A stretch of 64,000 bases of DNA from NCBI GenBank assembly GCA_024195265.1, contig JAJLRJ010000009.1, forward strand, positions 9,728,791 through 9,792,790, read 5' to 3'. Origin of the DNA: Dendrophyllia cribrosa. Its lineage: Eukaryota; Cnidaria; Anthozoa; Scleractinia; Dendrophylliidae. The position numbers and the translations under genes are program-made. The notes under the pieces are model-generated. The model searched no databases, was not told the DNA's origin, and saw only the letters and a list, made by a program, of their open reading frames with translations. Of the stretch, positions 1 through 64,000 are shown piece after piece. The stretch's first letter is position 1, and every line of letters begins with the position of its first letter.

Positions 1-305
1 ACTTTGACAGTCTCGCTTACAAAAACAAGAAGCGCTACGGCATTTAAAACATGACAATCGTATTTTGCAATCTTTAGCTATCTAGAAGAGTGATTTATGG
101 AATTATTATGTTGTTCTTTGCGTGCAAAATAATTTTATTTCGAAGACATACATTTTACTTCTTTAAAAGTACCTCGTAAACAAACTGAACAATTTTTCAC
201 CATGTGCTAAACCTTTGAACGGATTAAGTTTCTGTTGGTTAATTTTTATAAAGATGATCTCTAGATTGCCGTAAAAATTTCCTTGGGCAAATGATTCAGA
301 GCGAC

Positions 306-2843
306 GCGAGAGCATTTCAAAGTTCGTTAAAATTAAGAGTTATTTGACCTTACGAGGTCAACAATCAATTTGCGGGTCACACAAATATTCTAACTTCTGC
401 TTCTGTGTTAACCCAATATGAAATTAAAATAGCCACATTGAAAAACATTGAAATTTCCTTACCTCATTTGCGGTAGAAGACAGATTCAGAGACAATTTTT
501 GTGTATAAATCCATTCTTTGTTCATCTTATTTTTAATTTATAACGTCCGATGCACGCCGACCGCGGACTGCCATGCAAAGTCGTACGCAAACCTCTGTTA
601 AACTTTCGACACATTTCACCATTATGGCATCTTATTTAAAGGCTATAGCATTTGTCGAATGTTCTTCGGTTTGAAGTTAACGGATAGATAAATCTAATCA
701 CTGTTTGAGAAGTACTGAATGAACAAACATGTCGGGCCGTTTAGCCGTGATCGTGACGGCAGTTATTTGCGTCGTCACGCAATGCAGCTGTTCTTTGGCA
801 TTTTAGCGGGGTAGGGGTAGGGCTAAAGAGCTGGAAAATACCGAATCTATGTCTGAAACTCTTGCAGCGGAGGAAAAAAATACAAAGTTTTTTCAGTTAC
901 GTTAGCGCATTTAAGCGCCTTCATTCTCTATTGCTCTACTCCGGAAAGATTATTCATTCGCCGTTGCACAGTATAAAGTAAAAACGACATGTGTGAAATG
1001 CAAATGACATCACTAGCTTTTTACCTTATTAAGATCACTGTGGTATATAGCTATTTCTGTCCTTTTTTCGTATTGGTTTTTCTTTTTATCAGAAGGATAC
1101 TGTCTTCATGAAACATTATGCGAAAAAGGGAAAATCAGTCTAATATTCGCCACATGCACGGCCCCCAAAATATATCAATTTGTACAGTGCAACTAGTGAT
1201 GCCAACGTTTGTCAAACGTTACACACCGCAACTGATGTTTTCTTTGTTTCTTAATTGACCGAGAGGGAGCCTCAAAAGAGCACTTATTTGGATGTTTTCT
1301 ACTTGTTAATAATCTTACTGTGAGTTTGGGTTACCTGTGGTTCGTGGGACCATTTACCTCGCTCGTGAATTTTCCGTCGATGATATGTACCATAGATGTG
1401 GGGGAGGGGAGCTTCTCCCTGCCTTAGTTCAAATTTATGTCATACCTTAATTCAGAACCATTTGTTGCATTTTCTTTAATTTAAAATTTGACTCAATGGC
1501 ACTAATGTTTGGCTAATCCATTGTCGGTGTTACAAACTAAGTAAACCTAAGTATTTATTTGGCAGTAGCAAAATAATTAAAAACCCGCTCAGATTTACAT
1601 GTAAAAGTTGATAACGAGAGAATATCTAAAAATTGAAGAACTTACTAAGTTTAATACAGTCATCGCCAATTGTCGAGAAGAAAAATAAATGCTGTTTAAA
1701 TAATGCAGTTGACAAAAAAAGTAAACAATATTTGGTTTTGCTAATAACCTAGTGCCTTCGTTTACTTGAAGGCGGCGATAAAGTGCATGTTTTTGTACAT
1801 CAAAGATTCGAGTTCAGTTCCAGGTATTACACAAAAATGGAAGGCACTTGTTCGTTTAAGTCCTTTGTTGGTGGAGTTTGTCGTTATGACATTCGCGATC
1901 AAAAGCGCGGAACGGAAATTGTCCCTCTACTTTCGCGCACAAAGGACATCTCTAATCACAAGTCTGTCTTGAAATTTACCGGACCTGACTCATTCTGAGA
2001 TGAGATCGAACTTATTTAGTGTCGAGCAGCGTTGTTTACTAGAAATGTAAAGGAAGTAATTGTAAACTAAAGTTGTCGAATTTAGTTCAGTGGCGGATCT
2101 AGGGAAGCGGCCCCTTTCCATCCCTTTTTTGGCCAAGAAAATGACTCGAGGGACCGAACTTTTTTTCAGAACCATTTTCACTCCCCCTCCCACCCCCTCT
2201 CCTTATGAGCAAGCTGGATCCGCAACTGGAAATTTATAGTGAAAAAGAGATCACATGCATGATGCTATCCACAGGAAGCCCTGGTATACCCATCTTTCAG
2301 GGGCAGCTCCATCAAGTAGAGCACCTCGACTCGTATGGTAAGAAGGTAAATTTAGGAAATGAGAAAAAAATCATCCAACATGGAAAGCAAGACTGGGGAG
2401 AGGAGTTAAAAATCGTTGCTCGCAAAAGGCTATTGCTACCAATTAATATATTTTAGAACATATTGACTAACGAAGAAAATTAAATAGTACCGAAATATAT
2501 TTCTAAACAGTTATTGTTTTTTACTTGCAAAAGTGTTTCAATTCGTGTAATTGCCCGATCCGCACCCCTACCCCCTTAAATGCAAACAAAACCGCATTGC
2601 GTGACATAACTGAAAAGAGACTGAAAGCAAACGTCCGACATGTTTTGTTTGTACTTCAGAGTAACATTTCAAATCTTTTAGCGCACTACAAAACCGAGGA
2701 ACGTTCCAAAAGGTACTTAGCCCTTTTAATAGATGCCGTGATTCTGAAAAGTGTCGAAAGATTAACAAAGATTGGCTGACCCGACCGTTTAATATTACGT
2801 TGTTGTCGTCCGACGTTTATCGGACGTTGCAAACAAGACTAAA
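306..2843. other. No gene recognised
   Basis: This is AT-rich spacer between the arms of the terminal inverted repeat. Only short open frames occur, none with a family motif, convincing splice sites or codon bias. A short purine-poor tract lies near 2175-2200. Confidence 0.5.
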
Positions 2844-3149
2844 GCCTGCCGCACACTTGAGGAAAGTGCTGAGCAAAATTCCTCGCGAGGCAGTTAGCTC
2901 AGCTGTTTCCGCAAGTGTGCGCTGGATTTTTGGTGAGTTTTTCGCCTCGCGAGGTCGTGAGGCAAATATCTGACGTGTTTGATATTTTTTGCCTCACGAG
3001 ACAAATTCCTCATCGTGTGCGGGCACCGCGAGAATCTGGCTGAGCCAAATTAATCGATTAGCCAATAAAATTGCATGGCGAGCTCACGTGATTTCAAGCT
3101 CGACATTCAAGATGGCGGACAGGAGTGTGGTTAACGAAGTTATCCTAGC
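2844..3149 (+). repeat. Dispersed repeat M2, copy 1 (promoter-like)
   Basis: About 305 bp starting GCCTGCCGCACACTTGAGG recur nearly unchanged at 50861-51167. The unit contains CGCGAGGC palindromes, a CCAAT box (AGCCAATAAAA) and ends in a strong Kozak context AAGATGG. It looks like a mobile promoter plus first coding codons. The family cannot be named from sequence alone. Confidence 0.75.
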
Positions 3150-3312
3150 TCTGAATCATTTGCCCAAAGAAATTTTATACGGCAATCTTGAGATCGTCTT
3201 TATACAAATTAACCAACAGAAACTTAATCCGTTTGAAGGTTTAGCACATGGTGAAAAGTTGTTTTGTTTACGAGGTACTTTTAAAGAAGTAAAATATATG
3301 TCTTCGAAATAA
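3112..3312 (+). CDS. Short open frame in repeat (66 aa), unknown
   Basis: The frame starts MADRSVVNEVILALNHLPKE in a good Kozak context (CAAGATGGC), about 45 bp after a CCAAT box. Its first residues are repeated in the second M2 copy at 51128, where an extra T shifts the frame. It could be the first exon of a transposon gene. The part after about residue 15 overlaps the right arm of the 1-3447 inverted repeat. No family is recognised. Confidence 0.25.
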   Translation: MADRSVVNEVILALNHLPKEILYGNLEIVFIQINQQKLNPFEGLAHGEKLFCLRGTFKEVKYMSSK

Positions 3313-3707
3313 AATTATTTTGCAAGCAAAGAAAAACAAAATAATTCCCTAAATCACTCTACTAGATAATTAAAGATTGCAAAATACGATTTTCATGTTT
3401 TAAATGCTGTAGCGTTACTTGTTTTTGCAAGCGAGACTGTCAAAGTTGTGCAATAATTTTCCACCTCAAATGGCGATTTTAACGGACTTTCGTTTTTTGA
3501 ATTTTTCTTTTAAATAAAAAGATATTTGGCCGAAAAAAGTATCAAGTGATTTTTGTTATACCTTAATCTATCTAACTTTAAAATATGAAAGAAATCGAAT
3601 TTTTATTACTTGCCAAAAAATTTCAAATTTGTCTGATTTTTACGGACAGGCGCTCTTAAGAGCCCTAGTTAGAACCGGCCTAATCTGTCGGTGAATACAA
3701 CTTGATC

Positions 3708-3780
3708 GATGCAATGCAAAGCAATACAATGCAATGCAATGCAATCAAGTACAAGGCAAAACAATACAATACAAGGCAAC
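3708..3780. repeat. CAATG microsatellite
   Basis: Imperfect tandem copies of a 5-bp unit (GCAAT/ACAAT) run for about 70 bp. Confidence 0.8.
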
Positions 3781-4451
3781 GCTTATATATTTGGTTTTGT
3801 CGATATACTAAAACATATGAATTAATTTTGCTCTTTTTCATACAATGAAGTGAGAAAGGCTGGATGTTGAAGCGACAGCTGGAAGAAAAGTCTCTCAGCT
3901 ATTTCCGCTTGCGTTTTGCACGCATGAAAAGTATTCAGTAAGTTTAAAATCACTTCCTCAGCGTTTTGTACTTTTAGGTTAACAATGATACCGTACCTCT
4001 GTGTTTATCATACTTATGTATATTTTTGAAAAAGTCATGTTTTTAAATTAGTAGGGTTAAAGGGCTGTATTTGCTCTTTAGGGGCAAAGTTGCGTTATTC
4101 TTTTCTTTTCTGTCCTGTTTTTATCTCGGGAATATGCGAAGCGTTGAACGAGATATAGTATATGGGGACATATATGCAAATTTTCACTCCTCAGTGATTA
4201 TCAACAGTTTATTTGGCTGCAAAGATACCAAACTTTATACGCACTCTACATGTGTAATACGAACGCCTTCACTATATGGACCACTTATGTCCAGGATTGC
4301 GCACCAGTATTGTTTAACAAGTACTTCATTTTCGACAGCAAGGTTCTAGCTTGTCATTTTCATATTACGTCACGCGTGACAGGATTATGCGAGCTATGGT
4401 GAACATTCATAGATAATGAAACTTTGTGATGCATATATCGGATTAGTGTGC

Positions 4452-4506
4452 ACCCCCTCTCTCCCCCCCCCCCCCCCACTCCCCCTCTCCCCCCCCCCCC
4501 CCCCCT
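4452..4506. repeat. C-rich low-complexity tract
   Basis: Two long C runs are separated by CTCCC. Open frames across it (proline strings) are artefacts. Confidence 0.9.
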
Positions 4507-4687
4507 TCCTCTCTCTGCGTGTAATCCTGGAAGTTATTCCAGTAATACGGACACCTCCATAGCAAGGATGCTACTCAGCTTTGTCCCTTTCTTGTCCGTA
4601 TTTATTATAAGGGGTTCCACTGACAGACGGTACACTGAATCTTAACTTGAATTCAATTTTATCATGATGATTCAACTTCTTTTTCAG

Positions 4688-4862
4688 GGCCGCTTCTTCA
4701 TACACGGAAATAAGAGATGAGGCGCAAAACTTGCTGTTACAAATATATAGCAATAAAACTGTAACAGAATGGCTTAGTGACAAAATTGATGACAGAATAG
4801 CAGACGCTCAACTTCAAACAAGCAGAGTAGAAGATGTTGAAAGTATTTTTGATAGAAGATAA
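4688..4862 (+). CDS. Possible 3'-terminal host exon
   Basis: A pyrimidine-rich acceptor (CAACTTCTTTTTCAG) is followed by 58 sense codons and TAA. The segment reads AASSYTEIRDEAQNLLLQIY and continues with charged, helix-forming residues to a VEDVESIFDRR end. The composition (E, D, Q, R, few rare residues) looks coding, unlike its surroundings. No upstream exon was found and the family is not recognised. It may equally be a chance open frame. Confidence 0.35.
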
Positions 4863-5934
4863 CACACCCTTGTCCATAGGCGATATTTTAAGTGAATATT
4901 CTTTTTTAGGCAATGCGTAATTTCTTTCATCATTCGTTATAAGTCACGTGATTTTAATCCAAGACCAAATAATGATTTTAGTACAAAACGAATGAAGGAA
5001 ACTCCGAACACAGACCTTGTCATTTTAACATAACATTTCCACCTGATTTTTTTCCCTGCATCATCTTTTCAATAATGCTAAGCTGTTATTTTTGTTTGAC
5101 CCACCATTTCCCCTTTGTCCAATTTTCTGTTTTGTTACTGTTTCCGTTTGCTTTTTCTTCTTTATACGTAATTACTGTGAATAGAAAACGTAAGTCGTGA
5201 ATTTGTGTGCTTCTTTTAATTTGGTTTACGGTTTTTTATTAGTAGTGATTAGAGAGTATGTTAAACTATAAAACGTTGTAAAAACACAGAATAGGATGGT
5301 TATTGCTGTACTTTTTTTAATGGTGTCTGAAAAAAGTAATATTCAGGTAATAAAAAAGGTTGGATTATTGCTATATCTCGATTCTTAATATGATCATCAT
5401 AAGGCTTGTAAGAACTAAAATGGTATAGCTTTTTCATGTAGAGCTACCTAAACAATAATAGTCGTAAAATGTTATTGCCTTTGTGGCTATAGAAGATGTA
5501 CCATTTGTAGTTTTGGCTCATAATCCAACGCATTCTTTTTTCACTACCTGAATACTAGGTAGGAAAATGATAAAGTTATTCGCCGGATTTTCCATCAGGA
5601 AATTTTGTAGGCAACAAACTGCTGTAACTAACACCAACAGAGTAATGGTATTCATATCGTATGTTTTCACGTTTTTTTGTCTTCATCACTTTTTAGCTAC
5701 TTTTTCAATTGTTTTTGACACGTGTGTAATATGGCAAGACTCTTTGCTCGCCAAGCGCGTTGTTGAGGTCTGGAAACGAGGCTGTAGCAAGACAAAACAC
5801 TGCAGACATGTTTATGGACAAACATAACCAGGCCTTTATTGGCCATCCGGGAATTTAATATGTTACCGGAAGTGCAGCACTGATCAGGAGCCGCTATATA
5901 GCATTGTGGGATGAATTTTTGTTTATGGGCAACC
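4863..5934. other. No gene recognised
   Basis: AT-rich noncoding sequence with a few short frames and no motif that I could assign. Confidence 0.5.
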
Positions 5935-6275
5935 GAGCTCGATTCGTACGAACCGAGTACGAATTAGAAATCGAACACGGATAAAAGCCAATCGAGTACG
6001 GTTTATAAAACGAGCTCGACTTTCATAATTAATACGAGCTCGGGTGGCAAACGAGCGCGAATTCGAGGTAATCGAGTACGAATTAGATAAATGGAGCTCA
6101 AATTTGATAAATCGAGCTCAAATTAGATAAATCGAGTTCGAATTACATAGAGCGGGCTCTAATTCGTGTAGTCGAGCTCGAGTTATGGCAATCGAGCTCG
6201 AGTTATAGTAATCGAGCTCGAGTTATAGTAATCGAGCTCGATTTCTCTAAATCGAGCTCGAGTTAGAGTAGAGTA
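5935..6275. repeat. Degenerate ~20-bp satellite (ATCGAGCTCGAGTTATAGTA)
   Basis: About 15 units of a 20-bp repeat are built around the palindromes GAGCTC and CTCGAG. They are divergent at the left (CGAGTACGAATTAG) and nearly identical at the right around 6180-6260, as in a satellite that grows at one end. Confidence 0.85.
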
Positions 6276-6442
6276 CAAAATGCAAGAATAAATATTTTTG
6301 CCATTATTTTTTTTTTTTTAATTTTTTGCATTTATAGTTATGAATTGAAATTAGCTAAGAATATATTTTTTAACATTCAAATTAACAATAGAAAAAAAAA
6401 TTGGACTAATAACTTATGTACTAGTACATTTTATTTGATTTA

Positions 6443-6659
6443 GGGCCCGTTTCTCGAAACTCCCGGTATCTTTTCGGGCCCGAAGCCAAATATTGAAATC
6501 AAAATCTAAAGAACCCCGCAGGTCCTAGCGAACAAACCAGTCTATTTTGTTTTTCTAACTAATAGTTTTATCGTATTATCTGCAAAACTTTTGAAACCTC
6601 AATCTTCAATGAAAATAAAACAGCATTCCGAATTACCAGGTCTTTCGAGAAACGGCCCC
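6443..6659. mobile_element. MITE with GGGCCCGTTTCTCGAAA termini
   Basis: The ends GGGCCCGTTTCTCGAAA (6443) and TTTCGAGAAACGGCCCC (to about 6659) are reverse complements. The 217-bp interior has no coding frame. It abuts the left half of the hairpin element into which provirus B inserted. Confidence 0.65.
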
Positions 6660-6749
6660 CTGGCTGGTCGCATTAGTCAAAAACAAAAATTACCCCGTCA
6701 AAATGACAAAAAAAAACATGCCACAAAAAGCGTGTCCCAACGGAGCGGT
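6658..6749. mobile_element. Left half of MITE M1, split by provirus B
   Basis: The sequence CTGGTCGCATTAGTCAAAAAC up to AGCGGT matches one half of the hairpin element found whole at 49735-49896 and 53834-53996. The other half resumes at 45349. AGCGGT (6744-6749) is the left copy of the 6-bp target duplication. Confidence 0.85.
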
Positions 6750-6819
6750 AGTAGTATAGGAGTTGGGGGTACTAGATCAAAAAATTTGATCTATTACCAA
6801 ACCCAACTCAAATACTACT
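6750..6819. repeat. Left terminal inverted repeat of B, palindromic
   Basis: The terminal 70 bp match the right terminus (45348 inward) in their outer ~24 bp and again in the inner arm (TTACCAAACCCAACTCA). The segment is itself a hairpin. AGTAGTATAGGAGTTGGG pairs with CCCAACTCAAATACTACT, and the loop AGATCAAAAAATTTGATCT is also palindromic. Confidence 0.85.
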
Positions 6820-6832
6820 TTCCATATAATGG

Positions 6833-6975
6833 CTTCTAATTTCTGAAATATACATAATGGTTTCTAATTTCTGAAAATATACATAATGGTTTCTAATTTC
6901 TGGAATATACATAATGGTTTCTAATTTCTGGAATATACATAATGGTTTCTAATTTTTGGAATATATATTTTGATC
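6833..6975. repeat. Subterminal tandem repeat, left end of B
   Basis: About five copies of a 28-bp unit (ATAATGGTTTCTAATTTCTGGAATATAC) lie just inside the left terminus. They separate it from the polB stop codon. The right end carries a different repeat. Confidence 0.85.
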
Positions 6976-7006
6976 TCGTATTTTGAATTTCATATTTTTT
7001 GGAAAA

Positions 7007-9774
7007 CTATATGTTTTTAATTAGATAATGTCCATATGCATAACTGTTGATTCCATCTTCTTGGATATATCGTTTGTCATCAAAACAACTGAGTGATACT
7101 TTATTGATTTCATAACTTCCTAATTGATGGTTTTGACTTCTGATTGTTTTCATTCTATGATGCATCTGTTTTTTTTCAAATAGCGTATTTTTATAGTTTT
7201 CATGTTTGATATTGTTTTTTATAACATTCTTTTTAATCCCTTTAGCAGTCTTACCTCCTGATTGGTTGTCTTTCATATAGCTATACATTTTTGATCGTAG
7301 GCCAACAAATTCACAAATAGGAACTCCTGCAGCCTCATCTTTGAATTTACCAATCACTTTTTTATTAGTTTTATCGAAATACAATGAGCTTTCAGGGTAG
7401 TCGCTGTTATCAAACAAATGTTTATCATTCCAGAAGTCTGAGTAGACATCTTCAGCTTCGATTTCATAAGTTAAACTGTCTGTATCAGTAAATAGAAGTC
7501 TAGCCTTATTATACTTCTTTTTGATGTAGTTATAATGAAAATCATACATTAATGTCTTACTAAGATCTAGGATACACATACCCACATATGCCGGCCTGTT
7601 TAGGGTTAGTGTTTCTTTGATCTTATGAACGGCTACAAGGTTTTCATTGAAGATTTTACTACTTACATATGTTGGTTTAGCAGCCATTTTTAATAGTTTC
7701 TTTTCATCAGTTATTAATCTAACATCTATTCTCTTTCTGATATTTTCCATTGTTTTTCCAAATACTGAATTATTCATAAGTTTGAAGAAATCTTTCTCAA
7801 AAGCATTTTTAGCATTAGTTCTTTTCTGAGTGTTGAAATCAATATATTGCTTCAACCATGTGGACTGATTGAATTCTAGTACTCGATAAACTTTAGTTAT
7901 TTTCAAACCGAGATCAGTGTATAATTGTAGGTTTCTGTAATGAAGAACATACTTTTCTTTGTTTCTTAAAGTTGGAATCAGTTTTTGTACAAGGCCTGTT
8001 GATATATTATATTTAGTAGCTATCTTTTTGCAATACCCAGACAATATATTTCCAGTTACTTTAACCTTCTCTGGTCCTAATGGGTAGTCGTTATGAAGGT
8101 TGTGCAATTCTTCAGGATATTCCAGGTCAACTTCTAGTATTAAACCTTTATTGCTGTCTTCTTTATATTTAGCTAAGTCTAATTTATTGATCTGATTTTC
8201 TGTCATCCATTTGAAACCACCGGTTGGTAGGTATTGTGACATAGCCCAACCATAGAGATTGTTAGCATCAAGATACATAATATACTTTGAGGGCGCCTTC
8301 TCATTGTATGATTTCATGTATTTATTGTTTGCTTTTCCATATCGATTAGCTATATAAGAAATACCACCTCTCATACCCTTTTCAATGAATTGAAACATGT
8401 CAATATCAGTCATCAGTTCTAATTTAATATTAGTCATTTTTAGCATAGCATCCCACGACAAACCGGGAGATGTGAAATAATGGCATGGGTCTAATTTGTA
8501 GTATTGCAGACAGGTCTTTCGAAAGTTTTCAAACACATCAGCTAACAGAAGGATGTCAGATTTAAGATATAAATCATGGTACTCACCCATATTTTTAAGC
8601 ATGAATGTTTCCCAAACAATTTGAGCATGCTTATAGTCTTCATCTGATATACATTTATCATTTAAGATGCTGTAAAATTCTTCTTTTAGTGGCAGTTTTT
8701 TATTGAATTTATCAAAACTGTCCATGAAGTCGTATGGATAGACTCCTTTTTGTGACATTAAATCAAGCTTCTCACCTTTGAATTGTTGAGAGGTATATTT
8801 TAATGATTCTTTTGGTAGATTGCTTACCAGTTTTTCCAAACTAGAGCTCATAAATTGGAAACTATCAAGGAAGGTAAGATGATTGCCAAGCATGAAAGCC
8901 AGATACTTTTCTAGGTTGTTAGGTATAGCATTGATATTCATTTGACACTTTTCACCTTTCTTATTTGTATATGTATGCTTCTTAACAATTTCACCAATTT
9001 CTTGCATTATAAAATGGCTGTCATATCCGCGTAGATTATGAAATATTACTGGAATTTTATCAGTTATTCGAAAGTTAAGATTACAATCTTGATGCGCGGA
9101 TCCTCTATACTTGCCAGTTATATGACAATGATCTCGAACTTTAATATCTTTCTCTGTATACTTTTTATCACATATATGGCATTCTTTAGCTTTTTGAAAT
9201 TCCTCTTCATCATCTTTTGTCATTCTTAATGGTTTCTTGAAATATTTTTTCATAACCTTCTTACAATATTTAACTTCCTCCAGCATAGCTTCCATAAATT
9301 TGTAAACGGCTTTTTCACCCCTATATATTTGCGCTGGTTTAGTGTATTTATCATTATAGCAACAAACGACCTTATAACCATAACTACAGTCTGTATGCTT
9401 CTGATAAGCCTCTGTGTATGATTTATCATTATCAGGTTGACAACCATGTATTTTTTCAGTAATAGCCTCAAAATCTGCATAAATAACAAATGGTACTGGT
9501 AGTTGTTTATGGAAATTGTTGAATTTTAGTATATTATTATCTTTGTCTGGCATTTTTATCGCTTGTGCGCCATTCACTTGCATACAGTTTTCTTTATGAT
9601 CAGTTAATACTCTTTCAGAGCTGAAGCATTGAAGACAATACATGCAGAAATGTTTTCTTTCTTTGTGTTTTGTCTGATTGTACATTAACTTATTAAAATC
9701 TTTGATCAACACATAGTGCTTTTTTTCATTTTCTGTTATCAGAAGAAGATTCATGCGGTCTTCATATTTTTCTT
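7007..9774 (-). pseudogene. PolB of provirus B, C-terminal part (exonuclease and polymerase)
   Basis: This is the 3' part of a protein-primed family B DNA polymerase of Polinton type, cut at its 5' side by insertion of element A. Visible motifs in order are a Zn-like CxxC..H region, ExoI FVIYADFEAIT, a CHICDKKY..RDHCHITG Zn/HNH-like insert, ExoII NLRGYDSHF, ExoIII YLKSDILLLAD, polymerase motif A YLDANNLYGW, motif B KLMNNSVFGK, and motif C FTDTDSL. The 915 codons from the first internal Met to the stop have no break. The frame is also in phase at the TTTCTT duplication (9769-9774) with the fragment that resumes at 27014. The fragment has no promoter or start of its own, so it is probably silent. 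It is very similar to the polymerase of element A. Confidence 0.93.
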
Positions 9775-9937
9775 AGTAGTTAAGGACTTGGCGGTACCAG
9801 ATCAGTTTTGCAAAACTGATCTGATACCAAGCCAAGTCTTAACTACTTCCCATCTGTTGGATTAAAAAATATAGAAAAATCAAATGAAACTATATGTTAA
9901 TAAAAACAAAATGGTGCGTTTATTCCATTGCGTGATT
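9775..9937. repeat. Left terminal inverted repeat of A
   Basis: These 163 bp are the exact reverse complement of 26851-27013 as far as I can trace. The outer 73 bp (9775-9847) form a hairpin by themselves. The inner part carries GTGCGTTTATTCCATTGCGTGA, which holds a TAAACGCA motif pointing outward. Confidence 0.93.
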
Positions 9938-9948
9938 TCCTTTGCGTC

Positions 9949-10590
9949 TAAACGCAATAAAACGCTGTTTATCCATCAGTGATATCAAAAGTGTGCGAAA
10001 TATTATGCCTTCCACTCTTGTTTATATTGGTTGAGTTTCCCACGCGTGGGAATATTTATTGTCTCATCACCTTTTATGACAACCATCAAAGAGTTAGCAT
10101 TTGGATTAAAAATAACATCTACGCAATGGAACAAAGATAGTTTCCCACGCGTGGGAATATTTATTGTGAGGAAATGAGTCATCAGATTGTAAACAGGATG
10201 GAGTTATCGGTGTGTGACATTCTCGGAAAAAACAGGGGAAGCCCCCTATGAAATGAGTCATCACTATAGCTATTGTTTCAGATCACGAGAGAAAATATTT
10301 TCAACATATTATGGGGTTTGATTTAACTTTACAAGATCTCTCAACTTTGCCCGGTCTGTTCTAAACTCAATAAAACGCTGTTTATCCATCAGTGATATCA
10401 AAGGTGTGCGAAATATTATGCCTTCCACTCTTGTTTATATTGGTTCAGTTTCCCACGCGTGGGAATATTTATTGTTTCATCACCTTTTATGACAGCTTCC
10501 ATGATTAGTATTTGGATTAAAAATAACATCTACGCAAGGGAACAAAGATAGTTTCCCACGCGTGGGAATATTTATTGTGAGGAAATGACA
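9949..10590. promoter_or_regulatory. Subterminal regulatory array with four CCCACGCGTGGG palindromes
   Basis: Two direct copies of a ~220-bp unit (about 9949-10168 and 10368-10588) each contain two perfect 12-bp palindromes CCCACGCGTGGG, at 10039, 10144, 10452 and 10555. Each sits in the context TTTCCCACGCGTGGGAATATTTATTGT. The same unit with three palindromes is present at the matching end of provirus B. The array lies between the terminus and the VLTF3-like gene. It could be an enhancer, a replication origin or a factor-binding site. No gene is seen here. Confidence 0.7.
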
Positions 10591-10717
10591 TCGTTCGGTA
10601 GCAATAAATTCGCGTTAGCCGATTTTTACATGTTCGCTATTTTTGTTTTCTGGGAATTTAGACACGTGCCGCTTATAGCTATTGTTTTAAAAATATTATC
10701 TCATATAATAGTATAGA

Positions 10718-11290
10718 ATGAATTGTGATAAGATAATTCACGATGAGTTGAAAGCAATGGGTAATTTTATTTGTGATTTTTGTGACGTAAAATTAGTAGA
10801 AGTTGATAGTAGTGTGAGAGTGATCGAGTCATGTTGTAGTGAACAAGATATAAATAATATAGATGGCATGAGTGTTTGTCTAAATTGTGGTTCCGTACAT
10901 GGATATAATTATGTTAATGAGTACATTGATTTTTATGAGAATAAGCATAAGATACGGCGAAAATCGGTATATCATCGGAAATATCATATCCAAAACACAA
11001 TAAATGACATCTGTAGCCAACACAAATTACAGATATCAAACAATAATATAATTAAAATCATGAAAATTTTTGAGGAGATTGATAAAATTTTGCCACAGAT
11101 AAATGGAAACCGAAAACGTATGATAAATATTGATTACATTTTAAAACAATTATTTAAGATGTTAAAATTACCAATTGAAAATGATATACCTTTATCTAAA
11201 TCGAAAAGAACATTAACTTGCTATAAACAATATTGGAATAATATCCTATTGTTAATAGGTGATCAAATACAAACAATTATTAATAAATGA
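10718..11290 (+). CDS. VLTF3-like late transcription factor
   Basis: This 190-aa protein has an N-terminal zinc ribbon (CDFC at 19-22, CLNCG near 54-58) followed by RRKSVYHRKYHI. Its C-terminus reads RKRMINIDYILKQLFKMLKL and then a PLSKSKRTLTCYKQYWNNI segment. That order, zinc ribbon, Y.R..H and then the LKSKR..W end, is the pattern of poxvirus/NCLDV VLTF3-type factors. In those viruses the factors direct late gene transcription in the infected cell. The gene stands alone at the left end of A, transcribed inward, with a TATA-like ATATAATAGTATAG directly before its ATG. A divergent TFIIB-like zinc-ribbon protein is the main alternative. The provirus B copy is broken at its N-terminus. Confidence 0.68.
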   Translation: MNCDKIIHDELKAMGNFICDFCDVKLVEVDSSVRVIESCCSEQDINNIDGMSVCLNCGSVHGYNYVNEYIDFYENKHKIRRKSVYHRKYHIQNTINDICSQHKLQISNNNIIKIMKIFEEIDKILPQINGNRKRMINIDYILKQLFKMLKLPIENDIPLSKSKRTLTCYKQYWNNILLLIGDQIQTIINK

Positions 11291-11372
11291 TCCAATATCG
11301 TCATGCAAAGGGGGTTTCCCTATGAATGAGTTATTGAATGAAAAGTTTGTTAGTAAAATTTACTCTAAAAGT

Positions 11373-11861
11373 TTACTCGGAAGTGAATTTTTTATCATAC
11401 TGTTTCTCGAATTTATCAGCAAGAGGACAAAGATCGATGATTATTTCATCAATCAGCCTCATTTCATTTATAAATGCGGTATGGTTAAATTGATTTCCTC
11501 TTAAACAAGACCGTAAATCAACTAATACTTTTTCATATGTTGTGTATGCAAATTTAGACATTTCTATTTTTCTTTTATAGTTTTTAATTTCGCTGTATGT
11601 CTTAATCAATAAACCACTACCACTAATTACTCCTAAAATAATAGGGTTTAATGTTATTGAACCAGCTATTGTACCAATGGATATTAAAGAAACTGATGAT
11701 AAATTAACAGCTAAATTCAATCTCTTGAAATATTTGTAAGCCTTCTTATAGCACCAAAAACGCTTGTGATAAAATCGATATAATGCTTTGATTTCAGATA
11801 GTTTCTCTTTACTAATGCTTTTATCAATATGATTAAAATTGAAGATGTCTGTTTTAGTCAT
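11373..11861 (-). CDS. Two-transmembrane protein (SLATT-like architecture)
   Basis: This 162-aa protein has a charged N-terminal helix (residues 18-48), two adjacent hydrophobic segments (about 49-69 and 71-88) joined by the short turn TLNP, and a cytosolic C-terminal helical region. This layout resembles SLATT-type 2-TM proteins, but I see no diagnostic residue, so the likeness is architectural only. It is very strongly conserved in provirus B (43270-43758), which suggests selection. It probably acts in a membrane late in infection. It faces the VLTF3-like gene tail to tail. Confidence 0.6.
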   Translation of the reverse strand: MTKTDIFNFNHIDKSISKEKLSEIKALYRFYHKRFWCYKKAYKYFKRLNLAVNLSSVSLISIGTIAGSITLNPIILGVISGSGLLIKTYSEIKNYKRKIEMSKFAYTTYEKVLVDLRSCLRGNQFNHTAFINEMRLIDEIIIDLCPLADKFEKQYDKKFTSE

Positions 11862-11879
11862 ATATATTATATATTTAGA

Positions 11880-12281
11880 TTATATTTTAGGATTTGAAAT
11901 AAGACAATATAATACATCACTTATTTGGCCCATTATTGGAGATCTTTTTATTTTCTTCGGTATTGAAAGGCAGCAATATGTGTATCCAGGCCCCTTTTCA
12001 TAGTCATTGTAAAATCTTCCAAATGCATCATGAAAAATAGCATGTTTAATTAAAAATTGGTAATTGGTATTTAGAGTACAAGAACCTGGTCCTATTAATC
12101 CAATGTCAGAGTGTTTTTCTAATATTTGGTTAAATGATATTGGCTTATTCAAATAGTTAACGTACAAAAATTGATATATTAAAGCCGATTTTAATATTTC
12201 ATCTTTAGTATTAGGATGTAGGTTTTTTTGGGTTGTGAAAAATTTATTACAAAAATTAATTGACTGTGCAAGAATTGACAT
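11880..12281 (-). CDS. Conserved Polinton protein, unknown function (133 aa)
   Basis: A mixed helical small protein with cysteines at residues 11, 68, 103 and 104. It ends KKIKRSPIMGQISDVLYCLI and then SNPKI. The provirus B counterpart (42841-43173) is nearly identical but has a TAA where this protein reads KIKRSP, so this copy is the intact one. It sits between the 2-TM gene and the fibre gene on the same strand, separated by about 20-30 AT-rich bases, as in a late gene run. I do not recognise a family. Confidence 0.55.
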   Translation of the reverse strand: MSILAQSINFCNKFFTTQKNLHPNTKDEILKSALIYQFLYVNYLNKPISFNQILEKHSDIGLIGPGSCTLNTNYQFLIKHAIFHDAFGRFYNDYEKGPGYTYCCLSIPKKIKRSPIMGQISDVLYCLISNPKI

Positions 12282-12313
12282 TTATATATATCAATATATT
12301 AGATAATTATATA

Positions 12314-14458
12314 TTAAAACTCTTCAAAAAGTACACTGATATGGCAATTATAAGGTGCATATGTAATATGATCAATTGATATTAATTTGATTCGTACAAC
12401 TGTATCTTCATTGAAATTGATAACTGATGACGCTATATTGAAAGTGTAATAAATTTTATTCGATGCTTTATTCCAATTTTGGGGTCCAAAAGAATTGTTA
12501 CCGATCAATATAACCATTTTTTTGTATCCTTCAGGCGGTTTATCGTCCAATATTATCAACCATAATTTTACTATTTTCAAATTAGTTACCGCAATAAATG
12601 ATGATGAACCGTTGAATATGATATCATTAGTGTTCTTATTTTTCATATAATTGCCTAAAAATATGAATTTTTGTTTCTTTATAGGTAAACCAATTATGTT
12701 TCTACCATTTAAATCAATATCAGTCTCCATAACCATTTTTCCATTTTCAATTACAAAAACAGTATCAAATACATCTGGATCGACACTCGAAACATGTCCT
12801 TTAACACCATAAACGATTAGATGTGCTTTCTTTGTATTCCCTTTTGTTATTCTTCCATGAAGATCTATCATTATATATTCAGGTGGAGAGACCCGCCATT
12901 TGTGTAAATGAACAATGCTTTTCGTATATCCTTCAGTGTTGAAAATCTTTGTTGTTTACTGACCGATGCTGATAACTGTTGAGACAACAGTGACAGATGT
13001 TGAACTAATATGAGCTTTATCTGGAACAAAAAACTCGATTACCAAAGTGAACTCACCTTGAGGAAGTTTGTATGCATTGAAACCTATCCTTGACCTGAAG
13101 TCATCATTATTGTCTGTTGTAAGTGTTATATCATAGGCTTTCTTATTGATTTGGTGAGGTGATGCAGCAAAATTGATAATACCATTAACAACTATATTAC
13201 TTTCTGAGGAGCTCTCATCTACATCTTCCATTAGATATCTGAAAACATCTTTCAATGTAGATGGAGTTATGTGTGACTTGTTTACATAACTCTTATAATC
13301 ATCCGTTATTCGTGTGTACAAGTTTGTATTGGAATCATTGAGTTCGGTGTTGAAGAATGAAACATTTATAGCAGCGTCATTCTCATTTGGTTTAGGAGTT
13401 GCTAGATTAACAATCTTTTTATCTCCCATATCAAGATCGCTGGAAATAGTTTTATCAAGTTTGAGTGTTTCTAAATTATTTATTGCATTCGTATTTTGAT
13501 TTATTCTTGTGTTGTTATCACCAGTTTTTGTGTCAACATATCCTTTATTTGTAGCGTGATCAATTGCTATTGGATCTTTTACATTGAAGATCGTATTTTT
13601 ATTCATATCAAGGCCCGTTTCCATCATCAACATCTCCTTACGGCTAAGAAATACGTTTTTGCAATCGTTATATGATACCAGATTATTATATGAAGCCGCT
13701 AGTTGAAGATATGTTTGGGGCTTCGATTTAGTGATATTGTATTGTTCTTTCAGATTGATATCTTGATTGATATCTTGAGTATGTGGAATAGTACTTACTT
13801 TATTATCAACGTATGCTTTATTGGTGGAATCATTAGGGTCTACCGGTGGTTTGACATTAATAATCCTAGTATTCTTAGCATCATAATGGGTACCATCGTG
13901 ATTCAGGAATATCCTCTTACCGTGGTATAGGCTGAAACAATCGTTATCACCACCTGTTTGAATATTGGTGATAGAATGATAATTAGCATCTAGATGGTTA
14001 TTCAGGACTATCTGTTGATCTTTTAGATAGGTATTTGCCTTATCAGCTTTTTTATCATTATGTTTCTTCAATGTGATCATATTCACTGATGAAAGATCTT
14101 GATTTTCATCGGTATCTAGATTGGTAATCAGTTTTTGATCCATATCAATTTCACCAGGAAGAATTAATTTATTTCCTCTTAAATCAAGATCTCCCGTCAT
14201 GTGATTTTCGCCATTCAACTATAATACTTCATATTTACCTGGTTTAGTTAGTAATCCAACATCTAATTGATGCTTGGTAATTGCATCTCTGTCATTACCC
14301 CCTTCCTTTAGATTGACAAGTTTTTTATTCTGCATATCATAGTTATTGTTTGGATCCAACTTGAGTCCACTACTTGCTTGAATTTTTTGGCTAATGATTC
14401 TAATATATTCAGAAATGTCAATATTTGTGAATTTCTTAAGGTTATTAAATATGCCCAT
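12314..14458 (-). pseudogene. Fibre gene with two in-frame stops
   Basis: One continuous frame of about 714 codons is broken only by a TAG (14219-14221) and a TAA (12956-12958). Provirus B has sense codons at both places in an open gene. The protein is built of repeats such as LDLRGNKLILPGEIDMDQK and GLDMNKNTIFNVKDP followed by NKGYVD. This is the LDM..N.I.NL..P..DAVNK.YVD pattern of phage and adenovirus-like trimeric fibres. A globular C-terminal domain (about 185 aa) follows the second stop and is almost identical to B. The N-terminal ~80 aa differ from B and lack its collagen-like stretch. Stop-codon readthrough is possible but less likely than mutation. Confidence 0.75.
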
Positions 14459-14476
14459 CTATATTATGATATTACA

Positions 14477-15112
14477 TTAGATTACTTCATCAAAATTCTT
14501 CTTCACACTTTTATTTTCTTTGTCCACAAACAGAAATTCATAGGGCCCTAATTTATTGAACAAACCAGGGTCTATTAAGTTTTCTTTGGCAATGAGATTC
14601 AAATGGTTTTTGGTAGTAGGAGGGTACAACATCATATGACTGCAGTTTAATCTAAGTTTCTGCGGAATATCATAGTAACTCTGGCTTAAATAAATTGGGC
14701 TTATCTTATGGTGGCGTCCATCTGTGAAGTTGTTGGCAATTTTATTTTGTATTTTATCAGGTGCATTAATTAGATCATCAAAAATGACAATTTTACGGTT
14801 GTTGTTGGGATATTCTGAAGTGTCTTTAATATCATCAGATGATCCAATTTCTAATACAGGATAACCAACCTTATCAGATATTTTATTCATCAATGTTTGT
14901 AGATCTTGTATTTTTTCCTGATGATGATTTGGTGTGTATAAATATATCTTATCATAATACATCAGTGGTGATCTTAACATATGCATAAGAGCATTTGTCT
15001 TTCCACATCGACTTTGTCCTGTAATAATCATTCTAAAATCTTCGTCTAAAAAATTGTTTAATCTTTTTTTTAATTCATCATTTCTATTTGTATCGTAATT
15101 CGGAATTTTCAT
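14477..15112 (-). CDS. A32/FtsK-type genome-packaging ATPase
   Basis: This 211-aa P-loop ATPase of the FtsK-HerA superfamily packages DNA into capsids in Polintons and related viruses. Visible motifs are Walker A GQSRCGKT (residues 32-39), Walker B KIVIFDDL, the sensor-like segment IYLSQSYYDIP, and a conserved RLNCSH. Length is normal for the family. It starts divergently from the virion block at 15246, sharing a ~130-bp promoter region. The provirus B homologue is frameshifted and much more divergent than the flanking genes. Confidence 0.92.
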   Translation of the reverse strand: MKIPNYDTNRNDELKKRLNNFLDEDFRMIITGQSRCGKTNALMHMLRSPLMYYDKIYLYTPNHHQEKIQDLQTLMNKISDKVGYPVLEIGSSDDIKDTSEYPNNNRKIVIFDDLINAPDKIQNKIANNFTDGRHHKISPIYLSQSYYDIPQKLRLNCSHMMLYPPTTKNHLNLIAKENLIDPGLFNKLGPYEFLFVDKENKSVKKNFDEVI

Positions 15113-15245
15113 TATATAAAATATGTTAGATAATAAATATAAGTGTTGTTTTTACACATATTTATAAATATAAGTGTTGTTTTTACACATATTTTTAAAG
15201 ATAAGTGTCATTTCGACAGATAAATTATGTAACATATTTTATATA
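15113..15245. promoter_or_regulatory. Divergent promoter region with GTGT..ACAC direct repeats
   Basis: A ~29-bp unit containing GTGTTGTTTTTACAC is present twice (about 15132-15192), with a third, partial GTGTCATTTCGACA. It lies between the leftward ATPase and rightward virion genes. TATATAAT-like boxes lie at both edges. In provirus B the same position holds six shorter repeats, GTGTTGTACACC. Confidence 0.65.
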
Positions 15246-16352
15246 ATGAATATTGACAGAATTAAAAAATATGCTGATTCAGAATATGATAGCTATAAAA
15301 TTGTCAAAGCAGTTACTGAATCAAAAAATGAAATAAAAAATAAGGAAGGAGGGCGTGATATTGTAATGAGTGATTATTTTAAGACATTACGAGAGCCATT
15401 GATTGAAAAACAGAAAAAAACAGATGAGAAACAGGATCAACTAATTGAACAACTACGGGGAAATCAATTAGCTTTAACAAAGGGATTTCAGGATATAATT
15501 GAATCGAATAAAGACATAATAACATTACAACATGAGCTACCCCAAATAGATTACCAACCAGAACAAAAATCAAGAAAAGATCCGACATATTTTAATATTG
15601 ATAACCGATTTAATAAAGATGATAAAATTGTTTTAAACAAAAACAATTTGACAATGCCCTCACAATTATTATCATTGTCTCCCCAAAAATTATTGGAAGA
15701 AAAGAAAAAATCTGCCGAATTAGCAATGGACTTGGGCAGAAATAAAAAGGGCAAGAGTGGAGAAGTTAAGGCGGAATATACTAATGAAATAGGCGTTCTT
15801 CGAAAATATAGGGATACGATCTCAGACGTATTAAAGTCGTTTGAGTATAGACAAAAAGGTGAGGGTATTCGAATATATAAACAACCAAAAAGAAATGCTT
15901 TCAAAATAAATAGTAATCAATATGGTGGCCTTCTTATTGATGTCTCAAAATTGATGAATGAAATGAAGCTGAATGCATATCATGGTGGTAAATTGGTTTA
16001 TGAAGCTGATGCTGATAAATCACTCATAAATATGCTAACTAAAAGATATAATCCCAAAACAAACTACAGTCTGAATGCTGTAAAGATTTTTAACGATCTT
16101 AATATGCTCAGTAATATTGGACCACACAAATCATCTGGTAAGTCCAGAATGATTGGATCAAGTGTTATGTATTATCAAGATCCAAAGCAATTGGCTGATC
16201 GCATGAAAATAATAATTGGTTCAATGGTAGCTGGAAACAATAGTCCAGTGTTGCGAAATGACTTATCACAAATCAATGATGAATTAATGAAAATAGGGGC
16301 TATTGACAGAACAATGCATGAGAAATTATACAATAAATATATAAGCATATAA
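15246..16352 (+). CDS. Coiled-coil virion-block protein, first gene of late operon
   Basis: This 368-aa protein starts at ATG 15246, just after a TATATAAT box. The N-terminal ~110 residues are charged and helical (coiled-coil like, EKQKKTDEKQDQLIEQLRGN). A basic middle region contains KGEGIRIYK and YGGLLIDV. The C-terminus (about 60 aa, from YYQDPKQLADRMKIIIGS to LYNKYISI) matches the same region of the provirus B gene at 38669-39682, although the rest is highly divergent. Position before the penton gene (4-bp gap) suggests a structural or assembly role. Function is unknown. Confidence 0.6.
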   Translation: MNIDRIKKYADSEYDSYKIVKAVTESKNEIKNKEGGRDIVMSDYFKTLREPLIEKQKKTDEKQDQLIEQLRGNQLALTKGFQDIIESNKDIITLQHELPQIDYQPEQKSRKDPTYFNIDNRFNKDDKIVLNKNNLTMPSQLLSLSPQKLLEEKKKSAELAMDLGRNKKGKSGEVKAEYTNEIGVLRKYRDTISDVLKSFEYRQKGEGIRIYKQPKRNAFKINSNQYGGLLIDVSKLMNEMKLNAYHGGKLVYEADADKSLINMLTKRYNPKTNYSLNAVKIFNDLNMLSNIGPHKSSGKSRMIGSSVMYYQDPKQLADRMKIIIGSMVAGNNSPVLRNDLSQINDELMKIGAIDRTMHEKLYNKYISI

Positions 16353-16356
16353 TATA

Positions 16357-17118
16357 ATGGATGTAAATAGAGTTTTAGTTTTCAAATCAATAGATGCTAA
16401 AAAACAAAACCAAAATAATAAACCAGGTAATTTCACTGTAAAGTTCATTCCTGAATTAATTTTAGATGACAACAAACAATACTATATGGCATTAGATCAT
16501 CTCAGTATGACTGCAAGTTGGCATAACATACGACCAGAATATTATAACAACCAATTAAAGATCTCAAAAAACAAAGGCACTTCTTGGCAAACAATAACAT
16601 TCCCACCAGGTATTTATGACTATGATGATATAAATCAATATATTCACAATGAAATTGGAAAACTCATGCAAAAGGAGACTTATGGAATTGATATATTATT
16701 TGACCTTACAACATATAAGGTTTTCATAATGTTGGATGAAAACTATTGGATTGATTTCAAGAATAGCGGAAACTTTGCAGATTTACTGGGTTTCGATAAA
16801 ACAGGGATATTGAAAGTGAGTTCTTATGGACCCCAATTTCCTAATATCAGCAACAGTATTGATAACTTATACATAAGAACTTCTCTTCTAAGTAATTCAA
16901 TCGTTTCAGGAAGGTTATCAGACGTGCTTTTTACCTTCTCAACGAATACAAAAACAAGATCTCTACCATTTGAAATACAACCAATGAATTATCTTTGGAA
17001 TAAAATAAATACAAAAGTACTATCTGAAGTTACTTTTTATATCACAGACGACGAAAACAGGGAGGTTGACTTAAATGGAATTGATATATCTTTAACCGTT
17101 GTGATAAAAGAAGCTTAA
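16357..17118 (+). CDS. Penton / minor capsid protein (single jelly roll)
   Basis: This 253-aa protein is of the Polinton penton type, which forms the five-fold vertices of the capsid. Supporting features are its beta-rich sequence, the segment TFPPGIYDYDDINQYIHNEI (the LP.G.Y....I...I pattern), the LLGFDKTGIL motif shared with the B copy, and its position just before the major capsid gene. Length fits the family (about 250 aa). The frame is open from ATG to stop. The provirus B counterpart has two stops. Confidence 0.8.
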   Translation: MDVNRVLVFKSIDAKKQNQNNKPGNFTVKFIPELILDDNKQYYMALDHLSMTASWHNIRPEYYNNQLKISKNKGTSWQTITFPPGIYDYDDINQYIHNEIGKLMQKETYGIDILFDLTTYKVFIMLDENYWIDFKNSGNFADLLGFDKTGILKVSSYGPQFPNISNSIDNLYIRTSLLSNSIVSGRLSDVLFTFSTNTKTRSLPFEIQPMNYLWNKINTKVLSEVTFYITDDENREVDLNGIDISLTVVIKEA

Positions 17119-17140
17119 TTTATATACACTCACTATATAG

Positions 17141-17512
17141 ATGGAACGAAGAGAAAGAGATCCAGATACTGGAGATTACATTATTCAAGGTGAAGGAATA
17201 TTTGATGTTTTCAAAAATGTTGGAAGTAAGATAGCTTCAAAACTTGCAAGCAAAACAGCTAAACAACTTGCTAAAAAGGGTGCTGAAAAGTTGATAGAAA
17301 AGGGGTCGGAAAAAATAGGTGAAAAAACAGGTCAGCTTATTGGTGACAAAATTTACAATAAATTTAGTGATAAAACAAACGAGCCAAAAATAACGAATGA
17401 AACAAAAGGTGATGAAATAATCAAACTTTTACAAAAAGAAAATGAGCAACAGGCTCAAGATACTGACAAATATCAATATATTAAAGATGTTTATAATGAT
17501 TTACTATTATAA
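17141..17512 (+). CDS. Small basic amphipathic core/minor capsid protein
   Basis: A 123-aa protein starting MERRERDPDTGDYIIQGEGI, followed by a long alanine/lysine-rich helix (residues 22-75) with heptad-like KLASKTAKQLAKK. IQGE|G at residues 15-19 fits the adenain cleavage consensus (M/I/L)xGx|G, as in adenovirus pVI/pX-like proteins. It lies between penton and major capsid genes, as does the B copy (37485-37883). It may bind DNA or the inner capsid. The exact role is inferred from position and composition. Confidence 0.6.
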   Translation: MERRERDPDTGDYIIQGEGIFDVFKNVGSKIASKLASKTAKQLAKKGAEKLIEKGSEKIGEKTGQLIGDKIYNKFSDKTNEPKITNETKGDEIIKLLQKENEQQAQDTDKYQYIKDVYNDLLL

Positions 17513-17540
17513 TGATTTTTTATCTAAACTAATAATATAT

Positions 17541-18851
17541 ATGAACGGAAATTTTCGAAGTCCAGAATTTGTTAAAAGATATGAATATGCATATTATGAT
17601 TTACAAACACCTTTGAATGCTAATATTGGGGCAAATAATCGACAAACAAAAGATAATTACATGTTTGTAATAGATAATAGCTCAGAGGCTAACCCAATAG
17701 ACTGGTATAATGCATATATTGAAGTCAATTTCAAGCTTCTTCAGTTAGATCAAGATCAAGATGGAGCCGGCGTCGGTGCCGGAGTGGGAAATGGAAATTT
17801 ATTTTGTACAACAACAAACGGTAACACCTTCATCAGAGAAATACAAGTTGAATGTAATGGTATAAGTGTATATAACAACACAAAAGCCAATGAATCATCG
17901 AATGTTCTATCACTTTTAAAATACACTAAAGAATATGCCAATACAGTTGCTAAAGACAATTTCTTTTATTTAGATACTTCGACTGGAACAGCTGAACCAA
18001 GAACAGCTCAAGCATTGTACAACCAAGGATTCGCGACGCGAAAAATTCTTACAGACGCAGGCAGTGAGAACAAAATATCTATCCCATTGAATATATATTC
18101 GTATTTTGCTGCATTCAAAAAGAATCTTCATCCAAATATAAAAATGAACATTTTAATCCGATTGGAAAATGATAACAATATTATATTTCGTAGCAATGCT
18201 GCTCCTGATTCAAAAGTTTTGATGACTAAATTCAGATTATGGTGCCCTAAACTTATTTTCAATGGTAGTGGTATGCGTCAATATCTGGAAAACTATCTGA
18301 AACCAAAAACTTGGATATACTTGAGAGAGCATTATGAAATAAATCAAACTGCGGCTGTGAGTTCATTTTTCAGAATTAGTACAGGTATAAGAAGACCAAG
18401 ACATGTTTTTCTATGGGTGAATCCAACAGCTTCATATAATAATCAAGAAGCTAATATATTTACATTCAAGACATTCAGTATAGGTGCAAATAACAGAGTT
18501 TTCAGTAAAGCTCAGCTTGAAATGAATAATAGCATATATTATCCTCAACTTGAATTGTCAGCTAATGAAGAGAGTAGATTATACAGAACACTTACGAGCT
18601 ATAGTTCTGCTTACAATGACTTTCTTAGTGGGTCATTAATTGATAGAAGTAATTTCAGAAATTTGTTTGGAATGATTTATTTCGACCTAAGAAATCAAGA
18701 GGAAGACACAAAAGATTCTGTTGTATCATTAACTTTTCGATATGAACTTAATGGTGTAAATGCAACTAACTATACTTTGAATGCTCTTGTTCTTCATGAA
18801 AAAGAGATCGAATTATACACAAGCAGCGGCAAACTACTTATTAAAGCATAA
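17541..18851 (+). CDS. Major capsid protein (double jelly roll)
   Basis: A 436-aa major capsid protein of the Polinton double-jelly-roll type, which builds the hexon-like capsid lattice. I chose the ATG at 17541, directly after the TATA-like ATAATATATATG. Upstream codons in this frame overlap the previous gene. Family-like features are the N-terminal FRSPEFVKRYEY, a DWYNAYIEVNFKL strand shared with B (DWYNAYYEVQFQV), a central LWCPKLIFNG / LLWVPKLTPK segment, and a C-terminal LTFRYELNG / LIFRYRLSQ strand. It is highly divergent from the B copy although integrase and PolB are nearly identical. Confidence 0.85.
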   Translation: MNGNFRSPEFVKRYEYAYYDLQTPLNANIGANNRQTKDNYMFVIDNSSEANPIDWYNAYIEVNFKLLQLDQDQDGAGVGAGVGNGNLFCTTTNGNTFIREIQVECNGISVYNNTKANESSNVLSLLKYTKEYANTVAKDNFFYLDTSTGTAEPRTAQALYNQGFATRKILTDAGSENKISIPLNIYSYFAAFKKNLHPNIKMNILIRLENDNNIIFRSNAAPDSKVLMTKFRLWCPKLIFNGSGMRQYLENYLKPKTWIYLREHYEINQTAAVSSFFRISTGIRRPRHVFLWVNPTASYNNQEANIFTFKTFSIGANNRVFSKAQLEMNNSIYYPQLELSANEESRLYRTLTSYSSAYNDFLSGSLIDRSNFRNLFGMIYFDLRNQEEDTKDSVVSLTFRYELNGVNATNYTLNALVLHEKEIELYTSSGKLLIKA

Positions 18852-18940
18852 ATTAATTATGTTGTTACAATATTTATAGTTTTTTAATTAAACATGTTTT
18901 GTAATTATCAAAATTATATAACATATATTATATACAAAAT

Positions 18941-19777
18941 ATGACAACTTATTATGAATATGGTGTGAAATTATCTCAAGGACAAAAACAAAAATTAGCA
19001 AAAGCATATGAAACAAATTCACCAATAACAATTCGATTAGCTAAAAATGAGTTGATGGGAAGCGATGGACTGAATTTAACTAAAACACAGATAAATAAAA
19101 TCAAAAAAGCGATAAAAAATGGAGTTGGTGTAGATATTAAGATTTCAAAAACACAGATTAGAAAATCAGTTAAATATGGCGGTTCTTTATGGTCTAGTTT
19201 AATTTCACTTGGAACAAAAATGCTTCCAATGGCCACCAAATTAGTATCAAAAGCGGCACCAGCTTTAGCTACTGGGGCTTTATCTGCTCTAGGATCTTTG
19301 GGAATTGATAAAATTTTTGGAAAAGGTATTCAATCTGGTGGTTTCTTAATACCAGATTCAAAAATACAGCAATTGATTAAGTATAAACACCTTTTAACTA
19401 AAAAACAAAAACAAGACATTTTAGCTGCTATTCAAAATGGAGGACAAGTATTCATTCAACCATCACAAAAACAAAGAGGTGGTTTTTTGGGGACGATCCT
19501 AGCATCTATTGGTATTCCAATGTTGTTGAATGCATTAACAGGAAAGGGTTTAAGTATACCAAAAAAGAAAGCATCTGGATTAACAGTTTCACCTAAACGT
19601 GGAATGATGATGCCTTATTATCCACCACCATTTTATGGAAACTGGCCCTCAAATACTATAGGTATGGGAGCAAAAAAAAAAGTCAAAACAAAAACAAAAA
19701 AGGGAGAGGGCCTATTACTAGGCAAAAACAGTCCTTTTACAAAGTTAGGAATACCAATTCTAGGAGATATCCTGTAA
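18941..19777 (+). CDS. Minor virion protein with repeated GG motifs; likely frameshift donor
   Basis: This 278-aa protein has three related modules of the form LTxxQxxxIxxAIxNGxxVxI (about residues 11-34, 46-75, 151-178). They are followed by GG motifs (KYGGSL, IQSGGFL, QRGGFLG) that resemble adenain (M/I/L)xGG|X sites. Hydrophobic segments lie at about 95-122 and 183-200. The C-terminus is lysine-rich, then KGEGLLLGKNSPF, a motif shared exactly with provirus B. The 3' end overlaps the protease frame (-1), with slippery A runs at 19672-19681 and 19696-19702. It is probably a capsid-internal, membrane-active or DNA-binding protein, comparable in position to adenovirus minor capsid proteins. 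Function is not established. Confidence 0.6.
   Translation: MTTYYEYGVKLSQGQKQKLAKAYETNSPITIRLAKNELMGSDGLNLTKTQINKIKKAIKNGVGVDIKISKTQIRKSVKYGGSLWSSLISLGTKMLPMATKLVSKAAPALATGALSALGSLGIDKIFGKGIQSGGFLIPDSKIQQLIKYKHLLTKKQKQDILAAIQNGGQVFIQPSQKQRGGFLGTILASIGIPMLLNALTGKGLSIPKKKASGLTVSPKRGMMMPYYPPPFYGNWPSNTIGMGAKKKVKTKTKKGEGLLLGKNSPFTKLGIPILGDIL
19696..19723 (+). promoter_or_regulatory. Putative -1 frameshift signal (minor virion protein to protease)
   Basis: The heptamer A AAA AAG (19696-19702) is correctly phased in the 278-aa frame. It is followed by 7 nt and a perfect stem GCCTA-TTAC-TAGGC (19710-19723). A second run of ten A (19672-19681) offers A AAA AAA. The protease frame is -1 and open from before this point. 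Provirus B has A AAA AAC at the matching place. Confidence 0.6.
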
Positions 19778-20238
19778 AACCAAAGTTCAGAGATATTCCT
19801 CTTTCAAATATTGATTTATTAAAATGGATTAAATATTTAAAAATAACCAATTTTAATGGTATTTATTCGAGGGATAGTTTGGATCATATCCACAAAATAG
19901 GATCTTGTATCATTAATCTTGATGATAAAATAGGTCCTGGTACACATTGGGTAGCACATTATAATAATATGAATGATAAGACTATATATTACTTTGATAG
20001 TTTTTCGTTACCTCCACCACAGAACTTGGTTGATTATGCTAAAAAATTGAAATTGAAGTATATATACAATTATGGTTATCCTATCCAAGATATCAAATCA
20101 GTTAGATGTGGATATTATTGTTTATATTTTTTGGATAACATTTATAAAAAATCATTTTATGATTGTATAAAAGTATTCAAATTAAATAACCAACAGTATA
20201 ATGAACGATTTATTGAAAACTATTTCAAAAATATCTAA
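19702..20238 (+). CDS. Adenain-like cysteine protease (-1 frame, no AUG)
   Basis: This is a C5-type cysteine protease that would process virion proteins. Catalytic features are GTHWVAHY (His), IYYFDSF (Asp) and RCGYYCLYFL (Cys). The frame carries conserved residues upstream of the His (KPKFRDIPLSNIDLLKW), shared with provirus B, yet contains no ATG until after the His. The first ATG (in YNNMND) would remove the active site. I therefore place the start at the frameshift heptamer of the preceding gene. Splicing or a non-AUG start (a TTG lies at 19879) are alternatives. It is followed at 20252 by a zinc-ribbon gene. Confidence 0.85.
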   Translation, partial: GRGPITRQKQSFYKVRNTNSRRYPVKPKFRDIPLSNIDLLKWIKYLKITNFNGIYSRDSLDHIHKIGSCIINLDDKIGPGTHWVAHYNNMNDKTIYYFDSFSLPPPQNLVDYAKKLKLKYIYNYGYPIQDIKSVRCGYYCLYFLDNIYKKSFYDCIKVFKLNNQQYNERFIENYFKNI

Positions 20239-20251
20239 TTATATTATATAA

Positions 20252-20410
20252 ATGGTAGAAAGTTATTGTGTAAAACAAGGAAAGGACACTGAATGTGTGC
20301 CAGGAAGTGAAAGTTATATGAAAACTAAAAATGGACGCACCATAATGAAATGCAAATGTGAAGAATGTGGTATAACAAAGAGTAAATTTGTAAAAAATGG
20401 GGGAAACTAA
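20252..20410 (+). CDS. DUF5679-like small zinc ribbon protein (52 aa)
   Basis: It starts MVESYCVKQGKDTECVPGSE and has a second CKCEECG cluster near residues 35-41. The pattern YCVK...T..KNGR....C.ECG is that of DUF5679-type ribbons found in many viruses. The ATG lies 13 bp after the protease stop. The provirus B homologue is at 34618-34782. Function is unknown; DNA or protein binding is likely. Confidence 0.7.
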   Translation: MVESYCVKQGKDTECVPGSESYMKTKNGRTIMKCKCEECGITKSKFVKNGGN

Positions 20411-20424
20411 ATAGCCAGTCAGAG

Positions 20425-21033
20425 ATGGCTGGCGGATTTTTAGATATAGAAGGTAGTCACAGTCTTGGTGAAATTGCTCTTAAATCTGGTATAAAAGGTC
20501 TCTATAATTTAGGCAGAATCGGAGCATCAAAAGCTATTAAATCTAATTTTGTAAAACGAAAGATTAAAGGAATGGCTGATAAATATTTGGATCAAGCGCT
20601 TGACAGTTTAACTTCAGACATTAGTAAGAAACTAGATCCATTAAATAAAGGTAGTGGAATTGACATTCATAAAATGATTGGTATGTTACCTAAGCCAAAA
20701 GGGGGATGGACACCAGGTAGTTACAAATACATGGGCCCATATAACCCATTAGATGAACAGTTAGAATATGATAAGGATACTGGTGAGGTAACAAAATGGT
20801 ATGTTCAACCTTACAATAAAGTGGATGAAATATCAGCTCATCACGATATTTGCTACGATATGGGTAGAAACAAGGGAGATTGTGATAAGAAAATGGTTAA
20901 ATCATTAGACGAAATACCTTACGGTGAGATGCCTAAATGGGGTCAGACTGCTAGATTCTTAATTAATACCAAACAAAAACTAGGTCTCGGTATTAAACAA
21001 AAAAGGAAGCCAAAAAACGGAAAGCGGCGTTGA
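20425..21033 (+). CDS. PLA2-domain minor capsid protein; frameshift donor for integrase
   Basis: This 202-aa protein begins MAGGFLDIEG (MAGG|F fits an adenain site), followed by a helical basic region and KGSGIDIHK. A phospholipase A2 domain of the parvovirus VP1 type follows: YMGPYNPLD (Ca loop-like) and the catalytic AHHDICYDMG with GDCDKKM. Such domains breach endosomal membranes during virus entry. The C-terminus is very basic (KQKRKPKNGKRR). The stop overlaps the integrase frame, and A AAA AAC at 21012-21018 is in the correct phase for -1 slippage. The B homologue has a different active-site region. Confidence 0.82.
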   Translation: MAGGFLDIEGSHSLGEIALKSGIKGLYNLGRIGASKAIKSNFVKRKIKGMADKYLDQALDSLTSDISKKLDPLNKGSGIDIHKMIGMLPKPKGGWTPGSYKYMGPYNPLDEQLEYDKDTGEVTKWYVQPYNKVDEISAHHDICYDMGRNKGDCDKKMVKSLDEIPYGEMPKWGQTARFLINTKQKLGLGIKQKRKPKNGKRR

Positions 21034-21054
21034 GTAAAAATGATTGGGCTCAAC
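21012..21054 (+). promoter_or_regulatory. Putative -1 frameshift signal (PLA2 protein to integrase)
   Basis: The canonical slippery heptamer A AAA AAC (21012-21018) is phased CCA AAA AAC in the PLA2 frame. It is followed after 10 nt by a 6-bp stem, GTTGAG (21029-21034) with CTCAAC (21049-21054). The -1 frame is closed by TAA a few codons upstream and leads straight into integrase. The heptamer and stem are identical in provirus B (33998-34004). Confidence 0.68.
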
Positions 21055-21977
21055 AATTAGCCGATGAATTACATAAGCCAATCAAACGAAAATTTAAAAC
21101 AAGAAGAGTTATTGTTAATGGAATAGATGATATTTGGAGCGCTGACCTTGTAGAAATGCAGAAGTTTTCAAAATGGAATAAAGGATATAGATATTTATTA
21201 AATATCATTGATGTGTTTTCGAAATTTGCTTGGAGCATTCCCATTAAAAATAAAACAGGTATTACAATCACTGAATCATTTGATGATGTTATTAAAAAAT
21301 CCAAACGGAAACCTAAATTTATTTGGGTAGACCAAGGATCTGAATTCTATAATAAAACTTTCAAAGACTGGCTAAAGAAAAATAATATTGAGATGTATTC
21401 TACTTTCAATGAAGGTAAAGCTGTTGTTATTGAGAGATTTAACAGAACATTAAAATCTAAAATGTGGAAACAATTTACAGCTCAAAATACAACACAATAT
21501 TTAGACATGTTACCAAAACTATTAAATGAATACAACAGTACAAAGCATTCAAGCATTGAAATGAAACCTATTGAAGCATCTATGAAAAAGAATGAAGGAA
21601 CTGTTTATTTCAATCTATATGATATGGAACTATTATCATATAAACCAAAATTTAAAGTTGGTGATAAGGTTAGAATTTCAAAGTATAAACGGAATGTGTT
21701 CGACAAGGGTTATACACCAAACTGGACTGAAGAAGTGTTTACAGTCGATAAGATACAATACACTAATCCTATAACTTACAAATTAAAAGATCTCAACGAT
21801 GAAGACATACAAGGGAGTTTTTATGAACCTGAACTATTAAAAGCCAAGCAGGATGTTTTCCGTATTGATAAAGTAATTCGGAGGGATTATAAAAAGAAAC
21901 AAGCTTTGGTGAAGTGGAAAGGATATAGTGATGATTTTAACAGCTGGATACCGTTAAAAGATGTCAAAAATATATAA
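21018..21977 (+). CDS. Retrovirus-type integrase with C-terminal chromodomain (no AUG)
   Basis: This rve-family integrase inserts Polinton DNA with a 6-bp target duplication. The catalytic triad is visible as SADLVEM (Asp), WVDQGSEF (Asp) and VIERFNRTLK (Glu), with 33 residues between the last two. An SH3-like segment (KFKVGDKVRISKYKR) and a chromodomain (VIRRDYKKKQALVKWKGYSD) follow, which may steer integration to chromatin. The first in-frame ATG lies four residues after the first catalytic Asp, so it cannot start a working enzyme. The frame is -1 to the PLA2 gene and opens at a slippery heptamer. I start the entry there. A TTG at 21030 is an alternative start. It is nearly identical to the B copy. 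Confidence 0.92.
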   Translation, partial: RKAALSKNDWAQQLADELHKPIKRKFKTRRVIVNGIDDIWSADLVEMQKFSKWNKGYRYLLNIIDVFSKFAWSIPIKNKTGITITESFDDVIKKSKRKPKFIWVDQGSEFYNKTFKDWLKKNNIEMYSTFNEGKAVVIERFNRTLKSKMWKQFTAQNTTQYLDMLPKLLNEYNSTKHSSIEMKPIEASMKKNEGTVYFNLYDMELLSYKPKFKVGDKVRISKYKRNVFDKGYTPNWTEEVFTVDKIQYTNPITYKLKDLNDEDIQGSFYEPELLKAKQDVFRIDKVIRRDYKKKQALVKWKGYSDDFNSWIPLKDVKNI

Positions 21978-21991
21978 TGTTTATATATATC

Positions 21992-22378
21992 ATGAGCGGT
22001 ATTGAGAAATATATCAAAAAAATAAATTTTCAAATTCAGGAATGTGAAGATGAAATAGACAATCTTCATGATAAAATATATGATAATGAGCGTAGATTGG
22101 ATCTGTTACAATATAAAAAGAAATTATTGAAACTTTATCATAAAAAAAATACATGAAATTGATGAAGATATAACATTGAAAGAGTTATTGAATATTATCT
22201 GCAATGAGATAGAAAACAATAGATACGATGATGAATGTAATGTGTTGAAACAAACCAAAGTTGATAATATTAAATATCTCAAACAAGAAAATAGTATATC
22301 TAGCACAACAAAAACAAGCAGCAACGCGGATTTGGAAAGATGTAGAAATATTCATCTGATCCAGGGCACATGGGTTTA
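21992..22378 (+). pseudogene. Coiled-coil protein gene, one-base frameshift
   Basis: The intact homologue in provirus B (120 aa, 32664-33026) is a coiled coil with heptads (INFQIQECEDEIDNLHDKIY) and a conserved ICNEIENNRYDDECNVLK region. Here the frame breaks in a run of eight A (22142-22149) where B has seven. The rest continues in another frame to a TAA at 22376. The C-terminal 25 residues also differ. It may still be expressed if polymerase or ribosomes slip on the A run. Confidence 0.65.
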
Positions 22379-22439
22379 AAAAATACAATCAGTAACATTA
22401 GAACACTAATCAGGGATTTAAAGGGATATACAAAATTGT

Positions 22440-22600
22440 TTTAAAGAGATGTTACTATTTACAAGTATCCCAGAAATTTCTGAGATATTTATATCTTTGC
22501 ATTCGCTATTCATTGGTAGCCAAAAATATTAATGTTTCTGGCTATATTTAAACGCATCAATGCAAACTATTTAAAAGAATATCTATAGTATTATATAGAA
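22440..22600 (+). promoter_or_regulatory. Conserved upstream region with TAAACGCA motif
   Basis: About 120 bp (AAATTTCTGAGATATTTATATC through TGGTAGCCAAAAATATTAATG) are also present, reversed, upstream of the same gene in provirus B (32510-32650). The block ends with TTTAAACGCA (22547-22556), 44 bp before the ATG, followed by TATAGTATTATATAG. It is probably an early promoter. Confidence 0.55.
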
Positions 22601-22852
22601 ATGGAAAAAGAAGTAATAAAAAGAGGTAGAGGACGACCGCCTATATACCACACCCAAGAAGCCAAAAAAGAAGCTATTAAAAGATCCAAAACTCGTTATA
22701 TGTTAAATAAAGAGTGGTATTGTCGTGTATGCAATAACAATATCAACTACTCGCTTGCTGGAAAATTCTGTCATGTGAAAACAAATAAACATATGGATAA
22801 TATTAATAGGAGAATCCATAATTTGATCATTGAAACACACCATGAAAACTAA
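22601..22852 (+). CDS. AT-hook plus C2H2-like zinc finger protein (83 aa)
   Basis: The N-terminus has an AT-hook core, RGRGRPP (residues 8-14), which binds the minor groove of AT-rich DNA. Next comes a zinc finger-like WYCRVCNNN with a distal CHVKTNKH (CxxC...HxxxxxH). Provirus B encodes a shorter relative with the same order, SRGRPKKY then YHCIECNKYF. Position between a promoter-like motif and the polymerase suggests an early DNA-binding regulator or replication accessory protein. The family is not known. Confidence 0.65.
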   Translation: MEKEVIKRGRGRPPIYHTQEAKKEAIKRSKTRYMLNKEWYCRVCNNNINYSLAGKFCHVKTNKHMDNINRRIHNLIIETHHEN

Positions 22853-22894
22853 GAAACATATAGTTTAATGGATCCATGATTGGATCACTTAAAT

Positions 22895-22960
22895 TCTCAA
22901 CCATACTTAAACGCACCAACTGAATACATATAAAGAATTATCTATACTATAGTATATAAA
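22895..22960 (+). promoter_or_regulatory. PolB promoter with TTAAACGCA motif and TATA box
   Basis: TTAAACGCACCAA (22907) lies 45 bp before the polymerase ATG. A TATA-like ATAGTATATAAA follows directly before the start. The spacing equals that of the preceding gene. Confidence 0.55.
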
Positions 22961-25900
22961 ATGAACAAGATCGATCTTGAGAAACTTAGTAAATCAGAAC
23001 TAATCAAATTGCTTTTAAAGCAACAGAAGAAAAAGCCTGAAATTATCATCGTAGATGATACCAAACCAGTTCCAACACCAAGGAGGCCTATTCCAACACC
23101 TCGCAAGAGTGTAAAACCAAACCAATCACCAAGACAAACAGTAAAAGAATTGGTTGACTATTTTGAGAGGAAAAGATTACCACCCCCACCTTCTGAATGG
23201 TTAGAAGAAATAGAACAATTAAAAAAGACACCAATTCCTACACCAAGGACTAAAAAAACAGTTAAACCTGTACCAGCTCCAAGGACTAAGATAGAGCAAA
23301 CAAACAAAGCTCTAAAAGGTTATACTAAATCCTTCGAAATTACATTAAAGAATAATAAAGACCCTTTAACACAATTACAACAAACAAGAAAAGGTATTGA
23401 AAACCATTTTAAAACCCTACTAAGTGATACAAAAGGAATTAAATTTGTTGAAACACTAAAGGTCACATTTGAGAAACTAGCTGGTGATGAAATAGTGCCT
23501 AAGACTGCATATTTTAACAGTGTGGCTCAGACGATTATTAACCACATAGAAATCGCTGAAGCGTTACAATTGTCTAAACAACAGATATTAAATAGTGTAG
23601 CTCAATGGATTTCTGAGGGTTCTGGATGGACAATAAGATCTATTGACAACCACTATATTAATATTGTTAAATACGAACCATTAAAGGGATCATCTTACAT
23701 TCAATTACCTTCAGAACTAAGAAATAGTGCTAAGGGATTGATAAACATGAAAAATAAAGACAATGAGTGTTTTAGATGGTGTCATATAAGGTACTTGAAC
23801 CCTCAAGACAAATATCCACAGAGAATCAAAAAAGTCGACAAAGATTTTATTGAAAAATTAGATTACTCTGGAATTCAATTCCCAGTGACTGTCAAACTGT
23901 ATAATAAAATAGAAAAACAAAATGAAATCAATATCAATGTATTCGGTTATGAGGAAAAGCAACCATATCCTATCTATGTATCCAAAGAAAAGTACGAAGA
24001 TCATATGAACTTGTTATTGATCACAGAAAACGAAAACAAACATTATGTATTAATAAAAGACTTCAATAAATTCATGTACAATCAGACGAAACACGAACAC
24101 AGAAAACATTTTTGCATGCATTGTCTACAATGCTTCAGTTCTGAAACAATCCTTAATAATCATAAAGAAAACTGTATTGTAATTAATGGTAAACAAGCTG
24201 TAAAAATGCCTGAAAAAGATAATAACATATTAAAATTTAACAATTATCATAAACAGTTAGCTGTTCCATTTGTAATCTATGCTGATTTTGAGGCTATTAC
24301 AGAAAAAGTACAAGGATGTCAACCAAACAATGATAAATCATATACTGAATCATATCAAAAACATAAAGACTGTGGATATGGATACAAAGTTGTCTGTTGC
24401 TATGATGATAAATACAGTAAACCAGTTCAGGTCTATAGAGGCGAAAGAGCTGTATACAAATTCATGGAAGCTATGCTGGAGGAAGTTAAATATTGTAAGA
24501 AGGTTATGAAAAAAGAATTCAATAAACCATTAAGAATGACCAAAGACGATGAAGAAGAATTCCAAAAAGCTGATAAATGCCACATATGCGAGAAAGAATA
24601 TAACAAAACCGATCTAAGAGTAAGAGATCACTGTCATATCACTGGTCAGTACAGAGGATCCGCTCATCAAGATTGTAATTTAAAACTCAGAATAAAACCA
24701 GAAGAAATTAAAATACCTGTGATATTCCATAATCTCCGTGGGTATGACTCTCATTTCATCATGCAAGAGATTGGTGAAATAGTCAAGAAGCATACATATA
24801 CAAATAAAAAAGGTGGAAAATGTCAAATGAATATCAATGCAATTCCGAATAATATGGAAAAGTATATGGCTTTCATGTTGGGTAATCACTTAACCTTTCT
24901 CGATAGTTTCCAATTCATGAGCTCTGGTTTGGAAAAACTAGTGAGTAATCTACCAAGAAAATCATTAAAATATACCTCTCAAAAATTCAAAGGTAAAAAG
25001 CTTGATCTGATGGCTAGAAAAGGAGTGTATCCATATGACTTCATGGATAGCTTTGAAAAGTTCAATGAAAAACTGCCATCAAAAGAAGAATTTTACAGCA
25101 TATTGAATGATGAACATATATCAAATGAAGATTACAAACATGCTCAAAATGTGTGGAATACCTTCAATCTTCAAAATATGGGTGAATACCATAATTTATA
25201 TCTTAAATCTGATATCCTTTTGCTAGCTGATGTGTTTGAAAACTTTAGAAAGACCTGTCTAGAATACTACAAATTAGATCCATGTCATTATTTCACATCT
25301 CCAGGTTTGTCTTGGGATGCTATGCTTAAAATGACTGATATCAAATTAGAACTTATAACTGATATTGACATGTTTCAATTTATCGAAAAAGGAATGCGTG
25401 GTGGAATAAGCTACATTGCCAATAGGTATGGTAAAGCAAACAATAAATACATGAAAACATATGATGAGAAGGTGCCCTCAAAGTATATAATGTATCTGGA
25501 TGCTAACAATCTATATGGTTGGGCTATGTCACAATACCTACCTACTGGCGGTTTTAGATGGATGACACAAAAACAGATCGATAAGATAGACCTAGCCAAG
25601 TATAAAGAAGATAGTGAGAAGGGTTTGATACTGGAAGTAGATTTAGAGTATCCTGAAGGGTTACACAATCTTCATAATGACTACCCGCTAGGGCCGGAAA
25701 AGGTTAAAGTAACTGAGAGTATGTTGTCTGGGTATTGTAAAAACATCGCGAAGAAATATAAAATATCAACTGGTTTAGTTCATAAATTGATACCAACCTT
25801 GAAGAACAAAGAAAAATACGTGCTCCATTATAGGAACCTTCAATTATACACTGATCTTGGTTTGAAAATAACTAAAGTCCATCGAGTACTAGAGTTTGAT

Positions 25901-26764
25901 CAATCTCCTTGGTTAAAACAGTATATCGACTTTAATACAGAAAAAAGGAAGAACGCAAAAAATGCTTTTGAAAAAGACTTCTTTAAACTTATGAATAACT
26001 CTGTATTTGGTAAAACGATGGAAAATATTAGAAAGCGAGTAGATGTAAGACTAATCACCGATGAAAAAAAACTATTGAAATATGCCAGTAAACCAACGTA
26101 TGTTAGTAGTAAGATCTTCAACGAAAATCTAGTAGCTGTGCATAAGATCAAAGAAACACTTACCCTAAACAGGCCGGCATATGTGGGTATGTGCATCTTA
26201 GATTTAAGCAAGACGTTAATGTACGATTTCCATTATAACTACATTAAAAAGAAATATGAAGACAAAGCCAAGTTACTCTTCACAGACACAGACAGCTTGA
26301 CCTATGAAATCGAAGCTGAAGATGTATACCAAGACTTTTGGAATGATAAAAATAAATTCGATAACAGTGACTACCCTGAAAGCTCACCGTATTTTGATAA
26401 GACAAATAAAAAAGTTATTGGCAAATTCAAAGATGAAGCCGCAGGAGTTCCTATTTGTGAATTCATCGGTCTACGATCTAAAATGTATAGTTACACGAAA
26501 GACAACCAAAAAGGAGGAAAGACTGCCAAGGGAATCAAAAAGAATATTATCAAAAATAATATCAAGCATCAAGATTATAAAGAAACGTTATTAGGAAATA
26601 AACAGATGCATCATACAATGAAAACAATCCGAAGCAATAACCATCAATTAGGAAGTTATGAAATCAATAAAGTATCACTCAGCTGTTTCGATGACAAAAG
26701 ATATATACTGGAAGATGGTATAAATTCATATGCTTATGGACATTATAAAATGAAAAAGAATTAA
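22961..26764 (+). CDS. polB: Protein-primed family B DNA polymerase
   Basis: A 1267-aa Polinton polymerase that replicates the provirus from its ends using a terminal-protein primer. Order of elements: an N-terminal IIIVDDTKP (SUMO-interaction-like), five PxxxPR motifs (residues ~30-110), an N-terminal domain, C2H2-like cysteines (HFCMHCLQCF) near 385, ExoI YADFEAIT (~440), a CHICEKEY..RDHCHITGQYRG insert (~540-570) resembling an HNH/endonuclease VII zinc site, ExoII NLRGYDSHF (~593), ExoIII YLKSDILLLAD (~746), motif A YLDANNLYGW (~845), motif B KLMNNSVFGK (~1009), and motif C FTDTDSL (~1108). All catalytic acids are present. It is the last gene of A, about 90 bp from the right terminal repeat. 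The frame is fully open. Confidence 0.95.
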   Translation: MNKIDLEKLSKSELIKLLLKQQKKKPEIIIVDDTKPVPTPRRPIPTPRKSVKPNQSPRQTVKELVDYFERKRLPPPPSEWLEEIEQLKKTPIPTPRTKKTVKPVPAPRTKIEQTNKALKGYTKSFEITLKNNKDPLTQLQQTRKGIENHFKTLLSDTKGIKFVETLKVTFEKLAGDEIVPKTAYFNSVAQTIINHIEIAEALQLSKQQILNSVAQWISEGSGWTIRSIDNHYINIVKYEPLKGSSYIQLPSELRNSAKGLINMKNKDNECFRWCHIRYLNPQDKYPQRIKKVDKDFIEKLDYSGIQFPVTVKLYNKIEKQNEININVFGYEEKQPYPIYVSKEKYEDHMNLLLITENENKHYVLIKDFNKFMYNQTKHEHRKHFCMHCLQCFSSETILNNHKENCIVINGKQAVKMPEKDNNILKFNNYHKQLAVPFVIYADFEAITEKVQGCQPNNDKSYTESYQKHKDCGYGYKVVCCYDDKYSKPVQVYRGERAVYKFMEAMLEEVKYCKKVMKKEFNKPLRMTKDDEEEFQKADKCHICEKEYNKTDLRVRDHCHITGQYRGSAHQDCNLKLRIKPEEIKIPVIFHNLRGYDSHFIMQEIGEIVKKHTYTNKKGGKCQMNINAIPNNMEKYMAFMLGNHLTFLDSFQFMSSGLEKLVSNLPRKSLKYTSQKFKGKKLDLMARKGVYPYDFMDSFEKFNEKLPSKEEFYSILNDEHISNEDYKHAQNVWNTFNLQNMGEYHNLYLKSDILLLADVFENFRKTCLEYYKLDPCHYFTSPGLSWDAMLKMTDIKLELITDIDMFQFIEKGMRGGISYIANRYGKANNKYMKTYDEKVPSKYIMYLDANNLYGWAMSQYLPTGGFRWMTQKQIDKIDLAKYKEDSEKGLILEVDLEYPEGLHNLHNDYPLGPEKVKVTESMLSGYCKNIAKKYKISTGLVHKLIPTLKNKEKYVLHYRNLQLYTDLGLKITKVHRVLEFDQSPWLKQYIDFNTEKRKNAKNAFEKDFFKLMNNSVFGKTMENIRKRVDVRLITDEKKLLKYASKPTYVSSKIFNENLVAVHKIKETLTLNRPAYVGMCILDLSKTLMYDFHYNYIKKKYEDKAKLLFTDTDSLTYEIEAEDVYQDFWNDKNKFDNSDYPESSPYFDKTNKKVIGKFKDEAAGVPICEFIGLRSKMYSYTKDNQKGGKTAKGIKKNIIKNNIKHQDYKETLLGNKQMHHTMKTIRSNNHQLGSYEINKVSLSCFDDKRYILEDGINSYAYGHYKMKKN

Positions 26765-26850
26765 ATCAAAAATAACTTTCCTTAATTCAATCCTGTGTAG
26801 ACTTCCTGTGTTTCCGAGAATTGTGTCACGCAAAGGATTCTATTATGTGG

Positions 26851-27013
26851 AATCACGCAATGGAATAAACGCACCATTTTGTTTTTATTAACATATAGTT
26901 TCATTTGATTTTTCTATATTTTTTAATCCAACAGATGGGAAGTAGTTAAGACTTGGCTTGGTATCAGATCAGTTTTGCAAAACTGATCTGGTACCGCCAA
27001 GTCCTTAACTACT
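26851..27013. repeat. Right terminal inverted repeat of A
   Basis: It mirrors 9775-9937, with the outer 73 bp (26941-27013) forming the same hairpin. Just inside, the two ends differ by a 13-bp insertion near 26838-26850. The duplicated target TTTCTT follows at 27014-27019. Confidence 0.93.
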
Positions 27014-27396
27014 TTTCTTTTGAGACATAAATTGGGTATGGTTGTTTGTCTTCATAACCGAAAACATTGATGTTGATCTTATTTTGTTTTTCTATCTTGT
27101 TGTACTGTTTGGTGGCGACTGGGAATTCAATCCCCGAATAATTTAAATTTTCAATGAATGGTTTGTCAACTTTTTTAATTCTCTGTGGGTATTTGTCTTG
27201 AGGATTTAGATGTCTGATGTGACACCACCTAAAGCATTCATTATCCTCATTTTTCATGTTGATCAATCCCTTCGCACTGTTTCTGAGTTCTTGGGGTAGT
27301 TTAATATATGAAGAGCCTCTCATTGGTTGATATTTTACAATATTGAGATAATGATTGTCAACTGATTTAACAGTCCAACCAGACCCTTCAGATATC
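27014..27396 (-). pseudogene. PolB of provirus B, middle fragment
   Basis: An open 127-codon stretch corresponds to the region of the A polymerase from ISEGSGWT to PYPIYVSKEK. It is bounded on one side by element A and on the other by the foldback element. It contains NKDNECFRWCHIR-like cysteine residues (NEDNECFRWCHIRHLNP here). It is in phase with the C-terminal part at 7007-9774. Confidence 0.9.
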
Positions 27397-27436
27397 TATG
27401 CTTGTCAAATAGGCTCAAAATGTCGAAAGATTGATA

Positions 27437-27540
27437 TATATGTCCAAATTGCAATATATATGTCCAAATTGTAATATATATGTCCAAATTGCAATATATA
27501 TGTCCAAATTGCAATATATATGTCCACCGTTTACAAAATA
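27437..27540. repeat. 20-bp tandem array, left arm of foldback
   Basis: About five units of ATATATATGTCCAAATTGCA. The right arm has about eight at 31310-31460. The open frames through it are artefacts of the repeat. Confidence 0.9.
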
Positions 27541-27687
27541 TATGTCCAAGGCGATGACGTAATTTTCGACATATATATTGCGGATACAGTTTCGACATAT
27601 CATGAATATCGGCGTGCAAACTTATGCAAATTAACTGACCCGTATCCCGCGAAGAATGAAAGCGAGGCTGCACTAAGCAACAACAAC

Positions 27688-28092
27688 ATGGCGGCAATGG
27701 AAGAAGACAGAATTCAGCTCATCGTGAGAGAAATTATGAGTTCAGAGATAAGGGAAACGGGGTCAGGTTCTTCAATTCAACAGGATTCCAGCAACAACAG
27801 TGCTCTCCCGCCCGTTTACAATGTTGTAGATACCTTCCAAGACGAAAACGAAGAGTTGTCCTCCGTCAAGATTAAACTTTCCAAGATCGGCAGCCCACCG
27901 ACAGTCATTGCTTCGCGACAAATTTCTTCTTGTTTTAACCCTGCGGCAGTCAAAGACGATCGCGTTAATTATCAGAGAATACTTCCCTATACCCGGGATT
28001 CGTTTGTGCTCATTTCACGAGTCAAGTTTAAGTCAAGTTTTAAAGAAAATACCTTTTCCTTTTTTCGCGATTCTTTTATTTTATTATTATAA
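27688..28092 (+). CDS. Exon-like frame in foldback left arm
   Basis: From an ATG in good context (AACAACATGGCGGCAATGG) this frame reads MAAMEEDRIQLIVREIMSSE and goes on with GSGSSIQQD and VYNVVDTFQDENEEL. The same protein-like sequence occurs inverted in the right arm at 31150-30677, with substitutions and a shift after IKLS. It resembles a captured promoter and first coding exon of a host gene. I do not recognise the protein, and expression is doubtful. Confidence 0.3.
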   Translation: MAAMEEDRIQLIVREIMSSEIRETGSGSSIQQDSSNNSALPPVYNVVDTFQDENEELSSVKIKLSKIGSPPTVIASRQISSCFNPAAVKDDRVNYQRILPYTRDSFVLISRVKFKSSFKENTFSFFRDSFILLL

Positions 28093-28639
28093 TTGTTGTT
28101 GTCTAAATGGTCTCACAGTGGTAAACAGCCCGAAAAAAGAAAACAATCATTTGAGATTTATAAAAGACAAAAGCTTAATTTTATTCGCACGCGCTGACTG
28201 TCCAAAATATTATATCTTTGTTTAGATGCATTAAGCGATTCTAGTGAGCGTTGATTTCATTCGGATTATATAATGATTTGCTCAGTCTGTGTACGTGTAC
28301 AATACGCGAACGACTCATTTCACGACGCTTAGAATCTGTTCACACATGGTTCGAACTCACGGTAACGTCACACAACTTCTCATTCAAAGACGGAGTATTT
28401 AAAATAAATACAAGACTAAAAGAAGGTTGAATAATCGCGAAATCATTTCTTACAAACTCTGTTACATGAAAAAAAATGTAATATTATTATAAAAATTCCT
28501 CGAGTATTCGAAACCTGATTCAAAATTCAATATTCAGACTCATCATTCAGTTCACGGCCGAGCGGTATCAACAGCTGAATTTAAATTAACACTCCCTTAA
28601 ACGTTTAAACAAAGATATGATATATTGCCTTGGGTCGAA

Positions 28640-28746
28640 TAATTAACAACTATTCACCGAAGTGGAGGTGGGTAGTGGTGGATATTTACCGAGCCGCGAA
28701 GCGGCGAGGTAAATATCCACCACTACCCACCTACACTGAGGTGAAT
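28640..28746. mobile_element. Short hairpin repeat in foldback centre
   Basis: TATTCACCGAAGTGGAGGTGGGTAGTGG pairs almost fully with CCACTACCCACCTACACTGAGGTGAATA around the core CGCGAAGCGGCG. A diverged relative lies at 54044-54100. Confidence 0.75.
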
Positions 28747-28747
28747 A

Positions 28748-29178
28748 CAGTAAAAACCCGCATACAAGAACACCCATTTTCGGGGTTCAGGCTGATTGGG
28801 TTCTTATATATCGGGTATTTTAGGTGAAATCAGCCTGAAAGTGTTCTTAAGTGTTCTTAATTTTTTACTTCTAAAAAAATGTAAGGGATTTACTAACTAT
28901 GATGAAATACATAACTTTGAGAGAAAATTAAACTTGAGACACACAACATTAGAAAATAAATTGCACAACCGAGCTTTCAACTGGCATCCGCTAATCATGG
29001 CCACAGTAAAGCTACAGACACTGTTTGTTCTATTAAACTGAAAAGGGAAGAGTTTTTATATATAAGAACAATTTTCAATTTTCAGGCTGAATGTGTTCTT
29101 ATATATGCTCCTTTTTTATCAAATTTCAGCCTGGGTGTTCTTAATCCACATGTTCTTGTATGCGGGTTTTTACTGTAG
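28748..29178. mobile_element. MITE with TACAGTAAAAACCCGCATACA termini
   Basis: ACAGTAAAAACCCGCATACAAGAACA at the left is matched by TGTTCTTGTATGCGGGTTTTTACTGT at the right. The flanking bases allow a TA duplication, as for Tc1/mariner-type elements. There is no coding capacity. Confidence 0.8.
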
Positions 29179-29179
29179 T

Positions 29180-29362
29180 TGTTTTAGTATACAGCTGTTT
29201 CAATTAACGTTGTCGGATGAAAAAGGCGAAAAGCCAAGACTGCAAGGTAGTATGGGATTTTCATACAATGGCTATTAACCCTAACCCATACTACCTTACG
29301 GTCTTGGCTTTAAGCTTTCATCCGACAACGTAAATTGAAATAGCTGTATACTGAAACAGTGA
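29180..29362. mobile_element. Hairpin MITE (CAGCTGTTTCAATT..GTTGTCGGATG)
   Basis: The 5' half (AACGTTGTCGGATGAAAAAGG..CCAAGACTGCAAGGTAGTATGGG) is the reverse complement of the 3' half, with a loop near TTTTCATACAATGGC. Confidence 0.8.
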
Positions 29363-29540
29363 GATAATATAACGAAAATGATGCTTTTTAACTCATTTAT
29401 TCCTGTCATCGATTGCAATTTTCGCGCGCAAATTGCTGGGAGGTGAATAGCACTTGCTATTCCGAGTTTCAGTAGCTAATCAGAGAGCGCCAACAATGCT
29501 ATCCACTGTTTCAGTATATACTAATAGCTATTATAATCAC

Positions 29541-30050
29541 TAAGAAAGCAAATCAAACTCTAGCTTTTTTAAGGAGGAACCTAGGAAATTGTCCACAAAC
29601 AGTCAAGGAGAAGGCATGTAAATCACTCATAAGACCACACTTAGAATATGCCAGTAGTGTATGGGACCCATACCCCGCTAAGGATATTTTGGAACTAGAA
29701 AAGATACAGTGCAGATCAGCACGATGGGTTAACTCTTGTTACTCAAGGTCCCTGGGGGTCGTTACGAACTTATCAAACGAGCTGGGATGGGTGCCCCTTC
29801 AGCCATAGAATGAACACAAGGTTGATTGTTATGTGGAAAGCCATAAATAATATGATTAGTCTCACTATGCCAGCCCATGTAATTCAGAAACAGAGAGTCA
29901 CAAGAAAGTTCCATTCTAATAAGTTTATTCAGCCATCAGCTTCTAGCAATGTTTATAAATACAGCTTTGTATCCAGAACTATGAAGGTCTGGTAATGATA
30001 TTATTGAAGCTACCACACTGAACGCCTTTAAACGTGCCGTTTAAGAGATT
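29541..30050 (+). pseudogene. Non-LTR retrotransposon RT fragment (C-terminal)
   Basis: Translated pieces read ANQTLAFLRRNLGNCP, RPHLEYASSVWDPY and LEKIQCRSARWVNSCYS, then LGWVPLQ in one frame. KAINN..PAHVIQ and YSFVSRTMKVW follow in another frame. This is the conserved 3' end of CR1/Jockey-like LINE reverse transcriptases. A frameshift near 29806 makes it a dead fragment. Confidence 0.8.
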
Positions 30051-30676
30051 GATATTGAACTAGAACTTACTTTATGAGCTAATTTTTTTCCCACATATTT
30101 ATTTAATAGGATTATTTATATTTATTGTAAAAATTTCATTTATTTAATAAGCTGAACTATTGAAAGCTGACCAATTCACGTGTATGGGAAACCTTTGTGA
30201 ATTACAATTATAGATGTAGATAGGGCATTTTTCCAGTCTGTGAGCTGGAATGCTGGAAGAATTTTCATAATAATATTTTCCAACCTCATTTATAATATTT
30301 TATTAATTTCGCGATTATTCAACCTACTTTTAGTCTTGTATTCAATAGTCCGGCTTTGAATGAGAGGTTGCGTGACAACCGTGAGTTCATGTGTAAACAA
30401 ATTGCACGAAATGAGTCGTTCGCGTAGTGTATACGGACACAGTACAGACCGAGGAAATTGGTATGAATGAGATCAACGCTCACTAGAATCGCTTAATGCA
30501 TTTGAACAAAGACAATATTTTGGACTGGTAAGAATAAGTGATTACATGGAAATTTTACGAAAAGTCTGGACTCCCGTATGAATAGCAAATTGGCCGTCCA
30601 CAGTCAGGACCAGTCAGCGAATAAAATTAAGCTTTTGTCTTCAATATATCTCAAATGATTTTTTCTTTCGGACTGT

Positions 30677-31150
30677 TCACCACTGTGAGACCATTAATAA
30701 TAAAATAAAAGAATCGCGAAAAAAAGGAAAAAATATTTTTTTTAAACTTGACTTGAACTTGACTCGTGAAATGAGCACAAACGAATCCCAGGCATAGGGA
30801 AGTATTCTCTGACAATTAACGTGATCGTCTTTGACTGACCCTACCACCATAATTTGCCGCAGGGTTGAAACTAGAAGCAATTTGTCGCGAAGCATGACTA
30901 AATAAATGAAATGAATGAAAGCATGACTGTCGGTGGGCTGCCGAACTTGGAATATCGAAAGTTTAATCTTGACGGAGGGCAACTCTTCGTTTACATCTTG
31001 GAAGGTATCTACAACATTGTAAACGGCCGGGAGAGCACTGTTGTTGCTGAAATCCTGTTGAATTGAAGAACCAGACCCCGTTTCCCTTATCTCTGAACTC
31101 ACAATTTCTCTCACGATGAGCTGAATTCTGTCTTCTTCCATTGCCGCCAT
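30677..31150 (-). CDS. Exon-like frame in foldback right arm
   Basis: This is the inverted counterpart of 27688-28092, reading MAAMEEDRIQLIVREIVSSE. After the shared IKLS it carries an extra ~20-codon insert (with FIHFIYLVMLRDK) and then rejoins. Interpretation is as for the left copy. Confidence 0.3.
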   Translation of the reverse strand: MAAMEEDRIQLIVREIVSSEIRETGSGSSIQQDFSNNSALPAVYNVVDTFQDVNEELPSVKIKLSIFQVRQPTDSHAFIHFIYLVMLRDKLLLVSTLRQIMVVGSVKDDHVNCQRILPYAWDSFVLISRVKFKSSLKKIFFPFFRDSFILLLMVSQW

Positions 31151-31504
31151 GTTGTTGTTGCTTAGTGCAGCCTCGCTTTCATTCTTCGCGGGATACGGGT
31201 CAGCTCATTTGCATAAGTTTGCACGCCGATATTTATATGTCGAAACTGTATCCGCAATATATATGTCAAAAATTACGTCATCGCCTTGGACATATATTTT
31301 GTAAACTGTGGACATATATATTGCAATTTGGACATATATATTGCAATTTGGACATATATATTGCAATTTGGACATATATATTGCAATTTGGACATATATA
31401 TTGCAATTTGGACATATATATTACAATTTGGACATATATATTGCAATTTGGACATATATATCAATCTTTCGACATTTTGAGCCTATTTGACAAGCATAGA
31501 TATC

Positions 31505-32141
31505 CATTGAGCTATTTTATTTAAGATTTGCTGTTTTGACAATTGTAGTGCTTCATTAATCTCTAGATTATTTATCATTGTTTGAGCTACACTGTTGAAA
31601 TATGCAGTCTTATATACTATTTCATTATCTGATATTTTTGCGTTTCAACAAATTTTAGACCTTTCATAGATGTTAGTATATTTGTAATATGATATGTAGC
31701 AGCCTTTCTTGTGTTTTGTAGTTGCACCAGCGGGTCTTTGTTGTTTTTTATATTAATTTCAAAAGACTTTGTATAGCCTTTCAGAGCTTTATCTGTTTGC
31801 TCTATCTTAGTCCTTGGTAATGGGACTGGTTTTTTAGTTCTTGGTGCTGGCACTGGTGGAATAATTATATTGTTTTCATAATCTTGAACCATTTGATTTA
31901 CACTCTTACGAGGTGTTGGAACTGGTTTGACAGTCCTTGGTGTTGGAACTGGTTTGACAGTCCTTGGTGTTGGAACTGGTTTGACAGTCCTTGGTGTTGG
32001 AACTGGTTTGACAGTCCTTGGTGTTGGAACTGGTTTGACAGTCCTTGGTGTTGGAACTGGTTTGGTATCATCTACCACAATAATTTTAGGCTTCTTTTTC
32101 TCTTGCTTCAATAGCATTTTGATTAGTTGAGACTTTTCCAT
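31505..32141 (-). pseudogene. PolB of provirus B, N-terminal part
   Basis: It starts MEKSQLIKMLLKQEKKKPKI and is followed by six tandem copies of VKPVPTPRT (27-bp DNA repeat, 31915-32070), then PVPAPR and PVPLPR. This gives eight PxxxPR motifs against five in A. Near 31620 about 16 bp are missing relative to A. This causes a frameshift and a stop after KFVETQKYQ. The rest (from VYKTAYFNSVAQ) continues in another frame up to the foldback insertion. A TAAACGCA motif (32191-32198, reverse) lies 49 bp before the ATG. Confidence 0.9.
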
Positions 32142-32280
32142 TATCTATATATATAATTATACATAATATTTCTTTAAGTCATTTTCACAGTGCGTTTATT
32201 TTTGGAATCATTTTTGAAATAATTTGAGATAGTTATATATGATTGGTCATATATGATTATCTTTTTATGATATCCTTGTG

Positions 32281-32493
32281 TTATTCGTTGTTGTATTTTT
32301 GTGAATTCAATTGATGAATCATAGTTTTATTGTGTTTATATTTACTTGCAGGATGAAAATATTTATTACATTCAATACAATGATATTTATTATCTGGATT
32401 GTCATTATACTTCTTACAATAAAGACGTCCCATAATACGTTTTTCTTCATCGGTCATATACTTTTTAGGTCTTCCCCTTGATTGTTTTACCAT
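32281..32493 (-). CDS. AT-hook plus zinc finger protein of B (70 aa)
   Basis: It has an AT-hook SRGRPKKY (residues 5-12) and the finger YHCIECNKYFHPASKYKHNK with a later H (CxxC..H..H). It is shorter and divergent relative to the 83-aa protein of A but occupies the same place before polB. TGCGTTTAAA (32531, TAAACGCA on the coding strand) lies 37 bp upstream of the ATG, and TATATAG directly before it. Confidence 0.65.
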   Translation of the reverse strand: MVKQSRGRPKKYMTDEEKRIMGRLYCKKYNDNPDNKYHCIECNKYFHPASKYKHNKTMIHQLNSQKYNNE

Positions 32494-32663
32494 TACTATA
32501 TAGTATGATTATTTTTTTAAGTCATTTTAGTGCGTTTAAATATGGTTGATAATAGCCAGAAACATTAATATTTTTGGCTACCAATGAATAGCGAATGCAA
32601 AGATATAAATATCTCAGAAATTTCTGGGATACTTGTAAATAGTAACATCTCTTTAAACCTTTT

Positions 32664-33026
32664 TTAAAGCCAAGTCTCATCAATCAAATTTGCATTACTT
32701 GTTGTATTCACAGGTGTAAAAATATTATTTTCACGTTTGAGATATTCGACATTATCAACTTTGGTTTGTTTCAACACATTACATTCATCATCGTATCTAT
32801 TGTTTTCTATCTCATTGCAGATAATATTCAATAACTGTTTCAATGTTATATCTTCATCAATTTCATGTATTTTTTTATGATAAAGTTTCAATAATTTCTT
32901 TTTATATTGTAACAGATCCAATCTACGCTCATTATCATATATTTTATCATGAAGATTGTCTATTTCATCTTCACATTCCTGAATTTGAAAATTTATTTTT
33001 TTGATATATTTCTCAATGCCACTCAT
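32664..33026 (-). CDS. Coiled-coil protein of B (120 aa), intact
   Basis: It starts MSGIEKYIKKINFQIQECED, strongly coiled coil through residue 55, followed by LLNIICNEIENNRYDDECNV. It lies 12 bp after the integrase stop on the same strand. Near identity to the broken A gene over the first ~95 residues shows that this is a real conserved gene. Its partner is unknown; it may multimerise or assist the integrase or polymerase. Confidence 0.65.
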   Translation of the reverse strand: MSGIEKYIKKINFQIQECEDEIDNLHDKIYDNERRLDLLQYKKKLLKLYHKKIHEIDEDITLKQLLNIICNEIENNRYDDECNVLKQTKVDNVEYLKRENNIFTPVNTTSNANLIDETWL

Positions 33027-33038
33027 GATACATATATG

Positions 33039-33998
33039 TTAGATATTTTTGACATCTTTTAACGGTATCCATGAATTAAATTCTTTTGGATAACCAAACC
33101 ATGATACCAAAGCTTGTTTTTTCTTGTAATCCCTCCTAATGACTTTGCCAATTCTGAATACATCCTGTTTTGCTAATTGTAATTCAGGTTCATAAAATGA
33201 CCCTTCTATTGATTCATTATTAAGATCCTTTAACTTATATGTAATAGGGTTTGTGTATTGGATTTTATCAACTGTGAATACCTCTTCAGTCCAATTACTT
33301 GTATATCCTTTATCAAATACCTTTCTTTTATACTTTGAAATTCTAACCTTATCACCAACTTTGAATTTTACTTTTGATGATGATGGTTCCATATCACCAT
33401 ATAAAGTGAGATATACACTTCCCTCGTTCTTTTTATTTACTTCTGCCGGTTTCATTTTGATGCTTGAATGCTTTGTACTGTTGTATTCATTTAATAGTTT
33501 TGGTAACATGCCTAAATATTGTGTTGTATTTTGAGCTGTAAATTGTTTCCACATTTTAGATTTTAATGTTCTGTTAAATCTCTCAATAACAACAGCTTTA
33601 CCTTCATTGAAAGTAGAATACATCTCAATATTATTTTTCTTTAGCCAGTCTTTGAAAGTTTTATTATAGAATTCAGATCCTTGATCTACCCATAAATATT
33701 TCGGTTTTCTTTTATACTTTTTAATAACATCATCAAATGATTCAGTAATTGTATTACCGGTTTTATTTTTAATGGGAATGCTCCAAGCAAATTTTGAAAA
33801 CACATCAATGATGTTTAACAAATATCTATATCCTTTATTCCATTTTGAAAACTTCTGCATTTCTACAAGGTCAGCGCTCCAAATATCATCTATTCCATTA
33901 ACAATAACTCTTCTTGTTTTAAATTTTCGTTTGATTGGCTTATGTAATTCATCGGCTAATTGTTGAGCCCAATCATTTTTACTCAACGCCGCTTTCCG
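33039..33998 (-). CDS. Integrase of B with C-terminal chromodomain-like region (no AUG)
   Basis: The same architecture as in A, with catalytic SADLVEM, WVDQGSEF and VIERFNRTLK all present. The C-terminal VIRRDYKKKQALVSWFGYPK is a chromodomain-like end, with some aromatic-cage positions changed (WKGY is WFGY here). There is no ATG before the first catalytic Asp. The frame begins in the -1 phase at A AAA AAC (33998-34004) inside the PLA2 gene, where this entry starts. The frame is open, so this gene has survived although many others of B have not. Confidence 0.9.
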   Translation of the reverse strand, partial: RKAALSKNDWAQQLADELHKPIKRKFKTRRVIVNGIDDIWSADLVEMQKFSKWNKGYRYLLNIIDVFSKFAWSIPIKNKTGNTITESFDDVIKKYKRKPKYLWVDQGSEFYNKTFKDWLKKNNIEMYSTFNEGKAVVIERFNRTLKSKMWKQFTAQNTTQYLGMLPKLLNEYNSTKHSSIKMKPAEVNKKNEGSVYLTLYGDMEPSSSKVKFKVGDKVRISKYKRKVFDKGYTSNWTEEVFTVDKIQYTNPITYKLKDLNNESIEGSFYEPELQLAKQDVFRIGKVIRRDYKKKQALVSWFGYPKEFNSWIPLKDVKNI

Positions 33999-34603
33999 TT
34001 TTTTGGCTTCCTTTTTTGTTTAACACCAAGGCCTAATTTCTGTTTTATATCAATCGTGTTTCTAGCCAACCAATGACCCCATTGTCTCTCATCATATGGT
34101 ACTTCATCTAAAGCTTTGACCATTTTTCTGTCTGCTCTATTCTTGCACTTTCTGTCGTCTTTACAAACACTATAATCAACATCGTGCTGCATGGCAATGG
34201 CATCCGTTCTTCCTGTAGGTTGGTCATATATTTCTAATATTTGGCCAGTTGTTGGGTTATATTTCACTTGACTCTCTAAATCATTATAAGGCCCAGTATA
34301 TTTATGACCGGGTAATGTCCACCCTCCTTTTGGTTTCGGAAGCTTCCCAATGACCTTATGTATATCAATAGCACCGCCTTTGTGTAAAGGATCTATTTTC
34401 TTTGATAAATCTGATGTAATACTATCCAAAGCTTGATCCAGATATTTGTTAGCCATACCTTTGATCTTTTGTTTAGCAAAATTAGATTTAACAGCCTTTG
34501 AAAGACCCATTCTACCAAGATTATAAACACCTTTTAAAGCGCTTTTAGCTGCTATTTCACCAAGACTGTGACTACCTTCTATATCTAAAAAACCGCCAGC
34601 CAT
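33983..34603 (-). CDS. PLA2-domain minor capsid protein of B
   Basis: This 206-aa protein begins MAGGFLDIEGSHSLGEIA, identical at the start to A. It has the helical KGVYNLGRMG region, YTGPYNDLE and a PLA2 catalytic segment MQHDVDYSVCKDDRKC. The HD..Y dyad is kept, but the cysteine pattern differs from A (AHHDICYDMG). The C-terminus QKRKPKNGKRR and its overlap with integrase are the same. Confidence 0.82.
   Translation of the reverse strand: MAGGFLDIEGSHSLGEIAAKSALKGVYNLGRMGLSKAVKSNFAKQKIKGMANKYLDQALDSITSDLSKKIDPLHKGGAIDIHKVIGKLPKPKGGWTLPGHKYTGPYNDLESQVKYNPTTGQILEIYDQPTGRTDAIAMQHDVDYSVCKDDRKCKNRADRKMVKALDEVPYDERQWGHWLARNTIDIKQKLGLGVKQKRKPKNGKRR
33998..34004 (-). promoter_or_regulatory. Putative -1 frameshift heptamer of B (PLA2 to integrase)
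   Basis: A AAA AAC on the minus strand, phased CCA AAA AAC GGA in the PLA2 frame. The downstream GTTGAG..CTCAAC stem is identical to that of A. Confidence 0.66.
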
Positions 34604-34617
34604 CTCGGACTGGCTAT

Positions 34618-34782
34618 TTAGTTTAAATTTTTTTTATTGGATACAAAACGTGTCTTAGTAGCCCCACATTCGCTACATTGAGATTTTAGCATAAGACGAT
34701 TATTTTTGGTTTTAACATATTTTTCAGTGCCTGGTACAGATTCTGTCTGCTTCTTCTGTTTTACACAATAACTTTTCACCAT
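34618..34782 (-). CDS. DUF5679-like zinc ribbon of B (54 aa)
   Basis: It starts MVKSYCVKQKKQTESVPGTE with CSECG near residues 36-40. One of the four cysteines of the A protein (CEECG pair context, second C of CKC) is replaced by S/Q here. It lies between the protease and PLA2 genes, in the same order as A. Confidence 0.65.
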   Translation of the reverse strand: MVKSYCVKQKKQTESVPGTEKYVKTKNNRLMLKSQCSECGATKTRFVSNKKNLN

Positions 34783-34795
34783 TTATATATATAAG

Positions 34796-35329
34796 TTAGA
34801 TATTTCTAAAATAATGTTCGAGGAATCTCTCATTCTTCATTGTGTCATATATGTCAAATACTTGCAATAAATTATAATACGAATTCCCCTTATTCATTTC
34901 GTTCAGAAAGTATAAACAGAAGTAGCCACATGTAGACGTTTTTATGTTTTGGATTTGTTTGTTTTGGTGAAGCAGTGTCATATTCCTTCTTTTCGCATGA
35001 TTTACGATCTCTTGAAATGGAGGCATACCGAAACTATCAAAATAATTTATCACGTTGTCTTTTACATAAGTTGTAACCCAATGAGATCCTGCCATATAAC
35101 TAGGTTCTAGATTGTAAATAAATAACGCTTGGCTATGATTATGTGGAACTCTTTCATCCCTTGACAGAACATCACTGATTGGGATGTTTAAATATCTGCA
35201 CCATTTTATTAGATCATGATTACTTAACGGGATATCTTTATGGAATTTTGGTTTTACAGTATTGCCCCTAGTAGTGGGATGCCATTGAATGGGCTGTTTT
35301 TCCCTAATAGTATGCCTTCTCCCGACTTG
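34796..35329 (-). CDS. Adenain-like cysteine protease of B (-1 frame, no early AUG)
   Basis: Catalytic segments are GSHWVTTY, INYFDSFG and STCGYFCLYFL. As in A, the frame contains conserved upstream residues (VKPKFHKDIPLSNHDLIKW) and no ATG until the codon three residues before the catalytic His, which would remove the N-terminal ~75 residues. The -1 frame is closed by TAA at 35351-35353, just upstream of the A AAA AAC heptamer (35329-35335). I start the entry at this heptamer. Confidence 0.83.
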   Translation of the reverse strand, partial: QVGRRHTIREKQPIQWHPTTRGNTVKPKFHKDIPLSNHDLIKWCRYLNIPISDVLSRDERVPHNHSQALFIYNLEPSYMAGSHWVTTYVKDNVINYFDSFGMPPFQEIVNHAKRRNMTLLHQNKQIQNIKTSTCGYFCLYFLNEMNKGNSYYNLLQVFDIYDTMKNERFLEHYFRNI

Positions 35330-36069
35330 TTTTTTTTGGTAGTTTTTTTTTTAATACCCATACCAATTGGATTATCCCATGAACCTATAAATGGAGGTGG
35401 TCTATAAATTCCAATTCTCGGAGCTCCCTTACCCCCTTTTTTCTTACTAGTTCCCATTCGTGGAGCCCCACTACCAGTTTTACCAGTCAAAGCATTTAGA
35501 AGGAGTGGAACACCAATGCTTGCCAACAGAGTGCCTAAAAATCCACCTGATTGTGTTTTTGTTGGTTTCACATGAACACCTGAACCTGATTGAAGGGCAT
35601 TCAATATATCCTGTTTTTGTTTCGCAGATAAAAGATGCTTATATTCTATCAGCTTATTAATTTTGTCTTGTGGTACGAGAAAACCACCCGACTGTACGCC
35701 TTTGCCAGATATTGATTTCACAATCTGAGAAGCACCTTCTGAAGCCAATCCAGCAAGAGCTGATAGCCCAAGGGTTTTGCCTATAGTTGGTGCTAGTGTC
35801 TTTCCAATACTTAAGATAGAAGTTAGTAGACTACCTCCAACCTGTTTTCTGATATTACTTTTAACAAGTTTGATATCCATACCCTTATTCATCATACGAT
35901 TCTTCTCCAATCTCTTCTTTACCATTGCTGGTACATATAGAATATCATTTCCGTTCAGAGATTCATTTGATAGTCTGAGAACAATAGTTTCCCTTTTTTT
36001 GAAAGCATTGCTAAGATTCTTCTTTTGATTGTCAGACAAATTTACTTTGATTTCAAAAAGCTGAGTCAT
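35254..36069 (-). CDS. Minor virion protein of B with GG motifs; frameshift donor
   Basis: This 271-aa counterpart of the 278-aa protein in A has modules (LSDNQKKNLSNAF, LSAKQKQDILNAL), QVGGSLL, VQSGGFL and TQSGGFLG motifs and the conserved C-terminal KSGEGILLGKNSPF. Hydrophobic glycine/alanine segments suggest membrane contact. Divergence is high outside these motifs. The start ATG follows a TATATAATATATATAAG stretch. Confidence 0.6.
   Translation of the reverse strand: MTQLFEIKVNLSDNQKKNLSNAFKKRETIVLRLSNESLNGNDILYVPAMVKKRLEKNRMMNKGMDIKLVKSNIRKQVGGSLLTSILSIGKTLAPTIGKTLGLSALAGLASEGASQIVKSISGKGVQSGGFLVPQDKINKLIEYKHLLSAKQKQDILNALQSGSGVHVKPTKTQSGGFLGTLLASIGVPLLLNALTGKTGSGAPRMGTSKKKGGKGAPRIGIYRPPPFIGSWDNPIGMGIKKKTTKKNKSGEGILLGKNSPFNGIPLLGAIL
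35329..35335 (-). promoter_or_regulatory. Putative -1 frameshift heptamer of B (virion protein to protease)
   Basis: A AAA AAC on the minus strand (codons AAA AAA AAC AAG), in the correct phase. A second A10 run lies at 35343-35352. A downstream stem is less clear than in A (GGG..CCC pairing around AAAAACA). Confidence 0.55.
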
Positions 36070-36155
36070 TTCTTATATATAATATATATTATATAAAATT
36101 TCACATAATATATATGAAATAAGGATATTTATTTTATTAGCAATTTATTACTTTT

Positions 36156-37442
36156 TTACACTATAACCAATTCATTACCCACCTTGTCAATGACAACAGA
36201 TTCTTCATATAGGACTACAGCATGAACATTTAAGTTTGCAGCTGCATTCTGGCTTAGTCTATACCTGAAGATTAGCTGTTTCGGATCTCTTGTTATTTTT
36301 TCAGTTTGATACGTAAGATTAAAGTAAATCAACCCATACAGAGAACTATAGTTTGCTAAGTTCAGCTGAGTTCCGCTGTTATAGTCATTTTTCCGCATGG
36401 CATATGACATCAAATCGTTAAAGATTCTCACTTTTGATTCTGTATCATACTCTGTTTCTGGATAAAAGACTCCATTTCCATATTCTAGTCTACAGTTTAA
36501 AAGGGAAGAGTTATTATCAGCAGCATTAAGTTTAAAAGTGTCCATTAGATAAGGACTGTCTTCTTCAACTGCATTATTAGGCGGGTTTGTTCTTTTCAAG
36601 TAAACAAAAATGTGTTTGACATTATCAATGCTGCTTGAAATCTGGAAAAATCCTGATGATTGTGTAGGAGCTGATGCTTCGTACATTTCCCTTAAATATT
36701 TCCACTGAGTTTCTTTAAGAAATGAACTAACGAAATTGTCATACAATGAATCCTTTGGGGTTAGTTTTGGCACCCAGAGCAAAAACCTATTAACAACAAT
36801 TCTTCCAGCATCAGTTCCATTAGCCATGTGAATGAGTTCACCATCGTTTTGTAGCTCAATGTTTAATTGTAATTGCATTGGTACAAGCATCTTATCTTCA
36901 AGTTCTTCAAAAAATGAGATCCTGTTCAATGGTATAATCACATTGATGTTTTTAGCACCACCAGTCCCATTGTCTCGAAGTGCTTGAGTTTGCAACCGGC
37001 GAGCTTCAAATCCTGTGTTATTCGCAGCTGTTGTAGCATTCGTGTCCAAATACCATAAACTGTTTTTAGCGACTGATCTGCTATAATCATCAGAATACTC
37101 TAGCAGGTTTTTAACAAAAGTGACTTTATGGAGATTGTCAGTGTCATAAACTATTTTTCCTGCAGATTTAATCATTATGTGCTTAATTAAGGAATGCGCT
37201 CCATTAATGACTGTGATTCTGTCAGCAGCAGCATATCCCGATCCGTCTGCTAATTTCTGTACCTGAAACTGGACCTCATAATATGCATTGTACCAATCAT
37301 AGAAACTCGATCGATCATTAATTGTAAATTTATACCCATTTTTCGCTTGGTGTTGACCGTTAGCTGGGGACCTGATCACATCATCGAGTTGGAATTGCAC
37401 CAACTCATTCCTTTGTAGAAATTCACTTGTTCTAAAAGACAT
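36156..37442 (-). CDS. Major capsid protein of B (double jelly roll)
   Basis: This 428-aa open frame starts MSFRTSEFLQRNELVQFQLD. It shares with the A protein the FYDWYNAYYEVQF strand, FLLWVPKLTPKDSLYDNFV, WKYLREMYE and the end LIFRYRLSQNA. Overall similarity is low, perhaps a quarter to a third of residues by eye. The frame is intact. An upstream TATTATTATGTTAG-like AT box replaces the A promoter. Confidence 0.85.
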   Translation of the reverse strand: MSFRTSEFLQRNELVQFQLDDVIRSPANGQHQAKNGYKFTINDRSSFYDWYNAYYEVQFQVQKLADGSGYAAADRITVINGAHSLIKHIMIKSAGKIVYDTDNLHKVTFVKNLLEYSDDYSRSVAKNSLWYLDTNATTAANNTGFEARRLQTQALRDNGTGGAKNINVIIPLNRISFFEELEDKMLVPMQLQLNIELQNDGELIHMANGTDAGRIVVNRFLLWVPKLTPKDSLYDNFVSSFLKETQWKYLREMYEASAPTQSSGFFQISSSIDNVKHIFVYLKRTNPPNNAVEEDSPYLMDTFKLNAADNNSSLLNCRLEYGNGVFYPETEYDTESKVRIFNDLMSYAMRKNDYNSGTQLNLANYSSLYGLIYFNLTYQTEKITRDPKQLIFRYRLSQNAAANLNVHAVVLYEESVVIDKVGNELVIV

Positions 37443-37484
37443 TATATTATTATGTTAGATAAATTTTCAATCATTTTATTGATT

Positions 37485-37883
37485 CTATACTAATCTCACT
37501 CTACGTCTTCTCCTCAAACCATCTCCAGAAATGAGTCTATTCAGTATCATATCAGTACTTTCATCTTGCTGTTGCTGTTTAATGGGTGAGGATGGAACAA
37601 TTGCTGTTTGTCTTGTAGCTCCTTTTCTCAAATTTGCCAATCTTTTCATTATTAGGTCTCCTGACTTCTCTGATACCGCCTTACCCAGTCGCTCACCTGC
37701 ATGGGATATCCCCGATTCTAACGCCTTCTTTGCTATTGGCTTAGCAAATTTCTTGAAAACAGATGATGCCACACTCTTTAATGGTTTGAAAATATTATCA
37801 ACGATAAGCCCAGACCCTTTGTGTTGATATACAAATTTACCAAGTTTTGGATGGTAAAATCTTTTGAATTCATACGGTTTCAT
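37485..37883 (-). CDS. Small basic core/minor capsid protein of B
   Basis: 132 aa, starting MKPYEFKRFYHPKLGKFVYQ, then KGSGLIVDNIFKPLKS (a GSG|L site-like motif), an Ala/Lys-rich amphipathic helix, a glutamine run and a C-terminal GLRRRRRVRLV. The arginine tail suggests DNA binding, as in adenovirus core protein pX. It occupies the same place as the 123-aa protein of A but is strongly divergent. Confidence 0.6.
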   Translation of the reverse strand: MKPYEFKRFYHPKLGKFVYQHKGSGLIVDNIFKPLKSVASSVFKKFAKPIAKKALESGISHAGERLGKAVSEKSGDLIMKRLANLRKGATRQTAIVPSSPIKQQQQDESTDMILNRLISGDGLRRRRRVRLV

Positions 37884-37900
37884 TATACTATTATGTTATA

Positions 37901-38647
37901 TTATTCTATACTTTTCAGAATTAGTGAGAAAGATGTATCTGCTCCATTCAGGTTAACTAATCTTCTTTTTCCATCAGTAATGTATACCCTGATACTACTA
38001 ATATTATTCTTATTGACTGGATTGAATGTGACTCTTCGTGGTTCGAGGGTAAAGGAGTAACTAGGTTGGAGTACACTGGTCGAGAAGGAATAAATGATGT
38101 CTGTATCTTGACCGTCTACAAGTGAATCATTAATTAGGTCACAATGGATATTCAGGATATCTGTGTCTTGACTGAGATTGGGCACTTTCGGCCCTATATT
38201 TGTTTCATTAGATAATACTGTCTTGTCAAACCCGATTAGATCATTAAAGTTGGAATGCGTCAAATCAAGCTGATAATTCTAAGCCAATGTAATCGTAACC
38301 CTAAATGTTGTATTATCGAATTCAAGAGTGATAGGATACGTATCACCAGTCTTCGTTATATCCTTGATATATGTATTGAAGTCTGTATAATTCCATACTC
38401 CGGCTGGAAAGGTGATGTTGTTAAATGTTGAACCACTATCAGAGCTATATTTGATTAATTAATTATTGTAGCCAGCATTAACATTAAACCATGTGAAACT
38501 CATATTAATAATTCTATTAAGACCAATAACATATTGAGAATTACTATCTAATATCATTGGTCTAGTAAATTTTGTTGTGAAATCTTCAGGTTTATTATTA
38601 AATTGGTTTTTTACACTATAAGATGATAATACTATCTCTCGTTCCAT
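37901..38647 (-). pseudogene. Penton / minor capsid gene of B, two stops
   Basis: One frame runs from MEREIVLSSYSVKNQFNNKP to the end LNGADTSFSLILKSIE. It is broken by TAA after NAGYNN (38459-38461) and by TAG near 38279-38281. The part between the stops still encodes a penton-like ITFPAGVWNYTDFNTYI-type strand (here NITFPAGVWNYTDFNTYI). The two stops fall in the same frame, so these are point mutations rather than a frameshift. Confidence 0.8.
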
Positions 38648-38668
38648 TATATAATAAAGTTATATTAA

Positions 38669-39682
38669 TTATATTTTGAAGTACTTATTATACAATTTAT
38701 TATATTGTGATCTATTGATTTTCGATATTTTCAATAATGTGTCCAATATAGTTACTCCCATATTTCGCATCTCAATGCTGGTATTCCCTGCCATTCTTTC
38801 ACCAATAATCAATTCCAATTTTTTCGAAAGCTGCTTTACATCATTAAAAAACATAATATTTCCACCTCTCTGTTTTCTTCCTCGGCCTTTGATTCCGGAA
38901 CCTTTCATTGTGTGCAGTTTAGTCTCATAATGTTTTATGTATTCATTTAAAGTAACTCTTGCGTTGTCTATTCTTTTGTTTCGCATTTGCCTTTCACCTG
39001 ATGATATCTCCCCCTTATTGTATTGTTTTGTAACATTTGATTTATAGCCACTTAATTTGCCCCTTTTTGTTTTGGCCTGCTTTATAATCTTATTAAGATA
39101 GGCCTTAGTCTTTTTATGTGTCATTTCTGGTTGATTTATCCTCATTTCCACATTTTCATAATCCGTAACACCAATATCATTCAAAATCTCATTACTTATA
39201 TCTTCGTCATCTAATCCATAGTCCATCTCTTCTTCTTCATATTCTGGTGGTAATTCATCAGGTTCATCACCAAAGTACTGAGGATCAACATAAATCTCCT
39301 TCTTCCCTTCTAAAATATCCTTCAACGATTCTTCATATGTTGGTGGTTTTGGTACAATTTGCTTATCTTGATTTGGTGGGACATAATCACCAAATAAATC
39401 ATCAATTTCCATTTCTTCGAAAGGATCAACTTCAGGCATGTAGTCAATACCTTGGTCACCTTTTTTAGGTGCTCGTTTCTTTCTTATAGGTACCCTTAAA
39501 TCTAAATTACTGTCGATAACATCATCTAATTTACTAGTCACTGGTTTGAATACCTTCGCTAATGACTCTTGGCTTGTCTGCTGACCAAGATCATGTTTTG
39601 TGATTGCATCATGAACATAATTAATTTTATTTCCTAATTCAGATTTCCTCTTTGCGAGTTCTTTCCACTTAAGTAAACTCAT
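38669..39682 (-). CDS. Coiled-coil/acidic virion-block protein of B (337 aa)
   Basis: It starts MSLLKWKELAKRKSELGNKI. A central very acidic tract (residues ~85-175, DDLFGDY, EYEEEEMDYGLDDED) is followed by a basic region and KGRGRKQRGGNIMFF, a GG-type site. Only the last ~60 residues (VKQLSKKLELIIGERMAGN to YNKYFKI) clearly match the A counterpart. It is the first gene of the B virion block, divergent from the ATPase. Confidence 0.55.
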   Translation of the reverse strand: MSLLKWKELAKRKSELGNKINYVHDAITKHDLGQQTSQESLAKVFKPVTSKLDDVIDSNLDLRVPIRKKRAPKKGDQGIDYMPEVDPFEEMEIDDLFGDYVPPNQDKQIVPKPPTYEESLKDILEGKKEIYVDPQYFGDEPDELPPEYEEEEMDYGLDDEDISNEILNDIGVTDYENVEMRINQPEMTHKKTKAYLNKIIKQAKTKRGKLSGYKSNVTKQYNKGEISSGERQMRNKRIDNARVTLNEYIKHYETKLHTMKGSGIKGRGRKQRGGNIMFFNDVKQLSKKLELIIGERMAGNTSIEMRNMGVTILDTLLKISKINRSQYNKLYNKYFKI

Positions 39683-39841
39683 TAATTGTTATATTATTAC
39701 GTTACATAAAAATGAAAATCATATATAAAAAATAACGTTTAACACTGTGTTGTACACCGTGTTGTACACCGTGTTGTACACCGTGTTGTACACCGTGTTA
39801 TACACCATGTTATATTGAAATAATATACCCATATAATATAA
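39683..39841. promoter_or_regulatory. Divergent promoter of B with GTGTTGTACACC repeats
   Basis: Six nearly perfect units, GTGTTGTACACC, spaced 14 bp apart (about 39738-39815) lie between the virion block and the ATPase. A TATAATATAA box precedes the ATPase ATG. The half-sites GTGT and ACAC match the repeat in A, with a shorter spacer. Confidence 0.7.
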
Positions 39842-40478
39842 ATGATAATACCAAATTACGACGTTGAAGACGATGTGGTCTCGAACTTTGGACAGTTATA
39901 TGATTTCATGCCCGATCGATCATTTCGGATGTTGGTTTGCGGCCCAAGTGGTTCGGGAAAAACAAATACATTGATGCATATGATTTACAATTTATTGTAC
40001 TTTGATAAAATATACCTGTATGCAAAAAACTTAGAGCAGTCCAAGTACCAGAATCTTATGGGATATGTTCCAGCCAATAAGTGATGAAGCTGGTTATGAT
40101 GTTATTGAAGCAAGCAATGATGAAATTATTCCTGTAAATGATATTGATAGTGAAAGTCAGAAAATGGTAATATTCGACGATTTCGTATGTGATAAAAACC
40201 AAAAACCATTAGTCGACTATTTTATACGAGGGAGACATAAAAATTGCAGTGTGATTTATCTGAGTCAAAGCTACTATAATACACCGAAAGACATAAGATT
40301 GAACTGTTCACATTTCTGTCTTTACGAATTCCCAAGTACAAATGAGAAAAGTCTAATTTGCCGTGAAAACAGTATTTCAAAACAATTATATGATAAAGCA
40401 ACTAAAGAACCATTTTCATTCATATATATTGATAAACCAAGGAAATTCACAACCAAGAATTTTAATGAAAAAATATAA
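39842..40478 (+). pseudogene. Packaging ATPase of B, frameshifted
   Basis: Walker A GPSGSGKT lies in the first frame (39842-40084). Walker B KMVIFDDF, IYLSQSYYNTP and RLNCSHF lie in another frame (to 40478). The frames change around 40060-40075, within LMG..MFQ. Each half is well conserved but clearly divergent from A. The shift lies between the two nucleotide-binding motifs and would abolish activity. Confidence 0.88.
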
Positions 40479-40497
40479 TATACTCATATTATATATA

Positions 40498-42738
40498 ATG
40501 AGTTATTCAAACGGATTACTACCATCAACAACAACAACAACAACAACATCACAAGGGCCACCAGGCCCGCCAGGCGTTGGCTTCAAATTGACAGATGATG
40601 GTAATTATGATATGCAAGATAAAAAAATAGTAAATATAGGAACAGTTACTGGTTTGAATGATGTTGTTGATTTCAATTTTGTTAGAAATACATTCGTTAG
40701 TAGGCATATACCATTTGTTACAGCAAATCTTGATATGAAAAACAATAATATAAGAAATTTAAAAACACCAATTTCAGAAAAAGATGCTGTTAATAAAGAG
40801 TATGGAGACACGCATTATTTAAAATTAGATGGAACAACTCATATGGTGGGGGATCTTGATATGCGGGGACATAAACTAATTTTACCCGGTGAAATTGATA
40901 TGGACCGAAAATTAATCACAAACATGGACACTGATGAAAATAATGATCTTTGTGCAACTAATATGATAACTCTTAAAAATTATAATAATAAAAAAGCTAA
41001 TATTACAGATGCATATATGAAAAATGAAAGAATAGTATTAACTGATCATTTAGATGCTAATTATCATGCTTTATTAAATGTTCAAGCAGCAGGTGATAAT
41101 GATGCTTTTCCTTTTTATCATGGAAAAACACATTTTTTAAATTTAGAAGGTGAAAATTATGATGCAAAAAATAAAAAAATATTAAACGTCGTCATTGATG
41201 AAAATAATGATTTATCAACTGTGAATATGAGAACATTAAAAAATTATCATCCTTCAACCCCCTCACATACACACGAAGTCACTAAGGATATTGATTTGAA
41301 AGAACTTTATAATGTTGTAAAATCAAAACCACAGACATACTTGGATTTAGCTGCAAGTTACAACAATCTTGTTTCATATAACGATGTAAAAAATATATTC
41401 TTATCTCGAAAAGAGATGTTGTCGATGGAGACTGGTTTGGATATGAATAATAATACAATTTTCAATATAAAAGATCCAACAGCAGTTGATCATGCTGTGA
41501 ATAAAAGATATGTTGATACAAAAAATGGTGTAAACAACACAAGAATAAATCAAAATACGAATGCAATAAATAATTTAGAAACACTCAAACTTGATAAAAA
41601 GGTAGAAAGCGATCTCGATTTGCAAAATCATAAGATTATAAATTTAAAAACACCTTTACCAAATGAGAATGGTGCTGCCGTCAATGTTTCATTCTTCAAC
41701 ACCGAACTCAATGATTCTAATACAAACTTGTACACACGAATAACGGATGATTATAAGAGTTATGTAAACAAGTCACATATAAATACCTCTACAGCTAAAA
41801 AAGATGTTTTTAGATACATGATGGAAGATGTTAATCAGAGCTCGTCGGAGAGTAATATTGTTGTTAATGGTATTATCGATTTTGTATCCAGTCCACACAA
41901 AATTAACAAGAAAGCCTATGATATAACTCTTACGACAGACAATAACGATGACTTCGCGTCAAGGATAGGTTTTAATGCACTAAATCTTTCTCAAGGTGAG
42001 TACACTATGGTGATTGAGTTTTTCGTTCCAGATAAAGCTCATATTAGTTCAACATCTGTCACTGTTGTCTCAACAGTTATCAACATCGGTCAGCAAACAA
42101 CAAAGATTTTCAACACTGAAGGATATACGAAAAGCATTGTTCATTTACACAAATGGCAGGTCTCTCCACCTGAATATATAATGATAGATCTTCATGGAAG
42201 AATAACAAAAGGGAATACAAAGAAAGCACATCTAATCGTTTATGGTGTTAAAGGACATGTTTCGAGTGTCGATCCAGATGTATTTGATACTGTTTTTGTA
42301 ATTGAAAATGGAAAAATGGTTATGGAGACTGATATTGATTTAAATGGTAGAAACATAATTGGTTTACCTATAAAGAAACAAAAATTCATATTTTTAGGTA
42401 ATTATATGAAAAATAAGAACACTAATGATATCATATTCAACGGTTCATCATCATTTATTGCGTTAACTAATTTGAAAATAGTAAAATTATGGTTGATAAT
42501 ATTGGACGATAAACCGCCTGAAGGATACAAAAAAATGGTTATATTGATCGGTAACAATTCTTTTGGACCTCAACTATGGGATAAAACATCTAATAAAATT
42601 TATTACACTTTCAATATTTTATCTTCAATTATCAATTTCAGGGAAGGTACAGTTGTACAAATCAAATTAATATCAATTGATCATATTACATATGCACCTT
42701 ATAATTGCCATATCAGTGTACTTTTTGAAGAGTTTTAA
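40498..42738 (+). CDS. Fibre protein of B, intact (746 aa), collagen-like N-terminus
   Basis: I start at the ATG preceded by TATATATA. The N-terminus MSYSNGLLPST is followed by a threonine run and QGPPGPPGVG, a short collagen-like stretch. Next come repeats LDMKNNNIRNLKTPISEKDA, LDMRGHKLILPGEIDMD, GLDMNNNTIFNIKDP and DLDLQNHKIINLKTPLP, typical of phage-type fibres. After about residue 500 the sequence is nearly identical to A, ending in a globular domain, probably the receptor-binding head. The gene is open although neighbouring B genes are broken. A role in attachment is inferred from repeat type. Confidence 0.78.
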   Translation: MSYSNGLLPSTTTTTTTSQGPPGPPGVGFKLTDDGNYDMQDKKIVNIGTVTGLNDVVDFNFVRNTFVSRHIPFVTANLDMKNNNIRNLKTPISEKDAVNKEYGDTHYLKLDGTTHMVGDLDMRGHKLILPGEIDMDRKLITNMDTDENNDLCATNMITLKNYNNKKANITDAYMKNERIVLTDHLDANYHALLNVQAAGDNDAFPFYHGKTHFLNLEGENYDAKNKKILNVVIDENNDLSTVNMRTLKNYHPSTPSHTHEVTKDIDLKELYNVVKSKPQTYLDLAASYNNLVSYNDVKNIFLSRKEMLSMETGLDMNNNTIFNIKDPTAVDHAVNKRYVDTKNGVNNTRINQNTNAINNLETLKLDKKVESDLDLQNHKIINLKTPLPNENGAAVNVSFFNTELNDSNTNLYTRITDDYKSYVNKSHINTSTAKKDVFRYMMEDVNQSSSESNIVVNGIIDFVSSPHKINKKAYDITLTTDNNDDFASRIGFNALNLSQGEYTMVIEFFVPDKAHISSTSVTVVSTVINIGQQTTKIFNTEGYTKSIVHLHKWQVSPPEYIMIDLHGRITKGNTKKAHLIVYGVKGHVSSVDPDVFDTVFVIENGKMVMETDIDLNGRNIIGLPIKKQKFIFLGNYMKNKNTNDIIFNGSSSFIALTNLKIVKLWLIILDDKPPEGYKKMVILIGNNSFGPQLWDKTSNKIYYTFNILSSIINFREGTVVQIKLISIDHITYAPYNCHISVLFEEF

Positions 42739-42840
42739 TATAATAACTAAAACAGGCATCTTCAATTTTAATCACATAGGAAAAACATACACCATATTTT
42801 TATATATAAAAGCTACATTTAATATAATCAATAAATATAC

Positions 42841-43173
42841 ATGCCGAATTTGGAGCAAGCAATTAATTTTTGTAATAAATTTTTCACAACCCAAAAAAAC
42901 CTACATCCTAATACTAAAGATGAAATATTAAAATCGGCTTTAATATATCAATTTTTGTACGTTAACTATTTGAATAAGCCAATATCATTTAACCAAATAT
43001 TAGAAAAACACTCTGACATTGGATTAATAGGACCAGGTTCTTGTACTCTAAATACCAAATACCAATTTTTAATTAAACATGCTATTTTTCATGATGCATT
43101 TGGAAGATTTTACAATGACTATGAAAAGGGGCCTGGATACACATATTGCTGCCTTTCAATACCGAAGAAATAA
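42841..43173 (+). pseudogene. Small conserved gene of B, premature stop
   Basis: 110 aa, then TAA (43171-43173). The A homologue continues for 23 more codons (KRSPIMGQIS), which are still readable after the stop here. Otherwise it is nearly identical to 11880-12281. ~100 bp between the fibre gene and this start are AT-rich and contain what looks like a duplicate fragment of the next gene's start (AAAACAGGCATCTTCAATTTTAATCACAT at 42748). Confidence 0.7.
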
Positions 43174-43269
43174 AAAAGATCTCCAATAATGGGTCAAATC
43201 TCTGGATTATTATATTGCCTCATTTCAAATCCTAAAATTTAATTATTATTATCCAAATATATAATATTA

Positions 43270-43758
43270 ATGACTGAAACAGACATCTTCAATTTTAATC
43301 ATATTGATAAAAGCATCAGCAAAGAAAAACTATCTGAAATCAAAGCATTATATCGATTTTATCACAAGCGTTTTTGGTGCTATAAGAAGGCTTTCAAATA
43401 TTTCAAGAGATTGAATTTAGCTATTAATTTATCATCAGTTTCTTTAATATCCATTGGTACAATAGCTGGTTCAATAACATTGAACCCTATTATTTTAGGA
43501 GTAATTAGTGGTAGTGGTTTATTGATTAAGACATACAGCGAAATTAAAAACTATAAAAGAAAAATAGAAATGTCTAAATTTGCATACACAACATATGAGA
43601 AGGTACTCGTTGATTTACGGTCTTTTTTAAGAGGAATGCAATTTAACCATATCAATTTTATCAATAATATGAGGTTGCTAGACGAAACGATAATTGATCT
43701 TTGTACTCTTGATGAAAAATTTGAGAAACAATATGATAAAAAATTCACTTCCGAGTAA
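43270..43758 (+). CDS. Two-transmembrane protein of B
   Basis: 162 aa, nearly identical to the A copy (differences mainly in the last 40 residues), with the same two hydrophobic segments and YEKVLVDLRSFLRG after them. The frame is open. The ATG follows TATATAATATTA. Confidence 0.6.
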   Translation: MTETDIFNFNHIDKSISKEKLSEIKALYRFYHKRFWCYKKAFKYFKRLNLAINLSSVSLISIGTIAGSITLNPIILGVISGSGLLIKTYSEIKNYKRKIEMSKFAYTTYEKVLVDLRSFLRGMQFNHINFINNMRLLDETIIDLCTLDEKFEKQYDKKFTSE

Positions 43759-43841
43759 ACTTTTAGAGTAAATTTTACTAACAAACTTTTCATTCAATAA
43801 CTCATTCATAGGGAAAACCCCCTTTGCATGACGATATTGGA

Positions 43842-44433
43842 TCATTTATTAATAATTGTCTGTATTTGATCACCTATTAACAATAGGATATTATCCCAAT
43901 ATTGTTTATAGCAAGTTAATGTTCTTTTCGATTTAGATAAAGGTATATCATTTTCAATTGGTAATTTTAACATCTTAAATAATTGTTTTAAAATGTAATC
44001 AATATTTATCATACGTTTTCGGTTTCCATTTATCTGTGGCAAAATTTTATCTATCTCCTCAAAAATTTTCATGATTTTAGTTATATTATTGTTTGATATC
44101 TGTAATTTGTGTTGGCTACAGATGTCATTTATTGTGTTTTGGATATGATATTTCCGATGATATACCGATTTTCGCCGTATTTTAAATCGATTTTCAAAAT
44201 AGTCAATATATTTTTCATTAACATAATTATATCCGTAAACGCAGCCACATTTTATACAAACACTCATGCCATCTATATTATTTATATCTTGTTCACTACA
44301 ACATGACTCGACCACTCACACACTACTATCAATTTCTACTAATTTTACGTCACAAAAATCACAAATAAAATTACCCATTGCTTTCAATTCATCGTGAATA
44401 TAATTATCTTATCACAATTCATTCTATACTATT
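43842..44433 (-). pseudogene. VLTF3-like gene of B, broken N-terminus
   Basis: The C-terminal 157 codons are open and almost identical to A, with CCSEQ, CIKCG, YHRKYHIQNTI and the PLSKSKRTLTC end. Upstream, the region matching the A start (ATG near 44433) has a 5-bp insertion (ATATT) and an in-frame TGA (near 44320), so the first zinc-ribbon CxxC is lost from the frame. An internal start could still give a truncated protein. Confidence 0.68.
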
Positions 44434-44439
44434 ATATGA

Positions 44440-45110
44440 GATAATATTTTTAAAACAATAGCTATAAGCGAGAAAACAAAAATAGCGAACATGTAAAAAT
44501 CGGCTAACGCGAATTTATTGCTACCGAACGATGTCATTTCCTCACAATAAATATTCCCACGCGTGGGAAACTATCTTTGTTCCATTGCGTAGATGTTATT
44601 TTTAATCCAAATGTTAATCATGGAAGCTGTCATAAAAGGTGATGAAACAATAAATATTCCCACGCGTGGGAAACTGAACCAATATAAACAAGAGTGGAAG
44701 GCATAATATTTCGCACACCTTTGATATCACTGATGGATAAACAGCGTTTTATTGAGTTTAGAACAGACCGGGCAAAGTTGAGAGATCTTGTAAAGTTAAA
44801 TCAAACCCCATAATATGTTGAAAATATTTTCTCTCGTGATCTGAAACAATAGCTATAGTGATGACTCATTTCATAGGGGGCTTCCCCTGTTTTTTCCGAG
44901 AATGTCACACACCGATAACTCCATCCTGTTTACAATCTGATGACTCATTTCCTCACAATAAATATTCCCACGCGTGGGAAACTATCTTTGTTCCATTAGT
45001 GAACCAGAATTGTTTATGTAAGATTTTGTACATCGCCCAACTTCCTGTTTTTCCGAGAATCATGTCACGCAAAGGAAATCACGCAATGGAATAAACGCAC
45101 TTTGTTTTAA
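44440..45110. promoter_or_regulatory. Subterminal regulatory array of B with three CCCACGCGTGGG palindromes
   Basis: Palindromes lie at 44556-44567, 44659-44670 and 44967-44978, in the same contexts as in A. The sequence between them (ACAGCGTTTTATTGAGTTTAGAA etc.) is nearly identical to A. A has one more repeat unit. No gene is present. Confidence 0.7.
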
Positions 45111-45112
45111 TT

Positions 45113-45212
45113 AACATATAGTTTAATCATTTTATAGAAACATATAGTTTAATCATTTTTATGGAAAACATATAGTTTAATCATTTTATAGAAACATATA
45201 GATTAATCAGAA
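45113..45212. repeat. Subterminal tandem repeat, right end of B
   Basis: About four copies of AACATATAGTTTAATCATTTTATAGA (26-28 bp). They differ from the left-end repeat, and the same single sequence occurs once inside the A terminal repeat (AACATATAGTTTCATTTGA). Confidence 0.85.
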
Positions 45213-45272
45213 ATTGAGATCAAAAGTCGAAATCATAAATCGAGATCAGAAAGTTTATTCCATTTGATGGAA

Positions 45273-45348
45273 AGTAGGATATGAGTTGGGTTTGGTAACA
45301 GAGTATTTTTACAAAAAATGCTCTGGTACCCCCAACTCCTATACTACT
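45273..45348. repeat. Right terminal inverted repeat of B, palindromic
   Basis: 76 bp. AGTAGGATATGAGTTGGGTTTGG pairs with the terminal CCCAACTCCTATACTACT around an AT-rich loop. It is followed by AGCGGT (45349-45354), the second copy of the target duplication. Confidence 0.88.
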
Positions 45349-45420
45349 AGCGGTTTCTTTTGTTTTCCTTGATTTTTGCACGGGCTAATTTTTGTTTTTG
45401 ACTGTAGTGCGACCAGGCCC
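45349..45420. mobile_element. Right half of MITE M1 split by B
   Basis: AGCGGTTTCTTTTGTTTTCC to GTGCGACCAGGCCC continues the hairpin element cut at 6749. Confidence 0.88.
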
Positions 45421-47224
45421 TTACTCAAAGATAATATTTATAGAATATGTATTTTTTTAACACTCATATATTTATAGAATAAACTGAATAATACATGTCC
45501 ATTTTTCCCAATTGGACACTAAAAGAATTAAATATGGAATTACGGCAGCTTCTGACACACATTGTGACATATTTTGATCCTACATTTATCCTACTGAAGT
45601 GATTTACTACAATCTCTGCACATTAGTCCTGAATTGCAAAAACAAAATGATACCCATTTTGGGCGTGTATTTTTCCCATTTTAGACCATGCGATAGTAGT
45701 ATGGAGAATAGATTCTAACCGGCAAGTTATATATAATCTTTACGAGTATATAAAAATTGACCGAAGAATTATCAAGAGAACGTGAAATTGGTTCAGCAGG
45801 GGCGTAGCCAGGACTTTTTCAGAGGTACGCACAATCAATTTTCAAACACTCCCCTTACCTCCTCTCTCACCCTCAAGTCCCAAATCTTTATTCGTTTTTT
45901 TTTTTGCGACATTTTCAGGTAGGCACGTGCGTACGTGGGTACAGGTAACTACGCCCGTTTTTAACAAACAAGTCCAGGTTAAAGGGACTGTTTACAGTAA
46001 AACTATGTTAACACAAGGGAGTAATACAATAAAATCAAGCAGTTTCTTGCCGCATGTATCGTTAATGAAATGGAATGGAGACCAAAATATTGACCATTTT
46101 AACTGCCTTATCGTCTTAGCACAACAAAACTATATATTTAAGAGGAAATGGCAAGGGAAATGCGGTAAGAGAACAAATCCTGGTGTCCCGTGGTATCATT
46201 TGAAACATATTAGGGAGCTTAAAAAACGACGACTTGAAAAAAGGAGTTGCGCTATTTGCAATTGTTCCAATTTGTTTAGTTTATAATTTGATCATTTGAC
46301 GTTGTTGTTTTGCAGGGAACGGCAAAGAAATGTACCAAAATGTAAAACGCTCGTGCAGAGGCATTGTTTTCGCTCATTAAACCTATTGTTTCGTGCCATT
46401 CTCGCTGCCGTCACCGTCGTGGTTGCTTAAGCCCCCTGTTATAAGTTTGCGCCCACGCTGTTTTATTACTTGTACCCATGTCCGCACGGTCTGTACTGAC
46501 CATAAAACTCCATTTACACTACAAAAGAATCAGCAAGGGTAATTTTCATTTTCGGCAAGACAAGAGTAAAATGTGCAGTGTAAACGGTGAAAGCCTGTCG
46601 TGCCTTACCAATTTAATTTTCGGTTTTAGGACCACGTTTGTAAGTTGTACCGTTTTTGAAAAATGGTTGAGATGAGGGTGAATAAACGGCACATTTCCAT
46701 TTACAAGAAGAGTGTTAACGTTCATCCTTGCCTTGAACACGTTTTTTGAACATATCGCGTATATCACAAAGCTACGGCACATGCGTATAATTGATCAATA
46801 CTTTCAAAACGGTAGTGAAATTTGTGATTACCCTTGCAGATTTTTATTCTTAGTTTCCTTGCTGATTATTTCTATCCGAGGAGGGTGAACCCAAATACAA
46901 ATAACGGGGGTGCTCGTCAGACATTTTCAATAAACATCCTAAAAGGTAACAGAATCTTGTTTGTTTGGCGTGGCTCAATTGAATTTTAAACCCCTTAGAG
47001 CTATCAATTCTACAACAAAACATGTCATATTATTTCGCATTTTAGGGTTCAATAGCCTAAAAGGTTAAAAGGTACCGCGCTAATTCTAACGGTGGACATT
47101 TTAGATTTTACCACCCTAAATGGTACCAACTGAACTACAAGTTTTGACCCCTAAATAGTACGACGAGCACCACCGTCATTTTGAGATGGTAGCCCCCGGG
47201 CTAGGAAAGTAATAATAAAAAATG
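45421..47224. other. No gene recognised; dispersed repeat near 46290-46380
   Basis: Noncoding AT-rich sequence. TTTTGCAGGGAACGGC..CGTGCAGAGGCATTGTTTTCGCTCATTA near 46300-46380 recurs at about 49670-49733, so it is part of a dispersed repeat. Confidence 0.5.
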
Positions 47225-47390
47225 CTAAAAGTATAGTTGATAAATTATAAATTTAATTTTTAAGACTCCATCGCTGTCCACCCATTTATTGATGGCATTG
47301 AGGTTCGTTCCCCACATTTCACCTTCTTTGAGGGTAACAATGCGAAGGCCGAAAACCTTTTCATCGTCGTGTCCTGGCCTCATGACAATC
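47225..47390 (-). CDS. TRAF/MATH-type gene, last exon
   Basis: An acceptor ACTTACTTACAG is followed by G|ATT GTC ATG AGG. It encodes IVMRPGHDDEKVFGLRIVTL, WGTNLNAINKWVDSDGVLKI and a stop. This is the C-terminal half of a MATH (TRAF-C) domain, ending in the typical D.L.I...I strand. It is in phase with the exon at 47914-48134 (AG|G). Confidence 0.65.
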
Positions 47391-47913
47391 CTGTAAGTAA
47401 GTAACCGCGTTTTAGTTTGCAATTGACAAATTTTTCATAAATTTAAAATAAAAAATGTGTTTGATATTTGTTACACCCGAACCCGATATACTAAGAATAT
47501 ATTGAGTAATAGATAAAAGCAAAAATTATGCTATTACTGGATGGATGATTCATGCAAATGCGGCATGCAATCTAATATTCTGAGCTACATTTATACATTA
47601 TCAATGCATTGGTGTACGTGTGACTAGGAAATCATACTAATTTTTGTACGAATGGTTCAATTAGATTATTCGCGTTCAAGAGTTATCACATTTGATTTCT
47701 AGCTTTTAATCGCATTATTGAATAATAATAACATCTTCTCTGATAGTCAAGTGAAGTATACGATTCCCCGTTGTTTTATACAGTAAACTTTAAGGTAATG
47801 GTTCCTCCGACAGTCGTTGTATACGAACACAGTTGTGTCGTTTTCACACTTTTCTAATAAAACTTCTTACTACTCAAGGGTGTGAGTTCCAACAACTTCT
47901 ATATTTGACATAC

Positions 47914-48134
47914 CTTATCTCTACCGTCACGGGATGTGCGGCAGAAACCAACTGGAGAAATAAATCGTTATCTTTCTTTAACACAGCTCTCCACCTGTTT
48001 CCATCTCTTGAAAACAGGTGGCTCGTCAAAGGGACCGTCCCTGCGCCTACGTATTCTTGACTAAAATTGGCCACTGACCACAAGAATGATACCACCTTGT
48101 GGTCTTTGGGCATTTCTTTTTGGGTAGCACTCTT
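47914..48134 (-). CDS. TRAF/MATH-type gene, penultimate exon
   Basis: The acceptor TTTTTTTACAG and the donor AG|GTATGT are visible. It encodes HKVVSFLWSVANFSQEYVGA, then VPLTSHLFSRDGNRWRAVL and NDLFLQLVS. The order F.W.V.NFS, S..F...G..WR..L, L.L.L is that of a MATH domain, which in TRAF proteins binds receptor tails and forms trimers. Confidence 0.68.
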
Positions 48135-48579
48135 CTGTAAAAAAATAGTAACATGCGTGATGTGTTAAAACAAATTGTATCATTTTTTACAACGTTTAAA
48201 TGAGAGCGTCTGTATCAGCTTTTGAAAGTTATAAATATATTTTTGCATCTCGCTGATATAATTTGCTTTCGGATTTTCGGACCATAAGCGATAATAAAAT
48301 TTTAGATTAATGCGAAAAAAAAAACTGTAGTGAACACGCGAGAATGGCTCTCGATGAAAATGTTGTCAGAAATAACAAATTAGGTTGAAACTGTTGGTGC
48401 CAAAAGTTCGCAAACAGCTTCAAAACCTTTTGTATTTTCTATTCGTCGCGATTCAGACCTATTATTGAAAAGATTTTGCGATCTGAGAGTACTCTGTCAC
48501 TTAAACAAATTTATAAAACATAACATTTTTAAGTATAATTTTACGAGAATATTAAATAGTAAATTTCCTATCCAGTTAC

Positions 48580-48760
48580 CTTTTCATTTAGCAGAAGACG
48601 GAGTCGCTGAATCTCTGCAGACTGCAGAATGTTATGACTCTCTGCAGCCTGCAATACATGATGGTTCATTTCTTCCCTTATAAGTATCTTTTTACATCCA
48701 GGTACAGTACACTGTACGGCCTTCTTATCGCAAACATGCAAATGCATGTTCACGTGGCTT
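48580..48760 (-). CDS. TRAF/MATH-type gene, zinc-finger exon
   Basis: Acceptor TTTGATTTTAG and donor AAAAG|GTAACT. It encodes SHVNMHLHVCDKKAVQCTVP, then GCKKILIREEMNHHVLQAAE and a leucine-rich helix LRLLLNEK. C..K.V.C..PGC...I.R..M..H is a TRAF-type zinc finger. Exons upstream (beyond 48760) were not identified, so the gene is partial. A TNF-receptor-associated adaptor or a TRAF-like ligase relative is likely. Confidence 0.62.
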
Positions 48761-49734
48761 CTAAAATCAAATAATAAATATATATAAGCACTCACTTGCA
48801 TTTCGTATTGTATGTTATTACCGAAAGAGCTTTTTATTCAAGTATAATTTTAGTCTAATTCGTTTAGATCCTCTGCGAGTTTGAGTAATCATGGTCCTTT
48901 TGGAATAATGTGTCTATCGGTTCTCTATTTTCCGTTAAGTTAATAATAGAAGCTAATGGCGAAGTTTGGGGCTTGTAAACTCCAATACATAGCGACCACT
49001 TCTCGTAAGCGACGGACCATCTCCCTTAAGCGACCACTTTTAAAATAACCGTTTTAATTCTCAGTCAAATACTGTTTCAAAAACTCTCTCGTAAGCGACC
49101 ACTAATCAAATTTCTTAAGCGACCGCGACCACTTTTTAGGCCAGAAATTTAACATATTCTTGTTTTCTGTTTCCGGTAAGCGACCACCCGGCATAATCAC
49201 GTATGATCGTAAAAAAATCATTACTCGAATGTCACAAAAGCCTTTCCGGTTTTTAATAGCGCTGACCCGGAGTGCTGACAGATATAGCTGCGGCCGCACC
49301 AGGGTAGTTTAACCCGGTTATTTGCAGTTAATTAATTAAAATTAACTGGTTTAACTGATGCGGCCGCGTATTTTTGGCGTTCACCAGAGGGGCGTTCACC
49401 GAATTTTAACCGTGTAAGCGGTTCCCATGGAAATTAATTTAAGAACAATAGATTTTTTAACCGGGTTAGGTTTATTCAAACTACTTCGCTAGGTACTTTA
49501 GTGCAGGTTAACTTTCCCGATTTGTTAATCATCTTCGCTTACGCGGTAATTTTTGGCGTCCTGTTGAATTCGTGGACCTTCGTAGGGACGACTTTCAATT
49601 TCAAATAGAGAAAGGAAAACCGTCGTGTGTTTATGCTCTCCACAAAACCTACAATTTGATCATTTGACGATGTTGTTTTGTAGGGAATAACAATATGTAA
49701 AATGCACGTGCAGAGGCATTGTTTTCGCTCATTA
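48761..49734. other. Noncoding with degenerate TAAGCGACCAC repeat
   Basis: Copies of TAAGCGACCAC(T) occur irregularly between about 49000 and 49190 and again near 50840. No coding exon is recognised. The palindromic tract GTTAATTAATTAAAATTAAC near 49330 and GCGGCCGC sites occur. Confidence 0.5.
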
Positions 49735-49896
49735 GGGCCTGGTCGCGCTACAATCAAAAACAAAAATTTGCCCGTGTAAAAATCGAGGAAAACAAAAGAA
49801 ACCGCTCCGGTGGGACACGCTTTTTGTGGAATGTTTTTGTTTTTATGTCATTTTGCACGGGCTAATTTTGTTTTTGACTATAGTGCGACCAGGCCC
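49735..49896. mobile_element. MITE M1, complete copy
   Basis: 162-bp hairpin with ends GGGCCTGGTCGC and GCGACCAGGCCC, flanked by TTA on both sides (possible 3-bp duplication). It is one of two unbroken relatives of the element hit by provirus B. Confidence 0.88.
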
Positions 49897-49908
49897 TTAA
49901 TAGCTCTT

Positions 49909-50386
49909 TATGATAACGGGAAGCGAATTCCCACATCCAGATTGTGACCCCCTTCATATACGTTAGTCCTAAAAATGAGGGGTGGTCAGTGACATTTTTA
50001 GGAATAACGTTTATTATATAAACACCAATGAAATACCAGGTGAGCTTTCGCGCGTAAACATCATATCTTCACACGTGAGAATAACATGTTATCTTCACAC
50101 GTGAAAAGAACACCGTTGCTACTTTAGGACTACAAAAAAATATTTAAGTGAAATGCTTTGATTTCATTGGTGTTTATATAATAAACAGAACATTACATGG
50201 CCGCTTGAAGATACGAAATTTCTCTTCTCGTGTTGAAAAATATTTCACTTGTTCGCTGCGCTCACTCGTGAAATATTTTTCAACACTCGAAGAGAAATTT
50301 CGTATCTTCGCGCGGCCATGTAATATCCTCTATATATGAAGGGGGTCACAACCTGGATGTGTGAATTCGCTTCCCGATGATAACAT
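49909..50386. mobile_element. MITE (~480 bp) with GGGAAGCGAATTC..GTGACCCCC termini
   Basis: TTATGATAACGGGAAGCGAATTCCCACATCC at the left is the reverse complement (with mismatches) of the right end CACATCCAGG..GAATTCGCTTCCCGATGATAA. An internal second palindrome surrounds CGTATCTTC/GAAGATACG and GTGAAATATTTTTCAACA. It is noncoding. Confidence 0.78.
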
Positions 50387-50860
50387 GATCTTTCACGTTC
50401 AAAGTTCAACCTTCTGAGTGCGGCCGCTTAGAAAAATAAATTCGGTTATTTCATTACAAACACCTTTTCATCGAGTTATTTTAACCGGGTTATTTAAACC
50501 GGGTTACTAAAAAAATAACCCAGTTGACTCACCAAGTGCGGCCCGGCCAATAACAGTTTACTTACAAAAAAGATGGCTGTAATAAGATCTGTAGATAAAC
50601 AAGCGGATTGTTACAGTCATCTATTGCAAAATGTTATGTACAAAGTTTCAACAGTACGTAGCTAGTTTGATGACATTTTCCAAGCGCTATTCGATGTGAA
50701 ATATGCCAGTGCTTTCAATCTTTCCATTTTCAGGCGGAGAAAACGTTGTCTATTTTCCTATTTTTAGCTTATAAGGTAATTCCTTTATGTAATGACGTTA
50801 ATCAATCCAGTTTGAGCTTATTTTGTTGATTTTTCCCGTAAGCGACCACCTCCCGCTTAA

Positions 50861-51167
50861 GCCTGCCGCACACTTGAGGAAAGTGCTGAGCAAAATTCCT
50901 CGCGAGGCAGTTAGCTCAGCTGTTTCCGCAAGTGTGCGCTAGATTTTTGGTGAGTTTTTCGCCTCGCGAGGCCGTGAGGCAAATATCTGTCGTGTTTGAT
51001 ATTTTTTGCCTCACGAGACAAATTCCTCATCGTGTGCGGGCGCCGTGAGAATCTGGCTGAGCCAAATTAATCGATTAGCCAATAAAATTGCATGGCGAGC
51101 TCACGTGATTTCAAGCTCGACATTCAAGATGGCGGACAGGAGTGTGGTTTAACGAAGTTATCCTAGA
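50861..51167 (+). repeat. Dispersed repeat M2, copy 2
   Basis: Nearly identical to 2844-3149, with a single extra T after GTGTGGTT that shifts the coding frame. The two copies lie on opposite sides of the nested proviruses. Confidence 0.8.
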
Positions 51168-52012
51168 GGATAAACTTGTCGAGTTCTATGCAGCCTTGTA
51201 TGTTGCATGTTTACTGTATTAAAATCTAATAAAATGCTAAATTTAAATTACACCTATTTACAATAACGTCATAGAAAAATGAAAAAAAGGAAAAAAGGCC
51301 AATAGGAATTAATTAGACACACAAATAACCAGGCCCGTATGAGTAGGGGGGGGGGGGGGGGGGGGGGGGTGAAAATTAAAAAAAAAAGACTGCCACTTAA
51401 CCGTCGAAAATATTGAAGGTAGACTGCAAAACAGTCGTATTTTTTGCGTTGGTCATACGAATGCGCGCGGTCTTTGAACGAAAGGTTGAAATTATAATAA
51501 CAATAAGCATAGAAAATTGCACGAAGAACAAGTCCAAAGTTTTTGTTGTTTTTCGCGTGATTTTCAATACTTATTGTTATTATAATTTCAACCCGTGAGG
51601 TATGTTTGAGTCTTTGACGTCACTTTATCCCATTCGCAACCAAGCCTTGGAACAAGGTTGATTAATGGCGGCCGTAAATTCTCAGAAATAAATGTTAAAA
51701 TAAAATGACTTCTGATGTTCGTAATGAATTGAAATTTGGCAAGATGAGTAAGAAAGTCTAATTGTACACGAAAATGTAAAAAAATGAAAATCAAAAATTT
51801 GATCACAGGGGCACTTTAATTACTACGGTTTACTAATTTTCAGATACTGAAAGGTTTTGATCAGTGGTCGTACCTGCCATTCAGTACCCGCGATAAGTCG
51901 TACCTGTTCAGATAGCAATCTTAATTATAAAGAACAACCAAAAATGCAATCGAAACAACTTATTGGCAGCTGGTGGCGCCCAACGACGGATGTTTAGGAA
52001 AAGGCTTGTAAT
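51168..52012. other. No gene recognised; poly-G tract at 51347-51370
   Basis: A 23-24 bp G run is followed by an inverted repeat (GTTGAAATTATAATAACAATAAG near 51485 and CTTATTGTTATTATAATTTCAAC near 51570). There are no coding motifs. Confidence 0.55.
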
Positions 52013-52602
52013 AGAGTGTTTTCACTGACGTCATATCAAAATTCAGGAGCAGTTTTCGATTCTAAAATGTTTATGGAATTGTAGAGAGTTTAAAACTACA
52101 CATCTGGGCCAAAGTTTGAAGCGCAAGAGCATTTCATTCAAGAGTTATAGGCGAATGAGTATAGACATTTTTTAGTAAGAAATGTATGGAGCGGCCATCT
52201 TGGTGTCCCACTTAGGGACACCAACATGGCGGCCAAAAATTAACACCAAAAATCTCCCTCATCACAAACTATTTCATTCACTATAAGAGGCATGAAATCG
52301 GCTTATAAGCATCTATAAGTCATTAATAACTTTCAACTAGTTCAATTTTGTTTATTTTCACGGCTTATCTGAAATAGCGTGACGAATTGACACATTCACA
52401 ACCTTTACACATTTACAACCTTGACACATTTACAACCTTGACACATTAACAACCTTTATAAATCGAAAACGAAACATCATTAAAACCTGAAATTTTTTGT
52501 GAAAGATTATAACACTGGTATCCACATACCTTGTTAGAAACAGCTTTGTAGGACGTATACTTTAGATTTTTTAATTTTCATGACGTCATGTGAAAACACT
52601 CT
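52013..52602. mobile_element. MITE (~590 bp) with AGAGTGTTTTCAC termini
   Basis: AGAGTGTTTTCACTGACGTCAT at the left is mirrored by ATGACGTCATGTGAAAACACTCT at the right, with TA at both outer edges. It is noncoding and contains ACAACCTTGACACATT short tandem repeats near 52390-52460. Confidence 0.85.
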
Positions 52603-53833
52603 ATGGCGCTGTACTGTTTTTCCCTATTATTTTAGTGCCTTTAAAATAAACGATGTGAAAGCTTATACAGTTCGAGCTTTGGTTCTCTTAGCTGAATATT
52701 TCTGTGAATTTACAAGCTGCTTTCTTCTTTCAAAAATTCTAGCTGATTTTATTTCGTACCCAAAACGTCATTTTTATCCCTCCGTAAACAAAAGGCGTAA
52801 AATTTTCCGATGTGAAGAACGTTCGAGGCGGAATTTTAAGAAAGAAAACTTCCGTTTTTAGTCATATTCATAATGAATCGACTAAGGCCTTTCGAACAGC
52901 TTTTCCACCGCTGAAACGATTCGTTAGATGCTATTGTTATTACTCGAATGTCTGATTTCCTAGGTTTAAAAGTTCCTCAAGTTTTCCTTCTCATCGTATC
53001 AGGTAAACCGGAACGTGTCACGTCTAAATATAGCTTACGCGAAGACTTCCTCCATTTCCTTTCAGTTCAGACTTTTTTCTGCGTGAAGCCGGCAAAAGGA
53101 TGTCGGAGATGTCTGCGCGTATGCTAGTATAAATATCTACCCGTTCACATGTGCAGTCAGTCAGTATCAGTATCAGCTGTTGCATCATCATCATTATTGT
53201 CATCATCATTTGTATCAGAAAGCTTTGCATGTTTTTCATCCCGAAAGGTGAATGGTTTTTTAGTTCATGATGATTTGAAGGCTTGAGATGCAAGTTGAGA
53301 GCTGTCACCACTGAGGTCATCACTATGAACCCTCAGGCTTGCGGTTTACAACTTTAGGTGACGTCTTAGTTCAGTGACGAAAATTGGTCGCAATTAAATC
53401 TATTTTGAGCAAGAGACTACAATATCAATATCAGTGCAAAGATTTGTCAGTTGTTAGACTTAATGATTTGGACATTTGCAGTGCCGGCATCAGCGGACCT
53501 CGACGTCCTGTTTCATCTCAACGCGATTTGTTTATTTTTGCTAAGGTAATCTGCTACTTGCAGCAGTGAACCAACGAATACCTGAACACGATGAAGGCGT
53601 TTGTTACTGAATTATAATAATAAAATTTATAATGCGCATGCTCCACACGAGTTATGCTCTTCAGGAAGTTGAGTGCTGTCTGAAAACAACAACACGTGCC
53701 TTCATCTTAGCTTGATTTTATAGTTTATTTCATAGTCCATTTTAGCAACCTCCCTTCGTTGAGAAGAAAGATTCAGTTTGACACGTACCACTTCTGATCT
53801 CAGGGCATAAGTCATGATCATGTTCTTAAGGAA
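52603..53833. other. No gene recognised
   Basis: Mixed noncoding sequence with short frames only. A block near 53640-53800 (TTATGCTCTTCAGGAAGTTGAGTGC, CCTTCGTTGAGAAGAAAGATTC) is repeated with changes at 54000-54330 and 54560-54640, a local duplication. Confidence 0.5.
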
Positions 53834-53996
53834 GGGCCTGGTCGCACTACAGTCAAAAACAGAAATCCGCCCGTGTAAAAATCGAGGAAAACAAAAGAAA
53901 CCGCTCCGGTGGGACACGCTTTTTGTGGAATGCTTTTGTTTTTATGTCATTTTGCACGGGCTAATTTTTGTTTTTGACCGTAGTGCGACCAGGCCC
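53834..53996. mobile_element. MITE M1, complete copy
   Basis: 163 bp from GGGCCTGGTCGCACTACAG to GTAGTGCGACCAGGCCC, flanked by GAA on both sides. It shows what the provirus B target looked like before insertion. The break point corresponds to its centre, near GCTCCGGTG. Confidence 0.9.
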
Positions 53997-54921
53997 GAAG
54001 TCGAGTGCTGTCTGAAAACAACAACAACACGTGACTTTATAGTTAACAACTATTCACCGAAGTCGTGGTGGCTAGTGGTGGATATTAACCTCGCCGCGAA
54101 TTTTTAACTCATTTATTCCTGTCAACAATTTTCGCGCGCAAATTACTTGGAGATGAATAGCACTTGCTATCCCGAGTTTCAGTAGCCAATCAGAGCGCGC
54201 CAACAATGCTATCCACTGCTTTAGCATCTGTTTGAGGAAGAAGATTCAGTTAATTTGACACGCACCATATCTGACCGCAGAATATGAGTTATGCTCTTCA
54301 GGAACTTCATTTAAGCTTGATTTTATAGTTTGGTTGTGGTTTTATTTTCCTGTTATTTGTTATAGTAATCATGAAAACAGGAAAACAAAAGATTTATCAG
54401 TTCAAGTAGTATATGACCAAAAACGAAAATTTAACCAATCTGATAATGGTAATAATAATTTAAATCTAATTAATAAATTCCTAATGCAGACTGTATAAGA
54501 ACAAACAACGAAAATTTTAAGAAATGCTTAGAAGAGTGTGACCAGATTACACAATGGACATGGACATTTTAGCATCCTTCCTTCGTTGAGGAAGAAGATT
54601 CGGTTTGACATGTACCTCGACTGACAGGGGCAATAGTTTTCGTCCACCCGTTACCAAATTTTCATTTTTCTAACATCATATTCCATCTTTAGAGTCTGAC
54701 TGGTGCGTTTAACACTGTAGCGGTTACTTGTTCATTCGAAGTTGTTGTGGCAAGACGATGGATTCTAATGTATAACGTATTTTGATGAAAGGAACAAATG
54801 ACTTATTAGCATCAAATAACGGAATAGCCTCAGCCTAGCCGAATATTAACGTGCTTAACGTGAACCGTTTGGACCGCCTTATAGCTGCACCAATTGCATT
54901 TCGGTTTCATTTATTTCGTAG
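53997..54921. other. Noncoding, repeat-derived; possible 5' region of the PLP gene
   Basis: 54044-54230 resembles sequences at 28640-28700 and 29370-29520 in the foldback element (TTTTCGCGCGCAAATT, CAACAATGCTATCCACTG). No first exon of the downstream gene could be identified with confidence. Confidence 0.45.
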
Positions 54922-55086
54922 ATTCTGAACAAGAAGATCGAGAATTTAGCAGTGACAGAAATCGGGAGAACAGAAAAATTCATCAGGCTGTATTAGAGGA
55001 AGTCATGTTACCCTTTCTGGAATTTATCGATGAAAATGTTATTGGCGGCAAAACAAGATTTGAGGGACCATACGGACAGAGACGGG
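54922..55086 (+). CDS. Class-V aminotransferase-like PLP enzyme, exon
   Basis: Acceptor TTATTTCGTAG, donor CGGG|GTAAGA. It encodes SEQEDREFSSDRNRENRKIH, then VLEEVMLPFLEFIDENVIGG and RFEGPYGQRR. In animal and protist cysteine-desulfurase-like (class V) proteins this region precedes the conserved YCDYTASG. It leaves one base that joins in phase with the 31-nt exon at 57119. Confidence 0.68.
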
Positions 55087-56499
55087 GTAAGATACGGTCT
55101 TTTAATGTATTTAGCTGTTATCGTTGCTGTTAAGTAATGAATTTGTTTACTGATTGATGGTTCAAAAATGCACGTTCGCGCTCTTATTTTTGCACCACTC
55201 ACCACCCCTCGTTTGCCATAATCTTCATCCCTATCCCACCTGGGTTTGTTTGTTGGATCGTAATATTTTATTTTTTAACCCCTTTCCGACAAAAGATGTC
55301 AGTAATTTTTTCGTAGCCATTCTATAAAAGAGAAAGCACTAGGCTTCCCGACATTGCCTCCTTACAATAAGGGCACTGTTAATTGACATATGCCAATCAA
55401 AAGAGACTATTTTCAAGCGAGTAGCTGGCATTTTCTTTATCTCTTTTGATTTGAATATAAACAATACTAATAATGATTAGTGACTGTACTTTTCTAATAA
55501 AAATCTCTAATGTAAGCAACACGGAGCTAATGACTATTATGGCATTAGCATTCTTTGATTTGGTAAATTGCAAACTCTACTGGACTTATACCTTTAAAGA
55601 TTTAGTAGGATTTATCAATGTCGCAACAATTTGCACAGTGATCAATTCCATTACCTGTTAAGTCAATCGTTTTATTGCTGCTTTTATACCAACTGTAACA
55701 AGTGTTCTGATTGGCTAATTCGCTCACGGTCCAATTCTTCTTTTGAAAGGAGTTGTCTATCACTAAAAAAATACGAGGACGAGTATTCTGATTATTTAAG
55801 TACAAAGCAACAAATTTATACTTATTTTTTATTATCATGAAGTTGTCTTTCGTTTCTTTAAATTTTAAAGCCGTATTGATTCTTTGAGCTTTAGCATTAA
55901 TGTATACACAGTACAAATTGCCGCCGAGGGCACGGCCGAACTGTCATGGACCGTCATTGTTCTTTCAACAAAGTTGAAATGTTTTTCAAGTGCACTACGC
56001 AATTTAAGATTGATGATGATGAGTCATCACAGATAATAAATCAAAACACGGAATTAGAATTAGGTTGCCATCTAAACAGCCGGAATGTTTACTTTGTGAT
56101 CAAAACGAGCTGTAGTTTTCGTCTTTAACCATTAAGTGTTTTTTATTATTTGTCGCCTTTTAAAACATTGCTATTCAACAATTACAATGCGGTTTAATGA
56201 CGGGTCGTTCAGTTGACTCGTTCTAATTGATGTGTGGCGAATTGTCTTTCCAAAAATATGGGTTTCACAAAATTTTAGTAGAATTTTACGTGCCTCGCAG
56301 ACTCGATGTTTGAGCAGTTCTCTACTTCTTCGACCCCTCTTCCAGTCTCTCAGTTTCGCAAAATGCTTGTCTCCCCTTCTCGCCGGCAAAGTCTCGAATT
56401 TACCACCCCTTAATTTGTGTTAGCCCCTGGCAGTATTTTGGGTTTAATTTAAGAACCTTAAATGACAGTCTGGAATTCAATAATTACTCTAGAATACTA
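55087..56499. other. Intron of the PLP gene, no other feature recognised
   Basis: AT-rich sequence between the first and second visible exons, without recognised repeats except short AT tracts. Confidence 0.45.
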
Positions 56500-56830
56500 G
56501 ACTAGAAAGTCGACTTACAAAGACGAGCTGGCAAAATAATCCTCAAGAATTCGCGAGACCTACCAAGTGATGCCATTATTAGTCGTCTGGGATGGAAGAC
56601 ATTATCAGAGCGACGAGAGGAACAAAACAATTAGTTATCAAATGCATCCAGGGCTGTGTTCTTGATACATTCACTAATTATTTTAACACGAAACGCTGTG
56701 ACATCCATTCGCACAACACTAGGCACAGTAATGATCTTTTTATAGAAAAAAATTAATTTAGAGGTTACAAAACGTGCGTTATTTTATAAGGGCGCGGCAA
56801 GTTTTAATTCTAAATTCTAATCCGTAGAAA
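56500..56830 (+). pseudogene. LINE reverse transcriptase C-terminal fragment
   Basis: It translates as LQRRAGKIILKNSRDLPSDA and LGWKTLSERREEQ, then, after shifts, KLIRLQNVRYFIRARQ-like residues. This matches the RRAAK.I....RD.PS...L..LGW..L..RR pattern at the 3' end of CR1/RTE-like non-LTR retrotransposons. It lies in an intron and is broken. Confidence 0.7.
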
Positions 56831-57118
56831 GTTTAATATAATGTTTTATAGATTAAAATTTATAAATTTTTATCTGTAATTATATATGTAAATTTTCTGT
56901 AAATTTCGTATTTTAGTTTTATTTTACAGGGCCCACACAGATAACACTTTCATAACTGAAGTGGCTACCGTCGGTTTAAATATTTGTTGTTGTTATTATT
57001 ATTGTTATTATTACAATGTAATCTAAAATTACCAGCTCCTTTAGTTCATGCAGTACACATCTTCGATATGAATGTGCAGCAACTCATATGATTTATGTAT
57101 ATTTTGTTTTCTTATTAG

Positions 57119-57149
57119 TGATATATTGCGACTATACAGCTTCCGGCAA
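57119..57149 (+). CDS. PLP enzyme gene, 31-nt microexon
   Basis: TTCTTATTAG|TG ATA TAT TGC GAC TAT ACA GCT TCC GGC AA|GTAAGT. It encodes V-IYCDYTASG-K, the conserved motif of class-V aminotransferase-like proteins, with phases (1 and 2) that match both neighbouring exons exactly. Confidence 0.75.
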
Positions 57150-57847
57150 GTAAGTGGATTTAATAGTTAAGGAACGCGATGAAGCAGTAATTTTGAGATG
57201 TCATTGAATCACTTAAATTGAAAAGCGTGTATGTCTTCCATGACAGATAAAAGACAACCAACGAGGGAATTTAGGCTTTTTTGTCAGATGCACTTTTTTC
57301 GAATCCCCATTCCCAAAATAAACACTCAGTTCACGAATATAAAATCCGGATTTAAATCTGATCTGAAAAATCTCACCGAAGTATGGATTCAACGGATTCA
57401 TGATCCGCTTTTGGATTTAAGTAAAAAAAAAACCCGCAAAATCCTTTTTTGGATTCAAGAATCCGGATTCTGATTTTCCCAAAAATTCATAGCCTTAGAA
57501 ACCTGTTTTTTGCATACGTTTGGATGTTTTTAGTTGAATATTGAAGTGCCAACGAGTCTAACGTAAAGGAATTTTATTATCAGATCAACAAAACTCACAG
57601 GACATTCAATTTATCTTATTTGAGCGCATTCCCCATAGCTATAAATTTATTACACTATTGTATTACAAATAGAGTCACAATTTGGATCTCCTGCATATAA
57701 ATTTGGATTTCCGCGTGATTGGTAGCTATTTAAACGCGAGGGCACAGTTTTCGCGGCGGACAATTTGTAGGATATTACTGAGTTATGTTCTATTAAATTG
57801 CGCGATTCAATTCATCTGTGTCACGTGCGGAGTGCAAAAATATTGCA

Positions 57848-58438
57848 TTAACCCTCGGACTTACAAGGGGGGCCACCCACCCCCCCCCCCCCCCCCCCCT
57901 TAAAGTTTTTATCCGATTTTTTCAAGAGCATTTCTTGTTGGCACATGCCGTCTTTAGTAGCTGTTCGTTTATCCTTTTGAAACATTTTGTTAAAGTTTGG
58001 CGACAACCGGTTGCTATGGTAATAAGATATGACGTCATAAGTAGCATGAGGTCAAGCCATTTTTTAATAAAAATGCGTGTTTTTCACTTTTTTATCGGCG
58101 AAAAACATATTAAGTGCTACCAAAAGCAGCAAAATGTTTAATTGTATCGTATTTCGCAACTCGAACAAAACATATTTGCAATTTCCGCATTCTCCCGATA
58201 AAGTTGAATTTTTATTAAAATCCAAGATGGCGGCCATATTGTCGGCCAGTTTGGATGACGTCACGGACATCCAGCAGCGCTACAACCCATAATATTTACC
58301 TCATCTTGTAGAGCACATTACAGGCCTTCTATTAGACGTAAATATTTTCGAAATATTGTAACACCGCAACACCACCCCTCCCCCCCGTACCACGGACCAC
58401 GGTGGGGGTATACGTTTGCGTGCACGTCCGAGGGTTAA
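57848..58438. mobile_element. MITE in PLP gene intron (TTAACCCTCGGAC termini)
   Basis: TTAACCCTCGGAC and GTCCGAGGGTTAA are exact reverse complements. The interior includes a poly-C run (57881-57899), a CGTACCACGG..CCACGG hairpin and noncoding sequence. The right end is only about 23 bp from the acceptor of the next exon. Confidence 0.85.
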
Positions 58439-58461
58439 TATTTGTAACTATTCATTGCCAG

Positions 58462-58578
58462 GCCCCTCGAGTTTATCGAGAACTACATCCGGGAGTACGT
58501 GTACCCGTTTTACGCCAACACACACACCACAACAAGTGTGACGTCTCGCCAGACTACTAAATTCAGACAGGAGGCACG
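58462..58578 (+). CDS. PLP enzyme gene, exon
   Basis: Acceptor TCATTGCCAG, donor CACG|GTAAGA. It encodes PLEFIENYIREYVYPFYANT followed by HTTTSVTSRQTTKFRQEAR. The NTHT..S....T...R.EAR motif is typical of these class-V aminotransferase-like enzymes and lies near the cofactor site. Confidence 0.8.
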
Positions 58579-58685
58579 GTAAGACATTTTAAGACACAGA
58601 TTATTCCGTATAGTGGTAATCTAAGAAAGAAATATTTTGGTAAAATGACCAGTTTTGCTCAGCGTTTAATGCTAATTCCTTACAG

Positions 58686-58815
58686 TGACATCATTAAAAA
58701 ATGCGTCAACGTCGGACCCGATGACGTGGTTGTGTTTACTGGAAGTGGAACTACCGGAGCCATCCACAAGTTAGTTCATGCTCTGCAGTTAAAAGGAAAC
58801 GTGGTGGGCAAGTCT
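58686..58815 (+). CDS. PLP enzyme gene, exon
   Basis: Acceptor TTCCTTACAG, donor TCT|GTAAGT. It encodes DIIKKCVNVGPDDVVVFTGS followed by GTTGAIHKLVHALQL. FTGSGTTGA.HKL is the glycine-rich PLP phosphate-binding stretch. Phases fit the exons on both sides (CG|T, then phase 0). Confidence 0.82.
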
Positions 58816-58899
58816 GTAAGTGAAAGAAATATATTATTGTAGCCCTTTTGCCCTTTATAAACAGAACATAGATTTTCATTTTTGTCAATGCAACATTTA

Positions 58900-59230
58900 T
58901 TATAATATACGTTTAATAATTTTAGTTAAAAAAAGCAGTCATTTAATATATATTTTTTTGCGTGGTCATGAAGGATTTTTGCGTCAAAACGGAGATTGAT
59001 TAACGGTAGTACAGTGGGCCCAAAATGTATGCTAGCGAAAAGACAATATTCGTATTCACGGTATTGAACTGTAACTAGCGTGCAGTCGAGGCTCATGCGG
59101 GGGAATCTTTTCACATGCAAATATGTTTAATGATATTCCCCCGCATTAGTCTCAAATGTAAGCTAGTTCCAGCTCAATACCGAGAACACGAATATTGTCT
59201 ATTAAGATAGGGTTTCTAAACCACCGTCGC
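58900..59230. repeat. Hairpin repeat in intron
   Basis: ATGCTAGCGAAAAGACAATATTCGTATTCACGGTATTGA pairs loosely with TCAATACCGAGAACACGAATATTGTCT. CATGCGGGGGAAT and ATTCCCCCGCAT are the loop-proximal arms. Confidence 0.6.
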
Positions 59231-59263
59231 GTTTATGATGTTATTTGTTCAAACTTGATGAAT

Positions 59264-59523
59264 TAGAGCAGTTTTCAATTGAGTATCGAAAGTAATTACA
59301 CAATTGCTTTGGTTTTGCATTGCTACGCTTTGTGATTGGCTGAAAGTTCTCGCGCCACTTACCAATCGCGACTTGCTCGCACGCGTTTTCCCGCGCTTGG
59401 TGCCGCCGACATGTATTTGCTTCGAGCCCTGATTGGTTTATTGGATTGTTTACGACCGGCTGTGATTGGTCAGAGTAATTACTTTGGTTTTGGTTTTACG
59501 ACACTCAAATGAAAACTGCTCTA
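59264..59523. mobile_element. MITE with TAGAGCAGTTTTCA termini
   Basis: TAGAGCAGTTTTCAATTGAGT at the left is mirrored by ACTCAAATGAAAACTGCTCTA at the right, with AGTAATTAC/GTAATTACT further inward. Noncoding. Confidence 0.85.
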
Positions 59524-59577
59524 TTAACTGAAATATATTGGGCACTCGACTTCCAAGGGAACGATTTGGAAAAGCCT

Positions 59578-59945
59578 TTAAAGCCGAATTACAGTCCGTA
59601 CTGCGAAATCTGGGGGTTTGTTTTCATTTTTTTGTTTTGAATTTGTTGGTGTGTTACACTTCGGTAATAGCATACATGGAGTAAATGGGAGTAAACCGTC
59701 AGTCCGCCATTACGGCCGTTGTATTGACGAATGCTCTATGAGCTGAAACGTCGGTTTTGGAAAACTTTGGGGTTTTTTACTTGTTATTATTGTTTGGCAA
59801 GGACATCTGACGCTAATAATTAATGAAGGAAAAGGTAAGTTTGGCCAGTAATTTTCATTTTCGCGAGGAAAACGTTCCTTGTTTGTGAGTCTCACAAACA
59901 TTGCCGAGCTGAGATTGCGCAGTACGGACTGTAATTCATCTTTAA
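59578..59945. mobile_element. MITE with GAATTACAGTCCGTACTGCG termini
   Basis: The left end TTAAAGCCGAATTACAGTCCGTACTGCG is the near-exact reverse complement of CGCAGTACGGACTGTAATTCATCTTTAA. Flanking TTAA may be the duplication. Confidence 0.82.
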
Positions 59946-60083
59946 TCATCAAAAATCGACGTTGTAGAAAAACCGTGCAAAACACGAAATACGTTTAAAA
60001 ACATTACTTAGGTTGATAAATAAAGAAAGATGGTGAATGTTAAGCTCGGTCGGCAATGAAATTTGTCCCACGCTCGTTACAAG

Positions 60084-60662
60084 TTAAAGTGCAACTACCC
60101 CCAATTTTTTCTTTCGCTAAATAAAATCTCCTGTTTTTCCTGATTACTTGTACGAAAAAAAAATCGCAATTGATAAAATCCCCGAGTTTCTACAGCTGTT
60201 TGAAGTTAGGTGCTTCTGCCTCATTACCGAGCATTTGTGGGAGCTGGGTACGAACTTTGCTGTGACGTCATCGAAGGAGACCGTTGCCGCGTTCTCATAA
60301 GCATATCACCGCGAAGCGACAAAGGAGATCAAGACATTTTCAAGCGCCGGAATGGTACTCAAAAGACAACAAAGGGATTTTGTGCACTCCGATGCCTTTT
60401 TGTGTTTGCCCACAGTTCCTTTGCTCTTCGCATCATGAAAATCAATCTTCTTCGATGACGTCACAAGACGTCCAAGCAACACTCGACCCATTCTTCCCAT
60501 TGTTCGGTACTGGCCGAAAGAACCGCCAAAATTTGAAACTTTAAAAAACTATAAAAAATCAAGGAAAAATGCTACGGTAAAAAACTTTTTCGCACAGGTA
60601 ATAAGGACGATAAGGAGATTTCGTTTAGCGAAAAACATCGTTGGGGATTAGTTGCACTTTAA
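60084..60662. mobile_element. MITE with TTAAAGTGCAACTA termini
   Basis: TTAAAGTGCAACTACCCCCAA is mirrored by TTGGGGATTAGTTGCACTTTAA. TTTCGCTAAA..AAATCTCC and GGAGATTTCGTTTAGCGAAA form an inner stem. The frames inside it are not genes. Confidence 0.82.
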
Positions 60663-60902
60663 ACATTACATGTTTCTCATCACCTAGGTTGTTATTGAAA
60701 TTTTATTAATTTTAAATCAATGTCTGGTCCCGTAAAGGATGTTATTTAAATTGACGTTATTGAATGTTCGTTCTAATTGCTTACTTGATTTCCATGTTAT
60801 GTCGCCAAATATATATACAACTAAATTGGATACAAAGATTCTATAGAGCAAAACAGAAGCAGTAGTTTGGAGAAAACATGCAGGAGAAAAGGATGGAACA
60901 GG

Positions 60903-61316
60903 CCCGGGGGGGGGGGGGGGCACTCAACAAAGTTTTTTACGGGGATGCTCCGCCCCAGTCTAAACCCTTACCCTTTCATATACCGTTTTTGACAGAAAAG
61001 GTACCCCTTTCATATACCTTTCATTGAAAATGGTACCCCTTTCTTACAGCCTTTACGTGCGTCTGTTTGATATATTTTGAAAGGCGCTTTCTATAATTCT
61101 TAAATGGCAGTTTTCCCTACTTTTTTATACTTCAACTCGCGTTTTCCCTACCCTTTCCTATACTTCGTGAAATCCCTACCCTTTCATAAACTTCAACTCG
61201 TGAAAGCCTTACCCTTTCATATACCTTCAGCTTCAAAAAGGTACCTCTTTCGGGCGGAGCGTCCCGTATCGCCCATAGGAAGTACCCCCCGGGGGGGGGG
61301 GGGGGGGGGGGGGGGC
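60903..61316. mobile_element. Poly-G-bounded repeat with TACCCTTTCATATACC units
   Basis: A G run near 60906-60922 and another at 61289-61315 bound about 400 bp with imperfect repeats of TACCCTTTCATATAC and GAAAAGGTACC. GGATGCTCCGCCC and GGGCGGAGCGTCC are inverted near the ends. Confidence 0.65.
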
Positions 61317-61639
61317 AACGGGCGGTCAAGAAATCGAAATTGCCACTCTGGTGGAATTTTGAAGTTTTTAATAAGTAGCAGTTACACTGTCTCTTTAGTT
61401 TACAAGCTCCTGGCCATAATCATTAAACCTAAATTTAATCATTAAAACTAAATTTTTTGATGAATGAGTTTTTTGGATGATACAAAAAGTAAATTCCTGG
61501 TAATGAGAGGCAAAAGATGTATTTCAAAGAGAAATATTTACCTTTAATTTACCTATGCTCAAAGAAAATCAATGTCTATCTTGTATTAGTCGATAATATA
61601 CTCAATAAATTTTTTAACCAAATTCTTTTTCACTTTCAG

Positions 61640-61705
61640 GTTGTCTTTGTTGGTCCATTTGAGCACCACTCGAATATTCTACCTTGGAAAGAAACTGGGA
61701 CAAAG
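61640..61705 (+). CDS. PLP enzyme gene, exon (last visible)
   Basis: Acceptor TTTCACTTTCAG, donor ACAAAG|GTAATG. It encodes VVFVGPFEHHSNILPWKETG followed by TK. This is the strongly conserved V...GPYEHHSN.LPWRE motif before the active-site region. Later exons, including the catalytic lysine, were not found, so the gene continues past the window or in sequence that I could not parse. Confidence 0.82.
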
Positions 61706-62003
61706 GTAATGATTGCTAATAATAGGTTATTAACAGTGATTTTATAAAACCTGCAGTCAAACAAAATTTAGTAGCCCAGTGTCTAGTCCTTAAAAAGAGA
61801 GGAAAACTGAATTAGCATCTAAAATACATTTTATGGAGGCGGATAATTCTTAAAGCCCAGCCTTCTGGTCTCGTTAGCATGTGCAAAATTCAAAATAATT
61901 TTTATTTTTATAATTTTTAATCAACATAAAATAGTTATCTTCCGCCATTGATGAAAAAGGTCTATATTTAGCTAGACATTACAGCTTGATATAGTAATAT
62001 ATC

Positions 62004-62410
62004 CCGGGGGGGGGGAGGTACTTGACCAATATTTGGGTATAGGGGTGCCGCTGAGGGTCTGAGACCCTGATCCTGTTTACAACAAAAATAAACGAAAATA
62101 CCTACCCTGTGTAGGACAACACCCTCTATTTTAGGACCCTGTCTAGGACACGCCTCGAGCGTGGTTATTGATCTGAGCTTTAAAAAATGGTAGACGGATC
62201 CTTTGAAAAGAAAACGACTTCGCCTTCGCATGAATATACTAATCACGACAAGGTAAGTTGCCACAAGCGCTAAAGTAACTGGAACCATACCCTGTTTAGG
62301 ACAGACTCGCGTTAAATTATATACCCTGTTCAGGACAAAAATGCCAAAAACCATACCCTGTCCAGCGGCACGTCCCCGTATAGGTCATATAAGGGAGTAC
62401 ACCCCCCGGG
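62004..62410. mobile_element. MITE-like repeat with CCCGGGGGG/CCCCCCGGG termini
   Basis: CCCGGGGGGGGGAGGTACT at the left and GGGAGTACACCCCCCGGG at the right are inverted. ACCCTGTNTAGGACA is repeated four or five times between them. It is related in style to the 60903 element. Confidence 0.7.
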
Positions 62411-63605
62411 TAATATATATAGATAGGCTGAGCCTAACAGCGTAGCACTTTGAACAAGCTTAACTAAGGTGAAACTTAACTAAGGTGAAAGGTCGGAAGC
62501 ACAGGAATTAAAATTGACGACCGGGCTATTTTTCAGTTTTAGCAATTCTCAAAAACAGTAAGCTTAAGGCTTATTACCCGACAGTCAGCACAGTACATTT
62601 AGACCGTACAAAAGTTCACAAAAACAACTTTTCTCTGTCTAGAATAACTAGTACGACTACTTTCCGAATAAAATACAGTTGTTGTTTGCCAAAAATTGCT
62701 CGAGAAACTGATTTGGAAATCAAAAATGCACAAAAATATTTGCATAAGGCGACGCGAGTGAAGTCTAAGTCTTGTTTTGTTTCCATAAAATCGCTTTTCA
62801 ATCTATGTAATGAATGAACAAACACATAAAAATGGACAACACAATCTTCTTTCCACAAATTTGATTAAAATCTCCATCAGTTTATGTTTAAAAGCAAAAC
62901 GCGTACCATTTTAATATAGCGCATCAAGCTGCCTTTGATGAACTTCAAGAAATCGATACAACTGAAGTTAAGATCGTTTTAATTGAAATAATTCTCCAAA
63001 ACTACACAAGAACACAAAGAAAAAGTCAATCACAGATTGATATCAACATAAATTCCCATCGAAAAATGTAGTCTGTTCAGTTTACCTTTGAGTCCCTCGC
63101 TTGCTTGTTAATTCTCTAAATCTCCGCTCCTTTGGTTCTGAAATCCGTCGCATTAAAATGAAGTTCCTCGAAGCAAGATTTTATCCCAGAAAGCTCTTCT
63201 TTTTCTACTAAAGCGGCTTCTGAGTATCCCTTAATTAGTACCCCTGTCTTGAGTAGCAAACCGTGAAAAAAGCAGGGAAATAACGACTTTACTCGTCCGC
63301 TAAACACTGACCAGCGAAAGATCCAAACTTTTTAAAACATGTTTACCGAGCTGACGGCTGTGTAGCCGCGCGAAAAACAAAGCCTCAAAGATCCCGGATG
63401 TTGATGACGTCGTACGCGCATGTTTTGCGAAGTCATACGAGCCCGCGAGCTAGCCCAAAGCGTACGGCGGGCGTTCGGCGGGCGGGCACACAACGCGCCC
63501 GCGAAACATTCCGCTAGCCATGACCATGAAAAATGACGGCATTGCCGACTTTCATATCGTTAGGAACTGGGAACGAGTCCTGCACCCGCCGGACAAATTT
63601 TCAAG
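62411..63605. other. No gene recognised; GC-rich promoter-like end
   Basis: 62411-63350 show nothing recognisable. 63360-63600 are GC- and CpG-rich (CCGCGCG, GGGCGTTCGGCGGGCGGGC) and lie directly before the THAP-like start, as expected of a promoter. Confidence 0.45.
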
Positions 63606-64000
63606 ATGGCGTCGACGGCGGCAGGATTTGAATCGGAAAGAAAGTCAGAGAACAAGAATATAAAGTGGCATTGGAACTGTGCAGGGGCGCTATGTACGAA
63701 CAACTGGAGAACACAGACTCCTGGGCTGGAATACTATTCCCTCAGAGGGATTGAGAACAATGAAAGCTTAAAAATAGCGTATGCGAAAGTCAGGGAAAGT
63801 GCTTAAAAATAGTAATATCAATTGGAAGAAAGCAGTAATTTGCTCAAAGCATTGGTCCTCTGGAAAGCGAGAAAACTTGGAGGATCTTCCAGACCTTGCT
63901 TCTTCGCCAGAGTACGTGCAAAGACTTAAAAACTCAAAATCTTCCGTAACAAAAAGGGACAAAAAGCTTGTTGCTGCGAAGCGTTCGCTGGATCAGGGTA
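63606..64000 (+). CDS. THAP-type zinc finger protein, N-terminus (apparent frameshift)
   Basis: ATG in Kozak context (TCAAGATGGCG). Residues 22-36 give WNCAGALCTNNW (C-x4-C followed by NW), then EYYSLRG. After a +1 shift near 63790-63805 the sequence continues WKKAVICSKHWSSGKRENLE (C-x2-H). C-x4-C...W...C-x2-H is the THAP domain signature, a DNA-binding fold of animal regulators and P-element-like transposases. The shift may be a real lesion, a small intron or an assembly error. The gene runs off the window. Confidence 0.6.

What the first reader, a model, noticed from the sequence alone, without database searches (positions are those of the whole stretch)
20997..21977. Integrase appears to be made by -1 ribosomal frameshifting from the PLA2 gene
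The integrase frame has no ATG before its first catalytic Asp. It overlaps the PLA2 gene in the -1 phase. It is closed upstream by TAA just before a canonical A AAA AAC heptamer (21012-21018), followed by a 10-nt spacer and a GTTGAG/CTCAAC stem. The same arrangement is conserved in provirus B (33998-34004). The product would be a PLA2-basic-tail-integrase fusion, placing integrase in the virion as retroviruses do with Gag-Pol. I know of no described frameshift of this kind in Polintons, but I cannot search the literature.
Basis: partly seen in the sequence, partly recalled or inferred. Interest (0 to 1): 0.92.

Follow-up and report, generated by a model that had tools for sequence, protein, structure and literature searches.

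The report
Polinton integrase made by ribosomal frameshifting
A virus-like element repeated many times in one animal-type genome seems to make its integrase, and probably two more of its proteins, by having ribosomes slip back one letter at conserved slippery sites, much as retroviruses make their enzymes.

Summary
PLA2 (20425-21033) carries A AAA AAC at 21012-21018 in frame. The integrase frame is at -1, closed by TAA 20994-20996, without an ATG before its first catalytic Asp. Copy B is not independent support: A and B share an identical 204-nt tract there.

Independent support comes from the window's own genome. Of 60 loci found with the integrase core only, 56 keep an open PLA2 frame, the heptamer and an open -1 integrase. 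Of 38 more divergent junctions integrase is at -1 in 34, +1 in 4, 0 in none. Over 51 distinct junctions the heptamer is the best conserved 7-nt window of 100. In other organisms 34 of 120 listed relatives hold PLA2 and integrase in one protein.

Two further -1 junctions appear: zinc-ribbon ORF into PLA2 (G GGA AAC, U UUA AAC or U UUA AAA before a hairpin; 54 of 59 loci) and a 278-aa ORF into the adenain-like protease (45 of 48 loci).

-1 ribosomal frameshifting is the best explanation (0.85). Virion incorporation is untested inference. No RNA or protein data were available.

The parts
9775..27013 (+). Polinton A, 17,239 bases, with perfect 163-nt terminal inverted repeats (9775-9937, 26851-27013) and TTTCTT on both sides
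18941..19777 (+). 278-aa ORF of unknown family (no Pfam match), upstream partner of junction J0
19672..19702 (+). J0 slippery region (AAAAAAA 19672 and 19675, AAAAAAG 19696)
19597..20238 (+). Adenain-like protease frame, -1 to the 278-aa ORF, no ATG before the presumed catalytic His
   Evidence: (Peptidase_C5, E 5.6e-05 for 19783-20235)
20252..20410 (+). Zinc-ribbon ORF (DUF5679-like, below Pfam cut-off), upstream partner of J1
20392..20407 (+). J1 heptamers A AAA AAT (20392) and G GGA AAC (20401), directly before the TAA
20414..20433 (+). J1 hairpin, 8 bp, 6 nt after G GGA AAC
20425..21033 (+). PLA2 ORF (PF08398), own ATG at 20425
21012..21018 (+). J2 slippery heptamer A AAA AAC
21025..21063 (+). 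J2 predicted stem-loop, 6 nt after the heptamer
20997..21977 (+). Integrase frame (PF00665, PF00385), -1 to PLA2, without its own ATG
34796..36069 (-). Copy B: 271-aa ORF (36069-35254) and protease frame at -1, heptamers 35350 and 35335
34618..34782 (-). Copy B: zinc-ribbon ORF with A AAA AAT (34633) and U UUA AAC (34627) before the stop
33983..34603 (-). Copy B: PLA2 with heptamer 34004-33998
33039..34019 (-). Copy B: integrase frame, -1 to PLA2

Best explanation
The integrase of this Polinton family is made as the C-terminal part of a PLA2-integrase fusion by programmed -1 ribosomal frameshifting at A AAA AAC (21012-21018). Most ribosomes would stop soon after and release PLA2 with its basic tail; a minority slip back one base and continue into integrase. 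The same device probably acts at two more junctions: zinc-ribbon ORF to PLA2, and 278-aa ORF to protease. Shown here: the frames, the lack of an ATG in the window copies, the heptamers, their conservation across families in one genome, and one-frame fusions in relatives. Inferred: that it is the ribosome that slips, the product ratio, processing by the element's protease, and entry of the fusion into virions.
For: Frames and heptamer in the window; frame-aware scan with an empty +1 control; hairpin rank 10 of 885. Own genome: 56 of 60 junction-blind loci keep open PLA2 frame, heptamer and open -1 integrase; 34 of 38 divergent junctions at -1; heptamer the best conserved of 100 windows, 49 of 51 distinct junctions hold it; one-frame open frames over 400 aa in 1 of 138, 2 of 138 and 0 of 126 listed places. 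Relatives: 34 of 120 listed with PLA2 and integrase in one protein; 12 of 22 integrase extensions fit a PLA2 tail in -1 above all 110 shuffles, none in +1; KN-tail class -1 in 40 of 42, +1 in 0; both states interleaved on the tree. Purifying selection on both ORFs between A and B (dN/dS about 0.14 and 0.22). Element A has perfect terminal repeats.
Against: No RNA, ribosome or protein data. A and B are not independent at the junction. 4 of 38 divergent junctions are at +1, and in 2 of the 34 at -1 PLA2 stops just before the heptamer. Some families fold weakly behind the heptamer (-2.4 to -5.3 kcal/mol). 11 of the 38 have an in-frame ATG upstream of the heptamer in the integrase frame, so initiation there is possible (counted from its printout). 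The KKKxPK class of PLA2 relatives gives 15 for -1, 17 for +1, 13 undecided, and two junction peptides fit +1 better (P0239, P0139). Two overlapping frames constrain the heptamer bases too. Three of the four J0 sites scored have no hairpin by my measure.
Confidence: 0.85

Rival explanations
1. Integrase is translated on its own, from a non-AUG codon (TTG 21030, which overlaps the PLA2 stop) or by termination-reinitiation.
For: A TTG lies at the right place and the ORF list starts there. 11 of 38 divergent junctions have an in-frame ATG upstream of the heptamer.
Against: The place of the PLA2 stop relative to the heptamer moves by tens of bases between families while the heptamer stays. It does not explain one-frame fusions in relatives or the same layout at two more junctions. 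That TTG is a poor start in eukaryotes is recalled.
Confidence: 0.07
2. Splicing joins an upstream AUG exon to the integrase frame.
For: Adenovirus late genes are spliced (recalled); P0101, a gene model from Oculina patagonica, skips the junction.
Against: No AG with at least 8 pyrimidines in the 13 bases before it in 20900-21160 (a crude test). Intact Mavericks of vertebrates are described as having intronless ORFs (PMC8097293, passage).
Confidence: 0.04
3. RNA polymerase slips on A runs, so that some mRNAs carry the joined frame.
For: J0 has A10 runs. In the KKKxPK class the frames differ as if run length varied. L050 is in one frame with a run one base longer.
Against: At J2 the run is only six A in a fixed A AAA AAC setting, and J1 uses G GGA AAC and U UUA AAC/AAA with few A.
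Confidence: 0.03
4. The -1 state is a decayed, disabled frame that spread by copying.
For: Most Maverick copies in vertebrates are degraded (PMC8097293, passage). A and B share a recent identical tract.
Against: The same state occurs in junction families that differ in flanks, stop position and hairpin, in an element with perfect terminal repeats, under purifying selection, and in relatives of other organisms.
Confidence: 0.01

Closest known systems
Retroviral gag-pro-pol with one or two -1 frameshifts (MMTV, HTLV-1, MPMV/SRV; slippery sites recalled)
   Same: A AAA AAC, G GGA AAC and U UUA AAC type heptamers with a hairpin 5-6 nt downstream; an integrase reached only by frameshifting; several junctions in a row.
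   Different: A DNA element with protein-primed PolB; the upstream partners are PLA2, a zinc ribbon and a 278-aa ORF, not Gag. No family relation is claimed.
Predicted -1 frameshifts in adintovirus Penton and Hexon-Adenain (PMC11071296, passages seen)
   Same: Polinton-type viruses; computational prediction of -1 sites; the Hexon-Adenain case ends in a protease as J0 does.
   Different: Other genes; PLA2, zinc ribbon and integrase are not mentioned in the passages seen.
Insect Mavericks with PLA2 in a capsid-like ORF and a separate integrase ORF (Sf Maverick 1 and 2, PMC5803895, passages seen)
   Same: PLA2, integrase with chromodomain, adenain-like protease and PolB in one element.
   Different: There the PLA2 domain lies in the N-terminal region of CAP; a PLA2-integrase link is not mentioned in the passages seen.
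Distant Polinton-type integrases L001-L004 (contigs in bacterial genome bins)
   Same: Same core and C-terminal region, 40-46% identity.
   Different: They carry an extra N-terminal region of about 40-60 aa, started by ATG in L001, L002 and L004 and by TTG in L003; this family lacks it. L005 could not be judged.

Membership tests
Programmed -1 ribosomal frameshift site | XXXYYYZ heptamer in the upstream frame | tested here: met
   A AAA AAC 21012-21018
Programmed -1 ribosomal frameshift site | Overlapping open -1 frame leading to a long downstream ORF | tested here: met
   314 codons beyond the PLA2 stop; +1 control empty
Programmed -1 ribosomal frameshift site | RNA structure about 5-9 nt downstream | tested here: inconclusive
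   Strong predicted hairpin in the window family and family 2, weak in others
Programmed -1 ribosomal frameshift site | Heptamer conserved beyond its surroundings | tested here: met
   Rank 1 of 100 windows over 51 distinct junctions; dual coding is a confounder
Programmed -1 ribosomal frameshift site | Measured frameshifting that depends on the heptamer | not testable with these tools
   Needs a reporter assay or peptides
Polinton/Maverick | PolB, rve integrase with chromodomain, adenain-like protease, A32-like ATPase | tested here: met
   Pfam matches in element A
Polinton/Maverick | Terminal inverted repeats and a 6-bp target repeat | tested here: met
   163-nt perfect repeats, TTTCTT on both sides
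Polinton/Maverick | Jelly-roll capsid proteins | tested here: inconclusive
   No Pfam match for the candidate ORFs 17442-18851 and 36156-37442; folds not modelled
Retrovirus | Reverse transcriptase and Gag | tested here: inconclusive
   No such domain among the ORFs scanned, but not every ORF was scanned; it works like one, it is not filed as one

The most novel reading that the evidence does not exclude
A Polinton lineage expresses its late enzymes by a gag-pro-pol-like scheme: three -1 frameshift junctions tether protease, PLA2 and integrase to upstream virion-directed domains in fixed ratios. Integrase and protease would ride into the capsid as fusions and be released by the element's own adenain-like protease. 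The integrase has given up its own N-terminal domain and start codon for this tether.
Probability: 0.45. Interest if true: 0.93.

Novelty: new variant of a known kind. Interest (0 to 1): 0.88.

Why it matters
Relatively few eukaryotic DNA viruses are known to use frameshifting (PMC8310308, passages), and particles of Mavericks had not been observed (PMC8097293, abstract in the listing). A conserved frameshift that links integrase and protease to other proteins of the element in a set ratio would be a testable sign that these elements make particles carrying their integrase, and a case of convergence with retroviruses. It would also explain why integrase and protease frames of this kind lack a start codon in annotations.

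Tried and rejected
Scans of viral contigs with integrase and PLA2 found no relatives; the genome-contig scan gave five distant ones. The AlphaFold2 model of the natural one-ORF relative P0034 had mean pLDDT 49 and was not used; no fold search was made. Rfam and covariance models were not used. Adenain-like cleavage motifs after the zinc ribbon are enriched (53 of 78, at most 37 in 200 shuffled sets), but the proteins are related and the consensus is recalled, so it stays a lead. One search missed the zinc ribbon in 43 of 68 loci through a narrow pattern, picked wrong heptamers in part of the loci, and one search used a too strict Cys pattern for J1; one search gives the J1 count used. My first count of 57 of 60 loci for J2 was corrected to 56. 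Literature searches. No listing or passage that I saw describes a PLA2-integrase frameshift in Polintons, but most listed papers were not opened, Starrett 2021 was not held, and most subscription papers are not held; absence from print is not shown.

Full report
What is there. The window holds two Polintons in opposite orientation. Element A (9775-27013) has perfect 163-nt inverted repeats and TTTCTT on both sides, so it is intact at its ends and probably recent. On its + strand follow a 278-aa ORF, an adenain-like protease frame, a zinc-ribbon ORF, PLA2, integrase and PolB. A AAA AAC at 21012-21018 lies in the PLA2 frame. The integrase frame is at -1, closed by TAA 20994-20996, and has no ATG before the first catalytic Asp.

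Copy B. B has the same junction, but A and B are identical over 204 nt from 20993 to 21196, with dS 0.17 in integrase codons 1-200 against 1.47 beyond and 1.16 in PLA2. That looks like a recent exchange tract, so B does not confirm A independently.

Chance. Ranking the 885 XXXYYYZ heptamers of the window by downstream hairpin energy puts the J2 sites at ranks 10 and 11, the J1 sites of A at 3 and 5, and those of B at 6-8 and 19-20. Of the J0 sites one ranks 31 and three have no hairpin by this measure. Against dinucleotide shuffles the folds are only moderately better (z -1.0 to -2.3). The frame-aware scan (ATG ORF of at least 40 codons, in-frame heptamer, -1 extension of at least 100 codons past the stop) gave 12 rows: 11 at three junctions in both copies and one small ORF nested in the polymerase ORF. 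The +1 control gave none.

Relatives in other organisms. The integrase search listed 120 of 7528 hits. By its Pfam column 34 hold PLA2 and integrase in one protein; one of these, P0101, is a coral gene model that skips the junction, and P0070 looks fused without a Pfam call. P0017 and P0034 hold zinc ribbon, PLA2 and integrase in one ORF; P0114 from a Trichoplax virus record holds a zinc-ribbon-like start and integrase without PLA2. Where an integrase ORF extends upstream without PLA2, I asked whether the extension can be encoded in another frame over known PLA2 tails. In -1, 12 of 22 extensions (the window's own included) scored above all 110 shuffles; in +1, none did. Two one-frame junction peptides of another class, P0239 and P0139, fit +1 better. 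Over 117 PLA2 tails, the KN class that includes the nearest relatives is better in -1 in 40 of 42 and in +1 in none; the KKKxPK class gives 15, 17 and 13 undecided; the other 30 give 0, 3 and 27. So -1 holds for the nearest class, not for all. On a quick tree of 61 integrases chosen by me (34 one-frame, 13 at -1, 14 unlabelled) the two states need at least 7 changes, 4 of them forced by well supported branches; they are nevertheless clustered.

The own genome. G000 has 627 Mb in 22 contigs. The 30-base junction pattern occurs 227 times with up to 3 mismatches and the reversed control never. Searches with the integrase core only, blind to the junction, listed 138 places each for A and B (2860 and 2892 first-look candidates). 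Open frames over 400 aa, which mean a one-frame fusion, occur in 1 and 2 of these; the more distant query P0077 gave 0 of 126 (the lists overlap). Of the 60 loci cut by the two core searches, window copies included, 56 have an open PLA2 frame, the heptamer in phase and an open -1 integrase. The other four are L027 (stop in the integrase frame), L047 (heptamer changed), L050 (run one base longer, one frame) and L059 (indel upstream). The 8 loci cut by the 30-base pattern were selected on the heptamer and are left out of this count. From the 126 places I took 38 for diversity: integrase at -1 in 34, at +1 in 4 (L088, L099, L103, L105), in frame 0 in none. In 32 of the 34 the heptamer precedes the PLA2 stop; in L087 and L107 a stop comes just before it. 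Families differ in the codon before the heptamer, in the PLA2 stop and in the hairpin. Over 51 distinct junctions (106 stretches, the 8 selected ones included) the heptamer is the best conserved 7-nt window of 100, 0.997 against a median of 0.826, and 49 of 51 hold the string. Two overlapping frames constrain these bases too, so this is strong but not conclusive.

Structure. In the window family and in family 2 (L026, L029 and others) different sequences fold behind the heptamer, about -10 to -13 kcal/mol, 5-6 nt downstream. In the families with longer PLA2 tails (SKN..KKTGKKN, SKN..RRVVT) the stretch held folds weakly, -2.4 to -5.3. In 11 of the 38 the integrase frame has an ATG upstream of the heptamer. 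So the heptamer is general; the strong hairpin and the lack of an ATG are not.

Two further junctions. J1: the zinc-ribbon ORF ends in TAA and PLA2 is at -1. In the 60 junction-blind loci the site could be located in 59; directly before the stop stands G GGA AAC in 28, U UUA AAA in 17 and U UUA AAC in 9, with the zinc ribbon in frame in all 54, and no XXXYYYZ heptamer in 5. In 53 of the 54 the -1 frame stays open for 100 codons or more. A hairpin starts 5-6 nt downstream, with arms GCCAGUC/GGCUGGC in one group and AGCCCUC/GGGGGCU in another, so paired bases differ together. In the window PLA2 also has an ATG at 20425, so J1 need not be obligatory there; in family 2 (L035) the PLA2 frame has no Met until residue 57 after the slip. 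J0: the protease frame is at -1 to the 278-aa ORF in both copies, which are diverged there (136 of 263 residues identical, dS 2.48). In A it has no ATG before the presumed catalytic His; in B its first Met lies four residues before that His. In the own genome 45 of 48 determinable loci are at -1 and 3 at 0; 12 of 60 could not be judged. J0 has A10 runs, so transcriptional slippage is possible there.

Mechanism. Best supported is -1 ribosomal frameshifting at J2, making PLA2 and a minor PLA2-integrase. Distant integrases L001-L004 carry an extra N-terminal region which this family lacks, which would fit an integrase always made as a fusion. Cleavage and virion incorporation are inference.

Known work. 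A preprint predicts frameshifting in adintovirus Penton and Hexon-Adenain (PMC11071296, passages). A review says that relatively few eukaryotic DNA viruses are known to use frameshifting (PMC8310308, passages). No listing or passage from ten searches showed a PLA2-integrase case; most subscription papers are not held.

Noticed in passing
18941-20238 (+); 36069-34796 (-): The adenain-like protease also lies at -1 to the ORF before it and lacks an early ATG; same in 45 of 48 determinable loci of the genome.
   Followed up: partly
20252-20433 (+); 34782-34596 (-): Zinc-ribbon ORF to PLA2 junction with G GGA AAC or U UUA AAC/AAA before the stop and a hairpin of changing sequence.
   Followed up: partly
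20993-21196 and its counterpart in copy B: Identical 204-nt tract in two otherwise diverged elements, starting just before the heptamer: recent exchange between families.
   Followed up: partly
P0114: A Trichoplax MELD virus record has a zinc-ribbon-like start joined to integrase without PLA2.
   Followed up: no
about 20425-20445 and related proteins: Adenain-like cleavage motifs between zinc ribbon and PLA2, 53 of 78 proteins against at most 37 in shuffles; consensus recalled.
   Followed up: partly
7007-9754 (-): A further polymerase-type ORF with an Endonuclease_7 match directly outside the left repeat of element A, 81-84% like A's PolB: part of a third element.
   Followed up: no
27400-27539 and 31274-31493: 20-nt tandem repeats in inverted orientation between the two elements.
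   Followed up: no
31912-32091: 27-nt in-register repeat inside ORF 31617-32141 (-).
   Followed up: no
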